Below are positions 1 through 64,000 of a stretch of 64,000 nt of DNA, one piece after another. The stretch covers positions 186,001 through 250,000 of the forward strand of contig NZ_JACJOD010000022.1 of NCBI RefSeq assembly GCF_014695385.1, given 5' to 3'. The notes below the pieces were generated by a model. The model made no database searches. It was not told the DNA's origin and worked only from the letters and a program-made list of their open reading frames with translations. This DNA comes from Trichocoleus sp. FACHB-46 (GTDB taxonomy: Bacteria > Cyanobacteriota > Cyanobacteriia > FACHB-46). Made by a program: the position numbers and the translations under genes. Every line of letters begins with the position of its first letter. Position 1 is the stretch's first letter.

Positions 1-354
1 CAGGCGCAAATTAATCAACTTGACAGCCAATTGCAACAGTTGGAAATGCAAGGGCAGCGGATGATTGCTGAAATTCAAAAGCAAAGTCTGCAACCCCCTG
101 GCCCTCAAACAGTGCAGCAGATTGACAATATTCAAATTCAGGTCAATCAAAAGAAAAGTGAGCTGCTAGAGCAAAAAAACCAAGTGCTCCAGCAGTTGCA
201 GCAAGTGCAAATGCTAGAACTCAACCAAGAAGTGAGCCAAGGCCAAATCGAAAGCTTCTTCCGGATCGAGCCGGGTGATAACTTGGTTGAAAAGATGCAA
301 GTTGAGGTTTTATTGCGGGATGGCATCGTCGAAGAAATTCGGGGCGATGTCTAA
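1..354 (+). CDS. YlqD-family protein, 3' part (5' end outside window)
   Basis: The reading frame is open from base 1, so the gene starts upstream; only about 117 C-terminal codons are visible. The product is a Gln/Glu-rich predicted coiled coil followed by a short beta-type tail (FFRIEPGDNLVEKMQVEVLL, then a stop after GDV). This tail and layout match the YlqD family, a conserved cyanobacterial and Firmicute protein of unknown function. A TTG at 31 is in frame but lies within the coiled coil and is not a likely start. The gene is followed by a good intrinsic terminator at 429-455. Confidence 0.72.
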   Translation, partial: QAQINQLDSQLQQLEMQGQRMIAEIQKQSLQPPGPQTVQQIDNIQIQVNQKKSELLEQKNQVLQQLQQVQMLELNQEVSQGQIESFFRIEPGDNLVEKMQVEVLLRDGIVEEIRGDV

Positions 355-428
355 AGCTTGACTCTCTAACGATGGGTGCGATCGCTCAAAGCGCTCAGGT
401 TAGGTGCGACTTCTAACTCTCTTGAGGT

Positions 429-455
429 TTCCCACTGTTACAGGTGGGAATTTTT
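429..455 (+). terminator. Rho-independent terminator after the YlqD-family gene
   Basis: A perfect 7-bp stem (TTCCCAC 429-435, GTGGGAA 444-450) with an 8-base loop is followed by TTTTT. Confidence 0.75.
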
Positions 456-589
456 GTAGGGTCGGTGAGGCGATCGCAGCAATTCTAGTCAACTTTGTTC
501 TGTGTGATAGCCCTGGTGGCATCTGTCAGGATAAAATGCGATCTGGCTTTGCTCCAGTTTTAACGATTTATTGATTCAGAACCCAGCCC

Positions 590-1933
590 ATGATCAACGA
601 AGTTTTCATGCCTGCCCTCAGTTCTACGATGACTGAAGGAAAAATTGTTTCCTGGACTAAGTCGCCAGGTGACAAAGTTGAGAGAGGCGAAACCGTCCTA
701 GTTGTCGAATCCGACAAGGCAGACATGGATGTGGAGTCCTTCTATGAAGGCTATCTCGCTGTGATCATGGTGCCTGCGGGTGAAAGCGCTCCGGTGGGAC
801 AAACGATCGCCTTCATTGCCGAGACAGAAGCTGAAATTGAGACAGCGAAACAGAAAGCCGGGGGTCAGTCAGCGACGACCACGACAAACCCTGCGGCTGT
901 GTCTGCGCCTGCGGATGCCTCCACCCAAGCCCGCCAAGCAGCGATCGCGACAGAAGCTACAGTTGCAACCGCCACCAACGGTAACGGCTCCAGCGTTAGC
1001 AGTGGCCGCACCATTGTTTCTCCTCGTGCTCGCAAACTGGCAAAAGACTTAAAAGTGGATCTCGCCGGATTAAAGGGCAGTGGCCCTCACGGTCGGATCG
1101 TCGCTCAAGATGTGGAAGCGGCTGCGGGTAAATCTCAACCTCCTGTTTCTGGTGGGGGCACAGTTCCACCTTCTCCAGACAGGCTCGTAGATCCAGTTCC
1201 TCCAGGTGTAGGTTCTAAGCCTAAGTCTGTTCCAATTTCTCCACCTGCCCCTGTAGTTCCCGGTCAAGTGGTGCCGTTGACCACGCTGCAAAACGCGGTC
1301 GTCCGCAACATGATGGTGAGCCTCAGCGTCCCCACCTACCATGTTGGCTACACGATTACCACCGACAACCTAGACAAGCTTTATAAGCAAGTGAAGTCCA
1401 AAGGTGTCACTATGTCGGCTCTGCTGGCCAAAGCAGTGGCAGTGACACTACAAAAGCATCCTCTATTGAATGCCAGCTACACCGAGCAAGGCATTAGCTA
1501 TCCTTCTGCGATCAATATCTCTGTTGCAGTGGCAATGGAAGATGGTGGCTTGATTACCCCTGTGCTGAAAAATGCCGATCAAGCGGATCTCTACTCGTTG
1601 TCTCGCACCTGGAAAGACTTGGTCGATCGCGCCCGTGCTAAGCAACTCCAGCCCGATGAATACAATAGCGGCACCTTCACCATTTCTAACCTGGGCATGT
1701 TTGGGGTCGATCGATTTGATGCGATTCTGCCTCCGGGCCAAGGTTCGATCCTGGCGATCGGAGCCTCTAGACCTCAAATGGTAGCAACCGATGATGGCTT
1801 GTTCGGTGTCAAACGGCAGATGCAAGTGAATATCACCTGCGATCACCGCATCATTTACGGCGCTCATGCGGCTGCTTTCTTGAAAGACTTGGCAACCTTG
1901 ATTGAGACCAATACTCAGTCGTTGACGCTCTAG
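590..1933 (+). CDS. pdhC: Dihydrolipoamide acetyltransferase, E2 of pyruvate dehydrogenase
   Basis: This is the core E2 subunit, which moves the acetyl group from the lipoyl arm to coenzyme A in the cytoplasm. Three parts are visible in order. A lipoyl domain spans residues 1-75, with the lipoylated lysine at K43 in ESDKADMD. A peripheral-subunit (E3) binding domain lies at about 142-178, beginning SPRARKLAKDL and ending GRIVAQDVE. The C-terminal catalytic domain carries the DHR motif at 418-420 (H419 catalytic). Ala/Pro/Thr-rich and Pro/Gly-rich linkers separate them. At 447 residues it has the usual length for a one-lipoyl cyanobacterial E2. The ATG at 590 starts directly with the lipoyl fold (MINEVFMPALSSTMTEGKI). 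It is monocistronic, with a terminator at 1970-2005, and no E1 or E3 gene is adjacent, as is common in cyanobacteria. Confidence 0.95.
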   Translation: MINEVFMPALSSTMTEGKIVSWTKSPGDKVERGETVLVVESDKADMDVESFYEGYLAVIMVPAGESAPVGQTIAFIAETEAEIETAKQKAGGQSATTTTNPAAVSAPADASTQARQAAIATEATVATATNGNGSSVSSGRTIVSPRARKLAKDLKVDLAGLKGSGPHGRIVAQDVEAAAGKSQPPVSGGGTVPPSPDRLVDPVPPGVGSKPKSVPISPPAPVVPGQVVPLTTLQNAVVRNMMVSLSVPTYHVGYTITTDNLDKLYKQVKSKGVTMSALLAKAVAVTLQKHPLLNASYTEQGISYPSAINISVAVAMEDGGLITPVLKNADQADLYSLSRTWKDLVDRARAKQLQPDEYNSGTFTISNLGMFGVDRFDAILPPGQGSILAIGASRPQMVATDDGLFGVKRQMQVNITCDHRIIYGAHAAAFLKDLATLIETNTQSLTL

Positions 1934-1969
1934 AATTCACCTAAGCAGGACACCTAAATAAAATTAAGA

Positions 1970-2005
1970 GGCGATCGCTTTTCAGTTTGGAGCGGTCGCC
2001 TTTTT
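1970..2005 (+). terminator. Rho-independent terminator of the E2 gene
   Basis: The stem GGCGATCGCT (1970-1979) pairs with AGCGGTCGCC (1991-2000) with one G-U pair and an 11-base loop, followed by TTTTT. The left arm contains a HIP1 palindrome. Confidence 0.85.
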
Positions 2006-2027
2006 AACTCCAATTAACCCAAATCTG

Positions 2028-2105
2028 TAGCGTGGGTTAGGCGAAGCCGTAACGCACAGTCTTAATTAATTGTGGATTCGGTGCGTGATGCTAACGCTCA
2101 CAGCT
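2028..2105. repeat. Cyanobacterial intergenic palindromic repeat (partial)
   Basis: The segment GTGGGTTAGGCGAAGCCGTA... folds on itself around GGC-gaa-GCC, and a related piece (GGTGCGTGATGCTAACGCTC) follows about 30 bases later. Such GTGGGTTA/TAACGCAC elements are widespread between cyanobacterial genes. It ends at the stop of the HAD gene and may be degenerate. The family assignment is from memory. Confidence 0.45.
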
Positions 2106-2745
2106 ATTTTGAGGCTCGTAAAGATTGAGCGATCGCTAACAATTCGTCTGGTTGACCAATCAAGAAATCAGGATTTTGTCTCGCTAAAGCTTGCCTGGAA
2201 TTAAATCCCCAACTTACAGCCACGGACTTAATCTTGACTTGTTTGGCTGCTTCAATATCTCGCGTTTCGTCACCCACGTAGATGACAGTATTGGGGTTAA
2301 TTTGTTTTTGTAATAGCAGCCGACTTAAAACCTTATTTTTGCCGAACAAGCTGCTTCCTGAATGCACGAAATCAAATAGCTCATATAAGCCGTGATGCTT
2401 CAAGAAGGTTAAAACGTTGCTCTCAGCATTAGAGGTGACGATGCCAAGCCGATTTCCATCTTGCTTCAACGCCCATAAAGCTTCTTGAATACCGTGAATT
2501 GGTTTTAGATGAGGAATTTCTTGTTTTAGCTCATTTTTAACTCGACGCATTAAAAAAGGCAGCTTTAAGAGCGGAATTTTTGAATATCTAATGATTTCTT
2601 GAGAACTTAAGTTCTGAAGTTTTTTGACTTCTTCAGAATTGACGGTTTTGTAACCAAATTCTATGGCTAGGCGATTAGTGATTGCCACGATCGCCTCTAG
2701 TGTATCGGCCAAAGTTCCATCGAAATCGAAAATAATCACTGACAC
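2104..2745 (-). CDS. HAD-superfamily hydrolase (phosphoglycolate phosphatase-like)
   Basis: A subfamily-IA haloacid-dehalogenase-like phosphatase. Motif I is FDFDGTLADT near the N-terminus, motif II is IVTSN, and motif IV is YVGDETRDIEAA, followed by the WGFNS pattern typical of Gph/PgpB-like enzymes. The frame stays open to a GTG at 2790, but the extra residues (ILVHELIVIFVFVAV) do not fit the family, whose members start a few residues before the DFDGT motif. I therefore prefer GTG at 2745 or 2739. No clear Shine-Dalgarno sequence supports either. The substrate cannot be read from sequence. Confidence 0.85.
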   Translation of the reverse strand: MSVIIFDFDGTLADTLEAIVAITNRLAIEFGYKTVNSEEVKKLQNLSSQEIIRYSKIPLLKLPFLMRRVKNELKQEIPHLKPIHGIQEALWALKQDGNRLGIVTSNAESNVLTFLKHHGLYELFDFVHSGSSLFGKNKVLSRLLLQKQINPNTVIYVGDETRDIEAAKQVKIKSVAVSWGFNSRQALARQNPDFLIGQPDELLAIAQSLRASK

Positions 2746-3006
2746 AGCTACAAATACAAAAATAACTATTAATTCATGAACCAAGATCACAGCCGTAGTC
2801 TAACTCAAATTGGGTGTGGGATTGAGGGAGCGATCGCCAATCTCTCATTTCCAAAACGATGGGTCAGAGGAGCAGCCTGATCAATGCCTTCTCTAGTATT
2901 CTGATGAAGGAGCTGAGTAACATTTATCTAAGGCGGTAGATTAGCAATTCTTGCCTATTCCGCCGTTAGCTCCAGTGATGCCTAACTGTTTACTAAGAGA
3001 GCAACC

Positions 3007-4005
3007 GTGAAAGCAATTTTGATGACAGCCCCTGGAAGCCCGGAGGTCTTGCAACTTCAGGAAGTGCCTGATTTAGCAATTCAAAAACCCACCGAGCTAT
3101 TAGTGCGGCTCAAAGCTGCTGGCATCAACCCAATCGACACCAAATTGCGACAACGAGGCACGTTTTTCCCAGACCAAATGCCCGCAATTTTGGGATGCGA
3201 TGGCGCTGGAGTGGTTGAGGCTGTGGGTGCAGAAGTCCAACGGTTTCAGGTGGGCGATGAAGTGTACTTCTGCAACGGCGGCTTGGGTGGGCATCCGGGC
3301 AACTATGCGGAGTTGGCAACGATTGATGAGAAATTTGCGGCTCGCAAGCCTCGTTCACTCAGTTTTGAAGAAGCAGCGGCGGCTCCTTTGGTACTACTTA
3401 CGGCTTGGGAAGCATTGTTCGATCGCTGCAATTTGCAACCAGGGCAGCGGGTGCTAGTGCACGCAGGTGCGGGAGGCGTTGGTCATGTGGCAGTACAACT
3501 AGCGGTAATTAAGGGAGCGCGAGTTTGCAGCACAGTAGGCACCGAAGAAAAAGCTCGTCTGGTGCGGCAGTTGGGGGCTGAGTTGGCAATTTTGTATCAG
3601 CAGACTGACTTTGTCCAAGCGGTGATGGATTGGACCGAGGGCGAAGGAGTAAATATTGCCTTTGATACGGTGGGAGGCAGCAACTTCTTCAAATCCCTAG
3701 AGGCGGTCAAGGTGTATGGAGAAGCCGTGACGATTCTGGATTTTGACACTGCCAACGCTAACTGGAAGACAGCCAGAATGCGGAATTTGCGGGTCAGCCA
3801 AGAACTGATGCTGACCCCAATGCTGCAAGGGTTAGTAGCGGCTCAGCAACATCAAGCCGAAATTCTAGAAGCCTGTGCGACTTTATTTGATGAGGGCAAG
3901 CTGAAAATTCATTTGCAACAAGCCTTGCCTTTGGCTGAAGCGGCTACGGCTCACCGCTTGCTGGAAGCTGGCTCCATGACAGGCAAATTAGTTTTGGTGA
4001 TTTAG
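3007..4005 (+). CDS. Zinc-independent quinone oxidoreductase / MDR alcohol dehydrogenase-like protein
   Basis: A medium-chain dehydrogenase/reductase of 332 residues in the NADPH:quinone reductase (zeta-crystallin) branch. The N-terminal GroES-like fold (GCDGAGVVEAVG) is followed by a Rossmann domain with the NADPH-binding glycine motif HAGAGGVGHVAVQLA. The structural-zinc cysteine cluster of true alcohol dehydrogenases is absent, which supports the zinc-independent quinone reductase type. It starts at GTG 3007 after a purine-rich AGAGAGC. It is probably transcribed alone, 34 bases before the next gene on the same strand. Confidence 0.88.
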   Translation: MKAILMTAPGSPEVLQLQEVPDLAIQKPTELLVRLKAAGINPIDTKLRQRGTFFPDQMPAILGCDGAGVVEAVGAEVQRFQVGDEVYFCNGGLGGHPGNYAELATIDEKFAARKPRSLSFEEAAAAPLVLLTAWEALFDRCNLQPGQRVLVHAGAGGVGHVAVQLAVIKGARVCSTVGTEEKARLVRQLGAELAILYQQTDFVQAVMDWTEGEGVNIAFDTVGGSNFFKSLEAVKVYGEAVTILDFDTANANWKTARMRNLRVSQELMLTPMLQGLVAAQQHQAEILEACATLFDEGKLKIHLQQALPLAEAATAHRLLEAGSMTGKLVLVI

Positions 4006-4039
4006 CCTAACCGAGAGCTGTAAATTGGGGTCATAATTC

Positions 4040-6268
4040 TTGCGCTGGCTATTTGGGAATTGCTGGGAGCATCGTTCTGAAAGGGCGATCGCCTCCCGAT
4101 TCATTCGTAAAATCATTTGTTTATTGCTGCTGTGCAGTCTGTTGCTAGGGCTGCTCTGGCCGCAGCCAAGTTGGGCCGCTGCCCCACTAGAACGAACCCT
4201 CCTAACCTTAGATCTGTTGCAGGAACGGTTGCGATCGCCAGCCCAAAGTGAGGGGATTCGCACAATTGATTTGCGCCGCCTCGACATTGATCTGCGACCA
4301 GAAAATGCCATGTTTCGCGATCAGTTTTACCGTTTGTTGCAAACTCAGTTGCAGCGGGCTGGATCGCCTTTAGGGTTGGATTTGAGCTATTCCGTGATTC
4401 AAGGAGAGTTTGCGGGTAACCAGTTGGGGCTAAGAGCGCCGATGTATGGGCAGGCGTTATCTCCCATTTTTACTACGGCTGAGCAAGAGCAACTACGACG
4501 CGATCGCCGTCGTTTATCTCGATTGAGTGAACTGTCGCGATCGCTGATCACCACTCCCAACGTTGGCACCCAAGCTCTGGCTCCCTTACAAATTGCCGTA
4601 TTCCGCGGCCCACTGAAGCTGGCTCAGACTCGCTTTGTGGGAGCGGCAAATTTTAGTAATACCTTCTTTCTCAACCGGGTGGAGGCGCAAGGCACCTGGT
4701 TTGGTCAAGAAGCTGATTGGTCGGGCACCCGTTTCAGCCAGCCCAGCAGTTTCGCCGGAACTATTTTTAATCAAGAAGCTCGCTTTCGCAGCAGTATTTT
4801 TTTCGAGCGCGCTGGGTTTAATCAGTCGCAGTTTCAAGGACTCGTTAACTTCCAAAGTAGTGAATTTCAGGGCACAGCTAACTTTAGCCAAGCCATGTTT
4901 CGGCAATTTGCCAATTTCAGTCGTGTGCAGTGGCAAGGAAATGCAGACTTGGCCCAAACTCGCTGGCAAGAAGTGGCTCAGTTTAATAAAGGTCGATTCG
5001 TGCAGTCCTGTTTTCTCACGGAAGCGGAATTTGAGCAGCCTGTGAGCTTCCGGGAAGTGCAATTTAGTCGTCCTGTAAATCTGCGGGGGGCGAGTATTCT
5101 GGAGCAAGCCGACTTTAGCGATGCGGGCTTTAGTAAAGCGGCTTACCTGAATGTGCCAGGGTTAAAGTTTGATGCCGACCATGCCAAGTTTCTCGGTAAT
5201 CCGGGCCAGATTGGGCGATCGCTCTCGGTTCCAGTGCTGCAAGGCAATGAAAGCTTATTGCGGAACTTGGTGCGAAACTTTCGCCAACTAGAACAAATTA
5301 GTGATGCCAATCAAATTGAATACAAAACCGAATCTTTGCGACTGCAAGAACTACGGCAACGACTTTTAGGGACGAATATCAACACTGCCTCTGTGCCCCG
5401 TCTGGTCAAGATTGGTTTTTCTGCGGCTCAAGCCGAAGCGATCGTCCAACGCCGAGTCGAGCAACCCTTCCGCGCCCTCACAGAACTGCTCACCCTCGAC
5501 AGCATTGACCTGGCTGACTATATCAAGATTCGCGATCGCGCCATAGCCGCCGATTCCCGCAACTGTGTGGGGTGGGTGTTAGATGGATTGCACTGGCTCT
5601 GCCTCAGCTTGCTGTTGTTGTTGAGCCGATATGGCACCAATTTCTGGTTGGTGTTTGGTGTCGAAATTGTGGCGATCGCTTACTTTGGCGTGCTGTTTTG
5701 GCTGATCGATCGCTTGCGACGGTTGCGGCCCAAACCCATCGTGCCAACTCTTTACGAAACGATCGCGGTGCTCAGTAGCTTCAGTGTGTTGTCCTTAGGC
5801 GGGCTGGTGACGATTTTTCAAACCTCCGATCGCCCTTGGCTCACCTTAGCTTGCCTCGCCGTCGTGATTGTGCCAGTTCCTCTTTTGCTCTTGGGACGGT
5901 TGTACCAGCAGGGACGCTACCACAACTTAATGGATGTCAGCTATTTTGTCGAAGAAGGTAGCTTGCGGCAATTGCGCCTCCTAATTGGGCGGATGCCAAT
6001 CATGCCCCGCTTCCCGTTGTTCCAGGAGCGCTACGTGCCGCTACTCTGGGATCGCCGCTGGAATTGGCTGAACTATTACGACTTCAGCTTCAACAACCTG
6101 CTGCGCTTTGGATTTAATGACATTCGTCTGCGCGATCGCGATATGCCTGGTTTAATTACGACCCTCGTTTGGTATCAGTGGAGCCTAGGCATCCTCTTCA
6201 TTGCCTTGCTGCTTTGGACCCTATCGCGTACCATTCCGGGGCTAAACCTATTGATTTACTTCAAATAG
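4040..6268 (+). CDS. Membrane-anchored pentapeptide-repeat protein with HhH segment
   Basis: A 742-residue protein with an unusual architecture. An N-terminal signal or anchor helix (LLLLCSLLLGLLWPQPSWA, possible cleavage after WAA) is followed by a pentapeptide-repeat right-handed helix at about 190-370, with F or L every fifth residue. Next comes a ComEA-like helix-hairpin-helix segment (NINTASVPRL ... AEAIVQRRVEQPF). The C-terminal third has about four hydrophobic membrane spans (around 515-625 and near 715-740). The repeat domain would therefore sit outside or in the lumen. The start is uncertain: the first in-frame candidate is TTG 4040, 34 bases after the previous stop, and no ATG precedes the signal segment. 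Function unknown; cyanobacterial proteins of this layout are hypothetical. Confidence 0.8.
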   Translation: MRWLFGNCWEHRSERAIASRFIRKIICLLLLCSLLLGLLWPQPSWAAAPLERTLLTLDLLQERLRSPAQSEGIRTIDLRRLDIDLRPENAMFRDQFYRLLQTQLQRAGSPLGLDLSYSVIQGEFAGNQLGLRAPMYGQALSPIFTTAEQEQLRRDRRRLSRLSELSRSLITTPNVGTQALAPLQIAVFRGPLKLAQTRFVGAANFSNTFFLNRVEAQGTWFGQEADWSGTRFSQPSSFAGTIFNQEARFRSSIFFERAGFNQSQFQGLVNFQSSEFQGTANFSQAMFRQFANFSRVQWQGNADLAQTRWQEVAQFNKGRFVQSCFLTEAEFEQPVSFREVQFSRPVNLRGASILEQADFSDAGFSKAAYLNVPGLKFDADHAKFLGNPGQIGRSLSVPVLQGNESLLRNLVRNFRQLEQISDANQIEYKTESLRLQELRQRLLGTNINTASVPRLVKIGFSAAQAEAIVQRRVEQPFRALTELLTLDSIDLADYIKIRDRAIAADSRNCVGWVLDGLHWLCLSLLLLLSRYGTNFWLVFGVEIVAIAYFGVLFWLIDRLRRLRPKPIVPTLYETIAVLSSFSVLSLGGLVTIFQTSDRPWLTLACLAVVIVPVPLLLLGRLYQQGRYHNLMDVSYFVEEGSLRQLRLLIGRMPIMPRFPLFQERYVPLLWDRRWNWLNYYDFSFNNLLRFGFNDIRLRDRDMPGLITTLVWYQWSLGILFIALLLWTLSRTIPGLNLLIYFK

Positions 6269-6552
6269 CAAGAATCTGTAGCGCTTACCATACTTGTACT
6301 TAGCATCAAATATTACCTTAGTGTGATTGTTTCCTAGACAAATCACGAATAAGCTTTATAAAAATGCGGCACTAAGCATAAGCGAAAAACGTCAACTTAC
6401 AAAGTTAGTAGTTCGATGTACTCTAGCTTTGACTAATTTTTTTCATTAATCTCCGTTAAACATAAGTAACTTTAGCAACATCGCTGAGTTTCGTGCTAAA
6501 TCAGGCGTGCATCTTCAGAGTGGAAAGATTTCATCCAAAACTTTCCACCACC
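6269..6552. other. AT-rich intergenic stretch with an 8-bp inverted repeat
   Basis: No gene is visible. Near the right end a perfect inverted repeat, GTGGAAAG (6520-6527) and CTTTCCAC (6541-6548), lies just before a short ORF at 6553. There is no T-run, so it is not a normal terminator. Confidence 0.5.
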
Positions 6553-6636
6553 ATGACTCCAACTCCCTTAGAAGCAATTTCCGTAGCAATTATTGCCTCA
6601 CCTCTTAGCTGTTTTTATAACAACTCCGAGCCATAG
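6553..6636 (+). CDS. Possible 27-residue leader peptide
   Basis: A short ORF (MTPTPLEAISVAIIASPLSC...) runs from ATG 6553 to a TAG at 6634-6636 and ends on the base before the ATG of the PAS gene. Its start lies 4 bases after the right arm of an inverted repeat (6520-6548), so translation could be influenced by the hairpin. No homologue is known to me and no strong Shine-Dalgarno is present. It may be chance. Confidence 0.2.
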   Translation: MTPTPLEAISVAIIASPLSCFYNNSEP

Positions 6637-6990
6637 ATGAAGACAATCGAAGAAATCAAGCTTCAAGCGGAATTGCCTGTTCTAGTAACTGATGAGCAGG
6701 GACTAATCATTTACGCAAACGAGCCTTTTAGAGCGGTTTTTGGCTGGGATGACGACGAAGTGTTGGGGCAGACACTGGAAGTAATAATTCCAAGAAGCTT
6801 CCACGATTCCCACCATCTGGGCTTTTCGCGCTTTGCCATGACTGAACAGTCAAAAGTTCTCAACCACCCCCTGAAACTAAAAGCAGTCAAAAAAGATGGC
6901 ACAGAGATTGAGGCTGAGCATTTTATTACGGCTGAAAAATTAGCAGGAAATTGGTTTTTTGCAGCCATACTTCGTCCCCTGGATGCCTAA
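6637..6990 (+). CDS. Stand-alone PAS-domain protein
   Basis: A 117-residue protein that is almost entirely one PAS domain: ELPVLVTDEQGLIIYANEPF, then FGWDDDEVLGQTLEVIIP, and a C-terminal strand with KKDGTEIEAE. It has no output domain. It lies 30 bases upstream of a PAS histidine kinase on the same strand, so the two are probably co-transcribed and this protein may act as a detachable sensor or partner. That pairing is inference. The ligand is unknown. Confidence 0.8.
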   Translation: MKTIEEIKLQAELPVLVTDEQGLIIYANEPFRAVFGWDDDEVLGQTLEVIIPRSFHDSHHLGFSRFAMTEQSKVLNHPLKLKAVKKDGTEIEAEHFITAEKLAGNWFFAAILRPLDA

Positions 6991-7020
6991 TCACCTCATT
7001 GCTGAGTTCCAAGGATACAG

Positions 7021-8511
7021 ATGGTGGCTAACTCAACTGACCTAGTCAGCAAATTGCGCACAACTCTGGGAAAGATGGAGGTGGCGCTGGGAGCAATTAC
7101 AGAAGCGATCGCCTGGACTGATGAACTAGGAAGAGTTCAGTGGTCCAACACTGCATTCGATCACCTAATTGCCAAAAATCGATTTGACATTTTAGGCACT
7201 AAGCTAATCAATTTGTTGCCTTTAATCCAAAATGGCGAACCTGTTTCTGTGGCGACCCATCCAGTCACAATGGCCTTCAAACGTCAGAGGGATTCGACTG
7301 CCTGTTATGAATTTCGGCAGGATAATACCACGTTAGTTATAGAAATTTCTTGTACTTGTATTCATCTCAAAGACGCAGACAATGGTGTTGTAGTCGCGAT
7401 TCGCAATATTACACAACGCCAACAAGCAGAAGCACTCTCAAAGCGACACCAAGAACAATTGCAAGACTTGGTAGAAGAGCGAACAGCAACCTTATCGTTT
7501 ATTAACAACCAACTGCAACAGGAAGTTTGCGATCGCCAGTACACAGAAGCAGTCTTACGCGAAAGTGAGGCTAAAAATCGCGCCTTAGCAGAAGCTGCTA
7601 CCCTCCAAGCGCAACAACTCAGCCAAACCCTACTGGAACTGAAGCAAACTCAAACCCAACTTGTTCAAAGTGCCAAAATGTCCAGCTTGGGCCAAATGGT
7701 GGCTGGCATCGCTCATGAAATTAACAATCCCGTCAACTTCATCTACGGCAACTTAACTTACACCGATCAATACACGCAGAACTTGTTGGCTTTGCTGCAA
7801 CTTTATCAGCAAGCTTATCCCCAACCTAACTCCAAAATTACCGAATTTAGTGAAGCGATCGAACTCGATTTTTTAATCAACGATCTGCCGAGAATCTTAG
7901 CTTCGATGCAGATTGGGGCCGAACGGATTCGGGAAATTGTTTTGTCACTAAGGACATTTGCGCGACTGGATGAAGCAGAACGCAAGGCTGTGGATATTCA
8001 TGCTGGAATCGACAGTACTTTGTTGATTTTGGAAAATCGGCTGAAGTCCAAGGGACGCGATCCAGAAATTACCGTAGTTAAAAAATATGGCGAATTGCCT
8101 GAGGTGGAGTGTTACGCCAGCCAACTCAACCAAGTATTTATGAATGTGCTCAGTAATGCAATCGATGCTTTAGAAGAGCAACCCGAACCGCGAGTCATCA
8201 CGATCAAAACCTCAGCAGTAAGCTCAACGGCTGCACCTGACAAGACTCAACCGTTGGGCGATCAGAGCGATCGCGTGATTATCCAAATTCATGACAATGG
8301 CCCAGGCATCCCAGAAGCAGTTCAGGCAAAACTATTTGAGCCATTCTTTACCACTAAACCCACGCAGCAAGGGACTGGTTTAGGTTTAGCCATCAGCTAC
8401 CAAATTATTGTAGATAAACACAAAGGAACGCTCCGATGTACTTCAGCACCGGAGCAAGGCACAGAATTTTGGATCGAAATTCCGCTTCAGGACGTGGCTG
8501 CGGATGCCTAA
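7021..8511 (+). CDS. PAS-domain sensor histidine kinase
   Basis: A 496-residue, apparently soluble kinase. A PAS domain covers about 20-130, a long coiled coil about 135-220, and a DHp helix carries the phospho-accepting H232 in the H-box [13 protein letters not shown]. It has the long insertion between H-box and X-box typical of many cyanobacterial kinases ([20 protein letters not shown]). The ATPase domain has the N-box ([12 protein letters not shown]), G1 (IHDNGPGIP), F-box (FEPFFTTKP) and G2 (GTGLGLAIS). No response regulator is adjacent. The kinase core is closely similar to that of the receiver-kinase at 50222-51553, so the two are paralogues. Its stop overlaps the stop of the convergent ilvH gene by 4 bases. 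Confidence 0.9.
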
Positions 8512-9026
8512 AGCTTGGCTTCGAGAGACTTCAAGTATTCAGTATTGACTCCCGACTCGCGAGTTAAGGCAATTTTTCCGGTGCGGGCAATTTCGCGAAT
8601 GCCAAATTTGTTCAACACTTGCACGATCGCCACCATTTTGCCCGGATCGCCCACAACTTCTAAGGTGATGGCATCTTCCGCCACATCTACCACCCGCGCC
8701 CGGAAGATTTGCGCCAGTTCCACAATCTCCGAACGATTGGAACTAACCGCGTTCACCTTCAGCAGCATCAGCTCTCGTTCAACACAAGGCACTTCGGTAA
8801 TATCCTGCACCTTGATGACATTGATCAGCTTGTAGAGTTGCTTAGTGAGCTGCTCAATGCTGTTGTCATCACCCGGAACCACCATCGTAATTCGAGAGAC
8901 TCCCATCTGCTCGGCTGGGCCTACGGCTAAGCTTTCAATGTTAAAACCCCGACGGGCAAACAGACCAGCAATGCGGGTTAGAACTCCCGCTTCATCTTCA
9001 ACCAGAACAGAAAGGGTATGTTTCAT
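8508..9026 (-). CDS. ilvH: Acetolactate synthase small (regulatory) subunit
   Basis: The regulatory subunit of acetohydroxyacid synthase, which makes acetolactate for valine, leucine and isoleucine. It confers feedback inhibition by valine. An N-terminal ACT domain is clear ([20 protein letters not shown], then [11 protein letters not shown]), followed by the conserved second half (ELMLLKVNA ... EVVGDPGKM). At 172 residues it has the normal length. The start is ATG 9026. The catalytic subunit gene is not in the window, as is usual in cyanobacteria. Confidence 0.95.
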
Positions 9027-9370
9027 CGCAGTAATTGTCTAACCAAAATGCTGGTAGCAACAGCACAGTAGACCGCCATTTTATCGCGCTCTCTCTCGAT
9101 TGGAAAACTATTAATTCATCAAATTAGATTTGTAAGGTCGTGTTGAACAGGCTTTGCCACCCAACTAGCAACTCAATGCCTAGACTTGCAAGGCTGTCTT
9201 GAGCTGATGAAACTTGCCCAACCAGCTAGGATTTCTGACCGGATTAACTAACTATGTCTCTGTCAATAGGGTTAGCGCTGCTCCTTGCGGACCTCTTTTC
9301 CTGGGCAGATGCTTGACTGGCCTGAAATGTTTTTAATCAAGTTAAGTAAAGATTGATTCGGAGCAAGATT
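9027..9370. other. Divergent intergenic region between ilvH and the BON gene
   Basis: No ORF or RNA gene is recognised. It must contain the promoters of both flanking genes. A TTGACT hexamer lies near 9314, but I see no well-placed -10 box. GGAGC at 9360-9364 is a usable Shine-Dalgarno for the ATG at 9371. Confidence 0.4.
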
Positions 9371-9760
9371 ATGGGTTGGTTACAAAGACTGTTTGGCGTT
9401 AAGAAGCCTCAAAATCCTCAGCAGGCAATTAATGCAACTCCTGCACCCCAAGCAGCGCCCCAAAGCGCACCCGCAGGACAATCCTACGCTGCCCCTTCTG
9501 CAACTGAAGCAACTCCCCCCGAGCGAGTGGGCCTGAATGGCGAGTACGACCAGAGTGGTCTAGCAAAGCGTGTCGCTCTAGCATTTGACGAAGATGACCA
9601 ATTGGATGACATTGAGACGCTGTATGTCGCTCAGACTGGCGGCACCGTCGTACTGAAGGGCAAAGTACCCAGCCAAGATATTCTCAATAGAATGGTTTCA
9701 GTCGCTAGAAACGTTAGCGGTGCGACTGGCGTAGAAACTGACCAAGTCACGATAGGCTAA
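9371..9760 (+). CDS. BON-domain protein (paralogue of the gene at 26502)
   Basis: A 129-residue protein: a short basic/amphipathic start (MGWLQRLFGVKKPQ), an Ala/Pro/Gln-rich linker, and a C-terminal BON-like domain of about 75 residues (LAKRVALAF ... TVVLKGKVPSQDILNRMV ... GVETDQVTI). BON domains often bind phospholipid or ligands. The block PPERVGLNGEYDQSGLAKRV before the domain is almost identical in the paralogue at 26502-26861. I chose ATG 9371 over the upstream ATT-region start at 9353 because GGAGC precedes it correctly. A strong terminator follows at 9829-9858. Confidence 0.82.
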   Translation: MGWLQRLFGVKKPQNPQQAINATPAPQAAPQSAPAGQSYAAPSATEATPPERVGLNGEYDQSGLAKRVALAFDEDDQLDDIETLYVAQTGGTVVLKGKVPSQDILNRMVSVARNVSGATGVETDQVTIG

Positions 9761-9828
9761 GTCATGGTAGCGTGACAAATTCAAAATTTATCCTGTACTG
9801 CTGTTTGATTTTATCTCTCCTAATTTTG

Positions 9829-9858
9829 ATCTCTACTGGAGTCAGTAGAGATTTTTTT
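9829..9858 (+). terminator. Rho-independent terminator of the BON gene
   Basis: Perfect 9-bp stem ATCTCTACT (9829-9837) and AGTAGAGAT (9844-9852) with a 6-base loop and a run of seven T. Confidence 0.9.
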
Positions 9859-9866
9859 ATGAGCCG

Positions 9867-10820
9867 TTACTCCTCAACAGCAACTGGTAGCGCTGAAAAT
9901 TCAGCCGTTTTAGCTACACTCCAAGTATCAATCCACTCCAGAATCGCCTGATTCACTGCTTCTGGACATTCATCGTGCAGGCAATGACCAGCGTTGTCTA
10001 CTTCGACAAACTTGAGGTTGGGGTTGTAGCTGATAAACTGCCGCGCCAAGCTATAAGGAATCATCCGGTCCTGCTTCCCCCACATCAGCAGCATGGGAAT
10101 TTGCAGGGTTGGCAGCATAGACTTGACGCTAGGGCCAAATTTGGTGCTAGTCATGGCTTTAAGGATGGCACAAAATGCTTGAGCAGAGCCTCGGTCTTGG
10201 GCAGGTCCAGTCAAAATATCTACGAGTTCATCGGTAACAGCTTCTGGGTTGGCATAAGCAATTCTGGCCCAGGGCTTTACGACTTGAGGCCGTCGCACTA
10301 CTCGAAATATGGTTTTGAGCAACAGCGGGGAGGCAAATAGACCTTCGAGAGTGGCGATCGCGGGTCGGAGAAATTGAGGAATCGCTTCTTCGCGGGCAGA
10401 AGGATCGGGCAAGCTGAGCATGGCAATCCCCGCGACCATATCCGGGTGAGCTGCTGCCGCCGCCATACAGATCAGCGAGCCAATGGAGTTACCCACTAAC
10501 ACCACAGGCTGACGAATAAAGGTTTTCCAGAAGTCATAAACTTGCTCGACCCAAAAAGCTGCGTTGTAGTTAGCCACTGCTTTCTCAGAAGCTCCAAACC
10601 CCAACATATCGAGTGCATAAACGGTGTGGGATTGGCTTAGCGCTTCTAGATTCTGCCGCCAGTGCCCAATCGATGCGCCAAACCCATGCAGCAAAATTAT
10701 GGGCGTATTGCTAGTGGCTCCCTGTGCCGCTCGCATGTAGGTGTAGCGAGTTTGCCACCCCCGCCAAACCCAATCTCGCTGATTACCAACCCGCTGATGC
10801 CAAGGCAAAGAAGTGACCAC
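9867..10820 (-). CDS. Alpha/beta-fold hydrolase
   Basis: A 317-residue serine hydrolase. The oxyanion-hole segment is LLHGFGAS (about 44-50), the nucleophile is S112 in the elbow VGNSIGSL, the acid is the Asp of MWGKQDRMIP, and the base is the His of NAGHCLHDECPE. No signal peptide is present. Related cyanobacterial and plastid enzymes (Slr1916/CLD1-like) act on chlorophyll or prenyl esters, but the sequence does not prove that substrate here. It is transcribed alone, convergent with the BON gene. Confidence 0.88.
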   Translation of the reverse strand: MVTSLPWHQRVGNQRDWVWRGWQTRYTYMRAAQGATSNTPIILLHGFGASIGHWRQNLEALSQSHTVYALDMLGFGASEKAVANYNAAFWVEQVYDFWKTFIRQPVVLVGNSIGSLICMAAAAAHPDMVAGIAMLSLPDPSAREEAIPQFLRPAIATLEGLFASPLLLKTIFRVVRRPQVVKPWARIAYANPEAVTDELVDILTGPAQDRGSAQAFCAILKAMTSTKFGPSVKSMLPTLQIPMLLMWGKQDRMIPYSLARQFISYNPNLKFVEVDNAGHCLHDECPEAVNQAILEWIDTWSVAKTAEFSALPVAVEE

Positions 10821-11169
10821 GCTGACCTCAAAAGTTGCTCCTAAAGCCTATGCTAAGCCAAAAGTTCTGGTGCTTGGCTCTAAGTAAGGATTGTGAAGGG
10901 AGCAGGAGAAGCGATCGCTATACAAACCTGTTAAAGAACTACGTGCATGCAGAAGAATTTATTGCAATTGAATACAGATTCAGTTTCTGCTGCTGGGCAA
11001 TTAAGATGCTATGTCAGCTGTGATGCTAGCAGGGCTTTGGTTGACTTGCATTGGATATCACGCCTTATACTTTTCTGCAAATTTGATTTCCAGGCTTTTT
11101 TCAAAAAAAGCTTTGCAGAGCAGTTTATCTGTAATAAATTTGAAAGCAAGGTTTTGGTACAAATGTATC
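10821..11169. other. Intergenic region upstream of the S24 protein operon
   Basis: Short overlapping frames exist but none has a believable protein. The right end contains an SOS-box-like sequence (11156-11169, listed separately). Otherwise nothing is recognised. Confidence 0.4.
11156..11169. promoter_or_regulatory. Candidate LexA (SOS) box
   Basis: GGTACAAATGTATC matches the cyanobacterial LexA consensus RGTACNNNDGTWCB at all but one position (consensus recalled from Anabaena work). It stands directly before ATG 11170 and 246 bases before a LexA/UmuD-like gene. Its place right at a start codon is unusual for an operator, so this is tentative. Confidence 0.3.
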
Positions 11170-11355
11170 ATGAAAAGCAATCGTAAACGACGCAGAGAAG
11201 CGATTTCTAATACTGGACTCAGCGTTATGTTCTCTGAAAAAGCCCTTATTGCACTGTTGTCTGTGGTTCTGACTCTCGGTGTTGCTCACTTACAAGTTAG
11301 AAGCTCGGTTAGTCAACAAGCTCCGATGAGAGTCTTGCAAGATAAACAAAGTTAG
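11170..11355 (+). CDS. Small single-span membrane protein, unknown
   Basis: A 61-residue ORF with a basic N-terminus (MKSNRKRRREAIS) and one hydrophobic helix (ALIALLSVVLTLGVAHLQV), suggesting an inner-membrane anchor with the basic side in the cytoplasm. The frame is open further upstream to 11011, but that part looks non-coding. There is no good Shine-Dalgarno before ATG 11170. It precedes the S24 gene by 59 bases on the same strand. Confidence 0.5.
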   Translation: MKSNRKRRREAISNTGLSVMFSEKALIALLSVVLTLGVAHLQVRSSVSQQAPMRVLQDKQS

Positions 11356-11414
11356 TTGATTGATCTAAGGGAAATTCAAGAAGTTGCAAAAATTTGTACA
11401 GAGGATGATTACTT

Positions 11415-12014
11415 ATGCCAAGCGGCGGTTCTCGAAAAGGATCAGGTCGAAAATATAAATTTGGAGAACCATCTGCGGATATTGGTGTTCCTAGATCAAT
11501 TAGTAATGATTTAGCCGTAGCAATAGAGTACTTGTGGGAACAGGGAATACGAGGGCAAGAACTAGTCCAGGTCTTACGTTCAGCGAAGTTACACCGGATT
11601 AGAAAGTACGATTATTCGGTGTCAGCGGGTGCGAACAGTACATCCAGCGTCGGAGGGGATTCAATGAACACCGATTATGAGGAAATTGACCTCTATGACG
11701 CACTGATCGAAGAACCGAGCAAAACCATCATATTGCCCGTGATAGGCGACTCAATGATAGGTATTGGTATTTATCCAGGTGACTGGTTGATTGTTGAACA
11801 AATTAACCCTCTATATCAGAAACCTCAAGAGGAAGACATTGTTATAGTCTCCATTGATGATGAAACCTTAGTTAAACGCTATAGAAGGGAAAAGGGAGAG
11901 GTAGTTCTGGTATCAGAGAACGAGAACCACAAACCTATCAGGCGTACTGAAGGTTCGATTTACATCTCAGGAATTGTGAAAACAGCTATTCGTCGTAACT
12001 TGTCAAAACTGTAA
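11415..12014 (+). CDS. S24-family (LexA/UmuD-like) peptidase-fold regulator
   Basis: A 199-residue protein. The C-terminal half has the S24 fold with the Ser/Lys dyad: S113 in VIGDSMIG and K154 in ETLVKRY. An Ala-Gly pair at 71-72 is a candidate self-cleavage site, 41 residues before S113; LexA and UmuD use about 35. The N-terminus (GGSRKGSGRKYKFGEP then VPRSI) is a GxGRK/VP-type segment seen in several cyanobacterial DNA-binding proteins, not the winged helix of LexA. It is therefore either a UmuD-like protein or a LexA-like repressor with another DNA-binding head. Start ATG 11415, with GAGG 11 bases upstream. No umuC gene is adjacent. Confidence 0.82.
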   Translation: MPSGGSRKGSGRKYKFGEPSADIGVPRSISNDLAVAIEYLWEQGIRGQELVQVLRSAKLHRIRKYDYSVSAGANSTSSVGGDSMNTDYEEIDLYDALIEEPSKTIILPVIGDSMIGIGIYPGDWLIVEQINPLYQKPQEEDIVIVSIDDETLVKRYRREKGEVVLVSENENHKPIRRTEGSIYISGIVKTAIRRNLSKL

Positions 12015-12096
12015 CTTCAGCCCGATCACACAATGAAGCAATTCGGGATTAGATAGTAGATCTGGTGTTGAATTAATAAGCTAGTTGGCTAAGACA

Positions 12097-12951
12097 ATGC
12101 CCACGCTTGTTCACATCACAGACGAAAAAAATAGTGCCCGAATCAAAGAGTCTGGCATTGCGCTAGGAAAATATCGTAGCGTCATCTACTTCATGCCTGT
12201 TGTACAGGATCACTTTATATCGCATCAGTGGTTACGGGAACTTCGGCGTAGGGGTGCACGGGTATTGGTTGGTGTTTACTTTCGCTTGCCATCAGATGAG
12301 CTTGTTTGGGCAGGGAAGTACAGCTCAAAACACCAACGTCTACCCTTAGGGCAAGCCATCCGTGACTTTTCTGCACTTGCAGATCCATTGGGTTATGAGA
12401 TGTTCATCGAGAGAAAGATCGATGCGGCAGAAATCACCAAGATTCGTCATTTACCTCAAAAAATTGGTTGGCGTTATCAGCCCCACGCTCATAGAAAGCC
12501 ACCATGCGGATGTCCAGCATGTCTGGATTACGGCTCCTACGGGTCAAGAAAGATTCGTGAGAAATATGATTCTCCGTCTATTCCAGTTCCCTACGAAACA
12601 CTTAAGGCCAGGATTGCAGAGTCTAGTCAGATAGATGTTTTGTTGGACTGCTTATGGGCGCTGTGCAATAAGCGCCGAACTGCCGACCCTTCCTTTCTTG
12701 AGCATCTTCTGACTATTGAGGACGCCGAACTTCAGGAAGTGCTGGCTCGCACGCTTGCACATTTTAGACACGAAAAGACGAAACGCATGTTGCTGGAGCT
12801 GTGTAAGCATGAGTCTGCTGAAGTCAAGACAGCTGCCACAGAGAGTCTTGTTCAACTCTATCGCCAGGACGCGATCGCCGTGCTAGGCCCATTAGTGGAT
12901 GATCCAGCAATTTCAATAGCACTGGCTGACAGTTCGCTTGAATTCTTGTAA
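12097..12951 (+). CDS. HEAT-repeat protein with possible ADP-ribosyltransferase-like N-terminus
   Basis: From ATG 12097 the product has 284 residues. The C-terminal 110 residues look like HEAT-type helical repeats (LEHLLTIEDAELQEVLARTL, then TKRMLLELCKHESAEVKTAA). The N-terminal part begins LVHITDEKNSARIKESGI, a start that resembles ADP-ribosyltransferase folds such as DarT and KptA (His on the first strand, then a helix ending in SGI). Y31, E101 and E105 are candidates for the rest of an H-Y-E type site. A CxCxxC cluster (C137, C139, C142) preceded by His residues suggests a zinc knuckle. The enzyme assignment is a hypothesis. It follows the S24 gene by 82 bases; the upstream TTG at 12085 is a less likely start. 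Confidence 0.6.
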   Translation: MPTLVHITDEKNSARIKESGIALGKYRSVIYFMPVVQDHFISHQWLRELRRRGARVLVGVYFRLPSDELVWAGKYSSKHQRLPLGQAIRDFSALADPLGYEMFIERKIDAAEITKIRHLPQKIGWRYQPHAHRKPPCGCPACLDYGSYGSRKIREKYDSPSIPVPYETLKARIAESSQIDVLLDCLWALCNKRRTADPSFLEHLLTIEDAELQEVLARTLAHFRHEKTKRMLLELCKHESAEVKTAATESLVQLYRQDAIAVLGPLVDDPAISIALADSSLEFL

Positions 12952-13194
12952 GGGGTGATTGGCAATCCTAGTTGATTCGCACTAATTCGCGATCGCCTCT
13001 CCGCAAACCTGAGTAAACCCATTAGGTGCTGCTTTCGCAAGCTCAAGGCAGACCCGTGACTTTACGTAAGCGTTTGTTAAGTTTTGTGAAATTTAGTGTT
13101 ATTCTCTTAACAGATTGCTGAAGCTTCAGCGTGGAAACGCTCTGGAGTGCATCTCTTTGTCAGTTGTAAATCTCATCAAGGTTAGGCCCGTACT

Positions 13195-14154
13195 ATGCCG
13201 ATTACGATTGACTCAGCTCGCGGAATTTTTCCTCAAACTCTATTTGCTGATGCAGTACCAGCTACGATCGCTAGATTCAAACAACTCAACGCCGAAGACC
13301 AACTAGCATGGACTTGGTTCGCTTATCTTGAAATGGGCCAGACCATTACCGTTGCCGCTCCTGGCGCTGCCAGCATGCAGTTTGCAGAAGCGACTCTAGA
13401 GCAAATTCGAAAAATGACTTTTGCTGAGCAAACGCAAGTCATGTGTGACTTGGCAAACCATGCCGACACCCCAATTTGTCGCACCTATGCTGCTTGGTCT
13501 GCAAACATCAAGCTAGGATTTTGGTACAAGCTTGGGCAATGGATGGATGAAGGAATTGTGGCTCCCATTCCAGCAGGCTATCAACTTTCCGCCAACGCCT
13601 CAGCAGTACTGCAAGCGGTTAGAGAATTAGATCAGGGCCAACAAATTACAGTCCTACGCAATTCTGTAGTTGATATGGGGTTTGACCCAGGTAAGTTGGG
13701 TGACTACACCAAAGTTACTGAACCTGTTGTTACTCCCAAAGACATCTCACAGCGCACTCAAGTCACTATTGAAGGGATTGATAACCCGACGGTGCTGAGC
13801 TACATGAACAATTTGAATGCCAACGACTTTGGCGCTTTGATTGAGTTGTTCGCACCCGATGGTGCCCTTCAGCCTCCTTTTCAGAGACCCATCGTTGGCA
13901 GAGATGGCATCCTGCAATTCTTCAACGAAGAATGTCAAAATCTGAATCTGATTCCAGAGCGAGGCGTTTCTGAACCCGCAGAAGACGGTTACACCCAAGT
14001 AAAAGTCACTGGCAAAGTCCAAACTCCTTGGTTTGGTGCCGCTGTGGGCATGAATATGGCTTGGCGATTCTTGATCAATCCCAAAGGCAAGATTTTCTTT
14101 GTCGCAATTGATTTGTTGGCTTCTCCTAAAGAATTGCTGAACTTGATTCGTTAG
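13195..14154 (+). CDS. ocp: Orange carotenoid protein
   Basis: The blue-light-activated quencher that dissipates phycobilisome excitation. The 319-residue product has the all-helical carotenoid-binding N-terminal domain (about 1-165), a linker, and the NTF2-like C-terminal domain (about 195-315). Key residues are present: R27; Y44 and W110 near the carotenoid; R155, which forms the interdomain salt bridge to E246; and Y203 and W290, which hydrogen-bond the keto group (Y201 and W288 in Synechocystis, shifted by a two-residue longer linker). It looks like a full-length OCP1-type protein, consistent with the neighbouring frp. Start ATG 13195. Confidence 0.97.
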   Translation: MPITIDSARGIFPQTLFADAVPATIARFKQLNAEDQLAWTWFAYLEMGQTITVAAPGAASMQFAEATLEQIRKMTFAEQTQVMCDLANHADTPICRTYAAWSANIKLGFWYKLGQWMDEGIVAPIPAGYQLSANASAVLQAVRELDQGQQITVLRNSVVDMGFDPGKLGDYTKVTEPVVTPKDISQRTQVTIEGIDNPTVLSYMNNLNANDFGALIELFAPDGALQPPFQRPIVGRDGILQFFNEECQNLNLIPERGVSEPAEDGYTQVKVTGKVQTPWFGAAVGMNMAWRFLINPKGKIFFVAIDLLASPKELLNLIR

Positions 14155-14189
14155 AGAAGTGACCCTGTAGATAAGCTCTGAACGATTGT

Positions 14190-14212
14190 GAGCGCTCTTC
14201 TAAAGGGCGCTC
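14190..14212 (+). terminator. Hairpin between ocp and frp (attenuating terminator?)
   Basis: The stem GAGCGCTCT (14190-14198) and AGGGCGCTC (14204-14212) has one G-U pair and a 5-base loop. The downstream T-tract is poor (AGCTTTGT), so it may terminate only part of the transcripts and lower frp relative to ocp. Confidence 0.5.
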
Positions 14213-14249
14213 AGCTTTGTCTTGACCAGATGATATAGAAATAGTGCAA

Positions 14250-14570
14250 ATGAGTGACGTTGAGTGGTCTCAAGTAGAGAAAGAAGTAGCTCAGGAAGCT
14301 TTTGAGAGAGCCTACGAACGAGAAATTAATGCTTTGATAACAGAAGTTCGTGAGAGAGCCAGCACGATTACAGAATTGGATGATACTTGGCTGTTACATG
14401 ATTTCTTAAGTGCAAGAAGACACCAGCTCGATGGCAAGTACGACTATAAATATTCAGTGCTGATCTTTGTGTTTGCTCAGTTGGTTAAGGAGGGTTGGTT
14501 GCATCTCAAGGAGCTAGAGGGGCTGGAAAAAGATAAGCTGACCAAAATAGCAGCTCTTACCCGCATGTGA
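14250..14570 (+). CDS. frp: Fluorescence recovery protein
   Basis: FRP binds the C-terminal domain of active OCP, detaches it from the phycobilisome and speeds its return to the dark state. The 106-residue product is all-helical and carries the conserved patch DDTWLLHDFLSARRHQLDGK with W47, H50, D51 and R57, which correspond to the functional residues W50, H53, D54 and R60 of the Synechocystis protein. It lies 95 bases after ocp on the same strand. ATG 14250 is preferred; GTG 14244 would add two residues. Confidence 0.93.
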   Translation: MSDVEWSQVEKEVAQEAFERAYEREINALITEVRERASTITELDDTWLLHDFLSARRHQLDGKYDYKYSVLIFVFAQLVKEGWLHLKELEGLEKDKLTKIAALTRM

Positions 14571-14582
14571 GAAATGCCCTGC

Positions 14583-15374
14583 CTAAGAACCTACATTGAG
14601 ACAAGAGCCATCGCCCAGAAACGACAGCGGGTTACTCATATCTTCTGCAAAGCCGAGGATACCGCGATCGCGATGTTCGTAGAGCAATTCCCCCTGAGCA
14701 TCAAAGAGAAAAGTACCTCCCCGTTGCGTCATATAAGCGGCATCTGGCACATAAGTTTTCCAGTGGCTCAGCACTTCTGTCATATTTCGCAGGCGCAGGG
14801 TAGCCAGCTCGAAGGGGCGTTGAAATCCTGTACCGCCTGCCAGCTTGAAAAATGAACCTTTAAATGGTGGGAGTGGTTTAGCTTGCACCACTTCTTCGTC
14901 ATCAATCAGCTGAGGAGCTTGGCGATCGCCTCGATAACCCCGAAACACTTCGGCCAGTGTCCCAGGGCTACCAATCCCGGCGCACATCAGCATCAAGTTC
15001 ATCCAGGCATTCTGAGCCGAGGAGAGACTAGGTACCTTGAGCGAGAGACCCGAATAGAGGCCGAGTTGACGGTGCAGTTCTGCGGTCGGGTCAATCAATA
15101 AGCAGCCAGCGGGAAAACCTGTGTAGTCGCAAAATTTCTGACCAGAATCGCGATCGCCAATTCCCACGGCTCGAATTGTGATGTTCTGAGCTTGGAGCTG
15201 TTCTGCTTCTCGTTGCAGCCACCAGGCATATTCCAAACTGTCAAAGTCTCCCAGTTGCGGCCAAACCAAAACCAACTGTCGCGTGGCAGACTCACAATCG
15301 CTAAGAATTGGGGCGATCGCTCCATCGCTTACCCTTTGACGTTGAGTTTGCTTGATGATGGCGTAAGCATCCAT
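14583..15374 (-). CDS. Peroxiredoxin-like (AhpC/TSA-2 type) protein lacking the usual cysteine
   Basis: A 263-residue thioredoxin-fold protein similar to the peroxiredoxin-like AhpC-TSA_2 group. Recognisable parts are LVLVWPQLGDFDSLEYAWWL, the segment RAVGIGDRDSGQKFCDYTGF, and the C-terminal GGTFLFDAQGELLYEHRDRG. The loop that carries the peroxidatic Cys in active enzymes (after LVWPQLGDFD) has none, so a classical thiol peroxidase role is doubtful. The Cys residues in KFCDYTGFPAGC could act in another way. It is convergent with frp, whose stop lies 12 bases away. Confidence 0.75.
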   Translation of the reverse strand: MDAYAIIKQTQRQRVSDGAIAPILSDCESATRQLVLVWPQLGDFDSLEYAWWLQREAEQLQAQNITIRAVGIGDRDSGQKFCDYTGFPAGCLLIDPTAELHRQLGLYSGLSLKVPSLSSAQNAWMNLMLMCAGIGSPGTLAEVFRGYRGDRQAPQLIDDEEVVQAKPLPPFKGSFFKLAGGTGFQRPFELATLRLRNMTEVLSHWKTYVPDAAYMTQRGGTFLFDAQGELLYEHRDRGILGFAEDMSNPLSFLGDGSCLNVGS

Positions 15375-15669
15375 AAAATTGGCCTAATTCAGAGAAAAAC
15401 TAGAAAAGTATAAATGATTTAATCAGGTAGTCTAGCTGGGAGCGAGGTGAAGGACGATCGCCTATTTTGAAGCTGCAGCCATCAAGAAAGCTAATTAGGG
15501 TCATCACAGGGACTGAGCAGTCTTGCTTAGAGTTGGGGCTGATCTTCCCCTACAATACAATCAGCGAAGCGTGGGATCGCAGGTAGATCAGGGGTATAAG
15601 GATCAACGCGATCGCTAGCTTGGTAGGGAATAAAAAATTCAGTTAATTAGGTCAGATAAGGTGTCGGCT

Positions 15670-16119
15670 ATGAGCACAACAGAGACTTCCAGCGCTAGCA
15701 AGAGCAAAGCTAAGAGTGATCAACCAGCAACTTTGGAACTTGCTGACAAGAAAAAAACGGGTAGTGTGACTAAGGCTAAAACCTCAGGATTGGCGCTGCA
15801 AACCTATCATCCTAGCCCTTTGCCCAATAACCGCCCCATTGGACCCAGCACTCTAAGAGTGGCCCATGTAGGTTCTTTGCCAGGTGGCCGTCCGATTTTT
15901 GAAAGTGACCTGCAAATTGTAGAGTTTGGCGGACTCCATCAAGATCGCCCCATTTTTGCTAGCACCTTAGAGGTTGCCGACTCCGACTCTCTCCCCAATC
16001 ACCGACCGATTGCAGTTAGCAAGTTGGAAATTTCAGCGTTAGATTCCCTCCCCAACCATCGCCCCATTATGGTAAGCCAATATGAAGGAGAGGAAGACTC
16101 AATGGGTTTTATCGATTAA
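15670..16119 (+). CDS. Cyanobacterial RPI-repeat protein, unknown function
   Basis: After a Ser/Lys/Thr-rich head of about 45 residues, the protein consists of five repeats of exactly 19 residues, each with an Arg-Pro-Ile core (RPI at 58, 77, 96, 115 and 134, numbered from GTG 15661). A typical unit is SLPNHRPIAVSKLEISALD. It ends with the acidic tail EEDSMGFID. Similar proteins with NRPI or GIRPV repeats and a C-terminal MGYLD-like motif occur in other cyanobacteria, but I know of no function. There is no signal peptide or membrane span. GTG 15661 or ATG 15670 may be the start. A strong terminator follows. Confidence 0.8.
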   Translation: MSTTETSSASKSKAKSDQPATLELADKKKTGSVTKAKTSGLALQTYHPSPLPNNRPIGPSTLRVAHVGSLPGGRPIFESDLQIVEFGGLHQDRPIFASTLEVADSDSLPNHRPIAVSKLEISALDSLPNHRPIMVSQYEGEEDSMGFID

Positions 16120-16150
16120 ACTCGTGACAGCAAGTTTGTGTTCCAGACAG

Positions 16151-16191
16151 TTCCGCAGGGGTTATTGGTTGAGCCTCCTGCGGAATTTTTT
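16151..16191 (+). terminator. Rho-independent terminator of the RPI-repeat gene
   Basis: Perfect 9-bp stem TTCCGCAGG (16151-16159) and CCTGCGGAA (16177-16185) followed by TTTTTT. It also lies just before the stop of the convergent gene. Confidence 0.88.
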
Positions 16192-16197
16192 ATGGCC

Positions 16198-17466
16198 TTA
16201 ACAACCGCTCGGGCACCAGTAAGAATAGTCGTCTGTAATCTCGCCTTCTGAAACCCGCATCCCCAAGCCTCCAGCCACGAGGCGATCGCGGCCATCGTTG
16301 TAGAGCCACGCGCCCCAAACGGCAGTCATTAATTCGTCAGCAATAGTGAGTTGAGGAAACTCTAAGAGTTCTTGGTAGACATAGGGTTGCTCCGTGTACC
16401 AAGGGTCGTTGTTGTGGCTACGGTTGGCGATCGCCCCTGCTTCAACGGCAAATCCCCCTTCCCCTTGGCGGCCCAAAATTGGCTTGGCAAAGTAGTCGCT
16501 GCCCAGCGCCTCAGTGGTTAAGGAAGTTTTGGGGAAATAGTCGATCACAGTGGCAGCATCGCGATCGTCAAAGAATTCTGATCCTAAATCGTTTATCAGG
16601 GCAAAAACACTTTTGGGTTGCAGCAGAAACGCTGAAGCAAAGTTCACAATCACGACTTTGCGCTCCAGAATCAGCTGCTCTAGGGCAGGCCAGAGACGCT
16701 CTCCTGCTTCGTCGGTATCGTGAATCGCCCACTCGACCGGATACCACATAAACAAAATGTCAATGCGCTCTCCAGTGCGTTCGTAGAAGAGGCGATCGCC
16801 GTTTTGAATTCGCAGAAATTCCAACGGAAATACGGTGCTTTTACCAGAATAGTGCTGGCTCAGCCATTGCATGGTGCCGACATCTTCAGGGTTGTTGAGA
16901 GCAGTAAAAGCAACATGACAATCTGAGAGGGATTTCTTAAGATAAGCTGCGGCTCGCTTGAGGTGTTGATTTAAGCTGGCACGAAGCAAATTTTGGGCAC
17001 CGGGGACGGGGTCTTGCAAGCCAAAATGCTGGGCGACATGGCCATTGCCTTCGGTACATTCAAACCAAAAGCTGGGCGTTTGCGGATTGGTTTCGACGAC
17101 TTTTTTCAAGCTGACAGCGGGATTCCAGCACCAGTCCAGCCGCATACAAAGGGGAGGCAGTGGATCGTACTTAACCAAGCGAATAGTCTCAACTGGGAAG
17201 CCGTAGTCGAGCAATGTGTCGCCATCCAACTGCCGAATCACCGACCACATCTTCATGAATACTCGACCCACCGATTCAGAAGCTTGTCGCATCTCCTGCA
17301 CAAAACTGGGTGAAACTTGGTGGCAGTGGTAGAGCGCGTAAGGCACTTGTTCACTAGCGATCGGCAAACCGGTTTCGCCGTCAATTGGGCACAGGTTATA
17401 CCAGTTGAGCCGCATCGACTTAAACAAGTAATCGCGTTCTGGACTGTCGAAAATCTTGCTATTCAT
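16198..17466 (-). CDS. Glutathionylspermidine synthase-family ATP-grasp protein (YgiC-like)
   Basis: A 422-residue ATP-grasp protein of the GSP_synth family. Recognisable parts are RLDWCWNPAVSL, the segment MWYPVEWAIHD, and the nucleotide-binding region AKPILGRQGEGGF, followed by YVYQELLEFP and the AWLYND/GLGMRVSEG end. It lacks the amidase half of E. coli Gss and so matches the shorter YgiC/YjfC group, whose substrate is not established. It lies 6 bases downstream of a Ser/Gly-rich lipoprotein gene on the same strand; E. coli ygiB-ygiC has the same arrangement. Confidence 0.88.
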   Translation of the reverse strand: MNSKIFDSPERDYLFKSMRLNWYNLCPIDGETGLPIASEQVPYALYHCHQVSPSFVQEMRQASESVGRVFMKMWSVIRQLDGDTLLDYGFPVETIRLVKYDPLPPLCMRLDWCWNPAVSLKKVVETNPQTPSFWFECTEGNGHVAQHFGLQDPVPGAQNLLRASLNQHLKRAAAYLKKSLSDCHVAFTALNNPEDVGTMQWLSQHYSGKSTVFPLEFLRIQNGDRLFYERTGERIDILFMWYPVEWAIHDTDEAGERLWPALEQLILERKVVIVNFASAFLLQPKSVFALINDLGSEFFDDRDAATVIDYFPKTSLTTEALGSDYFAKPILGRQGEGGFAVEAGAIANRSHNNDPWYTEQPYVYQELLEFPQLTIADELMTAVWGAWLYNDGRDRLVAGGLGMRVSEGEITDDYSYWCPSGC

Positions 17467-17472
17467 GGCTGC

Positions 17473-17823
17473 CTAGCCCATACCGCCCCAACGGCCAAAG
17501 CTACCAAATCCACCTCTGCCACTGCTGGAACTAGAGTGGCTACTGCTGCCGACACTTGAGCCTTTGCTGCCAGTGGTGGCAGGCACTTGCCGTAAGGTGC
17601 TACCAGAACCGGAAGTATAAACTCCCGAACCACCGCCCACATAAGTTCGGCTGCTGCCATTTGAAGAGTTGGTGCATTCGCGGTTGGCTTGTCTAACAGC
17701 AGGGTCGTTGCAGTTGAGATTGGTGGCACTAGGATTCGTCGTGCAAGCTGCCAGAAATGATGCCATTAAGGACGACATCATCAAGAGAGTAATCAGTTGT
17801 AATAAGCTAGGCTTCAATTTCAT
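17473..17823 (-). CDS. YgiB-like Ser/Gly-rich lipoprotein
   Basis: From ATG 17823 the product has 116 residues: a type II signal peptide (MKLKPSLLQLITLLMMSSLM) with the lipobox FLAAC, then a region with spaced cysteines (NCNDPAVRQANRECTN) and a long Gly/Ser-rich tail ending RGGFGSFGRWGGMG. The tail with RGGFG recalls YgiB (DUF1190) of E. coli, also encoded directly before a YgiC-type ATP-grasp gene. The frame is open to 17874, but the extra 17 residues would precede the signal peptide. The two genes are very likely one operon. Confidence 0.75.
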   Translation of the reverse strand: MKLKPSLLQLITLLMMSSLMASFLAACTTNPSATNLNCNDPAVRQANRECTNSSNGSSRTYVGGGSGVYTSGSGSTLRQVPATTGSKGSSVGSSSHSSSSSGRGGFGSFGRWGGMG

Positions 17824-17962
17824 GCCAGTGTCCCATCGGACTAAGTGAGAAAAAGCTACAAGATTTGCGTGCAAGTTTACGGAATGAGGAATTCCTGAGA
17901 TTGTCAGTGTTTCTCCTGGTTGTGGGCGATCGCGTTTCTAAAATTCCCAGGATGGAAAAGAA

Positions 17963-18856
17963 ATGACTCCTGAGTTAACAGCAGCATTACAATTTATCGA
18001 AAAAATTGAGCGAGCCAATGTGGGGCAGTCTGTCTATGAGGTGGCCAACAAACTGCGCGGTTACACCAAGCCTAGCTACACCACGCCGATGTGGAGTACA
18101 GCCACAGGCTATAAGCAGCCTTACCTGGAGGGTGAGTTTAAGGGCAAGCTAAATCAAGAATTGCTGCTCAGCGGCGAGAAAACGGACTTTGGGCATTTTG
18201 TGGCGGCACTTTCGGACCAAATTAATCAGCCGGGAGTGCGTTGGTCTGATTTGACGAGCTGGACAGCAGACCACACCTCTTGGGCAGGCGACATTGGTTC
18301 TGCGATCGCCACCTTTCATGCCCAGGGCAGCAATCCCAAAATTCCTACGGTACCAGAAGCACTGAATCGCTATGCCTCAGATTCAGACTACGCCGCGAAT
18401 GTAGCGGCTTATGTGGTTGGAGTGATGCTGAATTCTGGTAAACAAGTTTCAATTTCTCAAGCGATCGCTCAATATGATGCTCAGCCTTATGCCGAGAATA
18501 TGAAATGGTATCTGCGGGAAAGGTTTAAGGGAGCGATCGCCAACAATCAACTGCAAAATCCGGCAGAAGTAGAAGCAGAAATCCGCCGTGCGATCTCAAC
18601 TTATATTCGCCTGTCACCTGATTCAGGTTTGTTTAAATCGGTCAAAAATTTGTTGAAGTTGGACCCACAAACACAACCACAACGCGAAAATTTTCAGCAC
18701 CCAAACGCAACTGAGTTATTGCAAGGGTCACTGCACTTTCTGACGTATTTAGTCAAGAAATCTGGACTAGAACCCCTTAAATTCAAACCTTATCAATTGC
18801 CCAAGGTACCTTGGTTGGGAACAGTCAGTTATGAAGTGAAAGTACCATTTGTTTGA
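17963..18856 (+). CDS. Conserved hypothetical protein
   Basis: A 297-residue soluble protein that I do not recognise. It starts MTPELTAALQFIEKIERANVG with AAGAAA just upstream. It has a Trp-rich middle (WSDLTSWTADHTSWAGDIGSA) and a mostly helical second half with YAANVAAYVVGVMLNSG. There is no signal peptide, membrane span or obvious catalytic motif. The WAGDIGSAIATFHAQ segment with acidic and His residues could be an active site, but this is a guess. HIP1 sites inside the gene suggest long residence in this genome. Confidence 0.6.
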   Translation: MTPELTAALQFIEKIERANVGQSVYEVANKLRGYTKPSYTTPMWSTATGYKQPYLEGEFKGKLNQELLLSGEKTDFGHFVAALSDQINQPGVRWSDLTSWTADHTSWAGDIGSAIATFHAQGSNPKIPTVPEALNRYASDSDYAANVAAYVVGVMLNSGKQVSISQAIAQYDAQPYAENMKWYLRERFKGAIANNQLQNPAEVEAEIRRAISTYIRLSPDSGLFKSVKNLLKLDPQTQPQRENFQHPNATELLQGSLHFLTYLVKKSGLEPLKFKPYQLPKVPWLGTVSYEVKVPFV

Positions 18857-18943
18857 GCGATAAGAACTATGGTTTTCAGATTTCCTCTAATTATTCTCGT
18901 GATTTGTGATTGTAACTGACCTTGAAGCTTTTATGTTCTAAAG

Positions 18944-20221
18944 TTATTTGGCAGGTGTCATTATGACTGGTGCTTCCCATTGTTTATGAGAGATAGGGAA
19001 ATACGGTTCTAAATTCTCAAAGCCAGCAAGTGCAAGTATCATATAGCCATAGAATTGACTAAGAAAAACCATACTATCTAGCGCTTTTTCTCTGTCTTTC
19101 TCCGAACGTGAGCCACCTTGGCCAAAAAGCCAATCTGGATGTGCATTGCGATCACGTAAGTATGCGTGTGATACCATCAATGGCTCAGTAAGTGGTATCC
19201 ACTGCTCAGATAAATGAGTTAAAAGAAACCTTTTTAAGCTTTTGCCAACATTCCATCCGTCTCTTTTATGCTTAAAGGGATTTTGGTCAATATTACGTAA
19301 AGCTGCCTCTAAAATGGTTGATACAAGTAGCTCTTGCGTCTGATAGCTCCTTTGGCGCGATGCCTCTGCTATTTGTCTAAAAATGTTACGACAAATTCCT
19401 GCTTTGAATTCATTTTTTATAAAAAAATCAGTTAGTTTAATAAACGAATTTTTGTCCAAGGTTTTCTTCCCATAAAAAGGTGATAAAATTCCTAGTTTTT
19501 CCACCTTGGGCATGTTTCTTATTTCTCTTCTTCCATGCAAGCCATCACTTAGTTTCTGATACACCAGTTGAACAGTTTGGCCTAAAAGAATAGACAGTGC
19601 ATCTTGCGCTGCTTCTGCCCACTTCCAGCTATAAGACTTCGAAAAACTAGATTTAGAAAAATACCAATCAATCTGAAGATGATGTTTGTCAATTAATCGA
19701 CCAAGAACCGTTTGCTCTTCAGTTTTATAAGAAATTCCACAGAAATGATTGTTGCTTTTGACTAGAGCGCCATCAATCCTAACTTCTTCTGATACTTGAT
19801 CAGATAAGATCTCTATGTCCTGAACTCGATAAATTGCATGTCCGATCCAGAGACGACGCTCATCGTCAGTTAGCCCTTTTTTAGTGGGTTCAAAGAAAAT
19901 TACTCTGTTTAAGTTTATGGAAAGACGATGCTGGAACAGGATATCTTCACGATCAATTAGAATCACTTCTGGTGCTATAGCGCAATTTGTATTCCAAGGT
20001 CTCATACAAATCGAGCTAGTATCACTTTTGCGAATAATACGAACTCTGCCCAGTTCAATCTTCTCAATCTGGCGCATTTTTTCCCTATTCAATAGTGCTT
20101 CAAGATGAAGACCTATTGAGGGGTCCCAAGATAAGATGCCTCGACCTTGATATCGGTTTTCAAGGTAGTCAAACCAGAGATTTTCTATAACATATTCAGA
20201 TTTTTGAAAATAATCTTGCAA
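18944..20221 (-). CDS. HEPN-domain protein, ApeA-like candidate defence gene
   Basis: A 425-residue protein. The C-terminal third is helical and carries RDRNAH (R356 to H361), which fits the R-x4-H ribonuclease motif of HEPN domains, in the context HAYLRDRNAHPDW. The upstream helices (WAEAAQDALSILLGQTVQLV) and the beta-rich N-terminal half recall ApeA-like anti-phage proteins with an N-terminal sensor domain and a C-terminal HEPN. The gene is visibly AT-rich and, with its flanks (about 18.9-20.4 kb), contains no GCGATCGC site, unlike its neighbours, so recent acquisition is likely. It stands alone with no partner gene. The substrate and defence role are inferred. Confidence 0.6.
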   Translation of the reverse strand: MQDYFQKSEYVIENLWFDYLENRYQGRGILSWDPSIGLHLEALLNREKMRQIEKIELGRVRIIRKSDTSSICMRPWNTNCAIAPEVILIDREDILFQHRLSINLNRVIFFEPTKKGLTDDERRLWIGHAIYRVQDIEILSDQVSEEVRIDGALVKSNNHFCGISYKTEEQTVLGRLIDKHHLQIDWYFSKSSFSKSYSWKWAEAAQDALSILLGQTVQLVYQKLSDGLHGRREIRNMPKVEKLGILSPFYGKKTLDKNSFIKLTDFFIKNEFKAGICRNIFRQIAEASRQRSYQTQELLVSTILEAALRNIDQNPFKHKRDGWNVGKSLKRFLLTHLSEQWIPLTEPLMVSHAYLRDRNAHPDWLFGQGGSRSEKDREKALDSMVFLSQFYGYMILALAGFENLEPYFPISHKQWEAPVIMTPAK

Positions 20222-20426
20222 AATGGTTTCCTTGTATAATTTATGTTTGCCTTTGCTGTCTACTGAATTACTTCCTCTTCAAAATAAAGAAGCAGTTCTT
20301 TAAATCATCTTTTGCTTGCCAACTCAGTCACTACTTTTCTAAGTTGGTCGAATGTTTGTGTAGATGTGGCAAAATTTTAAGAGAACTTTAGATTTTAAAG
20401 TTGTCATTATCTGTAGATTGCCATTC

Positions 20427-23150
20427 ATGACTGCAACTATCCCGACCCTGGCCAGCCAGTACGACCCCTCCACAACTGAATCTAAGTGGCAAACAGCTTG
20501 GGAGCAAAACCAAGTATTTAAGGCTGACCCCAATCATGGTGGAGAGCCTTACTGCGTGGTGATTCCGCCACCCAACGTCACGGGTAGCTTGCACATGGGG
20601 CATGCCTTTGAGAGCTCACTGATTGATACCTTGGTGCGCTACCACCGGATGCTGGGCCGCAATACGCTTTGGTTGCCTGGGACTGACCACGCCAGTATTG
20701 CGGTGCAGACGATTCTAGACAAGCAACTCAAGGCAGAAGGCAAAACTCGCTACGACCTGGGCCGTGAGCAGTTTCTAGAGCGAGCTTGGCAGTGGAAAGC
20801 TGAATCTGGCGGCACGATCGTTAACCAACTCCGGCGCTTGGGGGTCTCGGTTGATTGGTCACGGGAACGCTTCACGATGGACGAAGGGCTGTCGCGTGCG
20901 GTCTTAACTGCGTTTGTGCAGCTTTATGAAGAAGGGCTAATCTATCGCGGTCAATATTTGGTCAACTGGTGCCCCGCCACCCAGTCGGCGGTGTCTGACT
21001 TGGAAGTAGAACCCCAAGAAGTTAATGGACATCTCTGGCACTTCCGCTATCCGCTCTCCGACGGTTCTGGTTATGTGGAAGTGGCAACGACTCGCCCTGA
21101 AACGATGCTGGGTGATACAGCGGTGGCGGTGAATCCCAATGACGATCGTTACAAGCATTTAATTGGCAAAACCCTCGCCCTGCCAATTATGAATCGGGAA
21201 ATTCCGATCATTGGGGATGAGTACGTCGATGCCACCTTTGGGACGGGTTGCGTCAAAGTTACCCCTGCTCACGACCCCAACGATTTTGAGATGGGCAAGC
21301 GTCACAACCTGCCTTTCATCAACATCATGAACAAAGATGGCTCGATGAATGAAAATGCAGGGCCATTCCAGGGACAAGACCGCTTTGTGGCTCGTAAGAA
21401 TGTCATCGCTCGTCTAGAAGAATTAGAGGTCCTCGTCAAGATTGAGGACTACAAGCACTCGGTTCCCTACAGCGATCGCGGCAAAGTTCCGGTAGAGCCG
21501 CTACTCTCGACCCAGTGGTTTGTCAAGATCAAGCCGATGTCCGAGCGGGCGCTGGAGTTTCTTAACCAAAAACAAGAGCCAGTCTTCGTGCCCGATCGCT
21601 GGACGAAGGTATACCGGGATTGGTTGGTGAGCTTGCGCGACTGGTGTATCTCACGGCAACTTTGGTGGGGGCATCAAATCCCTGCTTGGTACGCAGTGAG
21701 TGAAACCAATGGCGAGATTATGGACAACACGCCCTTTGTGGTTGCCCATAGCGAAGCAGAAGCGAGAGAAAAGGCGATCGCGAAATTTGGCGCGGATGTC
21801 CAACTAGCACAAGATCCGGATGTGCTAGATACTTGGTTCTCGTCAGGTCTGTGGCCGTTCTCGACTTTGGGTTGGCCAGAACAAACGGCAGATTTGCAAC
21901 GCTACTACCCCACCACAACACTCGTGACTGGGTTTGACATTATCTTCTTCTGGGTGGCCCGGATGACGATGATGGCAGGACACTTTACCGGACAAATGCC
22001 GTTTGAGACCGTTTACATCCACGGTTTGGTGCGGGATGAAAACAATAAGAAGATGTCGAAGTCAGCCAACAACGGCATCGACCCCCTGTTGCTAATTAAC
22101 AAATACGGCACCGATGCCCTACGTTACACGTTAATTAGGGAGGTCGTAGGTGCAGGCCAAGATATCCGTTTGGAGTACAACCGCAAAACCGATGAATCCG
22201 CCTCGGTAGAAGCGTCTCGCAACTTCACCAATAAGTTGTGGAATGCCTCTCGGTTCGTGATGATGAACCTGGAAGGTCAAACCCCGCAACAGTTAGGAGT
22301 TCCTAGTGAGAATTTAGAACTCAGCGATCGCTGGATTCTCTCCCGCTTCTATCAAGTAGTGCAGCAAACCCGCAACGACATCGACAACTTCGGGTTAGGC
22401 GAAGCGGCCAAGGGCTTGTATGAGTTCACCTGGGGCGACTTCTGCGATTGGTATATCGAACTCGTCAAGCCTCGCCTACTAGGAGAGAATGCAACCTCTC
22501 GCAAAGCAGCTCAGCAAACCTTAGCTTATGTTTTAGAAGGGATTCTCAAACTGTTCCATCCCTTTATGCCGCACATCACCGAGGAGATCTGGCACACGCT
22601 GACTCAAGCAGGCGAAGACCAATATTTGGCGGTGCAAGCCTATCCGGAAGTTGATGCCGCCCAAATTGATGCTGAACTAGAGCACCAGTTTGATCTTTTG
22701 ATCGGCACCATTCGCACCATCCGTAACCTCCGGGCGGAAGCGGATGTCAAGCCAGGAGCTAAGGTACAAACCATTCTGCAAAGTGAGAGCGATCGCGAAC
22801 GCCAAATCCTTGACCAGGGTCAAGCCTACATCCAAAACCTCGCCAAGGTAGAAACTCTCAGCATTGTGGAGAAGCTAGAATCTGCCCCAGAAGCGATCGC
22901 AGGTGTGGTTGGAACTGTGCAAGTTCTTGTGCTGCTCGCAGGTGTAGTGGATGTAGCTGCACTCAAGGCCAAGCTGGAGAAAGACCTCAAAAAGGTAGAA
23001 GCCGAGATCGCCGCACTCTCTGGTCGTCTCAGCAACTCCAAGTTTGTGGATAAAGCTCCTGCCGATGTTGTCCAAAGTGCACGAGATACTTTAGCTGAAG
23101 CGGAGAAACAAGCCGAGATCCTCAAAGCTCGATTGTCTCAAGTAAGTTAA
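20427..23150 (+). CDS. valS: Valyl-tRNA synthetase
   Basis: Class I aminoacyl-tRNA synthetase charging tRNA-Val. From ATG 20427 it has 907 residues. The HIGH-type signature is HMGH at 56-59 ([15 protein letters not shown]) and KMSKS is at 542-546. The editing domain contains [13 protein letters not shown] and [15 protein letters not shown]. The C-terminus is the valine-specific coiled coil ([20 protein letters not shown]). An in-frame ATG at 20364 would add 21 residues unlike the family, so 20427 is preferred. Confidence 0.97.
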
Positions 23151-23256
23151 CCTCTCCCCAAACCCCTCTACTACAAGGCGAGGGACTTTGAATAGTTCTC
23201 CCCTTCCCACCCCTTTGAGGAAGCAAGCTACAGCAGGGAAGGGGTTAGGGGTTAGA
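23150..23256. repeat. C/G-rich intergenic repeat with CTCTCCCC / GGGGTTAGGGG arms
   Basis: The segment after valS has CCTCTCCCCAAACCCCTCTA at the left and GGGAAGGGGTTAGGGGTTAG at the right, separated by CTCCCCTTCCC. Elements of this type are dispersed between cyanobacterial genes and can form imperfect hairpins. No coding content is seen. Confidence 0.5.
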
Positions 23257-23406
23257 TTTCATTCTGATTCCCGCCAGTCAGCTCGATAAATTGCCTGAGA
23301 TCGATCGCTAAACTCAACCAAAAACGCGATCGCCTGAACATCGCCTGAACATCGCTAAAAGTGAGCTAGCTTGGAACAAAGGCTAGTGTGCCGAAGGAGC
23401 AAAACG

Positions 23407-24513
23407 ATGACGAACGGTTTTTTGTTGAGTCGAATTGTTTTGCAGTTTAGTTCTAAGTTTCAGGGGGTTTCTGAAGACCTCTCAGCGGTGATTCACACAA
23501 AAGATGGGCACCTGTGGGTTGCCTCCGATGAAGCGGCCACGATCGATCGCTTGTCTTTTGCAGAGCCTTATATTTACAGACACGACAAGCAATTCGCCCT
23601 TGCTGATCTGATCAATCTACCCGATCGCAAAAAGGTTGAAGTAGATGTTGAGGGCATGGATTATGCCGATGAATATCTTTGGGTCGTCGGCTCCCACGGT
23701 ACCAAACGCAAGAAAGTCAAAGACGAAAAAACTGATGAAGAAAATCTGCAACGCTTAACTGAAGTCGAATTTGACCCTAATCGCTACATTCTGGCTCGAA
23801 TCCCGCTCTGCAATGGAGATTTGGTTAAGTCCTGTCCCCACTCCCAAGACCCGGCCCAACAGTTAACTGCTGCGATCTTAGAACTCACAGCGGGCGGCAA
23901 TGTCTTGATTGATGCCCTCAAATCTGACCCTCACTTGGGTCCGTTTCTCTCCACCTATACCCAAGCTCAGGACCAGCCTCTACTATTGCCAGGAAAAGAT
24001 AATGGTTTTGATGTTGAAGGGTTAGCAGTTTATGGCGATCGCATTTTCGTTGGGTTGCGAGGGCCAGTGTTACGCGGCTGGGCAATTATTTTAGAGATCG
24101 CCGTGGAGCAGAAAAATCCCGAAACTCTATCCCTAAAACCCATTGGTAAAGAAGGACAACTCTATAAAAAACACTTTTTTGATTTAGGTGGATTAGGCAT
24201 TCGAGATCTCCATTTTCAAGGCAAAGATCTGTTGATTTTGGCTGGCCCAACGATGGTACTCGACGGCTCCATTCGAGTGTTTCGTCTCACCAAAGCTTTA
24301 GATTTGGATGAAAACAGTCTGTGTGAACAAGCAGAGGGAGAGCTAGAACTCTTATTTGATATTCCCTACGGCATCGGGTGCGATCGCGCCGAAGGCATGA
24401 CCTTGTTTACCTGTATCAGCAACTCTCCCTCACTGATGGTGGTTTATGATGCGCCTTCAGAAACCCGCAAACGAGATCTAAACGGCGTTTTGGCCGATGT
24501 TTTCAAACTGTGA
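23407..24513 (+). CDS. DUF3616-domain protein
   Basis: From ATG 23407, which has AAGGAG 9 bases upstream, the product has 368 residues. It matches the DUF3616 family, probably a beta-propeller-like fold: recurrent strands such as LWVASDEAATIDRL, EGMDYADEYLWVVGSHG, FDVEGLAVYGDRIFVGLRGP and IRDLHFQGKDLLILAGPT. The repeated pattern of 'E-G-x-x-(Y/F)' and 'G-D-x-(I/L)-(W/F)-V' motifs suggests blades. No enzymatic function is known to me. It is convergent with the permease gene, with 2 bases between stops. Confidence 0.82.
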   Translation: MTNGFLLSRIVLQFSSKFQGVSEDLSAVIHTKDGHLWVASDEAATIDRLSFAEPYIYRHDKQFALADLINLPDRKKVEVDVEGMDYADEYLWVVGSHGTKRKKVKDEKTDEENLQRLTEVEFDPNRYILARIPLCNGDLVKSCPHSQDPAQQLTAAILELTAGGNVLIDALKSDPHLGPFLSTYTQAQDQPLLLPGKDNGFDVEGLAVYGDRIFVGLRGPVLRGWAIILEIAVEQKNPETLSLKPIGKEGQLYKKHFFDLGGLGIRDLHFQGKDLLILAGPTMVLDGSIRVFRLTKALDLDENSLCEQAEGELELLFDIPYGIGCDRAEGMTLFTCISNSPSLMVVYDAPSETRKRDLNGVLADVFKL

Positions 24514-24515
24514 GC

Positions 24516-26156
24516 TTAGTCTTGCGAGTACTCCTGAGGGCCAGAGATTTCGTTGAGTAGGGGCTCTGGACTTTCGCTCTTGGCCTTCCGGGTTTGCCAG
24601 GCTGCATAGAAAAATAGAATCGCTAGCAAACAGTAACCCACGGCCCAGTCCCCCCCAGCACCCCAACCCAAGTGGATGATCGTGTCCGCGATCGCCCAGT
24701 TGTAGCTGTGCATCAACCCCACCCAAGAGAGTACGGCTGCGGCTAGCGACCACAGGGCGGCTTGCTTAAACTTGCGCTCAATAATATAGACGGTGATTCC
24801 TGCGAGGAGCATGGCAGAAAAGATAAATCCTTGCTCTAAGGCAAAGGCTCCGTCAATAAACATGCCGCTGTTTTGGAAGGATTTAATCAGCTCAGGCGCA
24901 AACGGCTGAGCAGGAGTGCCCAAACCCGCAGCCCGCAGAGCATTCTTGGCAACCAGTACTCCCCAAGCCGCGATCGCAGGTAACAGTCCCACAACCACGG
25001 CTGGAGCATGACGCAGCGGTGTAGCCGTAAAGCTCTGGGCCACAATCACAATTGCAATCCACAGCACGATCGCCATTCCCGCTTCAATGGGCACAAAGTA
25101 AGCCAGCAAGCCGACCGTTCCGCTCAAACACAACAGCGCCATCACAACGCCATTAAGCGTCGAATAACCGACTCGCGCACCCAGCGCTTTCCAACCAGGA
25201 TGGCCAATGTAAATCGTTGTGGGAAAACAAGAACCACAGACGGCTGCCACAATTGTGCCAATGCCATTGACCGCCAAACAAGGAGCAGATGGGTAAGAGT
25301 CTCCAGCGGCTTCCGCACTCTCCAAATTCTGAATGCTGCCAATTAAGTTAAACAGGCCCATTGGCAAAATCACGCTCAAGTAATCGATCAAGACCGATCG
25401 CCCTTGCCATAACTCGCCTAGCCAGAATCTTGGCAAGTAAACGCCGATGGGTTCTAAAGCCGTTGCAAAGCTAGTCGCATCCCAACCGACCAATCCTGTG
25501 CCCCAAGCCAGCCCTATCCCCAGTAGTACCGCTAGCAGCCCCCCTGGAATCGCAAAGCGCACTTGCCCAAAATAAGTCAGAAGAATTACACCCAGAGGGA
25601 CTAACCCCACAATTGGACTAGCAAACGTGCGAAACAGGAAGTCCATTGCAATGAAGGTTACGGCAATACCACCCAAGGTTGAGAGCAATGCGGCTCTCGG
25701 TGCCAGTCGGCGCAAACCCTCCCCAATCCAAGCACCTGCTAGTTCAATTAACCCTGAGCCTAAACAGGCGACTAAACCTGCCTGCCAAGCTAGTTCTGCT
25801 GCCTGCTCTGGGGGCATACCTTGAGCGATCGCGGCTAGTTTAACAGGCAGCATCACCAGAAATACATAAGCAAAGAGGCTAACGGTGTTGATGCCGTAGG
25901 GCAAAGCAGTAATGTCATCCCGCTGCTCCCGCTGGCCTTGTCGATACGCCAGCCAAGCATAGTAAAAGTTACCAACAATTAAGCTAAGCGCCACACCAGG
26001 TAGAATGCGGCCATACAAAATTGCGCCTGGAAAATTTAAGACTCCCTGGCACAGGCTAACAATCACCAAAATTTGAATAAAATTGTCGAGGGCGAGGCCA
26101 AAAAAGCCATCAATATCTCTGCGGACAAACCACCGTGGAGAGTCAATTGTTTGCAT
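24516..26156 (-). CDS. Multi-span permease, NCS2/AzgA-like (xanthine/uracil-type)
   Basis: A 546-residue integral membrane protein with about 12-14 hydrophobic spans. The N-terminus (WFVRRDIDGFFGLALDNFIQ) and the segments ALPYGINTVSLFAYVFLVML, FNLIGSIQNLESAEAAGDSY and GSCFPTTIYIGHPGWKALGA resemble the nucleobase/ascorbate transporter superfamily, closest to the AzgA-like branch. The C-terminal tail is short and charged. The substrate is uncertain. It is divergent from the second BON gene, with 345 bases between them. Confidence 0.75.
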   Translation of the reverse strand: MQTIDSPRWFVRRDIDGFFGLALDNFIQILVIVSLCQGVLNFPGAILYGRILPGVALSLIVGNFYYAWLAYRQGQREQRDDITALPYGINTVSLFAYVFLVMLPVKLAAIAQGMPPEQAAELAWQAGLVACLGSGLIELAGAWIGEGLRRLAPRAALLSTLGGIAVTFIAMDFLFRTFASPIVGLVPLGVILLTYFGQVRFAIPGGLLAVLLGIGLAWGTGLVGWDATSFATALEPIGVYLPRFWLGELWQGRSVLIDYLSVILPMGLFNLIGSIQNLESAEAAGDSYPSAPCLAVNGIGTIVAAVCGSCFPTTIYIGHPGWKALGARVGYSTLNGVVMALLCLSGTVGLLAYFVPIEAGMAIVLWIAIVIVAQSFTATPLRHAPAVVVGLLPAIAAWGVLVAKNALRAAGLGTPAQPFAPELIKSFQNSGMFIDGAFALEQGFIFSAMLLAGITVYIIERKFKQAALWSLAAAVLSWVGLMHSYNWAIADTIIHLGWGAGGDWAVGYCLLAILFFYAAWQTRKAKSESPEPLLNEISGPQEYSQD

Positions 26157-26501
26157 GGGTATGCTCCAGTCTCTGTAGCCAAGAGTTCGGTGTCAAACAA
26201 GCTACAATTCGCTAGTATCTCAGACTAAAGCCCTCATGCTCACAAGCGAATAATAGTCCTAGCTCTTGTAGAGAGTGATATTCGAGGCTACCCTGTCACT
26301 TTTGCAAAAAATGTAATTCTTAATACCAACTTTTTTGAAAGGCACTGTTTTTTAGGCAGCTCATCATCTGCCATCTATGCCCTGTATCGGCGTTAACAAA
26401 GTTTCATAAACCAACAACTGTCGTAAGATGGATGGTTAATCTTGTTAAATAATTCTTTAATCAACTAACATTCTGATCAAGCTCCAAAAGACGTAGAACT
26501 T
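26157..26501. other. Divergent promoter region of the permease and BON genes
   Basis: No gene is seen. The region is AT-rich toward the BON gene. The stretch TTAATCTTGTTAAATAATTC about 60 bases before the BON start resembles TTAATCAAGTTAAGTAAAG before the other BON gene (near 9333), a possible shared element. Confidence 0.35.
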
Positions 26502-26861
26502 ATGGGTTCATCACCAACGACCTTAGAACTTAAGCTAGAAAAAGCTACTACCTCAAGCCGCAGCCAAGTTTTTGGCACCGTGACCACTCAGATCGGCTTA
26601 CTGCAAACGATTCCTCCAGAGCGGGTTGGCTTAAATGGTGAGTACGACCATAGCGGTTTAGCTAAGCGGGTCCAGTTAGCGTTTCAACAGACCTTCAGCT
26701 CTGAACAAATTCAGGCGCTCTCTGTATCCCAGCGCGGCAGAGTGGTTGTGCTCAAAGGGCGAGTTTCCCAAGGCTTACTGCAAAGGCTAGTGGAGATCGC
26801 TGCCAAAATTCATGGAGCCACCGATGTTGAAACTTATGCAGTGACTTCCATTGAAGAATAA
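26502..26861 (+). CDS. BON-domain protein (paralogue of the gene at 9371)
   Basis: A 119-residue protein with a variable head, the block PPERVGLNGEYDHSGLAKRV, and a BON-like domain (VQLAFQQTFSSEQIQALSV ... GRVVVLKGRVSQGLLQRLVE ... GATDVETYAV). The block differs from the paralogue at 9371-9760 by one residue, while the rest differs much more, so the block is likely the functional core. It lacks the amphipathic MGWLQRLFG start of the other copy, so the two may differ in location. Start ATG 26502. Confidence 0.82.
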   Translation: MGSSPTTLELKLEKATTSSRSQVFGTVTTQIGLLQTIPPERVGLNGEYDHSGLAKRVQLAFQQTFSSEQIQALSVSQRGRVVVLKGRVSQGLLQRLVEIAAKIHGATDVETYAVTSIEE

Positions 26862-26880
26862 AGCTAGAGCCATCGTCTCA

Positions 26881-26969
26881 GCGATCGCTCCTTCGAGCTT
26901 GAATAATTCTGAGCGATCGCCCTTCGCGACTAGGCTTGAGAATTAGGCTTGAGAATTGGGCTTGAAGAC
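26881..26969. repeat. HIP1 inverted repeat and 13-bp tandem repeat
   Basis: GCGATCGCTC (26881-26890) and GAGCGATCGC (26911-26920) form a perfect 10-bp inverted repeat without a T-run. Next to it are three tandem 13-bp units, TAGGCTTGAGAAT at 26931 and 26944 and a degenerate one at 26957. Confidence 0.6.
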
Positions 26970-27030
26970 ATCTTCGTAAAACGAGATATACTGTCTCTCA
27001 AGAATATGCTTATGTTTAGCTTGAGTTGCG

Positions 27031-27495
27031 ATGCTGCATTTAGCCCAAGTGCAAAAAAAAGGATTTTTAGGAAAGGCTGAGTTGCAGTTGCTCGCCCGTC
27101 AAAAATCTGAAACAACCTGGGTCTTGGCGGCTAAAGAAGATGTGGTTTTATCTGCTGAAGCCCATGCTTTTGGTGAAGGGACATTAGTTCTAGTTGAAGT
27201 GTCAGAAGATCGTCAAGTGGCCAACGTCCAAGACGCTACAGAGTGGGTCCTTGAGTTAGTTCAGAAATATTTGATTGCAGGCCTGACGCCTGCTCTTTTG
27301 CAGCAAGAAGCAGAAAGGGCTGAGCAATGGCGACAGTCTTTGACTTTACAAAGCCAGGAATTAGGCCGACGCACGCTAGAAGTAGAAGCGCGGCGTGAGC
27401 AGATTCAGGAACTTGAGGAAAACTTGAAGCGCGAGAAACAAGAGCTAGAAGCATTAGCGCAGCAGTTAAAAGTTTCTCTACAAAACGAGTCATAG
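27031..27495 (+). CDS. Cyanobacterial conserved hypothetical protein with C-terminal coiled coil
   Basis: A 154-residue protein. The first half is a compact beta-rich domain (LHLAQVQKKGFLGKAELQLL ... TWVLAAKEDVVLS ... GTLVLVEV), the middle a helix (ATEWVLELVQKYL), and the last 55 residues a charged coiled coil. There is no signal peptide or membrane span. Conserved cyanobacterial proteins of this form are annotated as hypothetical. Start ATG 27031. Confidence 0.75.
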   Translation: MLHLAQVQKKGFLGKAELQLLARQKSETTWVLAAKEDVVLSAEAHAFGEGTLVLVEVSEDRQVANVQDATEWVLELVQKYLIAGLTPALLQQEAERAEQWRQSLTLQSQELGRRTLEVEARREQIQELEENLKREKQELEALAQQLKVSLQNES

Positions 27496-27637
27496 CAGAG
27501 CGAAAAATTGTAGCTAATCTTACAGAGCGAAAAGTCCTTCTCAAGGAAGAATTTTCGCCACCCAAGTTTAAGTTAATTTGAGATTAAGAAATATTTAACA
27601 ATAGAACTTAGTGTCGCTACATCACTAAAGGGTGGCT

Positions 27638-27901
27638 ATGGCAAATTGTAATAACGCAGCTAAAGACAACTTTTTTTATCCTAGGAGCCGTTACTACGGT
27701 ACTTTTACACCTGAAACGTTAGCTTTTAATGCCAACCTGCAAGAGTTCTCCCAGAAAGTTGCCTATATTTCCGCTCTAGAGACAGGTGGCAAACTTCCTC
27801 CTGAGCAGGCCTATAAGCAAGTTAAAACTCTGTGGAAACAGTTAAAGCGCAGTCGCAAGGCTTTAGGAATCAGTCCCAATCTATACCCTGACAACCAGTA
27901 A
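27638..27901 (+). CDS. Small DUF7219-like protein
   Basis: An 87-residue protein (ATG 27638; GTG 27632 adds two) with the conserved segments FFYPRSRYYGTFTPE, LAFNANLQEFSQKVAYI and QVKTLWKQLKRSRKALGI. I recognise it as a small protein conserved in cyanobacteria, probably the DUF7219 family. It has no known function, signal peptide or membrane span. A large hairpin lies downstream. Confidence 0.75.
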   Translation: MANCNNAAKDNFFYPRSRYYGTFTPETLAFNANLQEFSQKVAYISALETGGKLPPEQAYKQVKTLWKQLKRSRKALGISPNLYPDNQ

Positions 27902-28019
27902 TTGCGTGAGCCATAGAAGCCCTAATAGATTCCTCTGTCACGGCTACATCTGTACATAGGCACATGTAGCAGAGTTGCCAGGAAGACCCTAAAAATAGCT
28001 CTCTACTAAAGGCCCTCAA

Positions 28020-28073
28020 AATTAAAGCGATCGCCTAACTCTTATTTTCTGGAGTTAGGCGATCGCTTTAATT
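28020..28073. terminator. Bidirectional terminator: perfect 22-bp inverted repeat
   Basis: Arms at 28020-28041 and 28052-28073 are exact reverse complements (22 bp, containing HIP1) with a 10-base loop. The stem base is AATTAAAG/CTTTAATT, giving U-rich ends on both strands. It lies between two convergent genes, 9 bases past the stop of the ABC1 kinase. Confidence 0.85.
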
Positions 28074-28081
28074 CGGTTAAT

Positions 28082-30208
28082 TTATCGGCTAACAGCGGCG
28101 GGTAGAGCCAGATGAGGAGATGAGTTACCGTTAGCTTGCCTCGAGAAGCCATTCTTTGTACTAGCAGCCCCAGGAGCAGCCTCGTCTTTGAGTAACACTT
28201 CACGAATGAAGCGAGCTGCCACACGTTGCGCTAAACCACTGGCGATCTGCTGTCCCATGTGCTGTGTCTCTGGCTTAGCTAATAGCCGAGGAATTAAGGG
28301 TAACAGTTGAGCCGCATCAAAACCTTGGGTTTCGCGCAAGATGCCCCAAATTCGTTTGATATGGTCCAAACTCTGTTGCTCGTCAGCAGGAGCAGCACCT
28401 TGCTGGTTAACTGCTAAGCCTACCCTTTCGCGCACCATATAGCTGAGGTTGTGAAAGGCATTGCGACCCAGTGCATCTACCCCTTTAATAATTTCATCAA
28501 CTAACCTATTGCGAATAAACACGCCTCGCTCGGAAAAGAGAAAATCTACTGCCTGAGTCATGACTTGATTTAAGTCATAGTCTTGGCTGTCGCGAGCATT
28601 CTTGAGCAAGTTCTCTAAACGGTTCCAGCGGAAACTGCCATCTTTGAAGAGCAGGTCACGCAGAGAATTCCGCAATTCCGGTGCTGGATCAGTCAGCAAG
28701 CGCTTGGAAACATAAGGATAAGCTTTGCTGAGAACCTTGAAGTTAGGATCTACGTTGATCGCAATGCCTTCTAGCGTAACGAGCGATCGGATGATCAGTG
28801 CGTAGTAAGCTGGCACTCGGAAGGGATATTCGTACATCAGCGCCGAAAATTCATCGGTGATGCTCTTGAAATTTAACTCTGCTACACTCGCGCCGAGGGC
28901 GTTACTGAAAACGTTAGCTAGAGCTGGAATGATCGGAGTTAGGTCAGTTTCAGGAGTGAGAAATTCCAGCTTCACATAATCGTGAGCCAAACCCTCAAAG
29001 TCCCGGTTGACCATATGCACCACGGCTTCAATCAGGCCGTAGCGCTGGTAGGGCTTGACTTCGCTCATCATGCCGAAATCTAGATAAGCCAGCTTGCCAT
29101 CGGGTGTGGCTAGCAAGTTGCCTGGGTGCGGATCAGCATGGAAAAAGCCATGCTCTAGCAGTTGGCGCAAAGAACACTGCACCCCCACCTCAATCAGGTA
29201 GCTGGCATCAATGCCTTGAGCTTTGAGTTGCTCTGGCTGAGTCAGCTTGGTGCCGTTGATCCACTCCATCGTCAGCACGCGCCGCTGAGTATAGTCCCAA
29301 TAAATTTTAGGGACGTAAATATCTTGCAAGTGACCGTAAAGCTGAGCAAAGCGTTCTGCATTGTGCCCTTCGTGGATATAGTCCATCTCTTCAAAGACGC
29401 GGCTACCGAATTCATCCAAGATGGCAATGAGGTCACTCCGGACTTGTTTAATGTTTCGCTGTGCCCAACCCGCTAGACCCCTGAGTAGATACAAGTCCAG
29501 GGTAATATTTTGGGCCAATCCGGGCCGTTGTACCTTAACGGCGACCAGTTCCCCAGTTTTAAGCCTGCCTTTGTAGACCTGCCCTAAAGATGCTGCCGCA
29601 ATAGGTTGAGGCGTTAGTTCGGCATAAATCTCTTCTGGGCGATCGCCGAGCTCTTCTTCAATAAACTGGTAAGCCAGCTCGTTGGGGAAAGGAGGTAGCT
29701 GATCCTGGAGTTGCGTTAGTTCTTCTAGAAACAGCGGCGGAACCAGATCAGGCCGAGTGGAGAGAGCTTGCCCCACTTTTATGTAGGCTGGCCCTAAGGC
29801 AGTCAAGACTTCCCGCAAGCGCACGGCGCGAAGGCGTTGATTTTTAGCTGCTTGTCCTGTCCGCTTGTCCCACCACAAGCTCAGCCCAAAGGTCAGAAAT
29901 GGCCAAATGATGGTGAGCAAACGACCCCATACTTGCAACGGTTTGGAGCGGTAGTAGTCCGCGATCGCTACTGGGTCATAGCGTAAGCCAGCAACTTCTG
30001 GATCAAATTCCGCTTCAGCCACAGGTTCGGGCATTAGCATTTCTGGCGGCAAGGCGACTGGCTCACTTTTTACCGTAATGGTTGAGGCCGTGATGGTTGA
30101 AGGGGAGGTTGAGTTTGTCACTACTATTCCGGCTGGAATAGCAGACTCTGGCTGAACTGAGCGTAAGTCAGTTCGCGTAGCAGTAGAAGATATCTCAACA
30201 TTCTTCAT
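28082..30208 (-). CDS. ABC1/UbiB-family atypical protein kinase
   Basis: A 708-residue ABC1K protein. Kinase signatures: the KxGQ motif (YIKVGQALSTRPDLVPP) followed by FLEELTQLQDQLPPFP; an Ala-rich nucleotide loop (PIAAASLGQVYKG); VAVKVQRPG; the catalytic-loop region HADPHPGNLL; and the metal-binding LDFGMMSE. UbiB relatives support quinone biosynthesis, and cyanobacterial or plastid ABC1Ks act on plastoquinone and tocopherol metabolism at membranes. A hydrophobic stretch near 95-115 (LLTIIWPFLTFGLSLWW) may touch the membrane. The first 75 residues are a variable Ser/Thr-rich head. Confidence 0.93.
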   Translation of the reverse strand: MKNVEISSTATRTDLRSVQPESAIPAGIVVTNSTSPSTITASTITVKSEPVALPPEMLMPEPVAEAEFDPEVAGLRYDPVAIADYYRSKPLQVWGRLLTIIWPFLTFGLSLWWDKRTGQAAKNQRLRAVRLREVLTALGPAYIKVGQALSTRPDLVPPLFLEELTQLQDQLPPFPNELAYQFIEEELGDRPEEIYAELTPQPIAAASLGQVYKGRLKTGELVAVKVQRPGLAQNITLDLYLLRGLAGWAQRNIKQVRSDLIAILDEFGSRVFEEMDYIHEGHNAERFAQLYGHLQDIYVPKIYWDYTQRRVLTMEWINGTKLTQPEQLKAQGIDASYLIEVGVQCSLRQLLEHGFFHADPHPGNLLATPDGKLAYLDFGMMSEVKPYQRYGLIEAVVHMVNRDFEGLAHDYVKLEFLTPETDLTPIIPALANVFSNALGASVAELNFKSITDEFSALMYEYPFRVPAYYALIIRSLVTLEGIAINVDPNFKVLSKAYPYVSKRLLTDPAPELRNSLRDLLFKDGSFRWNRLENLLKNARDSQDYDLNQVMTQAVDFLFSERGVFIRNRLVDEIIKGVDALGRNAFHNLSYMVRERVGLAVNQQGAAPADEQQSLDHIKRIWGILRETQGFDAAQLLPLIPRLLAKPETQHMGQQIASGLAQRVAARFIREVLLKDEAAPGAASTKNGFSRQANGNSSPHLALPAAVSR

Positions 30209-30496
30209 GGGTTCAGGACTGATTGGGGAGCAGCGATGTTAAGTATTGTAACAACTCAATTCATCATAGCTCTGAGTTCATTTTCACTCTAGCTTTTGAT
30301 TGAATTGCTCAATTCTCATTTCGGGGTAAGGGAAGCAGGGGTACGGCAACTCACACTAAACTAAATGGGTAGCCCCCTGTGATTCGATGTGATTTCCACC
30401 AGGAGACCTGGTTTTACCTGCTGCTTAGGACGCAGTATCTTCAGTGTCTAGGGAGTTCGAAGTTTTTTCCTCTTCCTTCAAGGTCAATTCTGCCTC

Positions 30497-32446
30497 ATGT
30501 TGCTTTCTCTTCGGATTGAAAACTTTGCTCTAATCGATCGCCTGGAATTAGAGTTCAGCACCGGTCTGAATGTCTTGACGGGCGAAACAGGTGCTGGCAA
30601 ATCAATTATTTTAGATGCGATTGACGCAGCCTTGGGTGGTAAGGTGACGAGTCGGGCCATTCGGACTGGAGCCGATCGTGGTTTAGTAGAGGCTACGTTT
30701 GCTCTGGACCCGTCGTTAGCTGCTTGGCTGACGGAGCAAGAAATTGACCTCCTAGATGATGCCTCTCTGGTTTGTAGCCGCGAAATGGTGGCAGGCCAGA
30801 GCACCCTGCGCAGCCGATCGCGCCTGAATGGAGTGCTGGTGAACAAGCAGCAAATGGAAATTCTTCGCGATCGCCTGGTAGAAATCACGGCCCAAGGCCA
30901 AACCATGCAGTTAGGGCAGGCCGCAAATCAGCGTGAGTGGCTGGATGGTTTTGGGGGGCCACCGCTCCTAGAACAACGGGCAGGAGTGAGTAGTGCCTTT
31001 ATTGCTTATCAACAGGCTTCACAAGCTTTAGAGAAGCGGCGACACTCCGAGAGCCAGCGGCTGCAACAACTAGACCTATATCAATATCAGTTGCGAGAGT
31101 TAAGCACTGCCAACTTGGCGGAAGCGGATGAGCTAGAGCAACTGGAGCAAGAACGGCAGCGACTCAGCCATAGTGTGGAATTGCAGCAGCAAAGTTATCA
31201 GGCGTATCAAGCCCTCTATCAAAACGATGCTGGGGAGCCTGCCTGTGCCGACCTGCTGGGCAATACCGAAGTAATTTTGAACGATATGCTGCGCTACGAC
31301 CCTGAATTGCAGCCAATTTTAGATCTAGTAACCGATGCCCTGGCCCAAATTCAGGAAGCGGGGCGGCAAATTAATGCCTATGGTGAAAGCGTCGAAACTG
31401 ATCCCCAGCGGTTGCAGGATGTGGAAGACCGCATCGCTGAACTGAAACAAATTTGCCGCAAATATGGCCCTACCTTAGCCGATGCGATCGCCTTTCAACA
31501 GCGCGTGCAGTCAGAGCTAGAAGCTCTCACCGGAGGTGGTTTATCGCTAGAAGAGTTAGAGCAAACTTACCAAGAACGCCGAACTGCTCTAGTAACAGTG
31601 TGTGCCCAGCTGACTGAATTACGGCAAGTTGCCGCCCGTGAGCTAGAAGACCGCCTGATTCGAGAATTAAAGCCGCTGGCAATGGAGAAGGTGCAGTTTC
31701 AAGTGCAAATTGCGCCGATCGCCCCTACTGCCAACGGAGCCGATCAAATCACCTTCTTGTTTAGCCCTAACCCTGGAGAACCTTTACAACCATTAAACGA
31801 GACTGCTTCCGGTGGGGAAATGAGTCGTTTTCTACTGGCGATTAAAGCTTGTTTCTCGCAAGTCGATTTGATTGGCACACTCGTTTTTGATGAAATCGAT
31901 GTGGGGGTTTCCGGTCGGGTAACCCAGGCGATCGCTGAGAAACTATACCAACTGAGCCAGCAGCACCAAGTCCTCTGTGTGACTCACCAACCGATTGTGG
32001 CGGCGATGGCAGACTATCACTTCCATGTCGATAAGCAAGCGATCGCTGAGCCTGTGGTGGTGGCAACCAAGAACGGCAAACGCAGTCAATCTAAAGGCAA
32101 GCCAGCCGCAGCTACAGAAATAGAAACAGAAACTACAGCCGTTGACCTGATCACCTCCGAAGCAGATTTAGAAGCCATCCGGACGGTGGTGCGTGTCACA
32201 ACTCTAGACCCCAACCAGCGTCGAGAAGAACTAGCCCAACTTGCGGGAGGGCGCTCAGTTCAAGAAGCGATCGCCTTTGCCGACTCTCTGCTGGCCCAAG
32301 CAGCCGACCTGCGCCAAACGCCTGCAACCACTACAATTGCCCCTGTTGAGACTGTTACACCAGCGGAAGTCAACTCTAAATCAAAGACACGCTCAACCTC
32401 TACTCGGGCTAAAGCCTCGCGATCGCAAGCTCCAAAAAAGGCTTAG
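30497..32446 (+). CDS. recN: DNA repair protein RecN
   Basis: An SMC-like ATPase acting on double-strand breaks. Walker A is GETGAGKS at 29-36 after the start LSLRIENFALIDRLELEF. Two coiled-coil arms flank the hinge, and the C-terminal half has the ABC signature ASGGEMSRFLLAIKA, Walker B LVFDEIDVGVSGR and the switch VTHQP. At 649 residues it is longer than the usual 550-570: there is a Lys/Glu/Thr-rich insertion after FHVDKQ and a basic Ser/Lys/Arg tail after the last helix. The start is ATG 30497. Confidence 0.95.
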   Translation: MLLSLRIENFALIDRLELEFSTGLNVLTGETGAGKSIILDAIDAALGGKVTSRAIRTGADRGLVEATFALDPSLAAWLTEQEIDLLDDASLVCSREMVAGQSTLRSRSRLNGVLVNKQQMEILRDRLVEITAQGQTMQLGQAANQREWLDGFGGPPLLEQRAGVSSAFIAYQQASQALEKRRHSESQRLQQLDLYQYQLRELSTANLAEADELEQLEQERQRLSHSVELQQQSYQAYQALYQNDAGEPACADLLGNTEVILNDMLRYDPELQPILDLVTDALAQIQEAGRQINAYGESVETDPQRLQDVEDRIAELKQICRKYGPTLADAIAFQQRVQSELEALTGGGLSLEELEQTYQERRTALVTVCAQLTELRQVAARELEDRLIRELKPLAMEKVQFQVQIAPIAPTANGADQITFLFSPNPGEPLQPLNETASGGEMSRFLLAIKACFSQVDLIGTLVFDEIDVGVSGRVTQAIAEKLYQLSQQHQVLCVTHQPIVAAMADYHFHVDKQAIAEPVVVATKNGKRSQSKGKPAAATEIETETTAVDLITSEADLEAIRTVVRVTTLDPNQRREELAQLAGGRSVQEAIAFADSLLAQAADLRQTPATTTIAPVETVTPAEVNSKSKTRSTSTRAKASRSQAPKKA

Positions 32447-32607
32447 TTCATCATTTTGGTGTTATTAATATCACACGTTTCTTACTTGCGTCAGCAGGGC
32501 TATTGAGCTGCAACCAATTAACTTCAAGAGTTTACATGCGTTGTTGAGCTTTGATAGCAACGTATATTTTTTTACTAGACCACTTTAAAAAATATATTTC
32601 ACTATCT

Positions 32608-32674
32608 ATAGCGATCCCAAATGGGTTGCACCTCTCACAACCCGCCAATTTTAGAAATCATTTAGGACTGCTAT
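32608..32674. repeat. MITE-like imperfect palindrome
   Basis: ATAGCGATCCCAAATG (32608-32623) is matched by CATTTAGGACTGCTAT (32659-32674), its reverse complement with three differences. Inside, GGGTTG (32623-32628) pairs with CAACCC (32638-32643). ATAGCGATCCCAAATGG-type elements recur between genes in many cyanobacteria. Confidence 0.55.
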
Positions 32675-33097
32675 ATGTTCAATGATTAAAAACTCAGCCA
32701 TTTTGCTGAAAGTCGATACCAAACAGATTGAAAACTGAGGTTGCTGAGAATTATTAAACTCATTTGGGCAAACTGAGCGAGTGATATTGAGAAATCAATT
32801 AGTCAAGCAACTAAACAGTGACCTATGGAGGCAGACAGGAATCTGTTCGAGATTAACTTTGCTTACAAGGTGGCGGAATATTTTTAAGCCATATATCGCA
32901 TGCAAAGTCTTTTTACTTTGCCTTATAACTGTCCTTGAAGCTATATTTTTTAGTCATGACCATTATTCTTGAAACTAGTTGACAGTCTACAAACAAAAAT
33001 TTATATCTGTAAACTTCTACTCAAAAAATCAACAGGTATAAATTAAAGACGAAAATCCTAAGAACTAATACTTCATCTACCTATTAAACATATTCGT

Positions 33098-33124
33098 AGG
33101 GTTGATATTATCCCTATCAACCCT
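33098..33124 (+). promoter_or_regulatory. Perfect 10-bp hairpin in the leader of the DUF4388 gene
   Basis: AGGGTTGATA (33098-33107) and TATCAACCCT (33115-33124) are exact complements around a 7-base loop, 19 bases before ATG 33144. It could be an operator or an RNA hairpin affecting translation. There is no T-run. Confidence 0.45.
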
Positions 33125-33143
33125 AAAATCAGGGATTGCCAAC

Positions 33144-34019
33144 ATGACTTTAGCTAGTTCTCTCACAGACTTTTCTTTAGCAGAGCTGTTCCGAATGATT
33201 GACCAAGGACGCAAGTCGGGTCGTTTGACGCTTCTCATCGCCGGCGATGCTCCAACCTCTCAAGCGCCCGTTTGTCGATACATTTGGTTTCGGCAGGGAC
33301 GAGTCATTGCTGCGGCTGACCGTTTAGATGGGCAAGGCTTAATTTCCCAAATTACAACGAGAGGATGGTTGAGCCAGCGAGTGATTGAAAGATTGGGTAA
33401 TCTTGCTGGAGGAGAAACTCCTTTAGGGTTGACCTTAAAAACTCAAGGAGCGCTGCAAGCCGAACAATTAAATTTGCTTTTTTCAGCTCAGATGCAGCAA
33501 ATTTGGAGCTTATTTGGGATTCAAACAGGGCGGTTTGATTTAGATGGTAAAGCTACTTTACCTAGCACTGAAATGACGGGTTTGAGTTTGCCAGCAATGG
33601 AAGTTGCTCTGGCAGGTTTGAGAGCCATGAAAGATTGGACTACATTGACTGACGTGCTACCAGAGGCCAACTCAGCCATCCAAAGCATCATTCCAGGAAA
33701 ACCGCAATTCCGCTTGAATCCTGTTGAGTCCCAAATTTGGGAATTTGCCAGTGGTTCAGTTTCTCTGAACGCGATCGCTAAGCAACTCAATCAACCCGTT
33801 GCTAAAGTTCAACAAGCAGCCTTTCGACTCATGCTAGCCGGTTTAGTAGAGGAGCTTCCTCTGATCACATCTGGTTCAAATGTCAAAGGCCCTCCAATAG
33901 TTCTCGATCCGATCGAGCAGTTTCCAGAGGAGCCCAAGAAGACAGAAACCGCAGAAAAATCCAAAGTGAGCAACTCCTTTCTGCAAAACTTGGTTGGCTT
34001 TTTACGGAGCAAGAGCTAA
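33144..34019 (+). CDS. DUF4388 (PatA-N-like) domain protein
   Basis: From ATG 33144 the product has 291 residues; the frame is open to TTG 33102, but that would run through a perfect hairpin and adds residues unlike the family. The N-terminal 150 residues match DUF4388/PatA N-terminal domains (LTDFSLAELFRMIDQGRKSGRLTL, then IWFRQGRVIAAADRLDGQGL). The later part (NPVESQIWEFASGSVSLNAI ... AFRLMLAGLVEEL) looks like a winged-helix domain. Its stop overlaps the start of the GTPase gene by one base (TAATG), so the two are translationally coupled. The likely role is an adaptor or regulator of the GTPase (inferred). Confidence 0.82.
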   Translation: MTLASSLTDFSLAELFRMIDQGRKSGRLTLLIAGDAPTSQAPVCRYIWFRQGRVIAAADRLDGQGLISQITTRGWLSQRVIERLGNLAGGETPLGLTLKTQGALQAEQLNLLFSAQMQQIWSLFGIQTGRFDLDGKATLPSTEMTGLSLPAMEVALAGLRAMKDWTTLTDVLPEANSAIQSIIPGKPQFRLNPVESQIWEFASGSVSLNAIAKQLNQPVAKVQQAAFRLMLAGLVEELPLITSGSNVKGPPIVLDPIEQFPEEPKKTETAEKSKVSNSFLQNLVGFLRSKS

Positions 34020-34561
34020 TGGAAATTTTACGAATTGTTGTAACAGGAACAGTCGGGGCGGGAAAGACCACTTTCATCCGTACCATTAGCGAAATTGATG
34101 TGGTCGATACAGACCGTCGAGCCACCGATGAAGTAGCTGAGCAAAAGCGCAATACCACAGTCGCCTTTGACTTTGGTCGTTTGACTTTTGCCCCTGGCCA
34201 AGCCATGCATCTATATGGCACACCTGGTCAATCGCGATTTGACTTTATGTGGGACATGCTGATTGAGAAAGCACATGCCTACATTTTGTTACTAGATGCC
34301 AATCGGCCTCAAGACTTTCGTTATGGTCGGCGAATTTTGGCTTTCATGAATCAGCGAGTACAAATTCCCATGATTATTGGGCTGACTCATATGGATTGCC
34401 CTGGGGCATGGGATGCAGAAAACGTTGCTTTGGCCTTAGGGTTATTAGATCCAGCTTCTCGGCCTCCCATTGTAACTGTGAATGCCAATGAGAAAGAGTC
34501 TGTATTCGAAACTCTCGTTACTTTAATTGAGCAACTGATGGGAACTGCCGCTGTGAAGTAA
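34019..34561 (+). CDS. Small GTPase, CvnD/MglA-like
   Basis: A 180-residue P-loop GTPase. G1 is GTVGAGKTT (10-18), switch I contains TTVAFDFGR (46-54), G3 is the divergent GTPGQSRF (67-74) in place of DxxGQ, and G4 is THMD (123-126) in place of NKxD. TTVAFDFGR, LYGTPGQ and FMWD are strongly similar to the GTPases of Streptomyces conservons (CvnD). These switches work with roadblock partners, and a roadblock gene follows. It is coupled to the DUF4388 gene by a one-base overlap. Confidence 0.88.
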   Translation: MEILRIVVTGTVGAGKTTFIRTISEIDVVDTDRRATDEVAEQKRNTTVAFDFGRLTFAPGQAMHLYGTPGQSRFDFMWDMLIEKAHAYILLLDANRPQDFRYGRRILAFMNQRVQIPMIIGLTHMDCPGAWDAENVALALGLLDPASRPPIVTVNANEKESVFETLVTLIEQLMGTAAVK

Positions 34562-34969
34562 AGAAATATCGTAGAGATTTGGTTTTACCAGGAGTTAGCT
34601 GCTCTAGGCTCTAAATTGATTCTCTACCGAATTCTTTCACTTCACATGTTATAAAGTCTCCTTCCTTGTGAAGAATAACTCAAGTAAAAAGCGCAAGAAT
34701 TTAATTAGCAGATTTAATCAATAATTTATTCTTGCTTGACCTGTTATAAAGTCTCATTTCTTGTGAATAATAAGTCAAGCAGAGGGCATAAAGAGTTTAG
34801 TTAAGAGGCAATTTCAACTACTGAATATATCACTTCATTCAGTGAGTTACTATCAGAAATAAGATGGATAAAATAGAAGACTAACCAGATTTGTTGCCAG
34901 CTTCTGGATGAAAATTTTAACTTCTCCATCTCGCCAAACACTCACAACACTACCATCGAGGAACAAGCC
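34562..34969. other. 408-base region between the GTPase and roadblock genes
   Basis: No gene is seen. It holds two imperfect 38-base direct repeats (34647 and 34742, listed separately) and is AT-rich. A separate promoter for the roadblock gene is likely here. Confidence 0.45.
34647..34779. repeat. Pair of 38-base direct repeats 95 bases apart
   Basis: Copies at 34647-34684 and 34742-34779 share TGTTATAAAGTCTC, then CTTGTGAA and AATAA, and end CAAG. They differ at only a few positions. Possible binding sites for one regulator, or remains of a duplication. Confidence 0.65.
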
Positions 34970-35338
34970 ATGATTGTTGTTTCAGCTCTACAAGATGTTC
35001 TCCAAAATTTCGTTAGCGGCACCCCCGATGTTCAAGGTGCAGCTCTAGTTAGCCCTGATGGCCTTGCTTTAGCTTCTGCTCTTCCTGCCGGGTTTGACGA
35101 AGAAAGAACATCGGCAATGTCTGCGGCCATGATCTCTTTAGGCGAGCGAATTGGCCAGGAGTTAGCGCGGGGAGCAATTGACCGGATTTTTGTGGAAGGC
35201 GAGAAAGGCTACGGAGTGCTAGTGGGTTGTGGCACCGAAGCCGTACTTCTAGTCCTAGCTAGTTCTAGCGCCAAGCAAGGCTTGTTGAACTTAGAGATTA
35301 AGCGAGCGGTTGCCTCAATCACTCCTATGGTCAGCTAG
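34970..35338 (+). CDS. Roadblock/LC7-domain protein (MglB/CvnB-like)
   Basis: A 122-residue single-domain protein with the roadblock fold: LQDVLQNFVSGTPDVQGAAL, then SPDGLALASALP, a helix (AMSAAMISLGERIGQELA) and the strands IFVEGEKGYGVLVGCGTEAV and LLVLASSSAKQGLLN. Such proteins form dimers that act as GTPase-activating or scaffold partners of MglA-type GTPases. It follows a cognate-looking GTPase and precedes a V4R-like gene by 70 bases. Start ATG 34970. Confidence 0.9.
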   Translation: MIVVSALQDVLQNFVSGTPDVQGAALVSPDGLALASALPAGFDEERTSAMSAAMISLGERIGQELARGAIDRIFVEGEKGYGVLVGCGTEAVLLVLASSSAKQGLLNLEIKRAVASITPMVS

Positions 35339-35408
35339 AAATAACGCTTGACTCAACTGAAACCAAGTATTCGTCGATCTTCATCTTCAAAAAATTAGGG
35401 AATCATTC

Positions 35409-35876
35409 ATGACTACGTCGCGTGAACAACTCGGAGATTTCAGCAGTATCGTTTGCCTAAAGTCCATCATTGTTGGCATGGAAGATGCCTTAGGTGAGAA
35501 AGCAACTGCCATCTCTTTAATTGCAGCAGGTCGGGCTCGGGGCAAAAAGCTGGCAGCAGAATTAGGCTTGGTCAACTCAGCAGTGTCCTTGGAAGATGCT
35601 ACCTCCAAGGTGGCCCACGCTTTGGGAAAGGATGGAACTCGTTTGCTGGTCCTAGACAAAATTGAGCGAGACGGTGGCACCATCAAAGTGTATACACAGG
35701 AGACTATCTGCTCTGCTGGCGAACCTCAAGGCTCAGAGCGAAAGTGCACTTTTACCCTAGGTGCTGTTTGGGGGGCATTAGAGGCAATTCTAAGTAAGCG
35801 CTTACAAGGTAAGCATACTGAATCTGTTCTGCGTGGTGGCACCCATGATGTTTTTGAATTTACTCAACTAGGATAA
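35409..35876 (+). CDS. V4R-like (4-vinyl-reductase-type) small ligand-binding protein
   Basis: A 155-residue protein. The C-terminal half (ETICSAGEPQGSERKCTFTL, then GAVWGALEAILSKRL, then a strand ending DVFEF) has the V4R pattern: Cys residues, a short helix and a final strand. The N-terminal half (FSSIVCLKSIIVGMEDALGE) resembles the helical lead-in of TRAPP/Bet3-like V4R proteins. V4R domains bind small hydrophobic molecules, so this could be the sensor of the GTPase module (inference). Start ATG 35409; a terminator follows. Confidence 0.68.
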   Translation: MTTSREQLGDFSSIVCLKSIIVGMEDALGEKATAISLIAAGRARGKKLAAELGLVNSAVSLEDATSKVAHALGKDGTRLLVLDKIERDGGTIKVYTQETICSAGEPQGSERKCTFTLGAVWGALEAILSKRLQGKHTESVLRGGTHDVFEFTQLG

Positions 35877-35908
35877 GCGTCAAAGTGCAAAGGTACTCTT
35901 GAATAAGA

Positions 35909-35960
35909 ATGAGCAGCGCCATGAATCAAAGTTCAATTGCTACGGCGTTGCTCATTTTTT
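35909..35960 (+). terminator. Rho-independent terminator of the GTPase module
   Basis: ATGAGCAGCGCC (35909-35920) and GGCGTTGCTCAT (35944-35955) form a 12-bp stem with one G-U pair, followed by TTTTTT. The loop is long (23 bases). Confidence 0.8.
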
Positions 35961-35999
35961 ACATGCTAAATAGTGTTTTAAATCTTCAGGGATGAGCAG

Positions 36000-37055
36000 A
36001 TGATGAGTAGGAGTGGGCAGGAAAGCATTCAAGCTGCGGCTGAATTGTTGGAGCAATACAGCTCGGGTAGAAGAGACTTTTGTCAAGCAGAGCTAAGCCA
36101 AGCAAATTTAATTGAAGCCGTACTCTGTGAAGCTGACCTCTCGAAATCTAATTTGACTGAATCTAATTTGATTCTGGCTAACCTCTCTCAAGCTAATTTA
36201 ACTGGAGCAGTTTTAGTTCGGGCCAACTTGAATGGAGCAGAGTTAATTAATGCCAACCTTAGTCAATCTAATCAAGTCCAAGCTGGTTTAATTGGAGCCA
36301 ATCTGAGCGGAGCCAATCTGAGCGGAGCCAATCTGAGCGGAGCCAATCTGAGCGGAGCCAATCTGAGCGGAGCCAATCTGAGCGGAGCCAATCTGAGCGG
36401 AGCCAATCTGAGCGGAGCCAATCTGAGCGGAGCCAATCTGAGCGGAGCCAATCTGAGCGGAGCCAATCTGAGTGGAATAGATTTTCACAAAGTATTTTGT
36501 AGCCTGACGACTTGTTTCCCTCCAGACTTTAATGTGGGGGCGGCAGGGATATATGTTCTAAAACCCGATATCTCTCTACAGAATGTAGATTTAAGCCAAG
36601 CTAACTTAGACTGGGTAGATCTGAATTTCGCTTCTCTACAAAAGGTTACTTTAGTCGAAGCAACATTACGTCAAGCAGGTTTGGCTTATGCCAATTTAAG
36701 CAATTCAAATTTAAGTAAAGCTAATTTAACCGCAGCCAATCTTAGCCAAGCTAACTTAGAAACTGCTAATTTGACAGCCGCCATCTTAAATGATGCGAAT
36801 TTAGGACAAGCAAAATTAGCTAAAGCTAACCTCAATCAAGCAATTCTAGTAAACGCTAATTTAAGTGAAGCTAATCTAGAATCTAGTCATCTAATTGGGG
36901 CTAATTTATGCGGAGCAGATTTAAGTAAGGCTAAGCTTTCCCAAGCAAATCTGCAAGATGCTATTTATGATCAAGGTAGTGACTTTGCCGCCGGAACTCG
37001 TTTCCCAAAGGGCTTCAATCCTGAAAGGGCTGGAGCTTCTATTCGTAATGCTTAA
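36000..37055 (+). CDS. Pentapeptide-repeat protein with internal minisatellite
   Basis: A 351-residue protein built nearly entirely of A(N/D)LxX pentapeptide repeats, forming a right-handed quadrilateral beta-helix. Residues about 99-158 are twelve identical GANLS units (36294-36473), flanked by ordinary diverged repeats. A non-repeat insert ([17 protein letters not shown]) interrupts the helix, and the end [12 protein letters not shown] is a common cap in cyanobacterial members. There is no signal peptide, so it is probably cytoplasmic. Start ATG 36000 or 36003. Function unknown. Confidence 0.88.
36294..36473 (+). repeat. 15-bp coding minisatellite, 12 units
   Basis: GGAGCCAATCTGAGC is repeated eleven times without a change; the twelfth unit ends AGT instead of AGC. 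Each unit encodes Gly-Ala-Asn-Leu-Ser. Because the units are multiples of three, gain or loss keeps the frame. Confidence 0.97.
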
Positions 37056-37074
37056 AGCATAGTTATCTTTAATA

Positions 37075-38028
37075 TTAGGTATTGCTGAGGTTGGCACGGG
37101 CATTACGGCGTAACATCTCAGGTTTGATCCGCCGTAGGGCGGAAGCTGGAAAGCGGCGATCGCATTCTTCATCAGAAATGTTTGCCAGTTCACTCAGCTT
37201 AGGAGCCACGTTCCGGGGGTAAGGCTGAAAATCAGTAGCATCTGTGGCTTGAGCAAAGCGTTGGTTCCAAGGGCAGACATCTTGGCAGATATCACAGCCT
37301 GCGACCCAGCCCTGCATTTTAGTCGCGATGGCTTCTGGGAGGGTTTCAGCTCGGTTCTCAATCGTATGGTAGGCAATGCAGCGGTTGGCATCTACTACAA
37401 ACGGTTGAGCGATCGCTCCGGTGGGGCAAGCTTCCAGGCAGCGGGTACAGGTGCCGCAATGCTCGGTGTGCGGGCGATCGGGTTCTAAAGCTAAGTTGGT
37501 TAACACCTCCCCGAGAAAAACCCAAGAACCATACTCTCGCGTAATCACGTTACTATTTTTGGCAATCCACCCCAAGCCCGCTCGTTGAGCCCAAGCTTTA
37601 TCCTGAATAGGGCCTGTATCAGCATAGTAACGGGCTTGGATGCCGTCCCCTTGGGCTTGTAGCCAGTTAGCAAAAGCCTTGAGTTTTTTGTGCAGTATGC
37701 GATGGTAGTCTCGCCCCCAACCGTAGCGGGAAATCTTGGCATACTCTTGTCCTTCAGGCCGCTGATCGGCAGTGTAGTAGTTGAGTGCCACGCAGATGAC
37801 TGACTGCACCTCTGGCATAATTAGGCGTACATCTTGGCGTTTAGGATTATCCATCCAAGCCATATCCGCTTGGTAGCCTGTATTTAACCAAGTTTGCAGA
37901 CTTTGTATTTCAGGACTGTTGGCATCGAGGTCTACTGCGGCAATTCCAACCTTGTGAAAGCCTAGCTCCAAAGCTTTTTGCTTGATGCGATCGCGATCGG
38001 TATTGGCAGCTCTGACTACGTCACTCAT
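37075..38028 (-). CDS. queG: Epoxyqueuosine reductase
   Basis: Catalyses the last step of queuosine synthesis in tRNA, reducing epoxyqueuosine with a cobalamin cofactor and two 4Fe-4S clusters. The cluster ligands are visible in CGTCTRCLEACPTGA and CDICQDVCPW. The N-terminal region has KVGIAAVD and NPKRQDVRL, and the middle KAWAQRAGLGWIAKN. ATG 38028 (MSDVVRAAN, 317 residues) is preferred because the longer frame to 38052 would overlap the trmB stop. It lies 10 bases downstream of trmB, so the two tRNA-modification genes form an operon. Confidence 0.93.
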   Translation of the reverse strand: MSDVVRAANTDRDRIKQKALELGFHKVGIAAVDLDANSPEIQSLQTWLNTGYQADMAWMDNPKRQDVRLIMPEVQSVICVALNYYTADQRPEGQEYAKISRYGWGRDYHRILHKKLKAFANWLQAQGDGIQARYYADTGPIQDKAWAQRAGLGWIAKNSNVITREYGSWVFLGEVLTNLALEPDRPHTEHCGTCTRCLEACPTGAIAQPFVVDANRCIAYHTIENRAETLPEAIATKMQGWVAGCDICQDVCPWNQRFAQATDATDFQPYPRNVAPKLSELANISDEECDRRFPASALRRIKPEMLRRNARANLSNT

Positions 38029-38038
38029 AGGGTTGACT

Positions 38039-38671
38039 CTAAGTACGCGCAAACAAAGCTCGGTAGACAGGTTCTCCCCGTTCCAACGTCATACATTCCC
38101 GTTCCGTCGGCACAGTTAGAGGATTTTCACTCAGCCAATATTCCCCCTGCCGCTGAAACGCTGCATGCTCCTCAAAGCGATCGCACATTTCTACAGCCAC
38201 TTCTTGAATATCAGACTGAAGAAAGACAACGCCACCCTTAACCAAATAGCTAGCCAGTTCTCTCACTAACTCTGGCTGCACTACCCGTCGCTTTTGGTGT
38301 CGGCGCTTAAACCAAGGGTCAGGAAACTGGATCGTTACTCGTTGCAACACTCCCTTCGGTAAAGAGTGCAACAGCGATCGCGCCGAAGTATTGGCATTAC
38401 AAAACAAGTAGTGCAAATTGGGCAAATTCAGCTCATCGCGCTCCTGGTTAGCTTGATCTACCAAAGGAGCCCGAATTTCCAAACCTAAAAAATTCCAACT
38501 CGGTTCCGTTTGCGCCATACTCAGCACAAAGCGCCCCCTAGCACAGCCAATGTCCAAATGCAGCGGCTGGTTTGAGTCCGTATACACTTGGTTCCAATCC
38601 GGGGGATGAACTGGACTTTGATATTTGCGGCTCAGCGGATTAACGTGTTCTCGAACTCGAACCAGTGACAA
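38039..38671 (-). CDS. trmB: tRNA (guanine-N7-)-methyltransferase
   Basis: Methylates G46 of tRNA using S-adenosylmethionine. The 210-residue protein shows motif I ([17 protein letters not shown]), the acidic end of beta-2 ([15 protein letters not shown]), and the TrmB signature [17 protein letters not shown], and ends with [14 protein letters not shown]. First gene of the trmB-queG operon. Start ATG 38671. Confidence 0.95.
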
Positions 38672-38853
38672 GGTTAATGCTTCCTCTCGTAAATGCTGAA
38701 CAAGCTGTACCGTAATTTCTTCTCAGGATTATCCTTTAGAGGAAATCAGTTTGCGACAATATAAACCAATTTAATCGATTCCCAAGTTAGTTCTCCGCCA
38801 TCAAGGGTGGAGTTGCTTTAACCGTTTGATCACCCGCTTTAAAAAATCACCTT

Positions 38854-39993
38854 ATGAGCTTGCAGTTTCGCTTCGCTGTTGTCAGCGATCTCCATGTTGC
38901 CTTACCCCATACCATTTGGGAGCATCCTAATCGGTTTCACTTGGTCGAGGTGAGCATCCCTGCCCTGGAAATTATTTTGGCGCACTTAGAGCAACTAAAT
39001 CTTGATTTTTTACTCATTCCTGGCGATCTCACCCAGCATGGCGAACCCGAAAATCATGCTTGGCTGACGGAGCGATTAGCTCAACTCCCTTTTCCCACGT
39101 ACGTTGTGCCTGGTAATCATGATGTCCCAACTCCTATGCCTGATGGCACTTCGATTGGTTGGGCTGATTTTCCCACCTACTACCATAAGTTCGGCTATGA
39201 AGATACCTCTCGGATGTATTACACCTGTGAACTCTTGCCTGGAGTGCGCTTAATTGGGCTGAACTCCAACCAATTTGACGCCCAAGGCAAACAAACAGGT
39301 TATCTAGATGAGCAGCAGCTTAACTGGCTCAGTCACGTTTTAGCCGAAATCGAACCGGACGAATTAGTGCTAGTAATGCTGCATCACAACGTAGTAGAGC
39401 ACCTGCCCAACCAATCGCAACACCCATTGGGCCGCCGCTACATGCTAGACAATGCGCCAACTCTCTTGCAAATGCTGCAAGACGCGGGGGTGCAGCTTGT
39501 ATTTACTGGGCATCTGCATGTGCAGGATATTGCTCAGCACCAAGGTATTTACGAGATTACCACTGGCTCCTTGGTCAGCTATCCCCATCCCTATCGAGTT
39601 TTGCAGTTTCATCGCGATCGCCAAGGCAGACAATGGCTGCAAGTAGAATCCCATCGGGTTGACGCTGTGCCCGATTGGCCGCAACTGCAACAAGCCTCTC
39701 GTCAATGGATGGGCGATCGCAGTCATCCCTTCATGCTGAAACTGCTGACTCAACCACCGCTCAATTTGCCACCAGAGGAAGCCGAAATTTTGCTGCCGAG
39801 CCTACGCTACTTCTGGGCCAAAATTGCGGATGGGGACGCTTTGTTTGACTTCTCGCACTTTCCTTTAGCCGCACAGCAGTACTTTGAGAGCTTTAGCGCC
39901 ACCAATCGTTGGGGTAGTCCTGCATTGATTGATAACCACAGCACTTTGCTCCTGCGAACCAAGCAAGCAAAATCTTCATCTAAGCCCGTCTAG
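38854..39993 (+). CDS. Metallophosphoesterase (calcineurin-like)
   Basis: A 379-residue cytoplasmic phosphoesterase. The metal ligands appear in order: [38 protein letters not shown] and [10 protein letters not shown]. The order and spacing fit the Icc/GpdQ-like class III phosphodiesterases, which hydrolyse cyclic nucleotides or glycerophosphodiesters; the substrate here is unknown. The C-terminal 100 residues are a helical extension. It overlaps the 3' end of the convergent cheB gene by 14 bases. Confidence 0.88.
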
Positions 39994-41017
39994 TCCAGCG
40001 GCGTGAAACCTGTTCCATACAAGCAGACGCGATCGCAGGTAGAGGTAAAACTTCTTTCGCAGCACCCAGCTCAACCGCAGCTTTGGGCATGCCATAGACC
40101 ACACAAGTCTCGCGATTTTGAGCGATCGTATGCCAGCCAGCGGCGTAAAGAGATTTGAGACCCATGGCACCGTCTTTGCCCATCCCCGTGAGCAGCACTG
40201 CCACTCCTTTTCGGGGCCAGTGAGCCGCTACGCTGTTGAAAAAGACATCTACAGAGGGGCGATAAACACACTGCGATGGCTCTGGCGTATAGGCCAAAGT
40301 CAGATCTGCTTGCACAATCAAGTGATGGTTAGTACTAGCGACAGAAACAGTACCTGCCTGAAGGACTTGGCCGTGCTGGGCAATTTTTACCGGGATAGTG
40401 GTTTGCTGATTCATCCACTCAGTTAAACCGGGAGCAAATTGAGCATCAACATGCTGGATGATGACCACTGCTGCCGGAAAATTAGCTGGGAACTGGGACA
40501 AAATGGTTCGCAGCGCTTGCGGTCCTCCAGTGGAAGCGCCAATCACGACCAAAGGAGGCGTTGGATGAGCGAAACTATCTGGTTGTATCGAGTTTGGCGA
40601 TCGCGACTTTCGAGCTGTAGACTTGCCAATCAGCTTAGCTACCATCGCAATTTTAGCCAATACTTCAGTGCCACTCGCCCCCTGTCCTTGTGGCCCCAAA
40701 ATAGGCGTGTTCACTGCATCTAAAGCGCCATAACCCATTGCTTCAAACACCTTAGCGCCGTGGCCGCTCACCGTTGCGGTGACTAGTACGATAGCGCAGG
40801 GAGATTGAGCCATAATTTGGCGGGTTGCAGCGACTCCATCCAACTCAGGCATCAACAAATCCATCAAAATTAAGTCTGGGGTGTCTTGAGCGGCTTTCGT
40901 CACCGCTTCAGCTCCATTGCGAGCTATCCAAGCAACTTCGTATTCTGGAGCGCTGGCAACTACACGGCGAAGCGCTTCTACCGCCAGCAGCATGTCATTG
41001 ACGATGGCAACTCTCAT
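39980..41017 (-). CDS. cheB: CheB-type receptor methylesterase (WspF-like)
   Basis: A 345-residue response regulator with a methylesterase. The receiver has the phospho-accepting D53 in [14 protein letters not shown] and the conserved Lys region replaced by NTPI. The esterase has S162 in [14 protein letters not shown]189 in VIIQHVD and the Asp of [13 protein letters not shown]. It removes methyl groups from chemoreceptor glutamates, and in the Wsp system (WspF) this damps the signal. It is the last gene of the leftward chemosensory operon, with its start overlapping the cheA stop by 4 bases. Confidence 0.93.
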
Positions 41018-43464
41018 GCGATCGCCTCACCGATGAGATCGCGCACGGCCTTGAGGAGGGTGTCGTCATGAAAGCTACTTTTAGTTAGGTAGTAGTCCGC
41101 TCCCACTTCCAACCCCCGCATGCGGTCTTCTTCTCGGTCTTTGTACGACACAATAATCACGGGTAAAGATTTTAAGGTGGCATGTTGCTTCAATTGACCA
41201 ATCAGCTCAATCCCATTCATCCGGGGCATGTCAATATCCGTGACGACCAAATCAAAATGCCCTGTACGAATGGCATTCCAGCCATCTATACCATTAACCG
41301 CTACTTCCACCGCATATCCTTTGTTTTGCAATAACTTCCGCTCCATTTCGCGTACCGTAATGGAGTCATCTACGACTAAAACGCGCTTTTGAGCTTTGGG
41401 TGCTAGCTGGGCTGTTTTACGACTGATATGACTAAGCTGACCATTAGCTAGCAGATGATCAATTGATCGCACCATGTCTTCCACGTCGATGAGGAGGACC
41501 GGAGAGCCATCTTCCAGGAGAGCCGCCGCGCTAATATTTTTCACCTTACCCAAGCGGGAATCGAGGGGCCTAACCACTAGATCTCGCTCACCCAGAAACC
41601 GATCTACCACTAGGCCATAGCAGCTCAAGCGATCGCTGATTACGATGATCGGGAGATCCTTGGCATGACCGGAAGAGGCAGGTAGCTCTAGAACTTGATG
41701 AGCCACTACCAGACCAATATTTTGCTCATCAATGGTGAAGAACTGGCGGTTTTCTGCCACCGCGATCGCCTCTGGTTCCACCATGACAATGCGGTCAATC
41801 CGAGTCAGCGGCAAGGCATAGGGCTCACCAGAAATCTCGACTAAAAGCGTGCGAATGACTGACAAAGTCAGGGGCAATTGCAGGTAAAAAGTCATGCCTT
41901 TACCTGGTTTAGAGATCGCCCGTAAGCTCCCCCCAACTTCCTGAATCATGTTCTGCACAATATTTAGCCCCACACCCCGTCCCGAGAGCTCCGTCACCGT
42001 ATCGCTGGTGGAAAAGCCTGGTAGGAACAGAAACTCAATTAGCTCCGCTTCTGCGAGTTGAGGAGCCATCTCAGGGCTGACCAATTGTTTGCTGACGATC
42101 TTGGCGCGTAAACGCTCAAAATCCATGCCTCGTCCGTCATCAGACACGGTGATCGAAAGCATGCCGCCCTGATGTAATGCTTCTAGACGTACTAATCCTT
42201 CTCCTGGTTTACCTGCTGCTAAGCGCTCTGCGACTGATTCAATGCCGTGGTCAACGGCGTTGCGGAGCAGGTGGGTGAGCGGTGCTTCTAGCTTTTCTAA
42301 AATGTCTCGGTCTACATCTGTAGCTTTGCCCAAAACTTCAAACCGGATCTGCTTATCTAGCTGCCTACCTAAATCTCGCACCATGCGCGGAAATGCCTGC
42401 ACGCCATCGGCAAAGGGGCGCATGTGACTCGCCAAAACTTCGCGATAGAGGCGATCGGACAAATTGGCAGAACGACGGGCAAATAGTTCCAATTCATTCA
42501 AGCGATCGCTCAACATCTGACGGCAATCAGTGGCTTGCTGCCGCACGGCATTGAGGTAGTTTTCGCTGCGCTGATTTAAGGGCTGCCCAACTAAAGATTC
42601 CTGCAACTTTTCTAACAAAGTGGACAGATCTGTTTGTTGCCGCCTCAGTTTTAATAAGGAATCGGCAAATGGTTGGAGCCAATTCGCTTCTACTAGCGAT
42701 TCTCCAGCCAATCCCATCAAACGGCTGAGGTTGTCGGCACTGACTCGAACCACCCGATCTAAGTTGTCGGCTGTCTGCATACCAGACGAGCTGAGCGGTG
42801 TCGCTTTAGCTGTTGCGGATAACGACGCGCCGGAAGCAACCGGATCAGCGATCGCTGTGGTGGCAATTTGGCTCTCTGCCATAGTTAAGCCCACAGTTGA
42901 CAGATGCGTTGCGATCGCTTCTGCTTCCAGAATCGGTGCTTGATTCAGTTCCTCAGGCGCGAGCGTACCAACTGGAGTAATTTCTACTGAAACGGTTGCG
43001 TCAGAAAGGACTGCTAGTTCGTTGGCGAGAGATTGCGATTGTGGATCTGGTTGTGGGTCTAGTAAAGTGGCGATCGCCCTGACCAGCGCTTCAATCCCCT
43101 CCGTTTGCTCGGCTAGCCACCCCTGTAATTGGGCCTCTGAAACTTGGCTTAACCGTAACAACAGATCAACGCCTTGGAGCAGTACATCAATATGCTCTGC
43201 CGCTAAAGTTGCAGTGCCCATCTGAGCACTCGCAAAGCAATCTTCCATCACATGAGCCAGTCGGACGCCCACCTCTAAATCAACAATTCGCGCGGCTCCT
43301 TTAATCGAGTGAGCGGCACGCATCAAGGACTCCAAGGTCTCAGGCAGCCCAGGATGAGTTTCTAACTCCAGCAAACCGTGGTTTAAGACTGCTGCTTGCG
43401 CCTCTACCTCCATCCGGAACAATTCCAGCATGGAGAAATGGCTAAAATCCTGATTTGCGCTCAC
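41014..43464 (-). CDS. cheA: Hybrid CheA histidine kinase with C-terminal receiver (WspE-like)
   Basis: An 816-residue chemosensory kinase. In order: an Hpt domain with phospho-accepting H52 ([11 protein letters not shown]); an Ala/Thr-rich linker; the dimerisation region; the ATPase domain ([32 protein letters not shown]); a CheW-like coupling domain; and a receiver with phospho-accepting D743 ([15 protein letters not shown]). The receiver motif [20 protein letters not shown] is close to my memory of WspE. It has no CheY-binding P2 domain that I can see. It overlaps cheB (4 bases) and the CheW gene (1 base), so all three are translationally coupled. Confidence 0.93.
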
Positions 43465-44141
43465 TACAGCAGCCTCCGGTTCAAGGTGTAAAACAGCAGC
43501 TCGTCATCTAAATAGTTCACACTATGGTTTTGCCAGTTGATGATGCCCTTGGTGTAGGTATCCTTGGCATTCGAGAGCGTTGCAGGTAAATTGCGGATGT
43601 CATCGGGGTGAATGCGCTGCACACCATAGACTTCATCAACGGGAAAGACCCAGCTACTTTTCTGGCTTTGCACCACCACCATGCGCTGATAGGCCATCTG
43701 ATGCGTGGTTGAAGCAGCAGCCACCTGCCCAATACCGAGCAGATCACGCAGAGAGATACACAATTGCAACTCACCGCGAATATTCACCAAGCCTTGAAAG
43801 ATCTGGTTACTCCGGTGCGGCAAAGTCCGAACTGAGCTAACTTGGGTAATCTCCTGAAACAACAGCGCTGATAGGGCTAACCATTCCTGGCCCAAGCGAA
43901 AGATCACTACTGATAGAGTGCCCGCCGTCTGCTCTATTTTCTCCTCAGCTAAGGAGCTAGCCCACTCCAGTAGATAATTAGCCGGGATCTCTCGCTCTAG
44001 TAAACTGCGTCCCGCTTGGGCGTAGACGGGACAGTTGCGGCAATGAATCATCTCCAAAAGTTCGGGGCAGGCGCGATCGCCGGAGACACCGATGGTATTC
44101 CAGCAGCGTTCGGAAGGAGATGACAAGTTTAGTTGATTCAT
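43464..44141 (-). CDS. CheW-like coupling protein with N-terminal Cys motif (WspD-like)
   Basis: A 225-residue CheW-domain protein. Before the CheW domain (residues about 80-215, VVIFRLGQEWLALSALLFQE ... GLVNIRGELQLCISL) there is a 70-residue head with four cysteines, C13, C25, C34 and C37, in CWNTIGVSGDRACPELLE and HCRNCPVY. As I recall, this GDRxCPEL/HCRNCPVY head is the mark of the WspD branch and distinguishes it from ordinary CheW. The cysteines may bind metal or sense redox state. It follows the MCP by 44 bases and overlaps cheA by one base. Confidence 0.87.
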   Translation of the reverse strand: MNQLNLSSPSERCWNTIGVSGDRACPELLEMIHCRNCPVYAQAGRSLLEREIPANYLLEWASSLAEEKIEQTAGTLSVVIFRLGQEWLALSALLFQEITQVSSVRTLPHRSNQIFQGLVNIRGELQLCISLRDLLGIGQVAAASTTHQMAYQRMVVVQSQKSSWVFPVDEVYGVQRIHPDDIRNLPATLSNAKDTYTKGIINWQNHSVNYLDDELLFYTLNRRLL

Positions 44142-44185
44142 AAGCTGCCGTAAATTTGAACCGAGACCGTTCTGATGTAAGAGCT

Positions 44186-45814
44186 TTAAGGGGAAATTGG
44201 GCGATCGCTGACTTGAAACCGAGCAATCTCTTGATGTAGCCCTTGCGCTACTTCGCCTAGCTGGGCGATCGCTCGATTAATTTCTTGAAGTGAATCAGCG
44301 GTTTGCGTCGATACATCACTCAGTTGCACCATGACATCACTAATCTGTTGTGCCCCTTGTGCCTGAGTTTCCATTCCTTGCGTCACAATCAAAAATTGCG
44401 GAGTCAGTGTTGTCACCTGCTCAATAATCTGACCCATTTGCTGGCTAATTTCCCTGACTTCCTCAGCTCCCTGCTTCACTTCCTGGTTGAACTTATCCAT
44501 TTCCATCACCCCAGTGGAGACAGAAGCCTGCATTTCTTTCACCGTTTGCTCAATATCTAAAGTAGCCACAGCGGTTTGGTCGGCCAAGCGGCGAATCTCT
44601 CTCGCCACTACTGCAAAGCCCAACCCCTGTTCTCCTGCTTTTTCCGCCTCGATCGCAGCATTTAAGGAGAGTAAATTCGTCTGGTCAGCCACTTTGGTAA
44701 TGGTCTTAATCACACCATTAATGCTTTGGGCCTTTTCGCGAATCACCTCCAGCCTGGAGGTAATGGAGGTGGTTGACCTCATTAATTGCTGCATCGAATT
44801 GGCCATAGCCGTGAGATTAACCTGGCTCACGCTGGCACTAGCAGCCGTAGTCTGAGACTTAGCAGCTACCACTTCCATCGTTTGCACCAAGTCTTCAGAA
44901 GTAACCGCAATCTGTTTTGCGGTCGCCACTACCTCTCGGGTCGAAGCCACTTGTTCTGTCACGGTGGCCTCTAGTTGTTTCCCAAAAGCAGTCAGCTTGG
45001 TGATAGAAGCTGTCACTTGAATGCCAGATTGTTGGACTTGACCAACGAAGCCACTGAGTCCCCGAATCATCCTTTGAAAGGCGAGGAGAAGCTGACCGAT
45101 TTCATTGCGATCGCTAATATCAGTTTTCAACTTTACGGTTAAATCACCGACAGAGATTTTCTCCGCAACATCTACAATCTCCGCAATCTGAGACTCCACT
45201 TGCCGAGAAAGCCAAAGCCCAATAATCAGATTAAAAACAACAGATATAACTACACCCAAAAACACTGAAACAACAACTAGTTTTTGGGCGGATTCAGATT
45301 CTTGCTCCAAGCGCTGTAACGCAGCCTGCTCTACCTGCAAAATTTGTTGTCGAGCTTCGTCAATATCATCCATTCGCAGAGATTTCATCAGAGCTTTAGC
45401 TTCAACCAATTGGCCTGAGTCAATTAGCTCAAAAATCTTCTGAGCAATTGCTTCATTTCGGTTCACCTTTTTGGCAAGATCCGCTATTTGCTGCTGACGC
45501 TCTAAACTCTGCGCTTGCTGATCCAGCTTTCCATAAGATTGATTGAATAGTTCTAAACCTTGATCATAGGATTGGATATAGCTTTTATCTTCTGGAAATA
45601 GCAGATAGCCTCGGACATTTCTGACCATTCTGGCAACGCCCAGCACCATTTGATCAACCTCAATAATGGTAGTCTGAGCTATCTTTTCTTCTGCCTGTCT
45701 TTGAAAAGCATTGCTTGTGTTTACATGAACGATTCCCCCTAGCCCTACTAAACACAAAATTGGTAGGGAGTATCCTATCAAGATCCGGTTTCTTAGTTTC
45801 TTATGCTTCAACAT
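44186..45814 (-). CDS. Methyl-accepting chemotaxis protein
   Basis: From ATG 45814 the receptor has 542 residues. A first membrane span follows the basic start ([17 protein letters not shown]), then a periplasmic helical domain with [16 protein letters not shown] that fits a four-helix bundle, and a second span ([20 protein letters not shown]). HAMP and a cytoplasmic coiled coil follow, with the kinase-interaction tip [20 protein letters not shown]. It has no C-terminal methylation pentapeptide. Its ATG lies inside the end of an upstream MCP remnant (45801-46047), so translation may be coupled to that fragment. WspA-like in position. Confidence 0.92.
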
Positions 45815-46047
45815 AGGCTTTGTGCTTAGATGAGTTGACTTTGAAGCGGGAAATCCCCTCACTTAGTATCTGGGCTACCTCTTTCAGCAACTCGATCGCC
45901 TGATTAATTTCCTTAAGAGAATCTGCCGTCTGCTCAGAGGTATCTCGCAGTTGCATCATGGCTTCGTTGATTTGTTGAGCGCCTTGAGCCTGGCCTTCCA
46001 TGCCTTGATTGACCGTGAGCAATCTGGGTGCTAGCGCCTCTACCTGG
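45801..46047 (-). pseudogene. 3' remnant of a third MCP gene
   Basis: About 81 codons in one frame match the C-terminal end of both neighbouring MCPs: QVEALAPRLLTVNQGMEGQA, then GAQQINEAMMQLRDTSEQTA and the ending GISRFKV. The upstream 480 codons are missing, and the match begins right after the stop of the previous MCP. The fragment ends KHKAYVEA, overlapping the start of the next MCP. It looks like the leftover of a middle MCP deleted by recombination between tandem copies. Confidence 0.85.
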
Positions 46048-46051
46048 CAAT

Positions 46052-47761
46052 CTAATAGCTATAGGCAGGTTGGGGTTCAAGCGCGATCGCGCCTACCTTA
46101 AAGCGAGAAATTTCTTGGCGCAAACCCTGAGCTGCTTGGTTCAACTGCTCGATCGCTCGATTAATCTCCTGCAAGGCATCCGCCGTCTGCACAGAGGTTT
46201 CGCTCAACTGCACCATTGCCTCACTGATTTGCTGCGCTCCTTGAGATTGTGCTTCCATCCCTTGATTCACTACAGAAAAGCGGGGTGATAGTGCTTGTAC
46301 TTGCTCAATAATTTCTCCTAACTGCTCACTGATAGTGCCTACATCCTCCACGCCTCGGCCCACTTCTTTGGTAAACTTGTCCATCTCCATCACTCCGGTG
46401 GAGACAGAAGATTGCATCTCCTTCACCATCTGCTCAATATCGAGGGTAGCCACAGCGGTTTGGTCGGCTAATCGACGAATTTCCCTTGCCACCACAGCAA
46501 AGCCCAAACCGTATTCCCCAGCTTTCTCTGCTTCAATAGCCGCATTGAGCGAGAGAAGATTAGTCTGGTCTGCCACTTTAGTAATCGTGTTAACCACACT
46601 GTTAATGTTGTTGGCCTTCTCACTAATAATTTCCAGCTTGGCGGAAATGGAATTAGTAGCAGCCACTAGCTGACGCATCGTAGTTGCCATTCGCAGCAAG
46701 TCTTCTTGGTTGGTAGCAGCAGCCACCGTTGTCTCTTGAGACATGGTTGCGACTTCTTCCATCGTGTTAGCCAGTTCTCCCGAAGTGGCAGCAATTTCTT
46801 TTGCGGTCACTACTACTTCATTGGTTGCCGCGACCTGCTCTGTGACGGTAGCTTCCAATTGTTTGCCAGAGGCTGCAATCTTCGTTGCCGAAGTTGTCAC
46901 TTGAATACCCGATTGCTGTACCTGGCGGATCAGGGAGTTGAGATTATGAGTCATAGATTGAAAAGCGACCAACAGCTTGTCAACTTCATCGTTGCTGTTA
47001 TTAGCACTCTCAACCTGCGTAGTTAAATCTCCGGCTGAAATTTGTTCTGCGACCACTACCACATTGGCAACTTTTGCCCCCAAGGGCTTCGCGATCGTGC
47101 GACTGAGATAGATGCCCAAAGCGATCGCTACTGTTGGTCCTGTCACTAACGTAAATATGACCCAGAAAGATGTCTGATTACTATCCTGAATAGCCATAAC
47201 CTGAGCGGCCTTCGCAACTTCAGTATTAGTGTCTAGAAGCTTAAGCAGATCCTCGGTAGCTGCATTAAAAGTAGGACGTTCTTGTTGAGACAGAAAGCGG
47301 TTGAGAGTTTGCACTTCAGATTCAGTTAAACCACTTTGCTTAGCTTCTTCGTAAAGCTGAAGAAATCGTTCTTGATCTGTTTTCCAATCCTCCCAGTGAG
47401 GCTGGAAAGCGGACTTGTAAAGCCTTGCCTCTTCAGGGGTTTGAGGCGTTGACTCGTATTGTTTAAAGCCAACATCAATTTGCTCCCAAGCCTTCTTGAT
47501 TCTGGTTAGCTCAGCCTCTTTATCATTCTCGCTAATTTCAGGATTAACCAAAACTCGCATAGAGGACTGAATTTGAGTTTGTCCCTCATTAATCTTCCAA
47601 ATACCAGCCACACTAGGAAGACTATTTTTAGTCAGAGTGTCAATATGTTTATTTAGACGGGAGATACCTAACCATCCGACACTTGCAGCAACTAAAACGA
47701 TCGCACTCATTACCCCAAATGAGCCAATCAAGCGATTCTGTAGTGACATGTTCTTGAGCAT
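46052..47761 (-). CDS. Methyl-accepting chemotaxis protein
   Basis: A 569-residue receptor with a first span ([20 protein letters not shown]), a periplasmic domain of about 160 residues with [20 protein letters not shown], and a second span ([21 protein letters not shown]). HAMP and the signalling helix follow, with tip [21 protein letters not shown]. The two MCPs are nearly identical around the tip but differ in their sensor domains, so they should feed different signals to the same CheA. Start ATG 47761; 331 bases separate it from the upstream cheR. Confidence 0.93.
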
Positions 47762-48092
47762 AAGATTTTTTCTATCAAGGTAAAGCTACAACAGAAGTTT
47801 GCGATCGCCTGCCATAACAAGCCACTTCAGCAAATACAACTCGGAATCCCGTATGGTACAGGATTGTGTCTACCTGCTTAGCCACGAAATCTTGAGAGGT
47901 CAAAATCAAACTTCATCAAGAACGTTGAACAGGAATAGATAACTTATATTTCCCTAATCTCAGCTCGGATTCACTAAAACTTTGCATCCGCCAGAAGCAG
48001 TTTTAGAAACACAAAGTTACTAAAAACAGGTCTCCACAAAGGCTTAAATTAATCTTAAATGTAGGTTTTAAGCTAAGAATTCAGCATTATAT
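47762..48092. other. 331-base gap inside the chemosensory cluster
   Basis: No gene or clear terminator is seen. The region probably holds a second promoter for the MCP-cheW-cheA-cheB part. Confidence 0.4.
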
Positions 48093-49436
48093 TTAGTGCT
48101 CAGATAAATGAATTCGCTGCAACCGTTGCCGCAACACCAGAGCACTCGCCAGATCACCCGATTGCTCTTTTAGTAAGACCAAGTGCAGCAGAGCTTCTTC
48201 GTGGTGCGGTTGTAAGTAGACAGCTTTGCGAAAACATTGCTCAGCTTCAGTTTCTTGGTCTACAGCTTGATAGAGTTGCCCTAAAAGGCAATAAGCCTCA
48301 GCATTATTACGATTTTGGTTGAGATACGCCTCACAGACTGCAACTGCTTCAACCAATTGCCCGCCATCCGCTAGCGTTTTGGCAGCAGTCAAAGATGCTT
48401 TTTGGGAGTCAGACACAGCAGTAGAGCGAGCATTCACCAATGTAGTTTTTGCCTCAATGCTAGGAACATTTGTCGGTTGCAACTCAAGCGCTTTGCGAGT
48501 GGATGTTGTATTTCTACTAGCTTTGGCTGGAGAAGCATTCCGCTTTTGTCCCTGCTGATTGTAAGTCATCAATACGGGGACTTTATCTTGAGTGCTAGAC
48601 TCAACCTTACGGAAAGCAAATGCTAAAGCGTGCCGAATGGGACTAAATCGGGATGGAGGCAGTTGTCCCATTTCTGAGTGACCAACAAAGAACAAGCCAT
48701 TTCTAACTAACAAACGATCTAAACGATGAATTGTTTGCTGCCTTGCCGCCTGATCTAAATAAATTAGTAAGTTGCGGCAAAAAACCACATCATAAGCTGG
48801 CTGATTCCAGAAAAGATTGGAATCTAATACATTTCCTTGAATAAAACTAACTGTTTTTCTGACAGATTCATTGAGCGAATACCCAGCTGTAACTCGCTGA
48901 AAGTATTTCTCCTTCAAAAAACTATTTTTTTCGCCTCCCTGGCTCAAGCTTTCTGCCTTGCCGATCGCAGCTTTGCCGCGAAATGAGTACTCGTCATAAA
49001 CAGCTAGTTGAGCTTTTTGTAGAGCCTTTTGGCTAATATCAACAGCATCAACTTGAAATTGTTCTGCTCCTAACCCTGCTTCTAACAAAGCGATCGCCAT
49101 TGAATAAGGTTCTTCCCCAGTCGAGCAAGGCGCACTCAAGATCCTGAAAACTTGATTGGGGTGGGCAGGCAACCACTCCGACATCACATAGTGCGCCAAT
49201 AACACGAACGGCTCGCGATCGCGAAAGAACCAAGTTTCTGGCACCACCACGGTCTCGATCAGGGCTGCCAATTCTGTCCCCGAAGTGTGCAATTGAGTTA
49301 GATAAGCTGCCATGTCTACTAGGCCACAGCTTGCCATGCGAGATCGAACCGCTCTAGCGATCGTATTAGAACCAATGGCAGCGGCATTCAAGCCAATCTT
49401 CTGCCTGAGTAAATTCTCGATTGTAGCTTCTATCAT
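48093..49436 (-). CDS. cheR: CheR methyltransferase with C-terminal TPR repeats (WspC-like)
   Basis: A 447-residue protein. The N-terminal 270 residues are CheR, with the SAM-binding motif CSTGEEPYS (104-112), the acidic VDAVDISQKAL, and the segment YDVVFCRNLLIYLD. A linker follows, then TPR repeats at about 340-447 (EAYCLLGQLYQAVDQETEAE, then CFRKAVYLQPHHEEALLHLV). CheR with C-terminal TPRs is the form seen in Wsp clusters (WspC). It methylates glutamates of the cluster's MCPs. It starts 11 bases after the upstream cheW gene. Confidence 0.92.
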   Translation of the reverse strand: MIEATIENLLRQKIGLNAAAIGSNTIARAVRSRMASCGLVDMAAYLTQLHTSGTELAALIETVVVPETWFFRDREPFVLLAHYVMSEWLPAHPNQVFRILSAPCSTGEEPYSMAIALLEAGLGAEQFQVDAVDISQKALQKAQLAVYDEYSFRGKAAIGKAESLSQGGEKNSFLKEKYFQRVTAGYSLNESVRKTVSFIQGNVLDSNLFWNQPAYDVVFCRNLLIYLDQAARQQTIHRLDRLLVRNGLFFVGHSEMGQLPPSRFSPIRHALAFAFRKVESSTQDKVPVLMTYNQQGQKRNASPAKASRNTTSTRKALELQPTNVPSIEAKTTLVNARSTAVSDSQKASLTAAKTLADGGQLVEAVAVCEAYLNQNRNNAEAYCLLGQLYQAVDQETEAEQCFRKAVYLQPHHEEALLHLVLLKEQSGDLASALVLRQRLQRIHLSEH

Positions 49437-49447
49437 TCTCAGGTACT

Positions 49448-49915
49448 TTATTGCACAACTGGCAGATCAATTACTTGCGTTGGAGGTAGCTGCACTGGAG
49501 ATAATAGGTGTTCCACATCAAGGCACTGGATCACACCTTGGGTATCCATTAATTTTTTGCCTAAATAAGGAGCTGTATCCACCACCATTCCCGCAGGAAC
49601 CAGCGTAGTACTAGACGTATTAAAAGTTTGCGTCACTCTCTCTGCTAGTAAGCCTAATATTTGTGTCTGGTTCTCGGCACTGAGAAAGCGAGCCACAATA
49701 ATTCGAGTACTTAAGTAGGAGCGACAAGGACGACGACGAACCAGCTGGCATAGATCTACCACAGGCACCATATGACTCCGGTAGCGCAACAGACCAGATA
49801 CATAGGCAGGTGCTTGGTGCGGTTTTGTCAGTCCTATTAGCGGTAGCACCTCCACCACCTGCTGGCTCTCCAAGGCATAACGCTCATCATCAATTGCAAA
49901 GAGCAGCATCAACAT
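49448..49915 (-). CDS. cheW: CheW coupling protein (WspB-like)
   Basis: A 155-residue single CheW domain (LLFAIDDERYALESQQVVEV, then SGLLRYRSHMVPVVDLCQLV) that links receptors to CheA. It is the first gene of the leftward cluster. It starts at ATG 49915 or at the ATG two codons later, 11 bases before cheR. The cluster has two CheW proteins, as in Wsp (WspB and WspD). Confidence 0.9.
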   Translation of the reverse strand: MLMLLFAIDDERYALESQQVVEVLPLIGLTKPHQAPAYVSGLLRYRSHMVPVVDLCQLVRRRPCRSYLSTRIIVARFLSAENQTQILGLLAERVTQTFNTSSTTLVPAGMVVDTAPYLGKKLMDTQGVIQCLDVEHLLSPVQLPPTQVIDLPVVQ

Positions 49916-50221
49916 AAGGCAATCCCACTAAGCCGAACAGAATTTCTAGCAACTCAGCCAATTTCCGGCGCGATCGCTGAGGTTCACTTCTAGAATGACC
50001 AAATTAGGGCCAGACTTATCCAGTCAGTTGATGGAAGAAAATTAGCCAAAATGCGGATTAAGGAACTATACCTTATGAACTAGACTAACAGAATATACTC
50101 TCAAAAAACAGTATTATTATTAACTCTATTAGGTGCAATCAGTCGGTTTATCACTTACTTCAAGTTTTCCTCATCACACACATTCATGCCCTAAATACTA
50201 GCCATTTCATCAGCCTGGCTT
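49916..50221. promoter_or_regulatory. Shared divergent promoter region of the Wsp-like cluster
   Basis: 306 bases with no gene, between the divergent cheW and receiver-kinase genes. It must carry promoters in both directions, which suggests common control. No specific boxes could be assigned. Confidence 0.5.
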
Positions 50222-51553
50222 ATGATGTCAATGCCACCAGAAATTGTTACTAAAAGTCCGGAAGCATTCAGTGAATCCACCATACTTTCACCTGCTCCCC
50301 AAATTGTTGTTTTGCTCATTGATGATCAAATTATTATTGGTGAAGCAATTCGGCGGATGCTGGCTTCCGAACCAGATGTAATTTTTCATTATTGTAACGA
50401 TGCTGCGCAAGCAATCCATCTTGCTGAAGAAGTTGCTCCAACAGTCATTTTGCAAGATCTAGTTATGCCTAACATCGACGGGTTGATGTTAGTTCGTCAG
50501 TTCCGCTCTAATCCCATTACTTGCAATATCCCATTAATTGTACTTTCGACCAAAGATGAACCGAAAGTCAAAGCGGAAGCTTTTGCATTAGGAATTAATG
50601 ACTACTTAGTTAAACTCCCCGATAAAATCGAATTAGTTGCTCGCCTGCGATATCATTCCAGAGCTTATCTTAATCATCAAGCCCAGACTGCCGCACTGAC
50701 GGCGCAAGCTCAAACTCAGAAGCTAGAACAAGCTTTGCAAGAGTTGCGAAAAACGCAATCGCAGTTAATTCAAACCGAGAAGATGTCGAGCTTGGGCCAG
50801 ATGGTGGCAGGAGTAGCCCATGAAATTAATAATCCTGTTAACTTCATCTATGGCAATCTCAAGCATATTGAAAATTATATTCAAGAGCTACTAGATTTAG
50901 TTCATCTTTATCAAGAAGAATATCCTCAGCCAAGCACAAAAATTCAAAGTTATATTGAAACAATTGATTTAGATTTTGTAGCCCAAGATCTCCCTAAAAC
51001 CCTATCCTCGATGAAAATAGGTGCAGATCGAATTCGTCAAATTGTCTTATCCCTACGTAATTTTTCTCGGCTTGATCAAGCTGAAATGAAACGAGTTAAT
51101 TTGCACGAAGGCATTGACAGTACTCTTCTTATTCTGAATCATCGTATCAAGCAAGGAATTACTATTATTAAGAGCTACTATGACTTACCTTTAGTCGAGT
51201 GTTACCCCGCTCAGCTCAATCAGGTATTCATGAATATTCTGAATAATGCGATGGACGCGCTGTTAGAAGACTCAGGCAAAGCCCACAAACAAATCACTAT
51301 CCAAACTGAACTAACGAATTCTCATCAAGTTCAGGTCCGTATTCAAGATAACGGTTGTGGGATTCCGCTAGAAATTAAGAATAAATTGTTCGATCCCTTT
51401 TTTACTACTAAACCCGTAGGCCAAGGCACTGGTTTAGGTCTCGCCATTTGCTATCAAATTGTCGAAAAGCACCAAGGTGAAATCGAAATTGGTTCTGGCC
51501 CAGAGGGGGGAGCAGAGTTTATTATTCGTTTACCAGTTCAGCACTTTTCTTGA
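50222..51553 (+). CDS. WspR-type receiver fused to a histidine kinase
   Basis: A 443-residue protein. The receiver (about 27-150) has acidic D34/D35, phospho-accepting D79 in [15 protein letters not shown]110 and K131, and ends [12 protein letters not shown]. Segments such as [36 protein letters not shown] and [20 protein letters not shown] match what I remember of the P. aeruginosa WspR receiver almost word for word. Instead of GGDEF, a coiled coil (155-185) leads to a histidine kinase: H200 in [14 protein letters not shown]-box [14 protein letters not shown]1 IQDNGCGIP and G2 [10 protein letters not shown]. The kinase core is a paralogue of the one at 7021-8511. It is the probable output of the adjacent chemosensory cluster (inference). 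Confidence 0.88.
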
Positions 51554-51726
51554 AATCGGCGATCGCCCAAGCCATACCAACTGAGCGGTGCTTGCAGAGA
51601 GACAAGTGCCAACACTAATCTCTGAGTTGAGTAAGAGAATGCAGTAGTGGTTGTTTCTGTACGATCGCGGTGTAAACTGCTGCCAGTTGCTGGGCGATCG
51701 CTTTCGAGCAGGCAACCGTAAGATAA

Positions 51727-52911
51727 CTAAAATTTTGGCAGGGGCTGTTGATTTAGAAGAGCAGTATAAACTTGGAGTAGTTTTCTTGCAGCTACATCCC
51801 AAGTATAGTTTTGAAAAATAAACTGACGGGCGCGATCGCCCAGCTCCTTGGCCTGCTCCAAATTACCCAAATATTTCGCTAGAGCATCTGAAATTGAATC
51901 AACATTAGTATCAACTATGCACGCGGCATCTGCTTTTGCTGCTTCAGGAAAATTGCAACCTGTAGTAATAACACAAGGTAAACCAGAGGCCATACCTTCG
52001 AGCACAGACATGCTGAATCCTTCAGAATAGGAAGGAGCAACATAAATACTGGCAGCGGCAAGGGCAGCATACTTTAAGCTACCTGTCAGTAGCCCTGTGA
52101 ACGTTACAGCGTTTATACATCCTGCCTGTAAAAAATAACTCTGGGCGGTAGACGAAAAGCCAGTGTTGTCTGGTCCTGCAACAATCAAATGAGCTTGTGG
52201 AAAATGGCGGTGAACTTTAGCAAAAGCAGGAGCCAGTAGATCTAATCCTTTCTTAGGATCAATTCGACCGAGGAATAATACTATAGTTTTATTCTGAAGA
52301 GACGGGAATTTCTCAAAGAGAGGTTCTGTTTCCGGCAGTGCTTTAAAGTCTTCAGGATGAACACCGTTATAAATGATGACAGTAGGTGTATTTAATCCAA
52401 GAGATTTAGCATTGTCAGCTTCAGTTCCACAAGAAAACTGAATTGTACTCGCAGACTGAAGTGCAGGCTTTTCAACGACAGAATAATAAACCTTTTTCTT
52501 CCATACTTTATAGGATAAAGCCCAAGGTTCTAGCATGCCGTGTGCTGTCATCACATAGGGAATCCGATAAAGCTTACATATACAGTGAATTATTGAAACC
52601 AACGGAGAAAAGAGAGTATTAGTATGAACTATGTCATAATCTTCAACATTCTTAAGCATCCACTTAACTAAAGAAGAGCTAACAATAAAATCATTTTTAT
52701 TGAAGCAGGGAAAGTATTGAACTCTATAGGCTCCCTCCTCAATCCAAACATTCAATGGTTTGGATAACTTAGAGGGATTGCTAGCATTAGTTGTAATAAC
52801 ATCAACAGTAACACCCAAACAAGCAAGCCCCTTAGCTATTCCCAGCACAATCTTAGGGATACCACCATAAACCTCTCCCATATAGGGTGTAACGAGCAAA
52901 ATTTTCATCAA
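51727..52911 (-). CDS. GT4 glycosyltransferase
   Basis: A 394-residue GT-B enzyme. The N-terminal Rossmann domain starts ILLVTPYMGEVYGGIPKIVL. The C-terminal GT1-type donor domain has FLGRIDPKKGLDLLAPAF and the ExFGxxxxEG-type motif as PSYSEGFSMSVLEGMASGLP. It adds a sugar to the growing repeat unit on the cytoplasmic side. It is the last gene of the leftward polysaccharide cluster. Start ATG 52911 or the next codon. Confidence 0.88.
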   Translation of the reverse strand: MMKILLVTPYMGEVYGGIPKIVLGIAKGLACLGVTVDVITTNASNPSKLSKPLNVWIEEGAYRVQYFPCFNKNDFIVSSSLVKWMLKNVEDYDIVHTNTLFSPLVSIIHCICKLYRIPYVMTAHGMLEPWALSYKVWKKKVYYSVVEKPALQSASTIQFSCGTEADNAKSLGLNTPTVIIYNGVHPEDFKALPETEPLFEKFPSLQNKTIVLFLGRIDPKKGLDLLAPAFAKVHRHFPQAHLIVAGPDNTGFSSTAQSYFLQAGCINAVTFTGLLTGSLKYAALAAASIYVAPSYSEGFSMSVLEGMASGLPCVITTGCNFPEAAKADAACIVDTNVDSISDALAKYLGNLEQAKELGDRARQFIFQNYTWDVAARKLLQVYTALLNQQPLPKF

Positions 52912-52942
52912 CTTTAAGCTCTGGTTGATTAATGTATCTTTA

Positions 52943-54118
52943 TTAGGCAGCGCTCATTGCGGATTTGGCTGCTTGCATAAGTCCATCGGCAAAGTTACTA
53001 GGTGAGTAGTTAGTAATAATTTTTTGGCTTACTTTTCCCATTTGAGCACGCAGTAATGAGCTTGACCTATGGATATTAACTAGCTTACCTATCATGTCCT
53101 CTACATTCTCTGGATCGAATAGAAAACCATTATGGTTATTGTGAATAAGCTCATGGCAGGCACCTACAGTCCGACTACAAAGAATTGGCAATCCAGCTGC
53201 ACAGGCTTCGTTAACTACAAGCCCCCATTGCTCTTGTAATGCAGGGTGTATAAAAGCTTCAGCAAGACCATACCAATCTCCTAAGTCTTGGTAACTAATA
53301 AAACCAGGTAGATGGATGCAATAGTTTAGCCCTTTGTTCAGAATCAAGCTACGAATAGATGGTTCTTCTACTCCAGTACCACAAATTACCAGATCCCAAG
53401 CATGAGCTTCTTCTACTTGCTCACGATAAGCAACAAAAGATTCTATAAGTCGATGAATGTTTTTACGTTTAATAAATCGGGTTGCAGCAAGATAGTAAGG
53501 TTTATTAGGAATTTGAGGCTGACGTAATCTTGTAGTATTGGGATCCCGTCTAGCCTTCTCGGCTTGCTGACTAAAGTAGTCATTGTCGACTACGTCATAG
53601 CCAAGAAAAATGCGATCGGGACGAAATCCCAGTTGAACTAGATAGTCACGATGTAAATTACCGCCTACTAGTGCAGCGTCGTATCGCTTGACATACAGCC
53701 AAGATTTAATCATTTCCTTCCAAAATGTACGTCTAGCATCATCCCACTTGCTTTCACTCATCAAAATTGATAAAGCGGCATGCCGTTTGCACCACAATAA
53801 AGCTGCACGAGAAATAGGAAAACCCCAACCAGGAATGGCAACAACAGTTGGTTGTAGCGTATTCAGACAATCAAATAATAGAGATGTTGCAGGTATAGAA
53901 GAATTCGTACTATTTAGGGCGGTAGCCGATGTAGACAAAAGAGTTTTGAGGGGAAATGTAATCTCACGGCCCATGTCTCCCCAAGGATGTTCTTTGGTAG
54001 TATCTGTAACTTGTACTGCTGTAAACTGCCAATCTCTGCGTTGGCAAGCATCGTAGGTAGCTCGCAAACGGGCCGCGTGGTAACCCCCAATGTTATCGAA
54101 AATAACAACTACATGCAT
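52943..54118 (-). CDS. GT4 glycosyltransferase
   Basis: A 391-residue GT-B enzyme. The N-terminus (VVIFDNIGGYHAARLRATYD) is followed by YLAATRFIKRKNIHRLIESF and the donor-site motif FIHPALQEQWGLVVNEACAA, where E-x7-E is visible (Q-E-Q-W-G-L-V-V-N-E). The acceptor is unknown. It lies 31 bases before the next glycosyltransferase gene and 37 bases after the polymerase-like gene. Confidence 0.87.
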   Translation of the reverse strand: MHVVVIFDNIGGYHAARLRATYDACQRRDWQFTAVQVTDTTKEHPWGDMGREITFPLKTLLSTSATALNSTNSSIPATSLLFDCLNTLQPTVVAIPGWGFPISRAALLWCKRHAALSILMSESKWDDARRTFWKEMIKSWLYVKRYDAALVGGNLHRDYLVQLGFRPDRIFLGYDVVDNDYFSQQAEKARRDPNTTRLRQPQIPNKPYYLAATRFIKRKNIHRLIESFVAYREQVEEAHAWDLVICGTGVEEPSIRSLILNKGLNYCIHLPGFISYQDLGDWYGLAEAFIHPALQEQWGLVVNEACAAGLPILCSRTVGACHELIHNNHNGFLFDPENVEDMIGKLVNIHRSSSLLRAQMGKVSQKIITNYSPSNFADGLMQAAKSAMSAA

Positions 54119-54155
54119 AGCCGAAAAATTAGTACTTAGTTGCTAGTTAATTGCG

Positions 54156-55496
54156 TCATGAGTGAGGAAGCCTCATGGGTGGATGCGGATTGGAGGGATA
54201 AGGATGAGTTGATGGATACATCCTGAGAGTTAGATTCCGACGTTTCATCCAGAGCAATAAAAAGCAGGGCCAAAAAGCCATACCGATCCAAGCATAAATT
54301 CCAGCTAAATCTCCGCCTCTTAGCAGTGGGATAAGAGACGAGCAAAGAATCGCACGAACTAAAACCCCTGCAAAAGGCTGAAGCTGAGTACTATACCGAA
54401 CAACCTTGGCAATGACTAAGCCGTATAAAGGAGCAAAAAAGAGTATGCCAAATAGTCCAATTTCTGCATAAAACGATCCAAATATAGTTGGTGAAATTCC
54501 TACAGTGCCCCTACCACCTGCGATTGTAAAGCCTAACTTATTCATGTATCCTCCTACAGGTTTCTCAGGCCACCAAGCTCTAGGGATTGGCCGTATAAAT
54601 ATTTCTAGATGCTCCATTCCCCAACGGAAGTCTAGTTGCTCAGGATAAACATTTTTCAACAATACAAAGCCATCTAACATATTGGCGTCTTCAGCGCCTA
54701 ATGCTCGTTCCAGCGCAATTTGATTGAGAGATTGGTTAGCTATGTTGGGATTACGCATGGCTCCACTAATAGCAAATACAGCCATAGCTAATATGAGAGA
54801 GAGCGTTAACAAAGCCAAACGTATTTTTGGTCGGTAAAATGAAGAAACAATGATTCCAGCAGCAATCATCCATCCTAAAAACTGGAAGCGAGCCTGACTT
54901 CCAAAAGTCAAGTAAAATACACTTGTTAAAATGGAGAGCGCCATCACTTTATTAATGAGAGAAGTTATTGCTCCAAACCGCCAAAGACAGACAACAAGAA
55001 TTGCAATTCCTACTAAAGCAAAAGGAAACAAGTACAAATAGTTATTAATTTGAAAGGCTAGTGAGCTTCCGGCGCTGAGCTGGGTTGCTATTTGAGAGCG
55101 AGTAAGAATGACTAATGGCAAACAAAATAAACCAAGAAGAAGGGTCTTGGGCCGCAACCATTGTAGAACTGAGCGATCACTCGGTGGAATTGCAACTGCT
55201 AAGCTTCGCCTTTGACAAAGCATATAAGTGCTAAGCAAACAAATTTCCCCAAGAGTAATATACATTAGAGCCTCAAGGGCGGCTTCTTGAGTTATTGGTT
55301 TTGATATAAACCAACTTAACTTAATCCATTGGTTAATCCCATGCTCAACAGCCCAGTAGCGATAAGAAGCAACATAAAATAGAAAGCTACTAATAATTAA
55401 TGGAATTTCATCATTGCGCTTCAAAAACCAGATAACACTTAGTACTAGGAAGGCTATTTGAGTAAAGGCAAGTTCAGGATATTCAAATAGTGGCAT
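54156..55496 (-). CDS. Polysaccharide polymerase-like membrane protein (Wzy/O-antigen type)
   Basis: A 446-residue integral membrane protein with about 10-12 hydrophobic spans and a large outward loop around residues 250-330 (ALGAEDANMLDGFVLLKNVY, PIPRAWWPEKPVGGYMNKLG). The pattern fits the O-antigen/repeat-unit polymerase group, which are poorly conserved; the PRxxWPxKP segment is a common mark of WzyE-like enzymes. Its start overlaps the stop of the preceding glycosyltransferase gene by 14 bases. It would polymerise repeat units at the periplasmic face. Confidence 0.78.
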   Translation of the reverse strand: MPLFEYPELAFTQIAFLVLSVIWFLKRNDEIPLIISSFLFYVASYRYWAVEHGINQWIKLSWFISKPITQEAALEALMYITLGEICLLSTYMLCQRRSLAVAIPPSDRSVLQWLRPKTLLLGLFCLPLVILTRSQIATQLSAGSSLAFQINNYLYLFPFALVGIAILVVCLWRFGAITSLINKVMALSILTSVFYLTFGSQARFQFLGWMIAAGIIVSSFYRPKIRLALLTLSLILAMAVFAISGAMRNPNIANQSLNQIALERALGAEDANMLDGFVLLKNVYPEQLDFRWGMEHLEIFIRPIPRAWWPEKPVGGYMNKLGFTIAGGRGTVGISPTIFGSFYAEIGLFGILFFAPLYGLVIAKVVRYSTQLQPFAGVLVRAILCSSLIPLLRGGDLAGIYAWIGMAFWPCFLLLWMKRRNLTLRMYPSTHPYPSNPHPPMRLPHS

Positions 55497-56739
55497 AAGG
55501 TAAGGCCTGGAGATTGTTTTGGAGTGTTGCCAAACCGAAATGCTCCATACTAGTAGATTGCCGAGAAAAATTTACTAATTGTTGAGGATTATTTAAACAA
55601 AAGAGGAGAGCTTCGGCGATCGCTGCTCCAGTCACGTTCTGCAATATCAATCCGCTTACTCCATCTTTCACGACTGCACCACAAAATCTGGACGCAATTG
55701 TTGGGAGTTTCCAGGCTTGCGCTTCCAGCTGTGTTAGTCCAAACCCATCCGAAAGAGTTGGAAGTAGAAAAATATCTGCCTGTTGATAGTATTGAGCTGT
55801 TGCGCTGCGAGGAACAGAACCAATCCACCGCACCTGTTCATGCACCTTATCCTGTTGGGGTCTAGCAATGCCTGGAGAACCAACTAGCCAGAATTCTATG
55901 TGTTGGTCACGTAGGTGTTCAGCCGCTTCTAGCAGTGCAACAATGCCCTTGCGTAAGATAACCTGACCAAGAAACAGCACTCGGAGCGGACGTTCAGCTG
56001 AGAAAGCAGAAGGGTAGGTTCGCACAAAGTCACGCGCTTGCTCAGGAGGTTCATAGGCAAGAGGAATGATATCAATCTTGTTAGCGGGTACTCCTGCTTG
56101 CTGCAAAGCTTGGCTTGACCACTGCGAGTTAACTAAAATCCGGTCAGCTAATGAGCATTCTTCCTGCCATCTGACCCAGTAGTGGGGTGGTGCCGGTTGC
56201 CAACTAGATTCATAGATCGAGTGTCTCGCGTATTCCTCTAGAACCAACTTTTCCTCAGTTGGCCCTGGATCAATTTGACCAAGGATAGTGCGCCAACCTC
56301 TGGTCTTGGCGTAACGGAACAGTTCTAAGGTAGCGTAACTGTAGGCAAAGAGGGTAGGGGGAGAATTGAGAGAGGAGTGTTGAGGAGCGATCGCATTTAG
56401 TACCTGCACTGCCCGTTTTTGGAACCAGTGATTACGGTCGATAATACGTTCCCATCCTGAGGTTTTCTGAAGGCGTTGAGTTAGTTCAAAGCGCATCAAA
56501 GAACCAGTGAAGGCGTGGACAGAGGTTTGGGCTAAATCTACATGGAACCGTTCACGTAAATTAGTGAACAGAGGTGTAGGCAGCTGGTTCAGTGCAGACT
56601 GTGGTGGAACCCAGGCATCTGTAATCAGGTGGGCGAGTTGTCCGGTCTGATGTAAAGCCCGTGGGATAGCGTAATGTTCACGCGCTCCTAGTTGACAACA
56701 GATCCAGGATGGCAATTCTTCATTTCTCAAAGTAGCCAC
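55483..56739 (-). CDS. GT4 glycosyltransferase
   Basis: A 418-residue GT-B enzyme, with a C-terminal domain containing LFLGQVILRKGIVALLEAAE, then FLLPTLSDGFGLTQLEAQAW (E-x7-E region) and LPTIASRFCGAVVKDGVSG. The N-terminal half is larger than in its neighbours. It overlaps the acyltransferase gene by 13 bases and the polymerase gene by 14 bases, so these three genes are tightly coupled. Confidence 0.87.
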   Translation of the reverse strand: MATLRNEELPSWICCQLGAREHYAIPRALHQTGQLAHLITDAWVPPQSALNQLPTPLFTNLRERFHVDLAQTSVHAFTGSLMRFELTQRLQKTSGWERIIDRNHWFQKRAVQVLNAIAPQHSSLNSPPTLFAYSYATLELFRYAKTRGWRTILGQIDPGPTEEKLVLEEYARHSIYESSWQPAPPHYWVRWQEECSLADRILVNSQWSSQALQQAGVPANKIDIIPLAYEPPEQARDFVRTYPSAFSAERPLRVLFLGQVILRKGIVALLEAAEHLRDQHIEFWLVGSPGIARPQQDKVHEQVRWIGSVPRSATAQYYQQADIFLLPTLSDGFGLTQLEAQAWKLPTIASRFCGAVVKDGVSGLILQNVTGAAIAEALLFCLNNPQQLVNFSRQSTSMEHFGLATLQNNLQALPYATI

Positions 56740-57275
56740 GGTTGGTAGTTCAGCGTGTAGTGCAAGTCAGGCGATCGCTTTTTCACGAATCGGGCTGGGC
56801 TACCGGCAACAATGGTGTAAGGTTCCACATCTTTGGTCACGACAGAACCCGCACCCACTACGGCACCCTCGCCAATCCTGACTCCTGGCAAAATAATCGC
56901 TCGGTAAGCAATCCAAACGCGATCGCCTATGATTACATCTCCACCCTTATCGCCAAACTCAGACGACTGTGGATCATGTCCCAGGGTTAAGATTGTCGCT
57001 TCTGGGCCAATGGAGACATCAGAACCCGTTTGGATCTGGTAGTGGCGACCATCAAATAGGCAGCCGAAGTTAAGCACATTGCGATCGCCCAGATACACCT
57101 TTCTCCCATTCAAAAACCGACATCCCATTTGAACAGAAGTCCCCAACCCAACCTTTGCTAAATAGGCTTTGAGATAAGTCATACGAATTTTACGAGATGG
57201 CAAGTTTCCAAGAAGCTGATTGTAGCTGTAGCTCAAAACACTACCTGTAAAAGCTTTAAAGTTTACATGTGACAT
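56727..57275 (-). CDS. Hexapeptide-repeat acyltransferase (WcaF/maltose O-acetyltransferase-like)
   Basis: A 182-residue left-handed beta-helix acyltransferase. Hexapeptide repeats run from about 40 to 165 (VQMGCRFLNGRKVYLGDRNV ... IIGDRVWIAYRAIILPGVRI ... GEGAVVGAGSVVTKDVEPYT). It probably acetylates a sugar of the exported polymer. A truncated second copy lies at 58358-58607, on the other side of cysC. Confidence 0.9.
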   Translation of the reverse strand: MSHVNFKAFTGSVLSYSYNQLLGNLPSRKIRMTYLKAYLAKVGLGTSVQMGCRFLNGRKVYLGDRNVLNFGCLFDGRHYQIQTGSDVSIGPEATILTLGHDPQSSEFGDKGGDVIIGDRVWIAYRAIILPGVRIGEGAVVGAGSVVTKDVEPYTIVAGSPARFVKKRSPDLHYTLNYQPWLL

Positions 57276-57301
57276 GCTACTGGTACTTTTCTTTTAAGCT
57301 T

Positions 57302-57773
57302 TTATATCATCGAGTTTTTACGAATAAATCCAGCCCCAATCCCGGGTTTAGGATTGCGAAGTTTAGTATCTTCATGTAGCAACTCTGGTATACAGGGTAG
57401 TTCTACCGCCCAGCAATTCTTACCTAACCTGGGCATAGTAAACGCGATATCATTCATTTGTTTATGCACCAACTCTAGGTTGCATGGCAAGTGGGCAGGG
57501 GAAGTACTGCCCTTGCCCCGATACACTCGAAAGCTCCAAGGAATCCGCCAAGGCCCAACCACGAGATGAAGCACGACCAGATGCACGCCTCGTTTGCCAT
57601 GTAACATCGAGACTAAGCGCTCAAAGGCCTTGAACTTGCCTCGTTTTCCCAATCATTAAATCATCAATTACTTGGAGATGCGGTCGCAATGAGACTAGAA
57701 TTGCTTTTTGAGATGCTGGCCCAGTGAGTGCGTCAGCCTTAGTGTATGTTTCTGTTCCACTGCTAAAATTCAT
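57302..57773 (-). pseudogene. Frameshifted transposase remnant
   Basis: From ATG 57773 the frame encodes MNFSSGTETYTKADALTG and continues to LQVIDDLMIGK; near 57650 an extra A in a run of four shifts the frame, and the rest continues as KRGKFKAFERLVSMLHGKRG to about 57302. The VIDD segment, the VLHLVVGPWRIPWSFRVYRG region and the basic character fit an insertion-sequence DDE transposase N-terminal half. The C-terminal half and the terminal repeats are not seen. IS family not assignable with confidence. Confidence 0.72.
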
Positions 57774-57787
57774 ATCCTTGCTAAGGC

Positions 57788-58357
57788 ATGAGTAATAATT
57801 CTTTCTTAAAGGATACCGGTGTGATTTTATGGTTAACTGGAATTAGCGGAGCGGGGAAGACCACGATTTCTCGGCATCTAGAGCATAAACTACAAGAATA
57901 CGATCGCCTAGTTGAGCTACTGGATGGGGATGTCATTCGTCAAAATCTCTCCAAAGAGTTGAGCTTTAGTCGTGAAGACCGGAATACCAATGTACGTCGG
58001 GTGGGTTATGTGGCAAACCTTCTCAGTCGTAACGGCGTGATCGTCATTGTTGCTCTGATCAGTCCATACCGTTCTGTCCGCGATGAACTGCGCTCCACGC
58101 TCAACAACTTTGTCGAGATCTACGTTAATGCCTCCCTAGAAGTTTGTGAGGCCAGAGACGTGAAAGGGCTTTATGCCAAAGCACGCTCCGGTCAAATCCC
58201 ATTGTTTACGGGCATTGATGATCCCTACGAAGTGCCACTCAATCCTAATATCACTTGCTACACTGCTGAAGAAGAAACGGTAGATGAAAGTACTAATAAA
58301 ATCGTAATTTGGCTAGAAAGCATGGGCTATCTACAAAGACCAAAAATTCGGCAATAA
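57788..58357 (+). CDS. cysC: Adenylyl-sulfate (APS) kinase
   Basis: Phosphorylates APS to PAPS, the sulfate donor of sulfotransferases. The 189-residue protein has the P-loop GISGAGKTT (18-26), the segment LLDGDVIRQNLSKELSFSRE, the ISPYRSVRDE loop and the signature GLYAKARSGQIPLFTGIDDP. It is the only gene on the plus strand among the polysaccharide genes. Its stop at 58355-58357 abuts a truncated acyltransferase copy. A sulfotransferase gene lies 2.3 kb away in the same cluster. Start ATG 57788. Confidence 0.94.
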   Translation: MSNNSFLKDTGVILWLTGISGAGKTTISRHLEHKLQEYDRLVELLDGDVIRQNLSKELSFSREDRNTNVRRVGYVANLLSRNGVIVIVALISPYRSVRDELRSTLNNFVEIYVNASLEVCEARDVKGLYAKARSGQIPLFTGIDDPYEVPLNPNITCYTAEEETVDESTNKIVIWLESMGYLQRPKIRQ

Positions 58358-58607
58358 AATTGATGATGTTGCGATCGCCCAGATACACCTTTCTCCCATT
58401 TAAAAATCGACATCCCATTTGGACAGAGGTTCCCACTCCCACTTGTGCCAAATAGGCTTTGAGATAGGCCATGCGAATTTTACGAGATGGCAAGTTTCCA
58501 AGCATTTGACTGTAGCCATAACTCAGAACACTACCAGTGATAATTTTCAAGTTCACGGGTGCAATCCTATTCAACGGCTTTGAATGATTGTCTAGTGTCT
58601 GGCTCAA
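58358..58607 (-). pseudogene. Truncated second copy of the acyltransferase gene
   Basis: The first about 83 residues match the N-terminus of the acyltransferase at 56727-57275 nearly residue for residue (GSVLSYGYSQMLGNLPSRKI, then GRKVYLGDRNIINF). The homology stops exactly at the stop codon of cysC, and the reading frame runs on into cysC antisense to 58293. All hexapeptide repeats are lost, so it cannot be active. Its start (58607) overlaps the end of the FkbM gene by 4 bases, showing that it was once a coupled second acyltransferase gene. Confidence 0.88.
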
Positions 58608-59413
58608 CCTCGGTACGCTGAAATTACGGTGCAGTTAACGCTAGGGTCTTCAGCCCCTTCGATTGTGTAACCATGCTCTCGCAATAGAGAAAGCAAAGAC
58701 TGACCTTTGGTATTAAAATAGTGGATTTCCATGCTGATCCAGCGAGGATACGGACCATTTTTTAGCAACGCCGGAAGCACTTCATATTCAGCCCCTTCAA
58801 CATCAAGTTTGAGCCAGCAATCTGGTTCTATTTCAAGCAGAGTACAGGGAATTGGGACTCCAGGCGGGTTTTCATCAACGAAGCCAGTGTGCGAAGACTG
58901 AGCATGGTAGTAAAGGGTGGTGTTTTTTGACCAAAGACCCAACTGATGGGTGTCCACTTGCAGATGATTGAGCGCTAAGTTCTTCTGGAGTTGTTGGAAG
59001 TTGGCTGAATCCGGCTCATAACAGATTAATTTAGCTTTGGGGAAGTAACTGTTAGCGTGAATGGCAAACAGGCCAATATTCGCACCGCCATCCACAATAG
59101 TTTTGGGTTCAAAATTAGGAACTTCATAGGCTCCCCTGACTAATTCACCCCCCATTAGGTAGTCGGCTTCGTTACCCTGGCGCATAGAGAAATACGTCAA
59201 TCTTCTCTTAATGTATAGCTGAAGTTGAACGAAACCTGTTGCACCAAGGTCATTGATGCGCTTGATAAACCACAAGCGCAGCTTGACGCGGTGAGAACCA
59301 AGTACCCCCAGACCAGCGATCAGGAAAGCTAGCCATTTGTCCTGCAAAGAGGCTCCTTGGTGAGCGTGATGACTCAGTTTAAAGATCGTGGATATAGTGG
59401 ACATACACTTCAA
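58604..59413 (-). CDS. FkbM-family methyltransferase
   Basis: A 269-residue SAM-dependent methyltransferase. Motif I is TIVDGGANIGLFAIHAN, followed by KLICYEPDSANFQQLQKNLA and PDCWLKLDVEGAEYEVLPAL. The typical FkbM ending (WISMEIHYF) is present. It likely O-methylates a sugar of the polymer. Start ATG 59413, 3 bases after the stop of the upstream glycosyltransferase gene. Confidence 0.9.
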   Translation of the reverse strand: MKCMSTISTIFKLSHHAHQGASLQDKWLAFLIAGLGVLGSHRVKLRLWFIKRINDLGATGFVQLQLYIKRRLTYFSMRQGNEADYLMGGELVRGAYEVPNFEPKTIVDGGANIGLFAIHANSYFPKAKLICYEPDSANFQQLQKNLALNHLQVDTHQLGLWSKNTTLYYHAQSSHTGFVDENPPGVPIPCTLLEIEPDCWLKLDVEGAEYEVLPALLKNGPYPRWISMEIHYFNTKGQSLLSLLREHGYTIEGAEDPSVNCTVISAYRG

Positions 59414-59416
59414 GAG

Positions 59417-60589
59417 TTATGGGACTTTCTTAAGCTCTTGTGTCTCAATTTCTGCTAAACAGTGACTTACTAACTTAGCATTGAGTGCCCAGGAGTTTTC
59501 CTCAAAGTACCTCTGCCATTGAGGAGTGGGAGGATTTTCTAACCACATTCTGATTCCCGTCACGATGGACTCTACATCATCTGGCTCGACCCAAATTCCA
59601 AGTTCATACTTTTGAACTACAGAGCGTAAAGAGCTTTCCCCAGCTGAGGCAAGGCAGGGTTTACGGTAAGCGACCGCCGTATTCAAAACACCACTGGCAG
59701 AATGAAAATGTTTACTGTAAGTCAGGAGGATGACATCAGCAGATGCAAATAAGTTTGCCACCTCTGTAGCTGGAATGAATCGGATTTGCCACTTACAGCG
59801 ATTTTCTATCCCTAGATTGGTGGCTAGTTCCTGGTAAAAAGCTACCGGGCGTTGACCTGATGACTGTTCTTTACCCGCAACAATTAGGTATAAATCCGGA
59901 AAATTAACCATTGCGCGAATAACAAGATTGAGATTCTTGTTATCCCGAATATGACCAAAAGCCAGCATCACTTTGGCGTCTAGTGGCAAAGTGATGCTGG
60001 ATCGGGTTTCTTCTGGCGATTGATTCGCTTCAGGAAATTGATAGGTTCCGTGGGGAACTACGGTTGTTCGCAGTTGAGGCATGGGTCGAACCATATCGAG
60101 TTCGATAGATTCATGGACAAAGGCTTCACGTAGGAAGGAATAACCACAAGCGATTGACCAACGATGCCACCAGCGAGGACCGACAATAAAATCCCGCACG
60201 GGGTCATGCACGACAGCACCAAAGACAACTCCTTTTTTAGTTAATTGTCTCAAACGGCCCGACCAGAGAGGAGCTAAATACTCCACATAGGAGCCAAGTA
60301 ATACATACTGAAAAGTATTTGAATCAATAAAACTGGCTAATTTGCTAAAATTTGCCAGGGTTACGGAGGTAAAATGTACCACTTTGAAAACTTTATGAGG
60401 GAGTTGTTTAGTGGGTGCTACTTCCTGCAAAATTGGCACAATTTGATACTTCTCTCCCCTACCCGTTGGGTATTTCAGAGTGGTAAGTACAGTAACATCC
60501 ACTCCGAGAGCAACCAAAGCATTAGCCTGCTCGTGGGCATAATCGGCAATACCACCGTAGCTAGCGGGTGAGTAGTAGAGAAGTTTCAT
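59417..60589 (-). CDS. GT4 glycosyltransferase
   Basis: A 390-residue GT-B enzyme with the N-terminus LLYYSPASYGGIADYAHEQA and the donor domain LAFGHIRDNKNLNLVIRAMV. The later segment LLTYSKHFHSASGVLNTAVA replaces the usual ExFGxxxxE motif by HFHSASGVLN, a variation seen in some GT4 enzymes. It precedes the FkbM gene by 3 bases. Confidence 0.84.
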   Translation of the reverse strand: MKLLYYSPASYGGIADYAHEQANALVALGVDVTVLTTLKYPTGRGEKYQIVPILQEVAPTKQLPHKVFKVVHFTSVTLANFSKLASFIDSNTFQYVLLGSYVEYLAPLWSGRLRQLTKKGVVFGAVVHDPVRDFIVGPRWWHRWSIACGYSFLREAFVHESIELDMVRPMPQLRTTVVPHGTYQFPEANQSPEETRSSITLPLDAKVMLAFGHIRDNKNLNLVIRAMVNFPDLYLIVAGKEQSSGQRPVAFYQELATNLGIENRCKWQIRFIPATEVANLFASADVILLTYSKHFHSASGVLNTAVAYRKPCLASAGESSLRSVVQKYELGIWVEPDDVESIVTGIRMWLENPPTPQWQRYFEENSWALNAKLVSHCLAEIETQELKKVP

Positions 60590-60668
60590 GACTCAATTTT
60601 GTTGAGTTTGGAATGAGCTAATTACTTCGAGGCCTTAGGGAACAATACACCTTAGATTTACAATAAAT

Positions 60669-61601
60669 TTATTCCCAATCTTCGTCTGCATAAAATTCCT
60701 TTGATACTTCCTCAACATGCGCTTTAATACGGATGATTTCGTCTTTTGTTAATTTATTTTTCCAACTCCCTACATTTGCTTGACTGTTTCGTTTTCTTAA
60801 AGACCAGTCGCCCTCAGGGGCATCAATAGGGTTTGAAGGTGAAGTATAGTCTTGAATAGTAGCTTTAACCGAGTCTGAGAACTCTAAACCAAACCGATTA
60901 AATAAATATTCAAAACAAGGGATTGGATTTCCAGCAAGATCCTCATAGCGCAGATAAATCCAGTCCGGATGATATTTTTGGTACTTTAAAACCACAGAAT
61001 ATATCATTTTCCAGAGCAAGGCAGCTCTATCTATAATTTCATTGTCTAACGCTGCATATTCAGTAATTTCTTGTTCAAAAGGATATAAGTAATCTCGAAT
61101 TAAAAGAGGTTGTTGGAGTAGCTCGTAAAAGTCATAGTCCCAATTTAATCTTTTTAGGCTAGTGACAAATGCAGCTGGATGCCGGACAAGAACTAATACA
61201 TTCATGTCAAATTTTTTAGCCAGCCATCCTGCTGAGAAAATAGCCAAAGGGTCTTTCATCAGGGGCACAAGATTACGGGAACGATAACCCCAATAGATGC
61301 AGTATTCTTTTAACGTCCTTTTGAAATCGACAAAATTTCTGTTTGCGTTGAATTGGGCCCCCAAGTTGTAGCGAAACCCAAGTGTATTCTCGATATGCTT
61401 ATAAAAAGCAGCCTCATTCTCATCAGTTACATAGGTGTTCCAGTAAATAAATTTTGCTCCACATCTACCAGGATAAATACGATAAGTCTCAGGGCTAAAA
61501 GGTTCATGGACATAGACGACTGAGGGACAAGCCGATATCATCTTTCCCACCCAAGTGGTACCAGAGCGATGAGAACCAGTCACCAATATTGGCTTTGCCA
61601 T
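60669..61601 (-). CDS. Sulfotransferase-family protein
   Basis: A 310-residue cytosolic sulfotransferase fold. The PAPS 5'-phosphosulfate loop is VTGSHRSGTTWVGKMI near the N-terminus; the 3'-phosphate-binding region is MNVLVLVRHPAAFVTSLKRL. The gene has a PAPS-binding partner in cysC (57788). It is AT-rich and has no GCGATCGC site, so it may be acquired. The acceptor is unknown; a sugar hydroxyl of the polymer is likely from context. ATG 61601 and 61613 are both possible starts. Confidence 0.88.
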   Translation of the reverse strand: MAKPILVTGSHRSGTTWVGKMISACPSVVYVHEPFSPETYRIYPGRCGAKFIYWNTYVTDENEAAFYKHIENTLGFRYNLGAQFNANRNFVDFKRTLKEYCIYWGYRSRNLVPLMKDPLAIFSAGWLAKKFDMNVLVLVRHPAAFVTSLKRLNWDYDFYELLQQPLLIRDYLYPFEQEITEYAALDNEIIDRAALLWKMIYSVVLKYQKYHPDWIYLRYEDLAGNPIPCFEYLFNRFGLEFSDSVKATIQDYTSPSNPIDAPEGDWSLRKRNSQANVGSWKNKLTKDEIIRIKAHVEEVSKEFYADEDWE

Positions 61602-61653
61602 ATCATTAGCCATTAGATAAACTCTGCCCTTATGCTAAACATAATTTTCTCTC

Positions 61654-62676
61654 TTAAACGGGTTTTACTTGTATGCTACGAAGCCGCTCTCGGCCTTTCT
61701 GGCAGTGCTTTATTCCGGCTAAAAATCCCTCCCAATACCCGACTACACTCCAAAACTTAGTCAGATATTCAAACAAGACAATACGCAACCAGCCACCTGG
61801 ATATCCATAGGCGTTCAAGCGCTGCATAGCGGGGACTAATCGAAGTACTCGTAGCCCCACCACGAAGAGAAAGCCGCTTAGGAAAAGTGCTCCTACCCAG
61901 ACCGGTGAAGCAAAAAGTAGCCAGACTAAACCAATAAGCAATAGAAGGACTTCAAGAAGCAGCTTTCCTCCTACCAGGAAACCATACTTTAACCAGATGC
62001 CCGCTTCCCCGCCACCACGAAAGTTGCGGCGTGTTTCTTTACAAAAAGACTTCAGGGTTACAGGGCGCTCCCAATAACAGCGCGGGATGGGGGCGCAAGC
62101 GACACGATCCGTTGTCTCATGTAAGAGCAGGGCAAACAGCATGTCATCCCCTGCTAAAGTTAAATCTTCTGGATAACCACCAATTTTTTCCCATAAGGAT
62201 TTGCGATAGGCGATCGCTCGTGAGGAAGCGTGAGACTTGGGAGTGGCAATTAATTTCGGCCCATCGAGTAAGGCATACTCTATCTTTGCCCAATCACTCT
62301 TGAGGTCTTCCCAGCGAACTTGCCAACTCCCCATCACGGCTTCCAGTTGCTTATTCTCTAATAATGGTCGAGCTAGTTCCTCTAACCACTGGGATTCCCA
62401 CATACAACCAATGTCTGTAGAAACAATTATTTCATGTTGGGCTTGAGCGATCGCTAAATTTCGACCACGAGCTACATTACAGCCAATTTCCTGAGTGACC
62501 TGTAGTGGATAAGGTTTCTTCGGCTGGTAGTTTTGTAGGAACTCCCAGGTGCCATCCTTTGAACCAGCATCGACAATGACAATTTCATCAGGCAGATAAG
62601 TCTGTGCTTCCATTTGGGTAAAGAAAGCAGCACATCCTTGCTGATCATTTAATACAGTAGTTACAAGTGAAATCAT
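61654..62676 (-). CDS. GT2 glycosyltransferase with membrane anchor
   Basis: A 340-residue GT-A enzyme: VTTVLNDQQGCAAFFTQMEA, IVDAGSKDGTWEFL, the metal-binding region around STDIGCMW, and GGYPEDLTLAGDDMLFALLL. Two hydrophobic spans near the C-terminus (about 230-275, LLLEVLLLLIGLVWLLFASP) anchor it in the membrane. It overlaps the next gene upstream by one base. Confidence 0.88.
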   Translation of the reverse strand: MISLVTTVLNDQQGCAAFFTQMEAQTYLPDEIVIVDAGSKDGTWEFLQNYQPKKPYPLQVTQEIGCNVARGRNLAIAQAQHEIIVSTDIGCMWESQWLEELARPLLENKQLEAVMGSWQVRWEDLKSDWAKIEYALLDGPKLIATPKSHASSRAIAYRKSLWEKIGGYPEDLTLAGDDMLFALLLHETTDRVACAPIPRCYWERPVTLKSFCKETRRNFRGGGEAGIWLKYGFLVGGKLLLEVLLLLIGLVWLLFASPVWVGALFLSGFLFVVGLRVLRLVPAMQRLNAYGYPGGWLRIVLFEYLTKFWSVVGYWEGFLAGIKHCQKGRERLRSIQVKPV

Positions 62677-63815
62677 TAGGCTAACTGGCGACAGACTTCT
62701 GCCCAGAGCTTCATGTTCTGAGCTACATTTTTAAAGTAATTTTTCAGCGCTTCATCCCAGAGGAATCCTTGCTGTTTCGCTGACCATTTCTCGATTCGTT
62801 CTGCTAATTCAACAGTTGCCTCACTATAGGTTTTCGCTGGAGACAACGGCGCTTCTAAAAGAGGCAGCATATCATCAATGACAACCATACCCGCCAATTC
62901 ATTCCAAAGGTCTTTGTAGAGGTTGTGGGGAGAACGGCGATGCTCAACAACGGGAGAGCCAACTTTGATACGATGTCCCACCGCTTGGGCACACTTTTGC
63001 ACAAAGAAACCGCTAAATATGTCACCGAAACGATCCAGTTTCATGCCCCCAACTGGATGTCCCATTTTGACGTAATAGTAAGCTGGAATCGCCTCTCGGA
63101 TAAGCCCAGTATTTTGGGTATTGATAGGCATTAACGTGTCAGGGGCAAGTAGGTAGTCAGTTGTAAACTTTTCCTTGGCGATACAACGAGTGACTAAGCG
63201 AGTGGCAGCATCAACATCTGGGTCGCCTGACCAAAGACCAGCATTGATTGCGACAAGACCCGTAGAAACTTCAGCATCAACTTTTGAACAGGCTATGTCA
63301 CGCCGCTGATAGGGAAAGCCCCTGGCATAAACCGTTTCTCCAGCCCCTAAAGAAGGACATTGAACCTGCATCATGGAACACAAGTTAAACCAGCTATTAT
63401 GTCCAACTGCCGAAAGGAGAGAAACTTCTTTACCGACCTCAGAATGCCCTGCTAAGAACGGCCAATTCTTTTGGGGATAGTTATCATCATCAATCGCAAT
63501 AATCACATCACAGCGATCGCGATAAGCCATCAGAAAGCCGATGTTACGCCGGTTGTCAGTCTTCCAAGGAATTTCAGCGGCAAGTTCTGGAAAAGGCTTG
63601 AGGAAATCATTTTGCTCATTTGGGCCTAGGTAATACCAGGGTAAACCCTGCTTTGTGTATTGTTCTACCTGCTCTCGGCAACTAGTTGGTGTTGAGAGAT
63701 CACCTACTACATAAAAATGAACCTTTTCCAAATCGCCACAAGCTAAAAAATGGTTGTAGTACTCATGAATAAACTGGCCATCATAAATCGTTGTGACAAC
63801 AATGCCAAATTTCAT
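62676..63815 (-). CDS. GT75/RGP-like (reversibly glycosylated polypeptide) protein
   Basis: A 379-residue protein with the start GIVVTTIYDGQFIHEYYNHF, DDD at 109-111 in IAIDDDNYPQKNW, KTDNRRNIGF, INAGLWSGDPDVDAATRLVT, and RFGDIFSGFFVQKCAQAVG followed by PVVEHRRSPHNLYKDLWNEL. This order agrees with the RGP/UDP-arabinopyranose mutase family (GT75) and with related STELLO-type proteins. It may provide or transfer an unusual sugar nucleotide; which activity is not clear from sequence. Its stop overlaps the next gene by one base. Confidence 0.76.
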   Translation of the reverse strand: MKFGIVVTTIYDGQFIHEYYNHFLACGDLEKVHFYVVGDLSTPTSCREQVEQYTKQGLPWYYLGPNEQNDFLKPFPELAAEIPWKTDNRRNIGFLMAYRDRCDVIIAIDDDNYPQKNWPFLAGHSEVGKEVSLLSAVGHNSWFNLCSMMQVQCPSLGAGETVYARGFPYQRRDIACSKVDAEVSTGLVAINAGLWSGDPDVDAATRLVTRCIAKEKFTTDYLLAPDTLMPINTQNTGLIREAIPAYYYVKMGHPVGGMKLDRFGDIFSGFFVQKCAQAVGHRIKVGSPVVEHRRSPHNLYKDLWNELAGMVVIDDMLPLLEAPLSPAKTYSEATVELAERIEKWSAKQQGFLWDEALKNYFKNVAQNMKLWAEVCRQLA

Positions 63816-63874
63816 AGGCTTAGAAAAAGGTAAGTGAATATTTAAGCAGCAGGTTCTAGATTTTGTCGTTTATT

Positions 63875-64000
63875 CTAAGTGCAAGATATTTTTTCTTCAG
63901 AATGCAAATAGAGGGCTTGAAAATAATCTTCTCCCTGAAACTGCTCACCCTCTAGCAGAGTTTCTTGATAATTCAGGCGATTCAAGAAGCCTCGCAGCTC
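63875..64000 (-). CDS. Partial CDS, C-terminal 41 codons, unrecognised
   Basis: An open frame enters from the window end on the minus strand and stops at TAG (63875-63877). The visible end reads ELRGFLNRLNYQETLLEGEQ and then FQALYLHSEEKISCT. It lies 60 bases upstream of the GT75-like gene and belongs to the same leftward run. Too short to name. Confidence 0.5.
   Translation of the reverse strand, partial: ELRGFLNRLNYQETLLEGEQFQGEDYFQALYLHSEEKISCT

Follow-up and report, generated by a model that had tools for sequence, protein, structure and literature searches.

A cyanobacterial Wsp-type chemosensory gene set with a predicted receiver–histidine kinase output

A 64,000-nucleotide stretch of the genome of Trichocoleus sp. 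FACHB-46 (hereafter called the window) in all likelihood encodes a cyanobacterial chemosensory pathway of the Wsp type (ACF class) with a kinase-type output, in which signals would run from MCPs through CheA to a response regulator that joins a receiver to a histidine kinase (REC-HK). Two PsaA/PsaB genes mark the genome as cyanobacterial. Pseudomonas uses Wsp to sense surfaces, and the usual output enzyme there makes c-di-GMP.

The gene set consists of seven che genes and one divergently transcribed regulator gene, separated by an intergenic region:

49448–49915, minus strand: WspB-like CheW, 155 aa (Pfam CheW); such a gene heads most cyanobacterial loci
48093–49436, minus strand: WspC-like CheR-TPR methyltransferase, 447 aa (CheR and TPR domains; CheR tree)
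46052–47761, minus strand: WspA-like MCP with a 4-helix-bundle sensor, 569 aa (Pfam 4HB_MCP_1, HAMP, MCPsignal)
44186–45862, minus strand: second MCP, 558 aa (Pfam HAMP and MCPsignal; sensor region without a Pfam match)
43464–44141, minus strand: WspD-like CheW with a four-cysteine head, CX11CX8CX2C, 225 aa (C13, C25, C34 and C37 invariant)
41014–43464, minus strand: WspE-like CheA-REC hybrid kinase, 816 aa (Hpt, HATPase, CheW, REC; CheA tree)
39980–41017, minus strand: WspF-like CheB methylesterase, 345 aa (REC and CheB_methylest; NF009206 above cut-off)
50222–51553, plus strand: response regulator, WspR-type REC with HisKA-HATPase, 443 aa, candidate for the WspR/WspH role (Pfam; PDB match)
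49916–50221, no strand: 306 bases of intergenic DNA separating the wspB-like gene from the divergent regulator gene

All seven che genes are intact by open reading frames and Pfam matches, and they occupy 39980–49915, where the initial annotation had placed them. CheA, CheB, CheR and the divergent REC-HK all have their catalytic and phosphoryl motifs. Read leftward, the order is CheW, CheR-TPR, MCP, MCP, CheW with the four-cysteine head, CheA-REC and CheB, that is, B-C-A-A-D-E-F. From the wspB-like to the wspF-like gene, consecutive gaps measure 11, 331, 189, 44, −1 and −4 bases; the D-E-F genes overlap, and the 331- and 189-base gaps flank the first MCP gene.

With an MCP, two CheWs, a CheR-TPR, a CheA-REC and a CheB in one cluster, the content is that of WspA-F. 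The initial annotation had called the set complete, and as regards content this stands. The order differs from A-B-C-D-E-F; it is close to that of most cyanobacterial Wsp loci, where B-C-A(n)-D-E-F is usual and several loci also carry extra MCPs. Because the position of the MCPs breaks proteobacterial synteny, we describe the locus as Wsp-type, cyanobacterial branch, and not as a proteobacterial wsp operon. The regulator gene at 50222–51553, which lies outside the annotated interval, had gone unrecognized and belongs to the system. The window also encodes a pentapeptide-repeat protein (36000–37055) in which nearly identical LSGAN repeats follow one another.

Sequence comparison strongly supports the Wsp identity of the locus. 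A tree of CheA cores (IQ-TREE, 53 sequences) unites the window CheA with 29 other cyanobacterial sequences, four proteobacterial WspE proteins (Burkholderia, Cupriavidus, Azoarcus and Mesorhizobium) and four further sequences of planctomycete, lentisphaerote and desulfobacterial origin (Planctomycetota, Lentisphaerota and Desulfatirhabdium) in one clade with support of 100/100 and a branch of 1.38. Within it, the cyanobacterial Wsp-type CheAs form a single group (99/97). The CheAs of the genome's three other CheA loci all fall outside the Wsp clade. Similarly, every CheR from a Wsp locus lies on one side of a branch with SH-aLRT 99, in a tree that holds few outside CheRs, on long branches. The receiver segment that had been read as pointing to WspE recurs as a motif in Burkholderia WspE.

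The head of the WspD-like protein has the pattern CX11CX8CX2C, with small insertions in three sequences. None of its four cysteines varies among the 31 aligned WspD proteins or across the wider locus set, from Burkholderia to cyanobacteria, and the same head is present in WspD of Cupriavidus, Azoarcus and Mesorhizobium. The trees and the head together run counter to the outcome that the initial annotation had named as its refutation, a clustering of CheA and CheR with taxis systems. Its reading of a full Wsp-type set, with the CheW head marking WspD, agrees with the seven intact genes, both trees, the invariant cysteines and the WspR-type receiver described below.

This head (residues 13–37 of the 43464–44141 product), which does not vary between phyla, has the look of a putative metal site. 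AlphaFold models the CheW domain of the protein well and the head poorly (pLDDT about 44–57). NCBIfam has no family for the WspD-like protein, and titles and abstracts in the open-access literature revealed no apparent description of the WspD cysteine head. Lone WspD-like proteins with the four-cysteine head occur outside any che cluster at two loci (L071, 9661–10422; L070, 3279–4025), and the genomes concerned (G143 and G105, respectively) have a REC-SpoIIE regulator elsewhere.

The receiver of the divergent REC-HK is of the WspR type. Its best PDB matches are 3bre (1e-50) and 3i5a (1e-48), whose entry names say response regulator/GGDEF and which we take to be Pseudomonas WspR; other response regulators among the PDB matches listed, such as PleD, score about 1e-13, and a bacteriophytochrome–regulator fusion scores 1e-17. 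The receiver is 62% identical to that of Burkholderia WspH. No other receiver in the genome is of the WspR type (it scores 222 bits, the runner-up 78), and it qualifies as a dedicated one. The output domain is HisKA-HATPase and not GGDEF, so the protein is not of the R type. The fusion of receiver to histidine kinase is that of the H type; the kinase, however, is not homologous end to end with that of Burkholderia WspH, the alignment covering only 73 residues at 29% identity. By sequence, REC-HK resembles WspH in architecture, and we do not class it as WspH. The gene is divergent and upstream here, whereas adjacent regulators at other cyanobacterial loci follow CheB on the same strand, a difference that counts against its assignment.

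How widespread is this receiver, and what does it carry? In a sample with one genome per species, WspD is present in 28 of 386 cyanobacterial genomes (23 of 143 genera). At a strict receiver threshold (E 1e-38), 23 of about 373 genomes have a WspR-type receiver, and each of these, with no exception, is among the 28 with WspD; we treated the samples of 386 and 373 genomes as overlapping, since the genome identifiers agree. The probability of this co-occurrence by chance is about 4e-32 if genomes are assumed independent, a figure that kinship makes too small. Because the receiver is found only in genomes with WspD, we regard it as a dedicated part of the system.

The outputs of the 28 cyanobacterial WspR-type regulators are class III cyclases (13), histidine kinases (9) and SpoIIE-type phosphatases (6); none of the 28 receivers carries GGDEF. 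Among the Proteobacteria sampled, where genes of the unannotated Burkholderia and Cupriavidus records were taken from open reading frames, the receiver output is GGDEF, or a kinase in Burkholderia. A regulator from Lentisphaerota carries SpoIIE, and the planctomycete one looks alike by sequence. Mapped on the CheA tree, the output changed at least five times within cyanobacteria and eight times overall. A tree of the kinase modules gives three changes, with a single clade not rejected (p-AU 0.26); the kinase outputs of cyanobacteria may stem from one recruitment or from several.

The kinase module of REC-HK has 43 other copies in the same genome, most at about 50–66% identity. Since it is close to these paralogues and barely aligns to Burkholderia WspH, the kinase outputs of the window and of WspH were very probably recruited independently. 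We consider it likely that cyanobacterial Wsp has held on to one dedicated WspR-type receiver while the output attached to it has switched between kinase, class III cyclase and SpoIIE phosphatase, with no diguanylate cyclase. On this view the kinase form in the window would have an origin separate from that of Burkholderia WspH, the receiver having been fused to a cyanobacterial kinase module that abounds in the genome.

Four WspD-bearing cyanobacterial genomes have a Wsp locus and, at the thresholds used, no WspR-type receiver (genomes G193, G255, G262 and G278; loci L068, L064, L061 and L074). The core may therefore also work alone, and in these sets signalling may end at the receiver that CheA itself carries. 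At another locus, in Brasilonema angustatum (L010, 15655–19807), the genes between CheB and CheW encode a REC-SpoIIE phosphatase, a DUF6272 protein, a weak STAS match and an MscS-type mechanosensitive channel. A further locus (L011) has the same layout. A partner-switching output with a channel is a possible reading of these two Wsp loci.

Core orthology, a dedicated receiver and intact catalytic motifs are established at the level of sequence, and a working scheme can be proposed from them. By homology with Wsp, the MCPs would gate the WspE-like CheA. CheA would phosphorylate CheB, bringing about adaptation that CheR-TPR counters, and would also transfer phosphoryl groups to the WspR-type receiver of the divergent REC-HK. 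Phosphorylation of this receiver would then alter how active the attached histidine kinase is, and the kinase would relay the signal to a further response regulator as its predicted target. The output of the pathway is probably gene expression rather than motility. There is a published precedent, which we count in favour of the REC–kinase regulator: Burkholderia WspH, a WspR-type receiver with a kinase, is required for the wrinkly phenotype and leaves c-di-GMP unchanged, and the kinase-type system there affects biofilm via a DNA-binding regulator to which suppressor mutations point (PMC8552884, PMC4324302).

Could the set instead serve taxis, in the form of phototaxis or pilus control, and only look like Wsp? 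Cyanobacteria do use CheA systems in phototaxis (PMC5812497), and taxis-type sets are encoded elsewhere in this genome; on contig C11, for example, a PATAN-REC gene is paired with CheY. But the CheA and CheR of the locus group with Wsp, apart from the other systems of the genome, and unlike contig C11 the locus has no CheY or PATAN gene; we regard a taxis role as highly improbable. The initial annotation had reported no CheY, CheC, flagellar or pilus gene, which is right for the neighbourhood and does not extend to the genome, with its three other CheA loci and its PATAN-REC/CheY set. Pseudomonas-like control of c-di-GMP, exerted by a GGDEF protein whose gene lies elsewhere in the genome, is a little easier to entertain: the genome has about 20 GGDEF proteins, and WspR homologues elsewhere in Phormidesmis have been proposed from fold modelling (PMC4971617). 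Yet the genome's one WspR-type receiver is joined to a kinase, none of the 28 cyanobacterial receivers of this type carries GGDEF, and the Burkholderia kinase-type system does not alter c-di-GMP (PMC8552884). We judge such an output improbable.

The kinase-type reading is compatible with a more specific proposal, that the system directly controls the polysaccharide genes beside it. The cluster that the initial annotation noted next door is indeed present: glycosyltransferase, sulfotransferase and APS kinase genes at 51727–63815 adjoin the Wsp locus, and Wsp and WspH control biofilm polysaccharide in proteobacteria (PMC8552884, PMC4324302). The functional link then drawn is a matter of proximity, however, for no homologue of any flanking gene lies near the other Wsp loci examined. 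As the flanks compared are mostly about 5 kb, this negative carries little weight. Direct control is conceivable, though doubtful. The flanking polysaccharide genes found no support as parts of the system in these flanks. Within the cluster, APS kinase and sulfotransferase genes stand among glycosyltransferases (57788–61613), and their sequences suggest a sulfated polysaccharide as product.

A Wsp system in Phormidesmis was published in 2016 (PMC4971617), so the system is not new to cyanobacteria. Three points appear new, against an open-access literature that leaves room for earlier reports elsewhere: a kinase-type form built on a non-homologous kinase module, a receiver that strictly accompanies WspD, and a sample of outputs from which GGDEF is missing. 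A 2021 survey described Wsp as exclusive to beta- and gammaproteobacteria and the kinase type as restricted to Burkholderia (PMC8552884); the locus contradicts both restrictions. The gene at 50222–51553 is a candidate for the output of cyanobacterial Wsp, a question dating from 2016. The systems also offer a natural series with constant input and receiver and a changing output enzyme; with it, the re-wiring of an array away from c-di-GMP, whether towards a phosphorelay, a cyclic nucleotide or partner switching, can be put to the test.

Three known systems invite comparison, within a general class described in 2012. That survey of CheR-TPR clusters (the ACF class) extends to Cyanobacteria and reports multidomain regulators, of which about 40% contain kinase modules (PMC3447774); the parts of it drawn on here treat the class in general, without tracking the WspR-type receiver or a census of cyanobacterial Wsp. 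One is the wspB-C-A-D-E-F set of Phormidesmis priestleyi BC1401, with two further cyanobacteria named in the same report (PMC4971617). Like the locus in the window, it is a cyanobacterial set without a GGDEF WspR at the regulator position, and its order is B-C-A-D-E-F; there the WspR position holds a class III adenylate cyclase, whereas here the regulator is a divergent, upstream REC–histidine kinase, and there are two MCPs. The R-type systems of Pseudomonas and other proteobacteria share the homologous core, the WspD head and the receiver family, and differ in having the GGDEF diguanylate cyclase WspR as output and the order A-B-C-D-E-F-R. Burkholderia cenocepacia (H type; L016) shares the WspA-F set and, encoded upstream, a WspR-type receiver with a histidine kinase (PMC8552884, PMC4324302). 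By contrast with the close receivers, the two kinases have little in common; moreover, WspA comes first and wspH lies on the same strand in Burkholderia, whereas the regulator gene of the window is divergent.

Follow-up and report, generated by a model that had tools for sequence, protein, structure and literature searches.

A protein of 443 aa from Trichocoleus sp. FACHB-46, encoded in a stretch of 64,000 nucleotides that was analyzed as a whole (the window), consists of a Wsp-type receiver fused to a histidine kinase of a common cyanobacterial kind. Its gene stands beside a chemosensory cluster with counterparts of all of WspA-F. We consider it probable that these genes make up a Wsp-type pathway with the WspR-receiver/cyanobacterial kinase protein as its output, an independent counterpart of WspH that works by the mechanism proposed below. 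Since relatives of the receiver carry at least four kinds of output, the output of the Wsp-type pathway looks exchangeable.

The output protein and its Wsp-type cluster

The features of the window discussed here are the following.

50222..51553, plus strand: output protein of 443 aa, WspR-type receiver, predicted coil and histidine kinase (open reading frame and Pfam)
50309..50647, plus strand: receiver, residues 30-142 (Pfam PF00072, Response_reg)
50456-50458, plus strand: phosphoacceptor D79 in the receiver (family alignment)
50660..50791, plus strand: linker, residues 147-190 (linker-length comparison)
50792..50875, plus strand: HisKA phosphoacceptor helix, residues 191-218 (PF00512)
50819-50821, plus strand: H200 of HisKA (motif position)
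51206..51541, plus strand: HATPase_c, residues 329-440, the kinase part belonging to a multi-copy cyanobacterial family (PF02518)
49916..50221, no strand: gap of 306 bases separating the output gene from the divergent cluster; part of it is conserved in two congeners
49448..49915, minus strand: CheW, WspB counterpart, 155 aa (PF01584; best match of PA7 WspB among the compared loci)
48093..49436, minus strand: CheR-TPR, WspC counterpart, 447 aa (CheR and TPR families; best match of PA7 WspC)
46052..47761, minus strand: MCP with 4HB sensor, WspA counterpart, 569 aa (Pfam; best match of PA7 WspA)
44186..45862, minus strand: second MCP, 558 aa (Pfam and PA7 comparison)
43464..44141, minus strand: CheW, WspD counterpart, 225 aa (Pfam and PA7 comparison)
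41014..43464, minus strand: CheA with C-terminal receiver, WspE counterpart, 816 aa (Pfam, PA7 comparison and CheA trees)
39980..41017, minus strand: CheB, WspF counterpart, 345 aa (Pfam and PA7 comparison)
51727..62676, minus strand: polysaccharide-type gene cluster (Pfam of five genes, the rest by eye; synteny)

The Pfam analysis of the output protein found HisKA and HATPase_c; a GGDEF output is absent and the histidine kinase stands in its place. The kinase boxes N, G1, F and G2 were all located. The full histidine kinase with ATP-binding boxes that the sequence-only reading had described is thus present, and D79 and H200 lie where they had first been placed. The distance from S146, in the YHS motif, to H200 is 54 residues, and the linker between them is predicted to be a coiled coil.

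Next to this kinase is a receiver that resembles WspR over its whole length, as had been claimed from the sequence. Among solved structures it matched WspR of P. aeruginosa (3bre) at E 4.9e-50 and a second WspR structure (3i5a) at E 3.9e-49; the first family other than WspR was PleD, at E 2.2e-15. Identity to WspR of P. aeruginosa PA7 was 64% over 123 residues. The likeness is far from chance, because the best other receiver in the same genome (6.56 Mb, 92 contigs, 99.98% complete) reached only E 6.5e-14 among 126 matches that include the 443-aa protein (150 of 177 candidates scored). None of the other scored candidates was a second receiver of the WspR type. A quick tree grouped the receiver with the WspR family and apart from eight own-genome receivers with an SH-aLRT of 94, a value that is weakened by long outgroup branches. 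D79, K131 and P133 were invariant in 117 of 117 aligned family receivers; K131 is presumably the conserved receiver Lys, by analogy with CheY. The residue between K131 and P133 is Leu in 114 of the 117, which gives K-L-P, and the same motif reads K-P in seven and K-D in one of the eight outgroup receivers. By the structure search, the own-genome search and the tree, the receiver does not group with those of generic receiver-kinase hybrids.

The description of the protein as a generic cyanobacterial hybrid was ruled out by the same comparisons, the receiver being WspR-type and not an ordinary one.

A true WspR with a GGDEF domain elsewhere in the genome was also sought, and none was found among the own-genome GGDEF and receiver matches. 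There are 22 GGDEF matches, and the receiver-bearing frames among them, of 330 aa (C14) and 635 aa (C41), have receivers with 25% and 33% identity to that of the 443-aa protein. The cluster CheA could still act, in addition, on a GGDEF protein whose receiver is of the ordinary kind.

The neighboring cluster had been called Wsp-like, and comparison with P. aeruginosa PA7 (locus L163) agrees with this. When WspA-F of PA7 were used as queries, all six had their top match in the window, out of the own-genome loci included in the comparison. These loci were the ones fetched by CheW domain, CheB domain or receiver likeness, and the best-match status of the MCP and CheR genes (WspA and WspC) holds within this set. 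The WspE counterpart showed 48% identity over 753 residues (709 bits, the next own-genome match 301) and the WspF counterpart 52% (335 bits, the next 221). Identities were 39% for the WspC counterpart, 41% over 542 residues for the WspA counterpart at 46052-47761, and 38% and 34% for the WspB and WspD counterparts. The arrangement is kept in two congeners, where the output gene is 88% identical and a third MCP is present.

Between both MCP genes of the window lie about 70 codons of an MCP C-terminus (45837-46046, minus strand). This fragment looks like the remnant of a lost receptor, because a third MCP match occurs there in both congeners. At 33102-34561 (plus strand) the window also encodes a DUF4388 protein, followed by a small GTPase-like protein (ATP_bind_1; weak Ras/Arf-type matches).

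The output gene adjoins the gene of the WspB counterpart and is divergent from it; it is not placed after the wspF counterpart. The sequence-only reading had seen here a shared promoter region of 306 bases. The divergence and the 306 bases were found as described, and the promoter-like matches within 49850-50300 are at background level (1 found, 0.9 expected by shuffling). On its other side the output gene borders on the polysaccharide-type cluster. Pfam assigned three of five genes there to glycosyltransferases and one to FkbM methyltransferases, and one was without a match. A glycosyltransferase-rich cluster abuts the output gene in all three species of the genus, with differing content; this position suggests, as an argument from gene order, that the output pathway controls a surface polysaccharide. 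The cluster at 51727-62676 is largely collinear in one congener (G001) and made of other genes in the second (G002).

A search of the window with four generic regulators gave no DNA-binding regulator as a candidate partner, such as the RowR-like one to which an H-system would signal. In three other genomes (L069, L075 and L079; L153 is the same place as L069) a NarL-type regulator, presumably Rre1/Ycf29, lies near the kinase gene. An 85% identical copy elsewhere in the Trichocoleus genome suggests that this regulator is a core gene, so that its position may have no significance.

Relatives of the receiver and their outputs

We surveyed 386 cyanobacterial genomes, drawn evenly from the phylum, at E <=1e-20 with 11 candidates scored per genome. 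A match occurred in 23 genomes, the Trichocoleus genome included, with a total of 25 receivers. Their outputs were 12 class III cyclases, nine histidine kinases (one of them a PAS hybrid) and four SpoIIE-type phosphatases; none of the 25 had a GGDEF output. The count of receiver-kinases versus receiver-GGDEF proteins that the sequence-only reading had proposed for cyanobacteria is therefore nine to zero in this survey, and two Pseudanabaena loci with GGDEF lie outside it. Beyond the 386 genomes, the receiver is joined to a kinase in the two congeners as well, and in one further genome it stands without an output domain.

A scan of a collection of species genomes gave at least 588 relatives, of which the best 80 were used. 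These were ranked by likeness to the query, so the proportions of outputs are biased. Many relatives come from metagenome assemblies, and the phylum may thus be wrong for single contigs. The 28 cyanobacterial loci and the best 80 of at least 588 gave 107 distinct proteins after removal of L153, a duplicate of L069. In this set we counted 29 PP2C, 27 GGDEF, 27 cyclase and 22 histidine kinase outputs, with classes assigned by Pfam for 20 representatives and by BLAST grouping for the remainder. The other two are L063, which is receiver-only by Pfam, and L104, a 128-aa frame without an assigned output. The two Pseudanabaena loci with GGDEF are among the best 80 of at least 588, which means that cyanobacteria do not lack this output; a general absence of GGDEF from the phylum was ruled out in this way. 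Among the sources of the loci in the combined set are cyanobacteria, planctomycetes, Verrucomicrobia, Lentisphaerae, Desulfobacterota and Pseudomonadota.

Of these 107 proteins, 98 have a neighbor that matches CheA and/or CheB at E 1e-10 and over 60% of the query. L060 and L061 also show one once further DNA is read, and seven are without such a match nearby (L090, L112, L120, L133, L140, L142 and L165).

Some individual loci were recorded separately. The cyanobacterial loci L070, L073 and L078 each encode a receiver-SpoIIE protein with CheB after it, and 18 kb of sequence gave no match to CheA there. Two genomes, G104 (L044/L058) and G347 (L042/L059), have two WspR-type receivers each; the output of one is a kinase, that of the other a cyclase. 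Desulfonema magnum (G414; L184 and L185) has two WspR-type receiver-SpoIIE proteins about 1.4 kb apart.

Next we analyzed the distribution of the outputs on trees of the receivers and of the neighboring CheA proteins. All of these trees are unrooted, and changes were counted without direction. The quick receiver tree, built from 125 rows and 130 columns and with 60 of its 120 inner branches unresolved, needs 13 changes for the four outputs, and a careful tree of 116 rows without outgroup and without L153 needs 15. L153 and L069, from the same genomic place, are both in the quick receiver tree, the kinase tree and the AU tests on these; L153 has no CheA match and is hence outside the CheA trees. 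A single clade of all 29 receivers on histidine kinases was rejected in an AU test (p 0.0007). The 16 cyanobacterial ones as one clade were not rejected (p 0.90), and neither was a clade of the 443-aa protein with the WspH receivers (p 0.57).

The CheA trees have 96 rows and 455 columns. In them a single branch separates the 29 cyanobacterial rows from all others, with an SH-aLRT of 98 in the quick tree and support of 99/98 in the careful one. The outputs beside them are eight histidine kinases, 16 cyclases, two GGDEF, one PP2C and two others, one of which is L104. The CheA trees need 11 changes (quick, mixture model) or 13 (careful, simpler model). The eight cyanobacterial rows with a kinase output were not rejected as one clade (AU p 0.84). 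Trees that hold the cyanobacterial kinase rows together scored better than the free quick trees, by 20 for the receivers and by 17 for CheA, which means that the change counts from the quick trees may be too high. With well-supported branches alone, the minimum number of changes on the careful CheA tree is four for histidine kinase, five for GGDEF, four for PP2C and three for cyclase; on the careful receiver tree the numbers are three, four, three and two, where three changes for an output may equal one gain and two losses. Taken together, the results give good support to a repeated exchange of outputs when the receiver family is considered as a whole, and leave room for different numbers of exchanges within cyanobacteria.

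These results bear on the earlier proposal that the pathway was rewired from c-di-GMP production to phosphotransfer. What holds of it is the combination of a WspR-type receiver with a kinase, beside a cluster of the Wsp type. The wording "rewired from c-di-GMP" goes further than the results and is too narrow, because GGDEF is one of at least four outputs, any of which may have come first.

Proposed mechanism and origin of the fusion

The mechanism that we propose would begin with receptor arrays that activate the WspE-like CheA. This would phosphorylate D79 of the receiver-kinase; a change in the receiver dimer would then pass along the linker and switch the autophosphorylation of H200. The relay through the linker is probably like the one along the helical stalk of WspR, by which, according to the accessible text of PMC2270323, signals are passed to its cyclase. 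The kinase would then phosphorylate a response regulator, which most likely controls transcription; the regulated targets may be the adjoining polysaccharide genes. The WspF-like CheB and the WspC-like CheR-TPR would set adaptation, and the stimulus may be contact with a surface. Phosphotransfer, direction of control, partner, stimulus and the link to polysaccharide are all steps that we infer.

In a different scheme the kinase would phosphorylate its own receiver, or the receiver would drain phosphate from it, and the protein would be a brake or a relay hub, not a switch that CheA turns on. The two domains share a single chain, and the direction of transfer cannot be told from the sequence, which speaks for this scheme; on balance it is doubtful, since the same receiver family occurs on outputs that are not kinases beside similar CheA genes, and this fits CheA as the donor. 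We infer this role of CheA in the preferred mechanism because CheA co-occurs with the receiver whatever the output.

The origin of the protein was traced with its kinase half. This part has 43 further matches in the same genome at E <=1e-30, the best with up to 66% identity over the full length and 69% over part of it. Three of these kinases lie in receiver-bearing frames of 444-485 aa (C27, C6 and C81), with receivers that have only 27-30% identity to that of the 443-aa protein. The abundance of the kinase and the dissimilarity of these receivers indicate that a Wsp-type receiver was joined to a common kinase. We placed the kinase in a tree together with 50 paralogues, which come from five genomes and include 24 of the 43 own-genome matches; it falls among these paralogues. 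The 14 rows with the multi-copy cyanobacterial kinase were rejected as a single origin (AU p 0.006); ten of them (the genus of the window, L062 and the f30/Sphaerospermopsis set) were not (p 0.64). The groups in both of these tests were chosen after seeing a tree.

The closest published parallel is WspH (WspHRR) of the H-system of Burkholderia cenocepacia, likewise a WspR-type receiver on a histidine kinase with WspA-E alongside; the loci compared here are from Burkholderiaceae. Pfam confirmed a receiver and HATPase_c in four WspH-type proteins. They differ from the 443-aa protein in kinase family, in linker and in the lineage of their CheA. Two WspH-type kinases align to the kinase of the 443-aa protein only in short stretches, with 26-30% identity, and lie beyond very long branches in the kinase tree. 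The YHS motif is 18 residues from the His in the four WspH-type proteins, versus 54 in the 443-aa protein; linkers of the multi-copy-type kinases measure 41, 54, 55, 65 and 66 residues. In the CheA tree, the CheA of the cluster is placed among cyanobacterial systems, and the single CheA there that comes from beside a WspH gene falls with Burkholderiaceae. Gene order is also different: the WspH gene is 5' adjacent in its cluster, according to the available part of PMC8552884, and the output gene here is divergent, next to the WspB counterpart.

Because of the other kinase family and the linker of 54 versus 18 residues, the fusion looks independent of Burkholderia WspH. A common origin, with one fusion moved between phyla, is very improbable: the receivers alone do not reject a joint clade (p 0.57), but the kinase parts, the linkers, the CheA lineages and the rejected single clade of the 29 receivers on kinases (p 0.0007) all argue against it. 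An ordinary cyanobacterial receiver-kinase hybrid that lies beside a chemosensory cluster by chance would agree with the 43 own-genome kinase matches and the three receiver-bearing frames of about the same size, but is hardly credible for a receiver with 64% identity to WspR, an own-genome runner-up at E 6.5e-14, a separate place in the tree (SH-aLRT 94) and K-L-P in place of K-P.

The Burkholderiaceae genomes G428 and G466 (L216, L217, L218 and L219) have a WspH-type gene beside WspA-E matches. Both also hold a WspF-WspR(GGDEF) pair elsewhere, with no WspA-E match in 14 kb there. The available text of PMC8552884 reports that no organism with both H- and R-systems was found.

Relation to published Wsp systems

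The change from a diguanylate cyclase to a histidine kinase in the Wsp output is already published for Burkholderia WspH, as the accessible portions of PMC4324302 and PMC8552884 make clear. In the proposal of the first, a kinase took over from the cyclase module and activates a regulator that binds DNA. The second describes 206 H-systems and 588 R-systems, finds no significant change of c-di-GMP in wsp mutants of B. cenocepacia and assigns Wsp to beta- and gammaproteobacteria only. Pseudomonas WspR shares with the present system the receiver (64%) and the WspA-F set, and differs by its GGDEF domain in contrast to the kinase here.

For a cyanobacterial Wsp cluster, too, an output that replaces WspR has already been published. 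The part of PMC4971617 that is available describes, in Phormidesmis priestleyi BC1401, a Wsp cassette where an adenylate cyclase takes the place of WspR, and notes similar genes in other cyanobacteria. This receiver (L125) falls in the WspR family in our receiver tree. The Phormidesmis cassette is thus another cyanobacterial Wsp cluster with a different output in the place of WspR; its output is a class III nucleotide cyclase, and the same text looks for WspR among GGDEF proteins elsewhere. A survey of CheR-TPR/ACF clusters, as far as the available part of PMC3447774 goes, likewise lists regulators with histidine kinase, GGDEF, phosphatase or mononucleotidyl cyclase outputs, but neither follows the receivers as one WspR family nor maps changes of output onto a tree. 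The accessible portion of PMC7063779 has WspR as a modelling template only. Titles and opening lines of abstracts among the open papers listed gave no report of a receiver-kinase output of a cyanobacterial Wsp cluster, and none of one receiver family across these outputs; the wider output pattern of the family seems not to have been laid out before.

We lean towards the view that Wsp is an old front end present in many phyla, and that its receiver is an adapter that was plugged repeatedly into diguanylate cyclases, cyclases of the cAMP/cGMP type, SpoIIE phosphatases and at least three kinds of histidine kinase, with c-di-GMP as the exceptional output in cyanobacteria. The published view of Wsp as confined to beta- and gammaproteobacteria would then be revised. 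Should the receiver prove to be a true adapter, nature would have coupled a single conserved input, WspA-F plus receiver, to four chemically different outputs. These proteins would offer a ready-made natural set for testing how a receiver transmits its signal through linkers, and the adapter view would predict what the pathway does in organisms with an output other than c-di-GMP.
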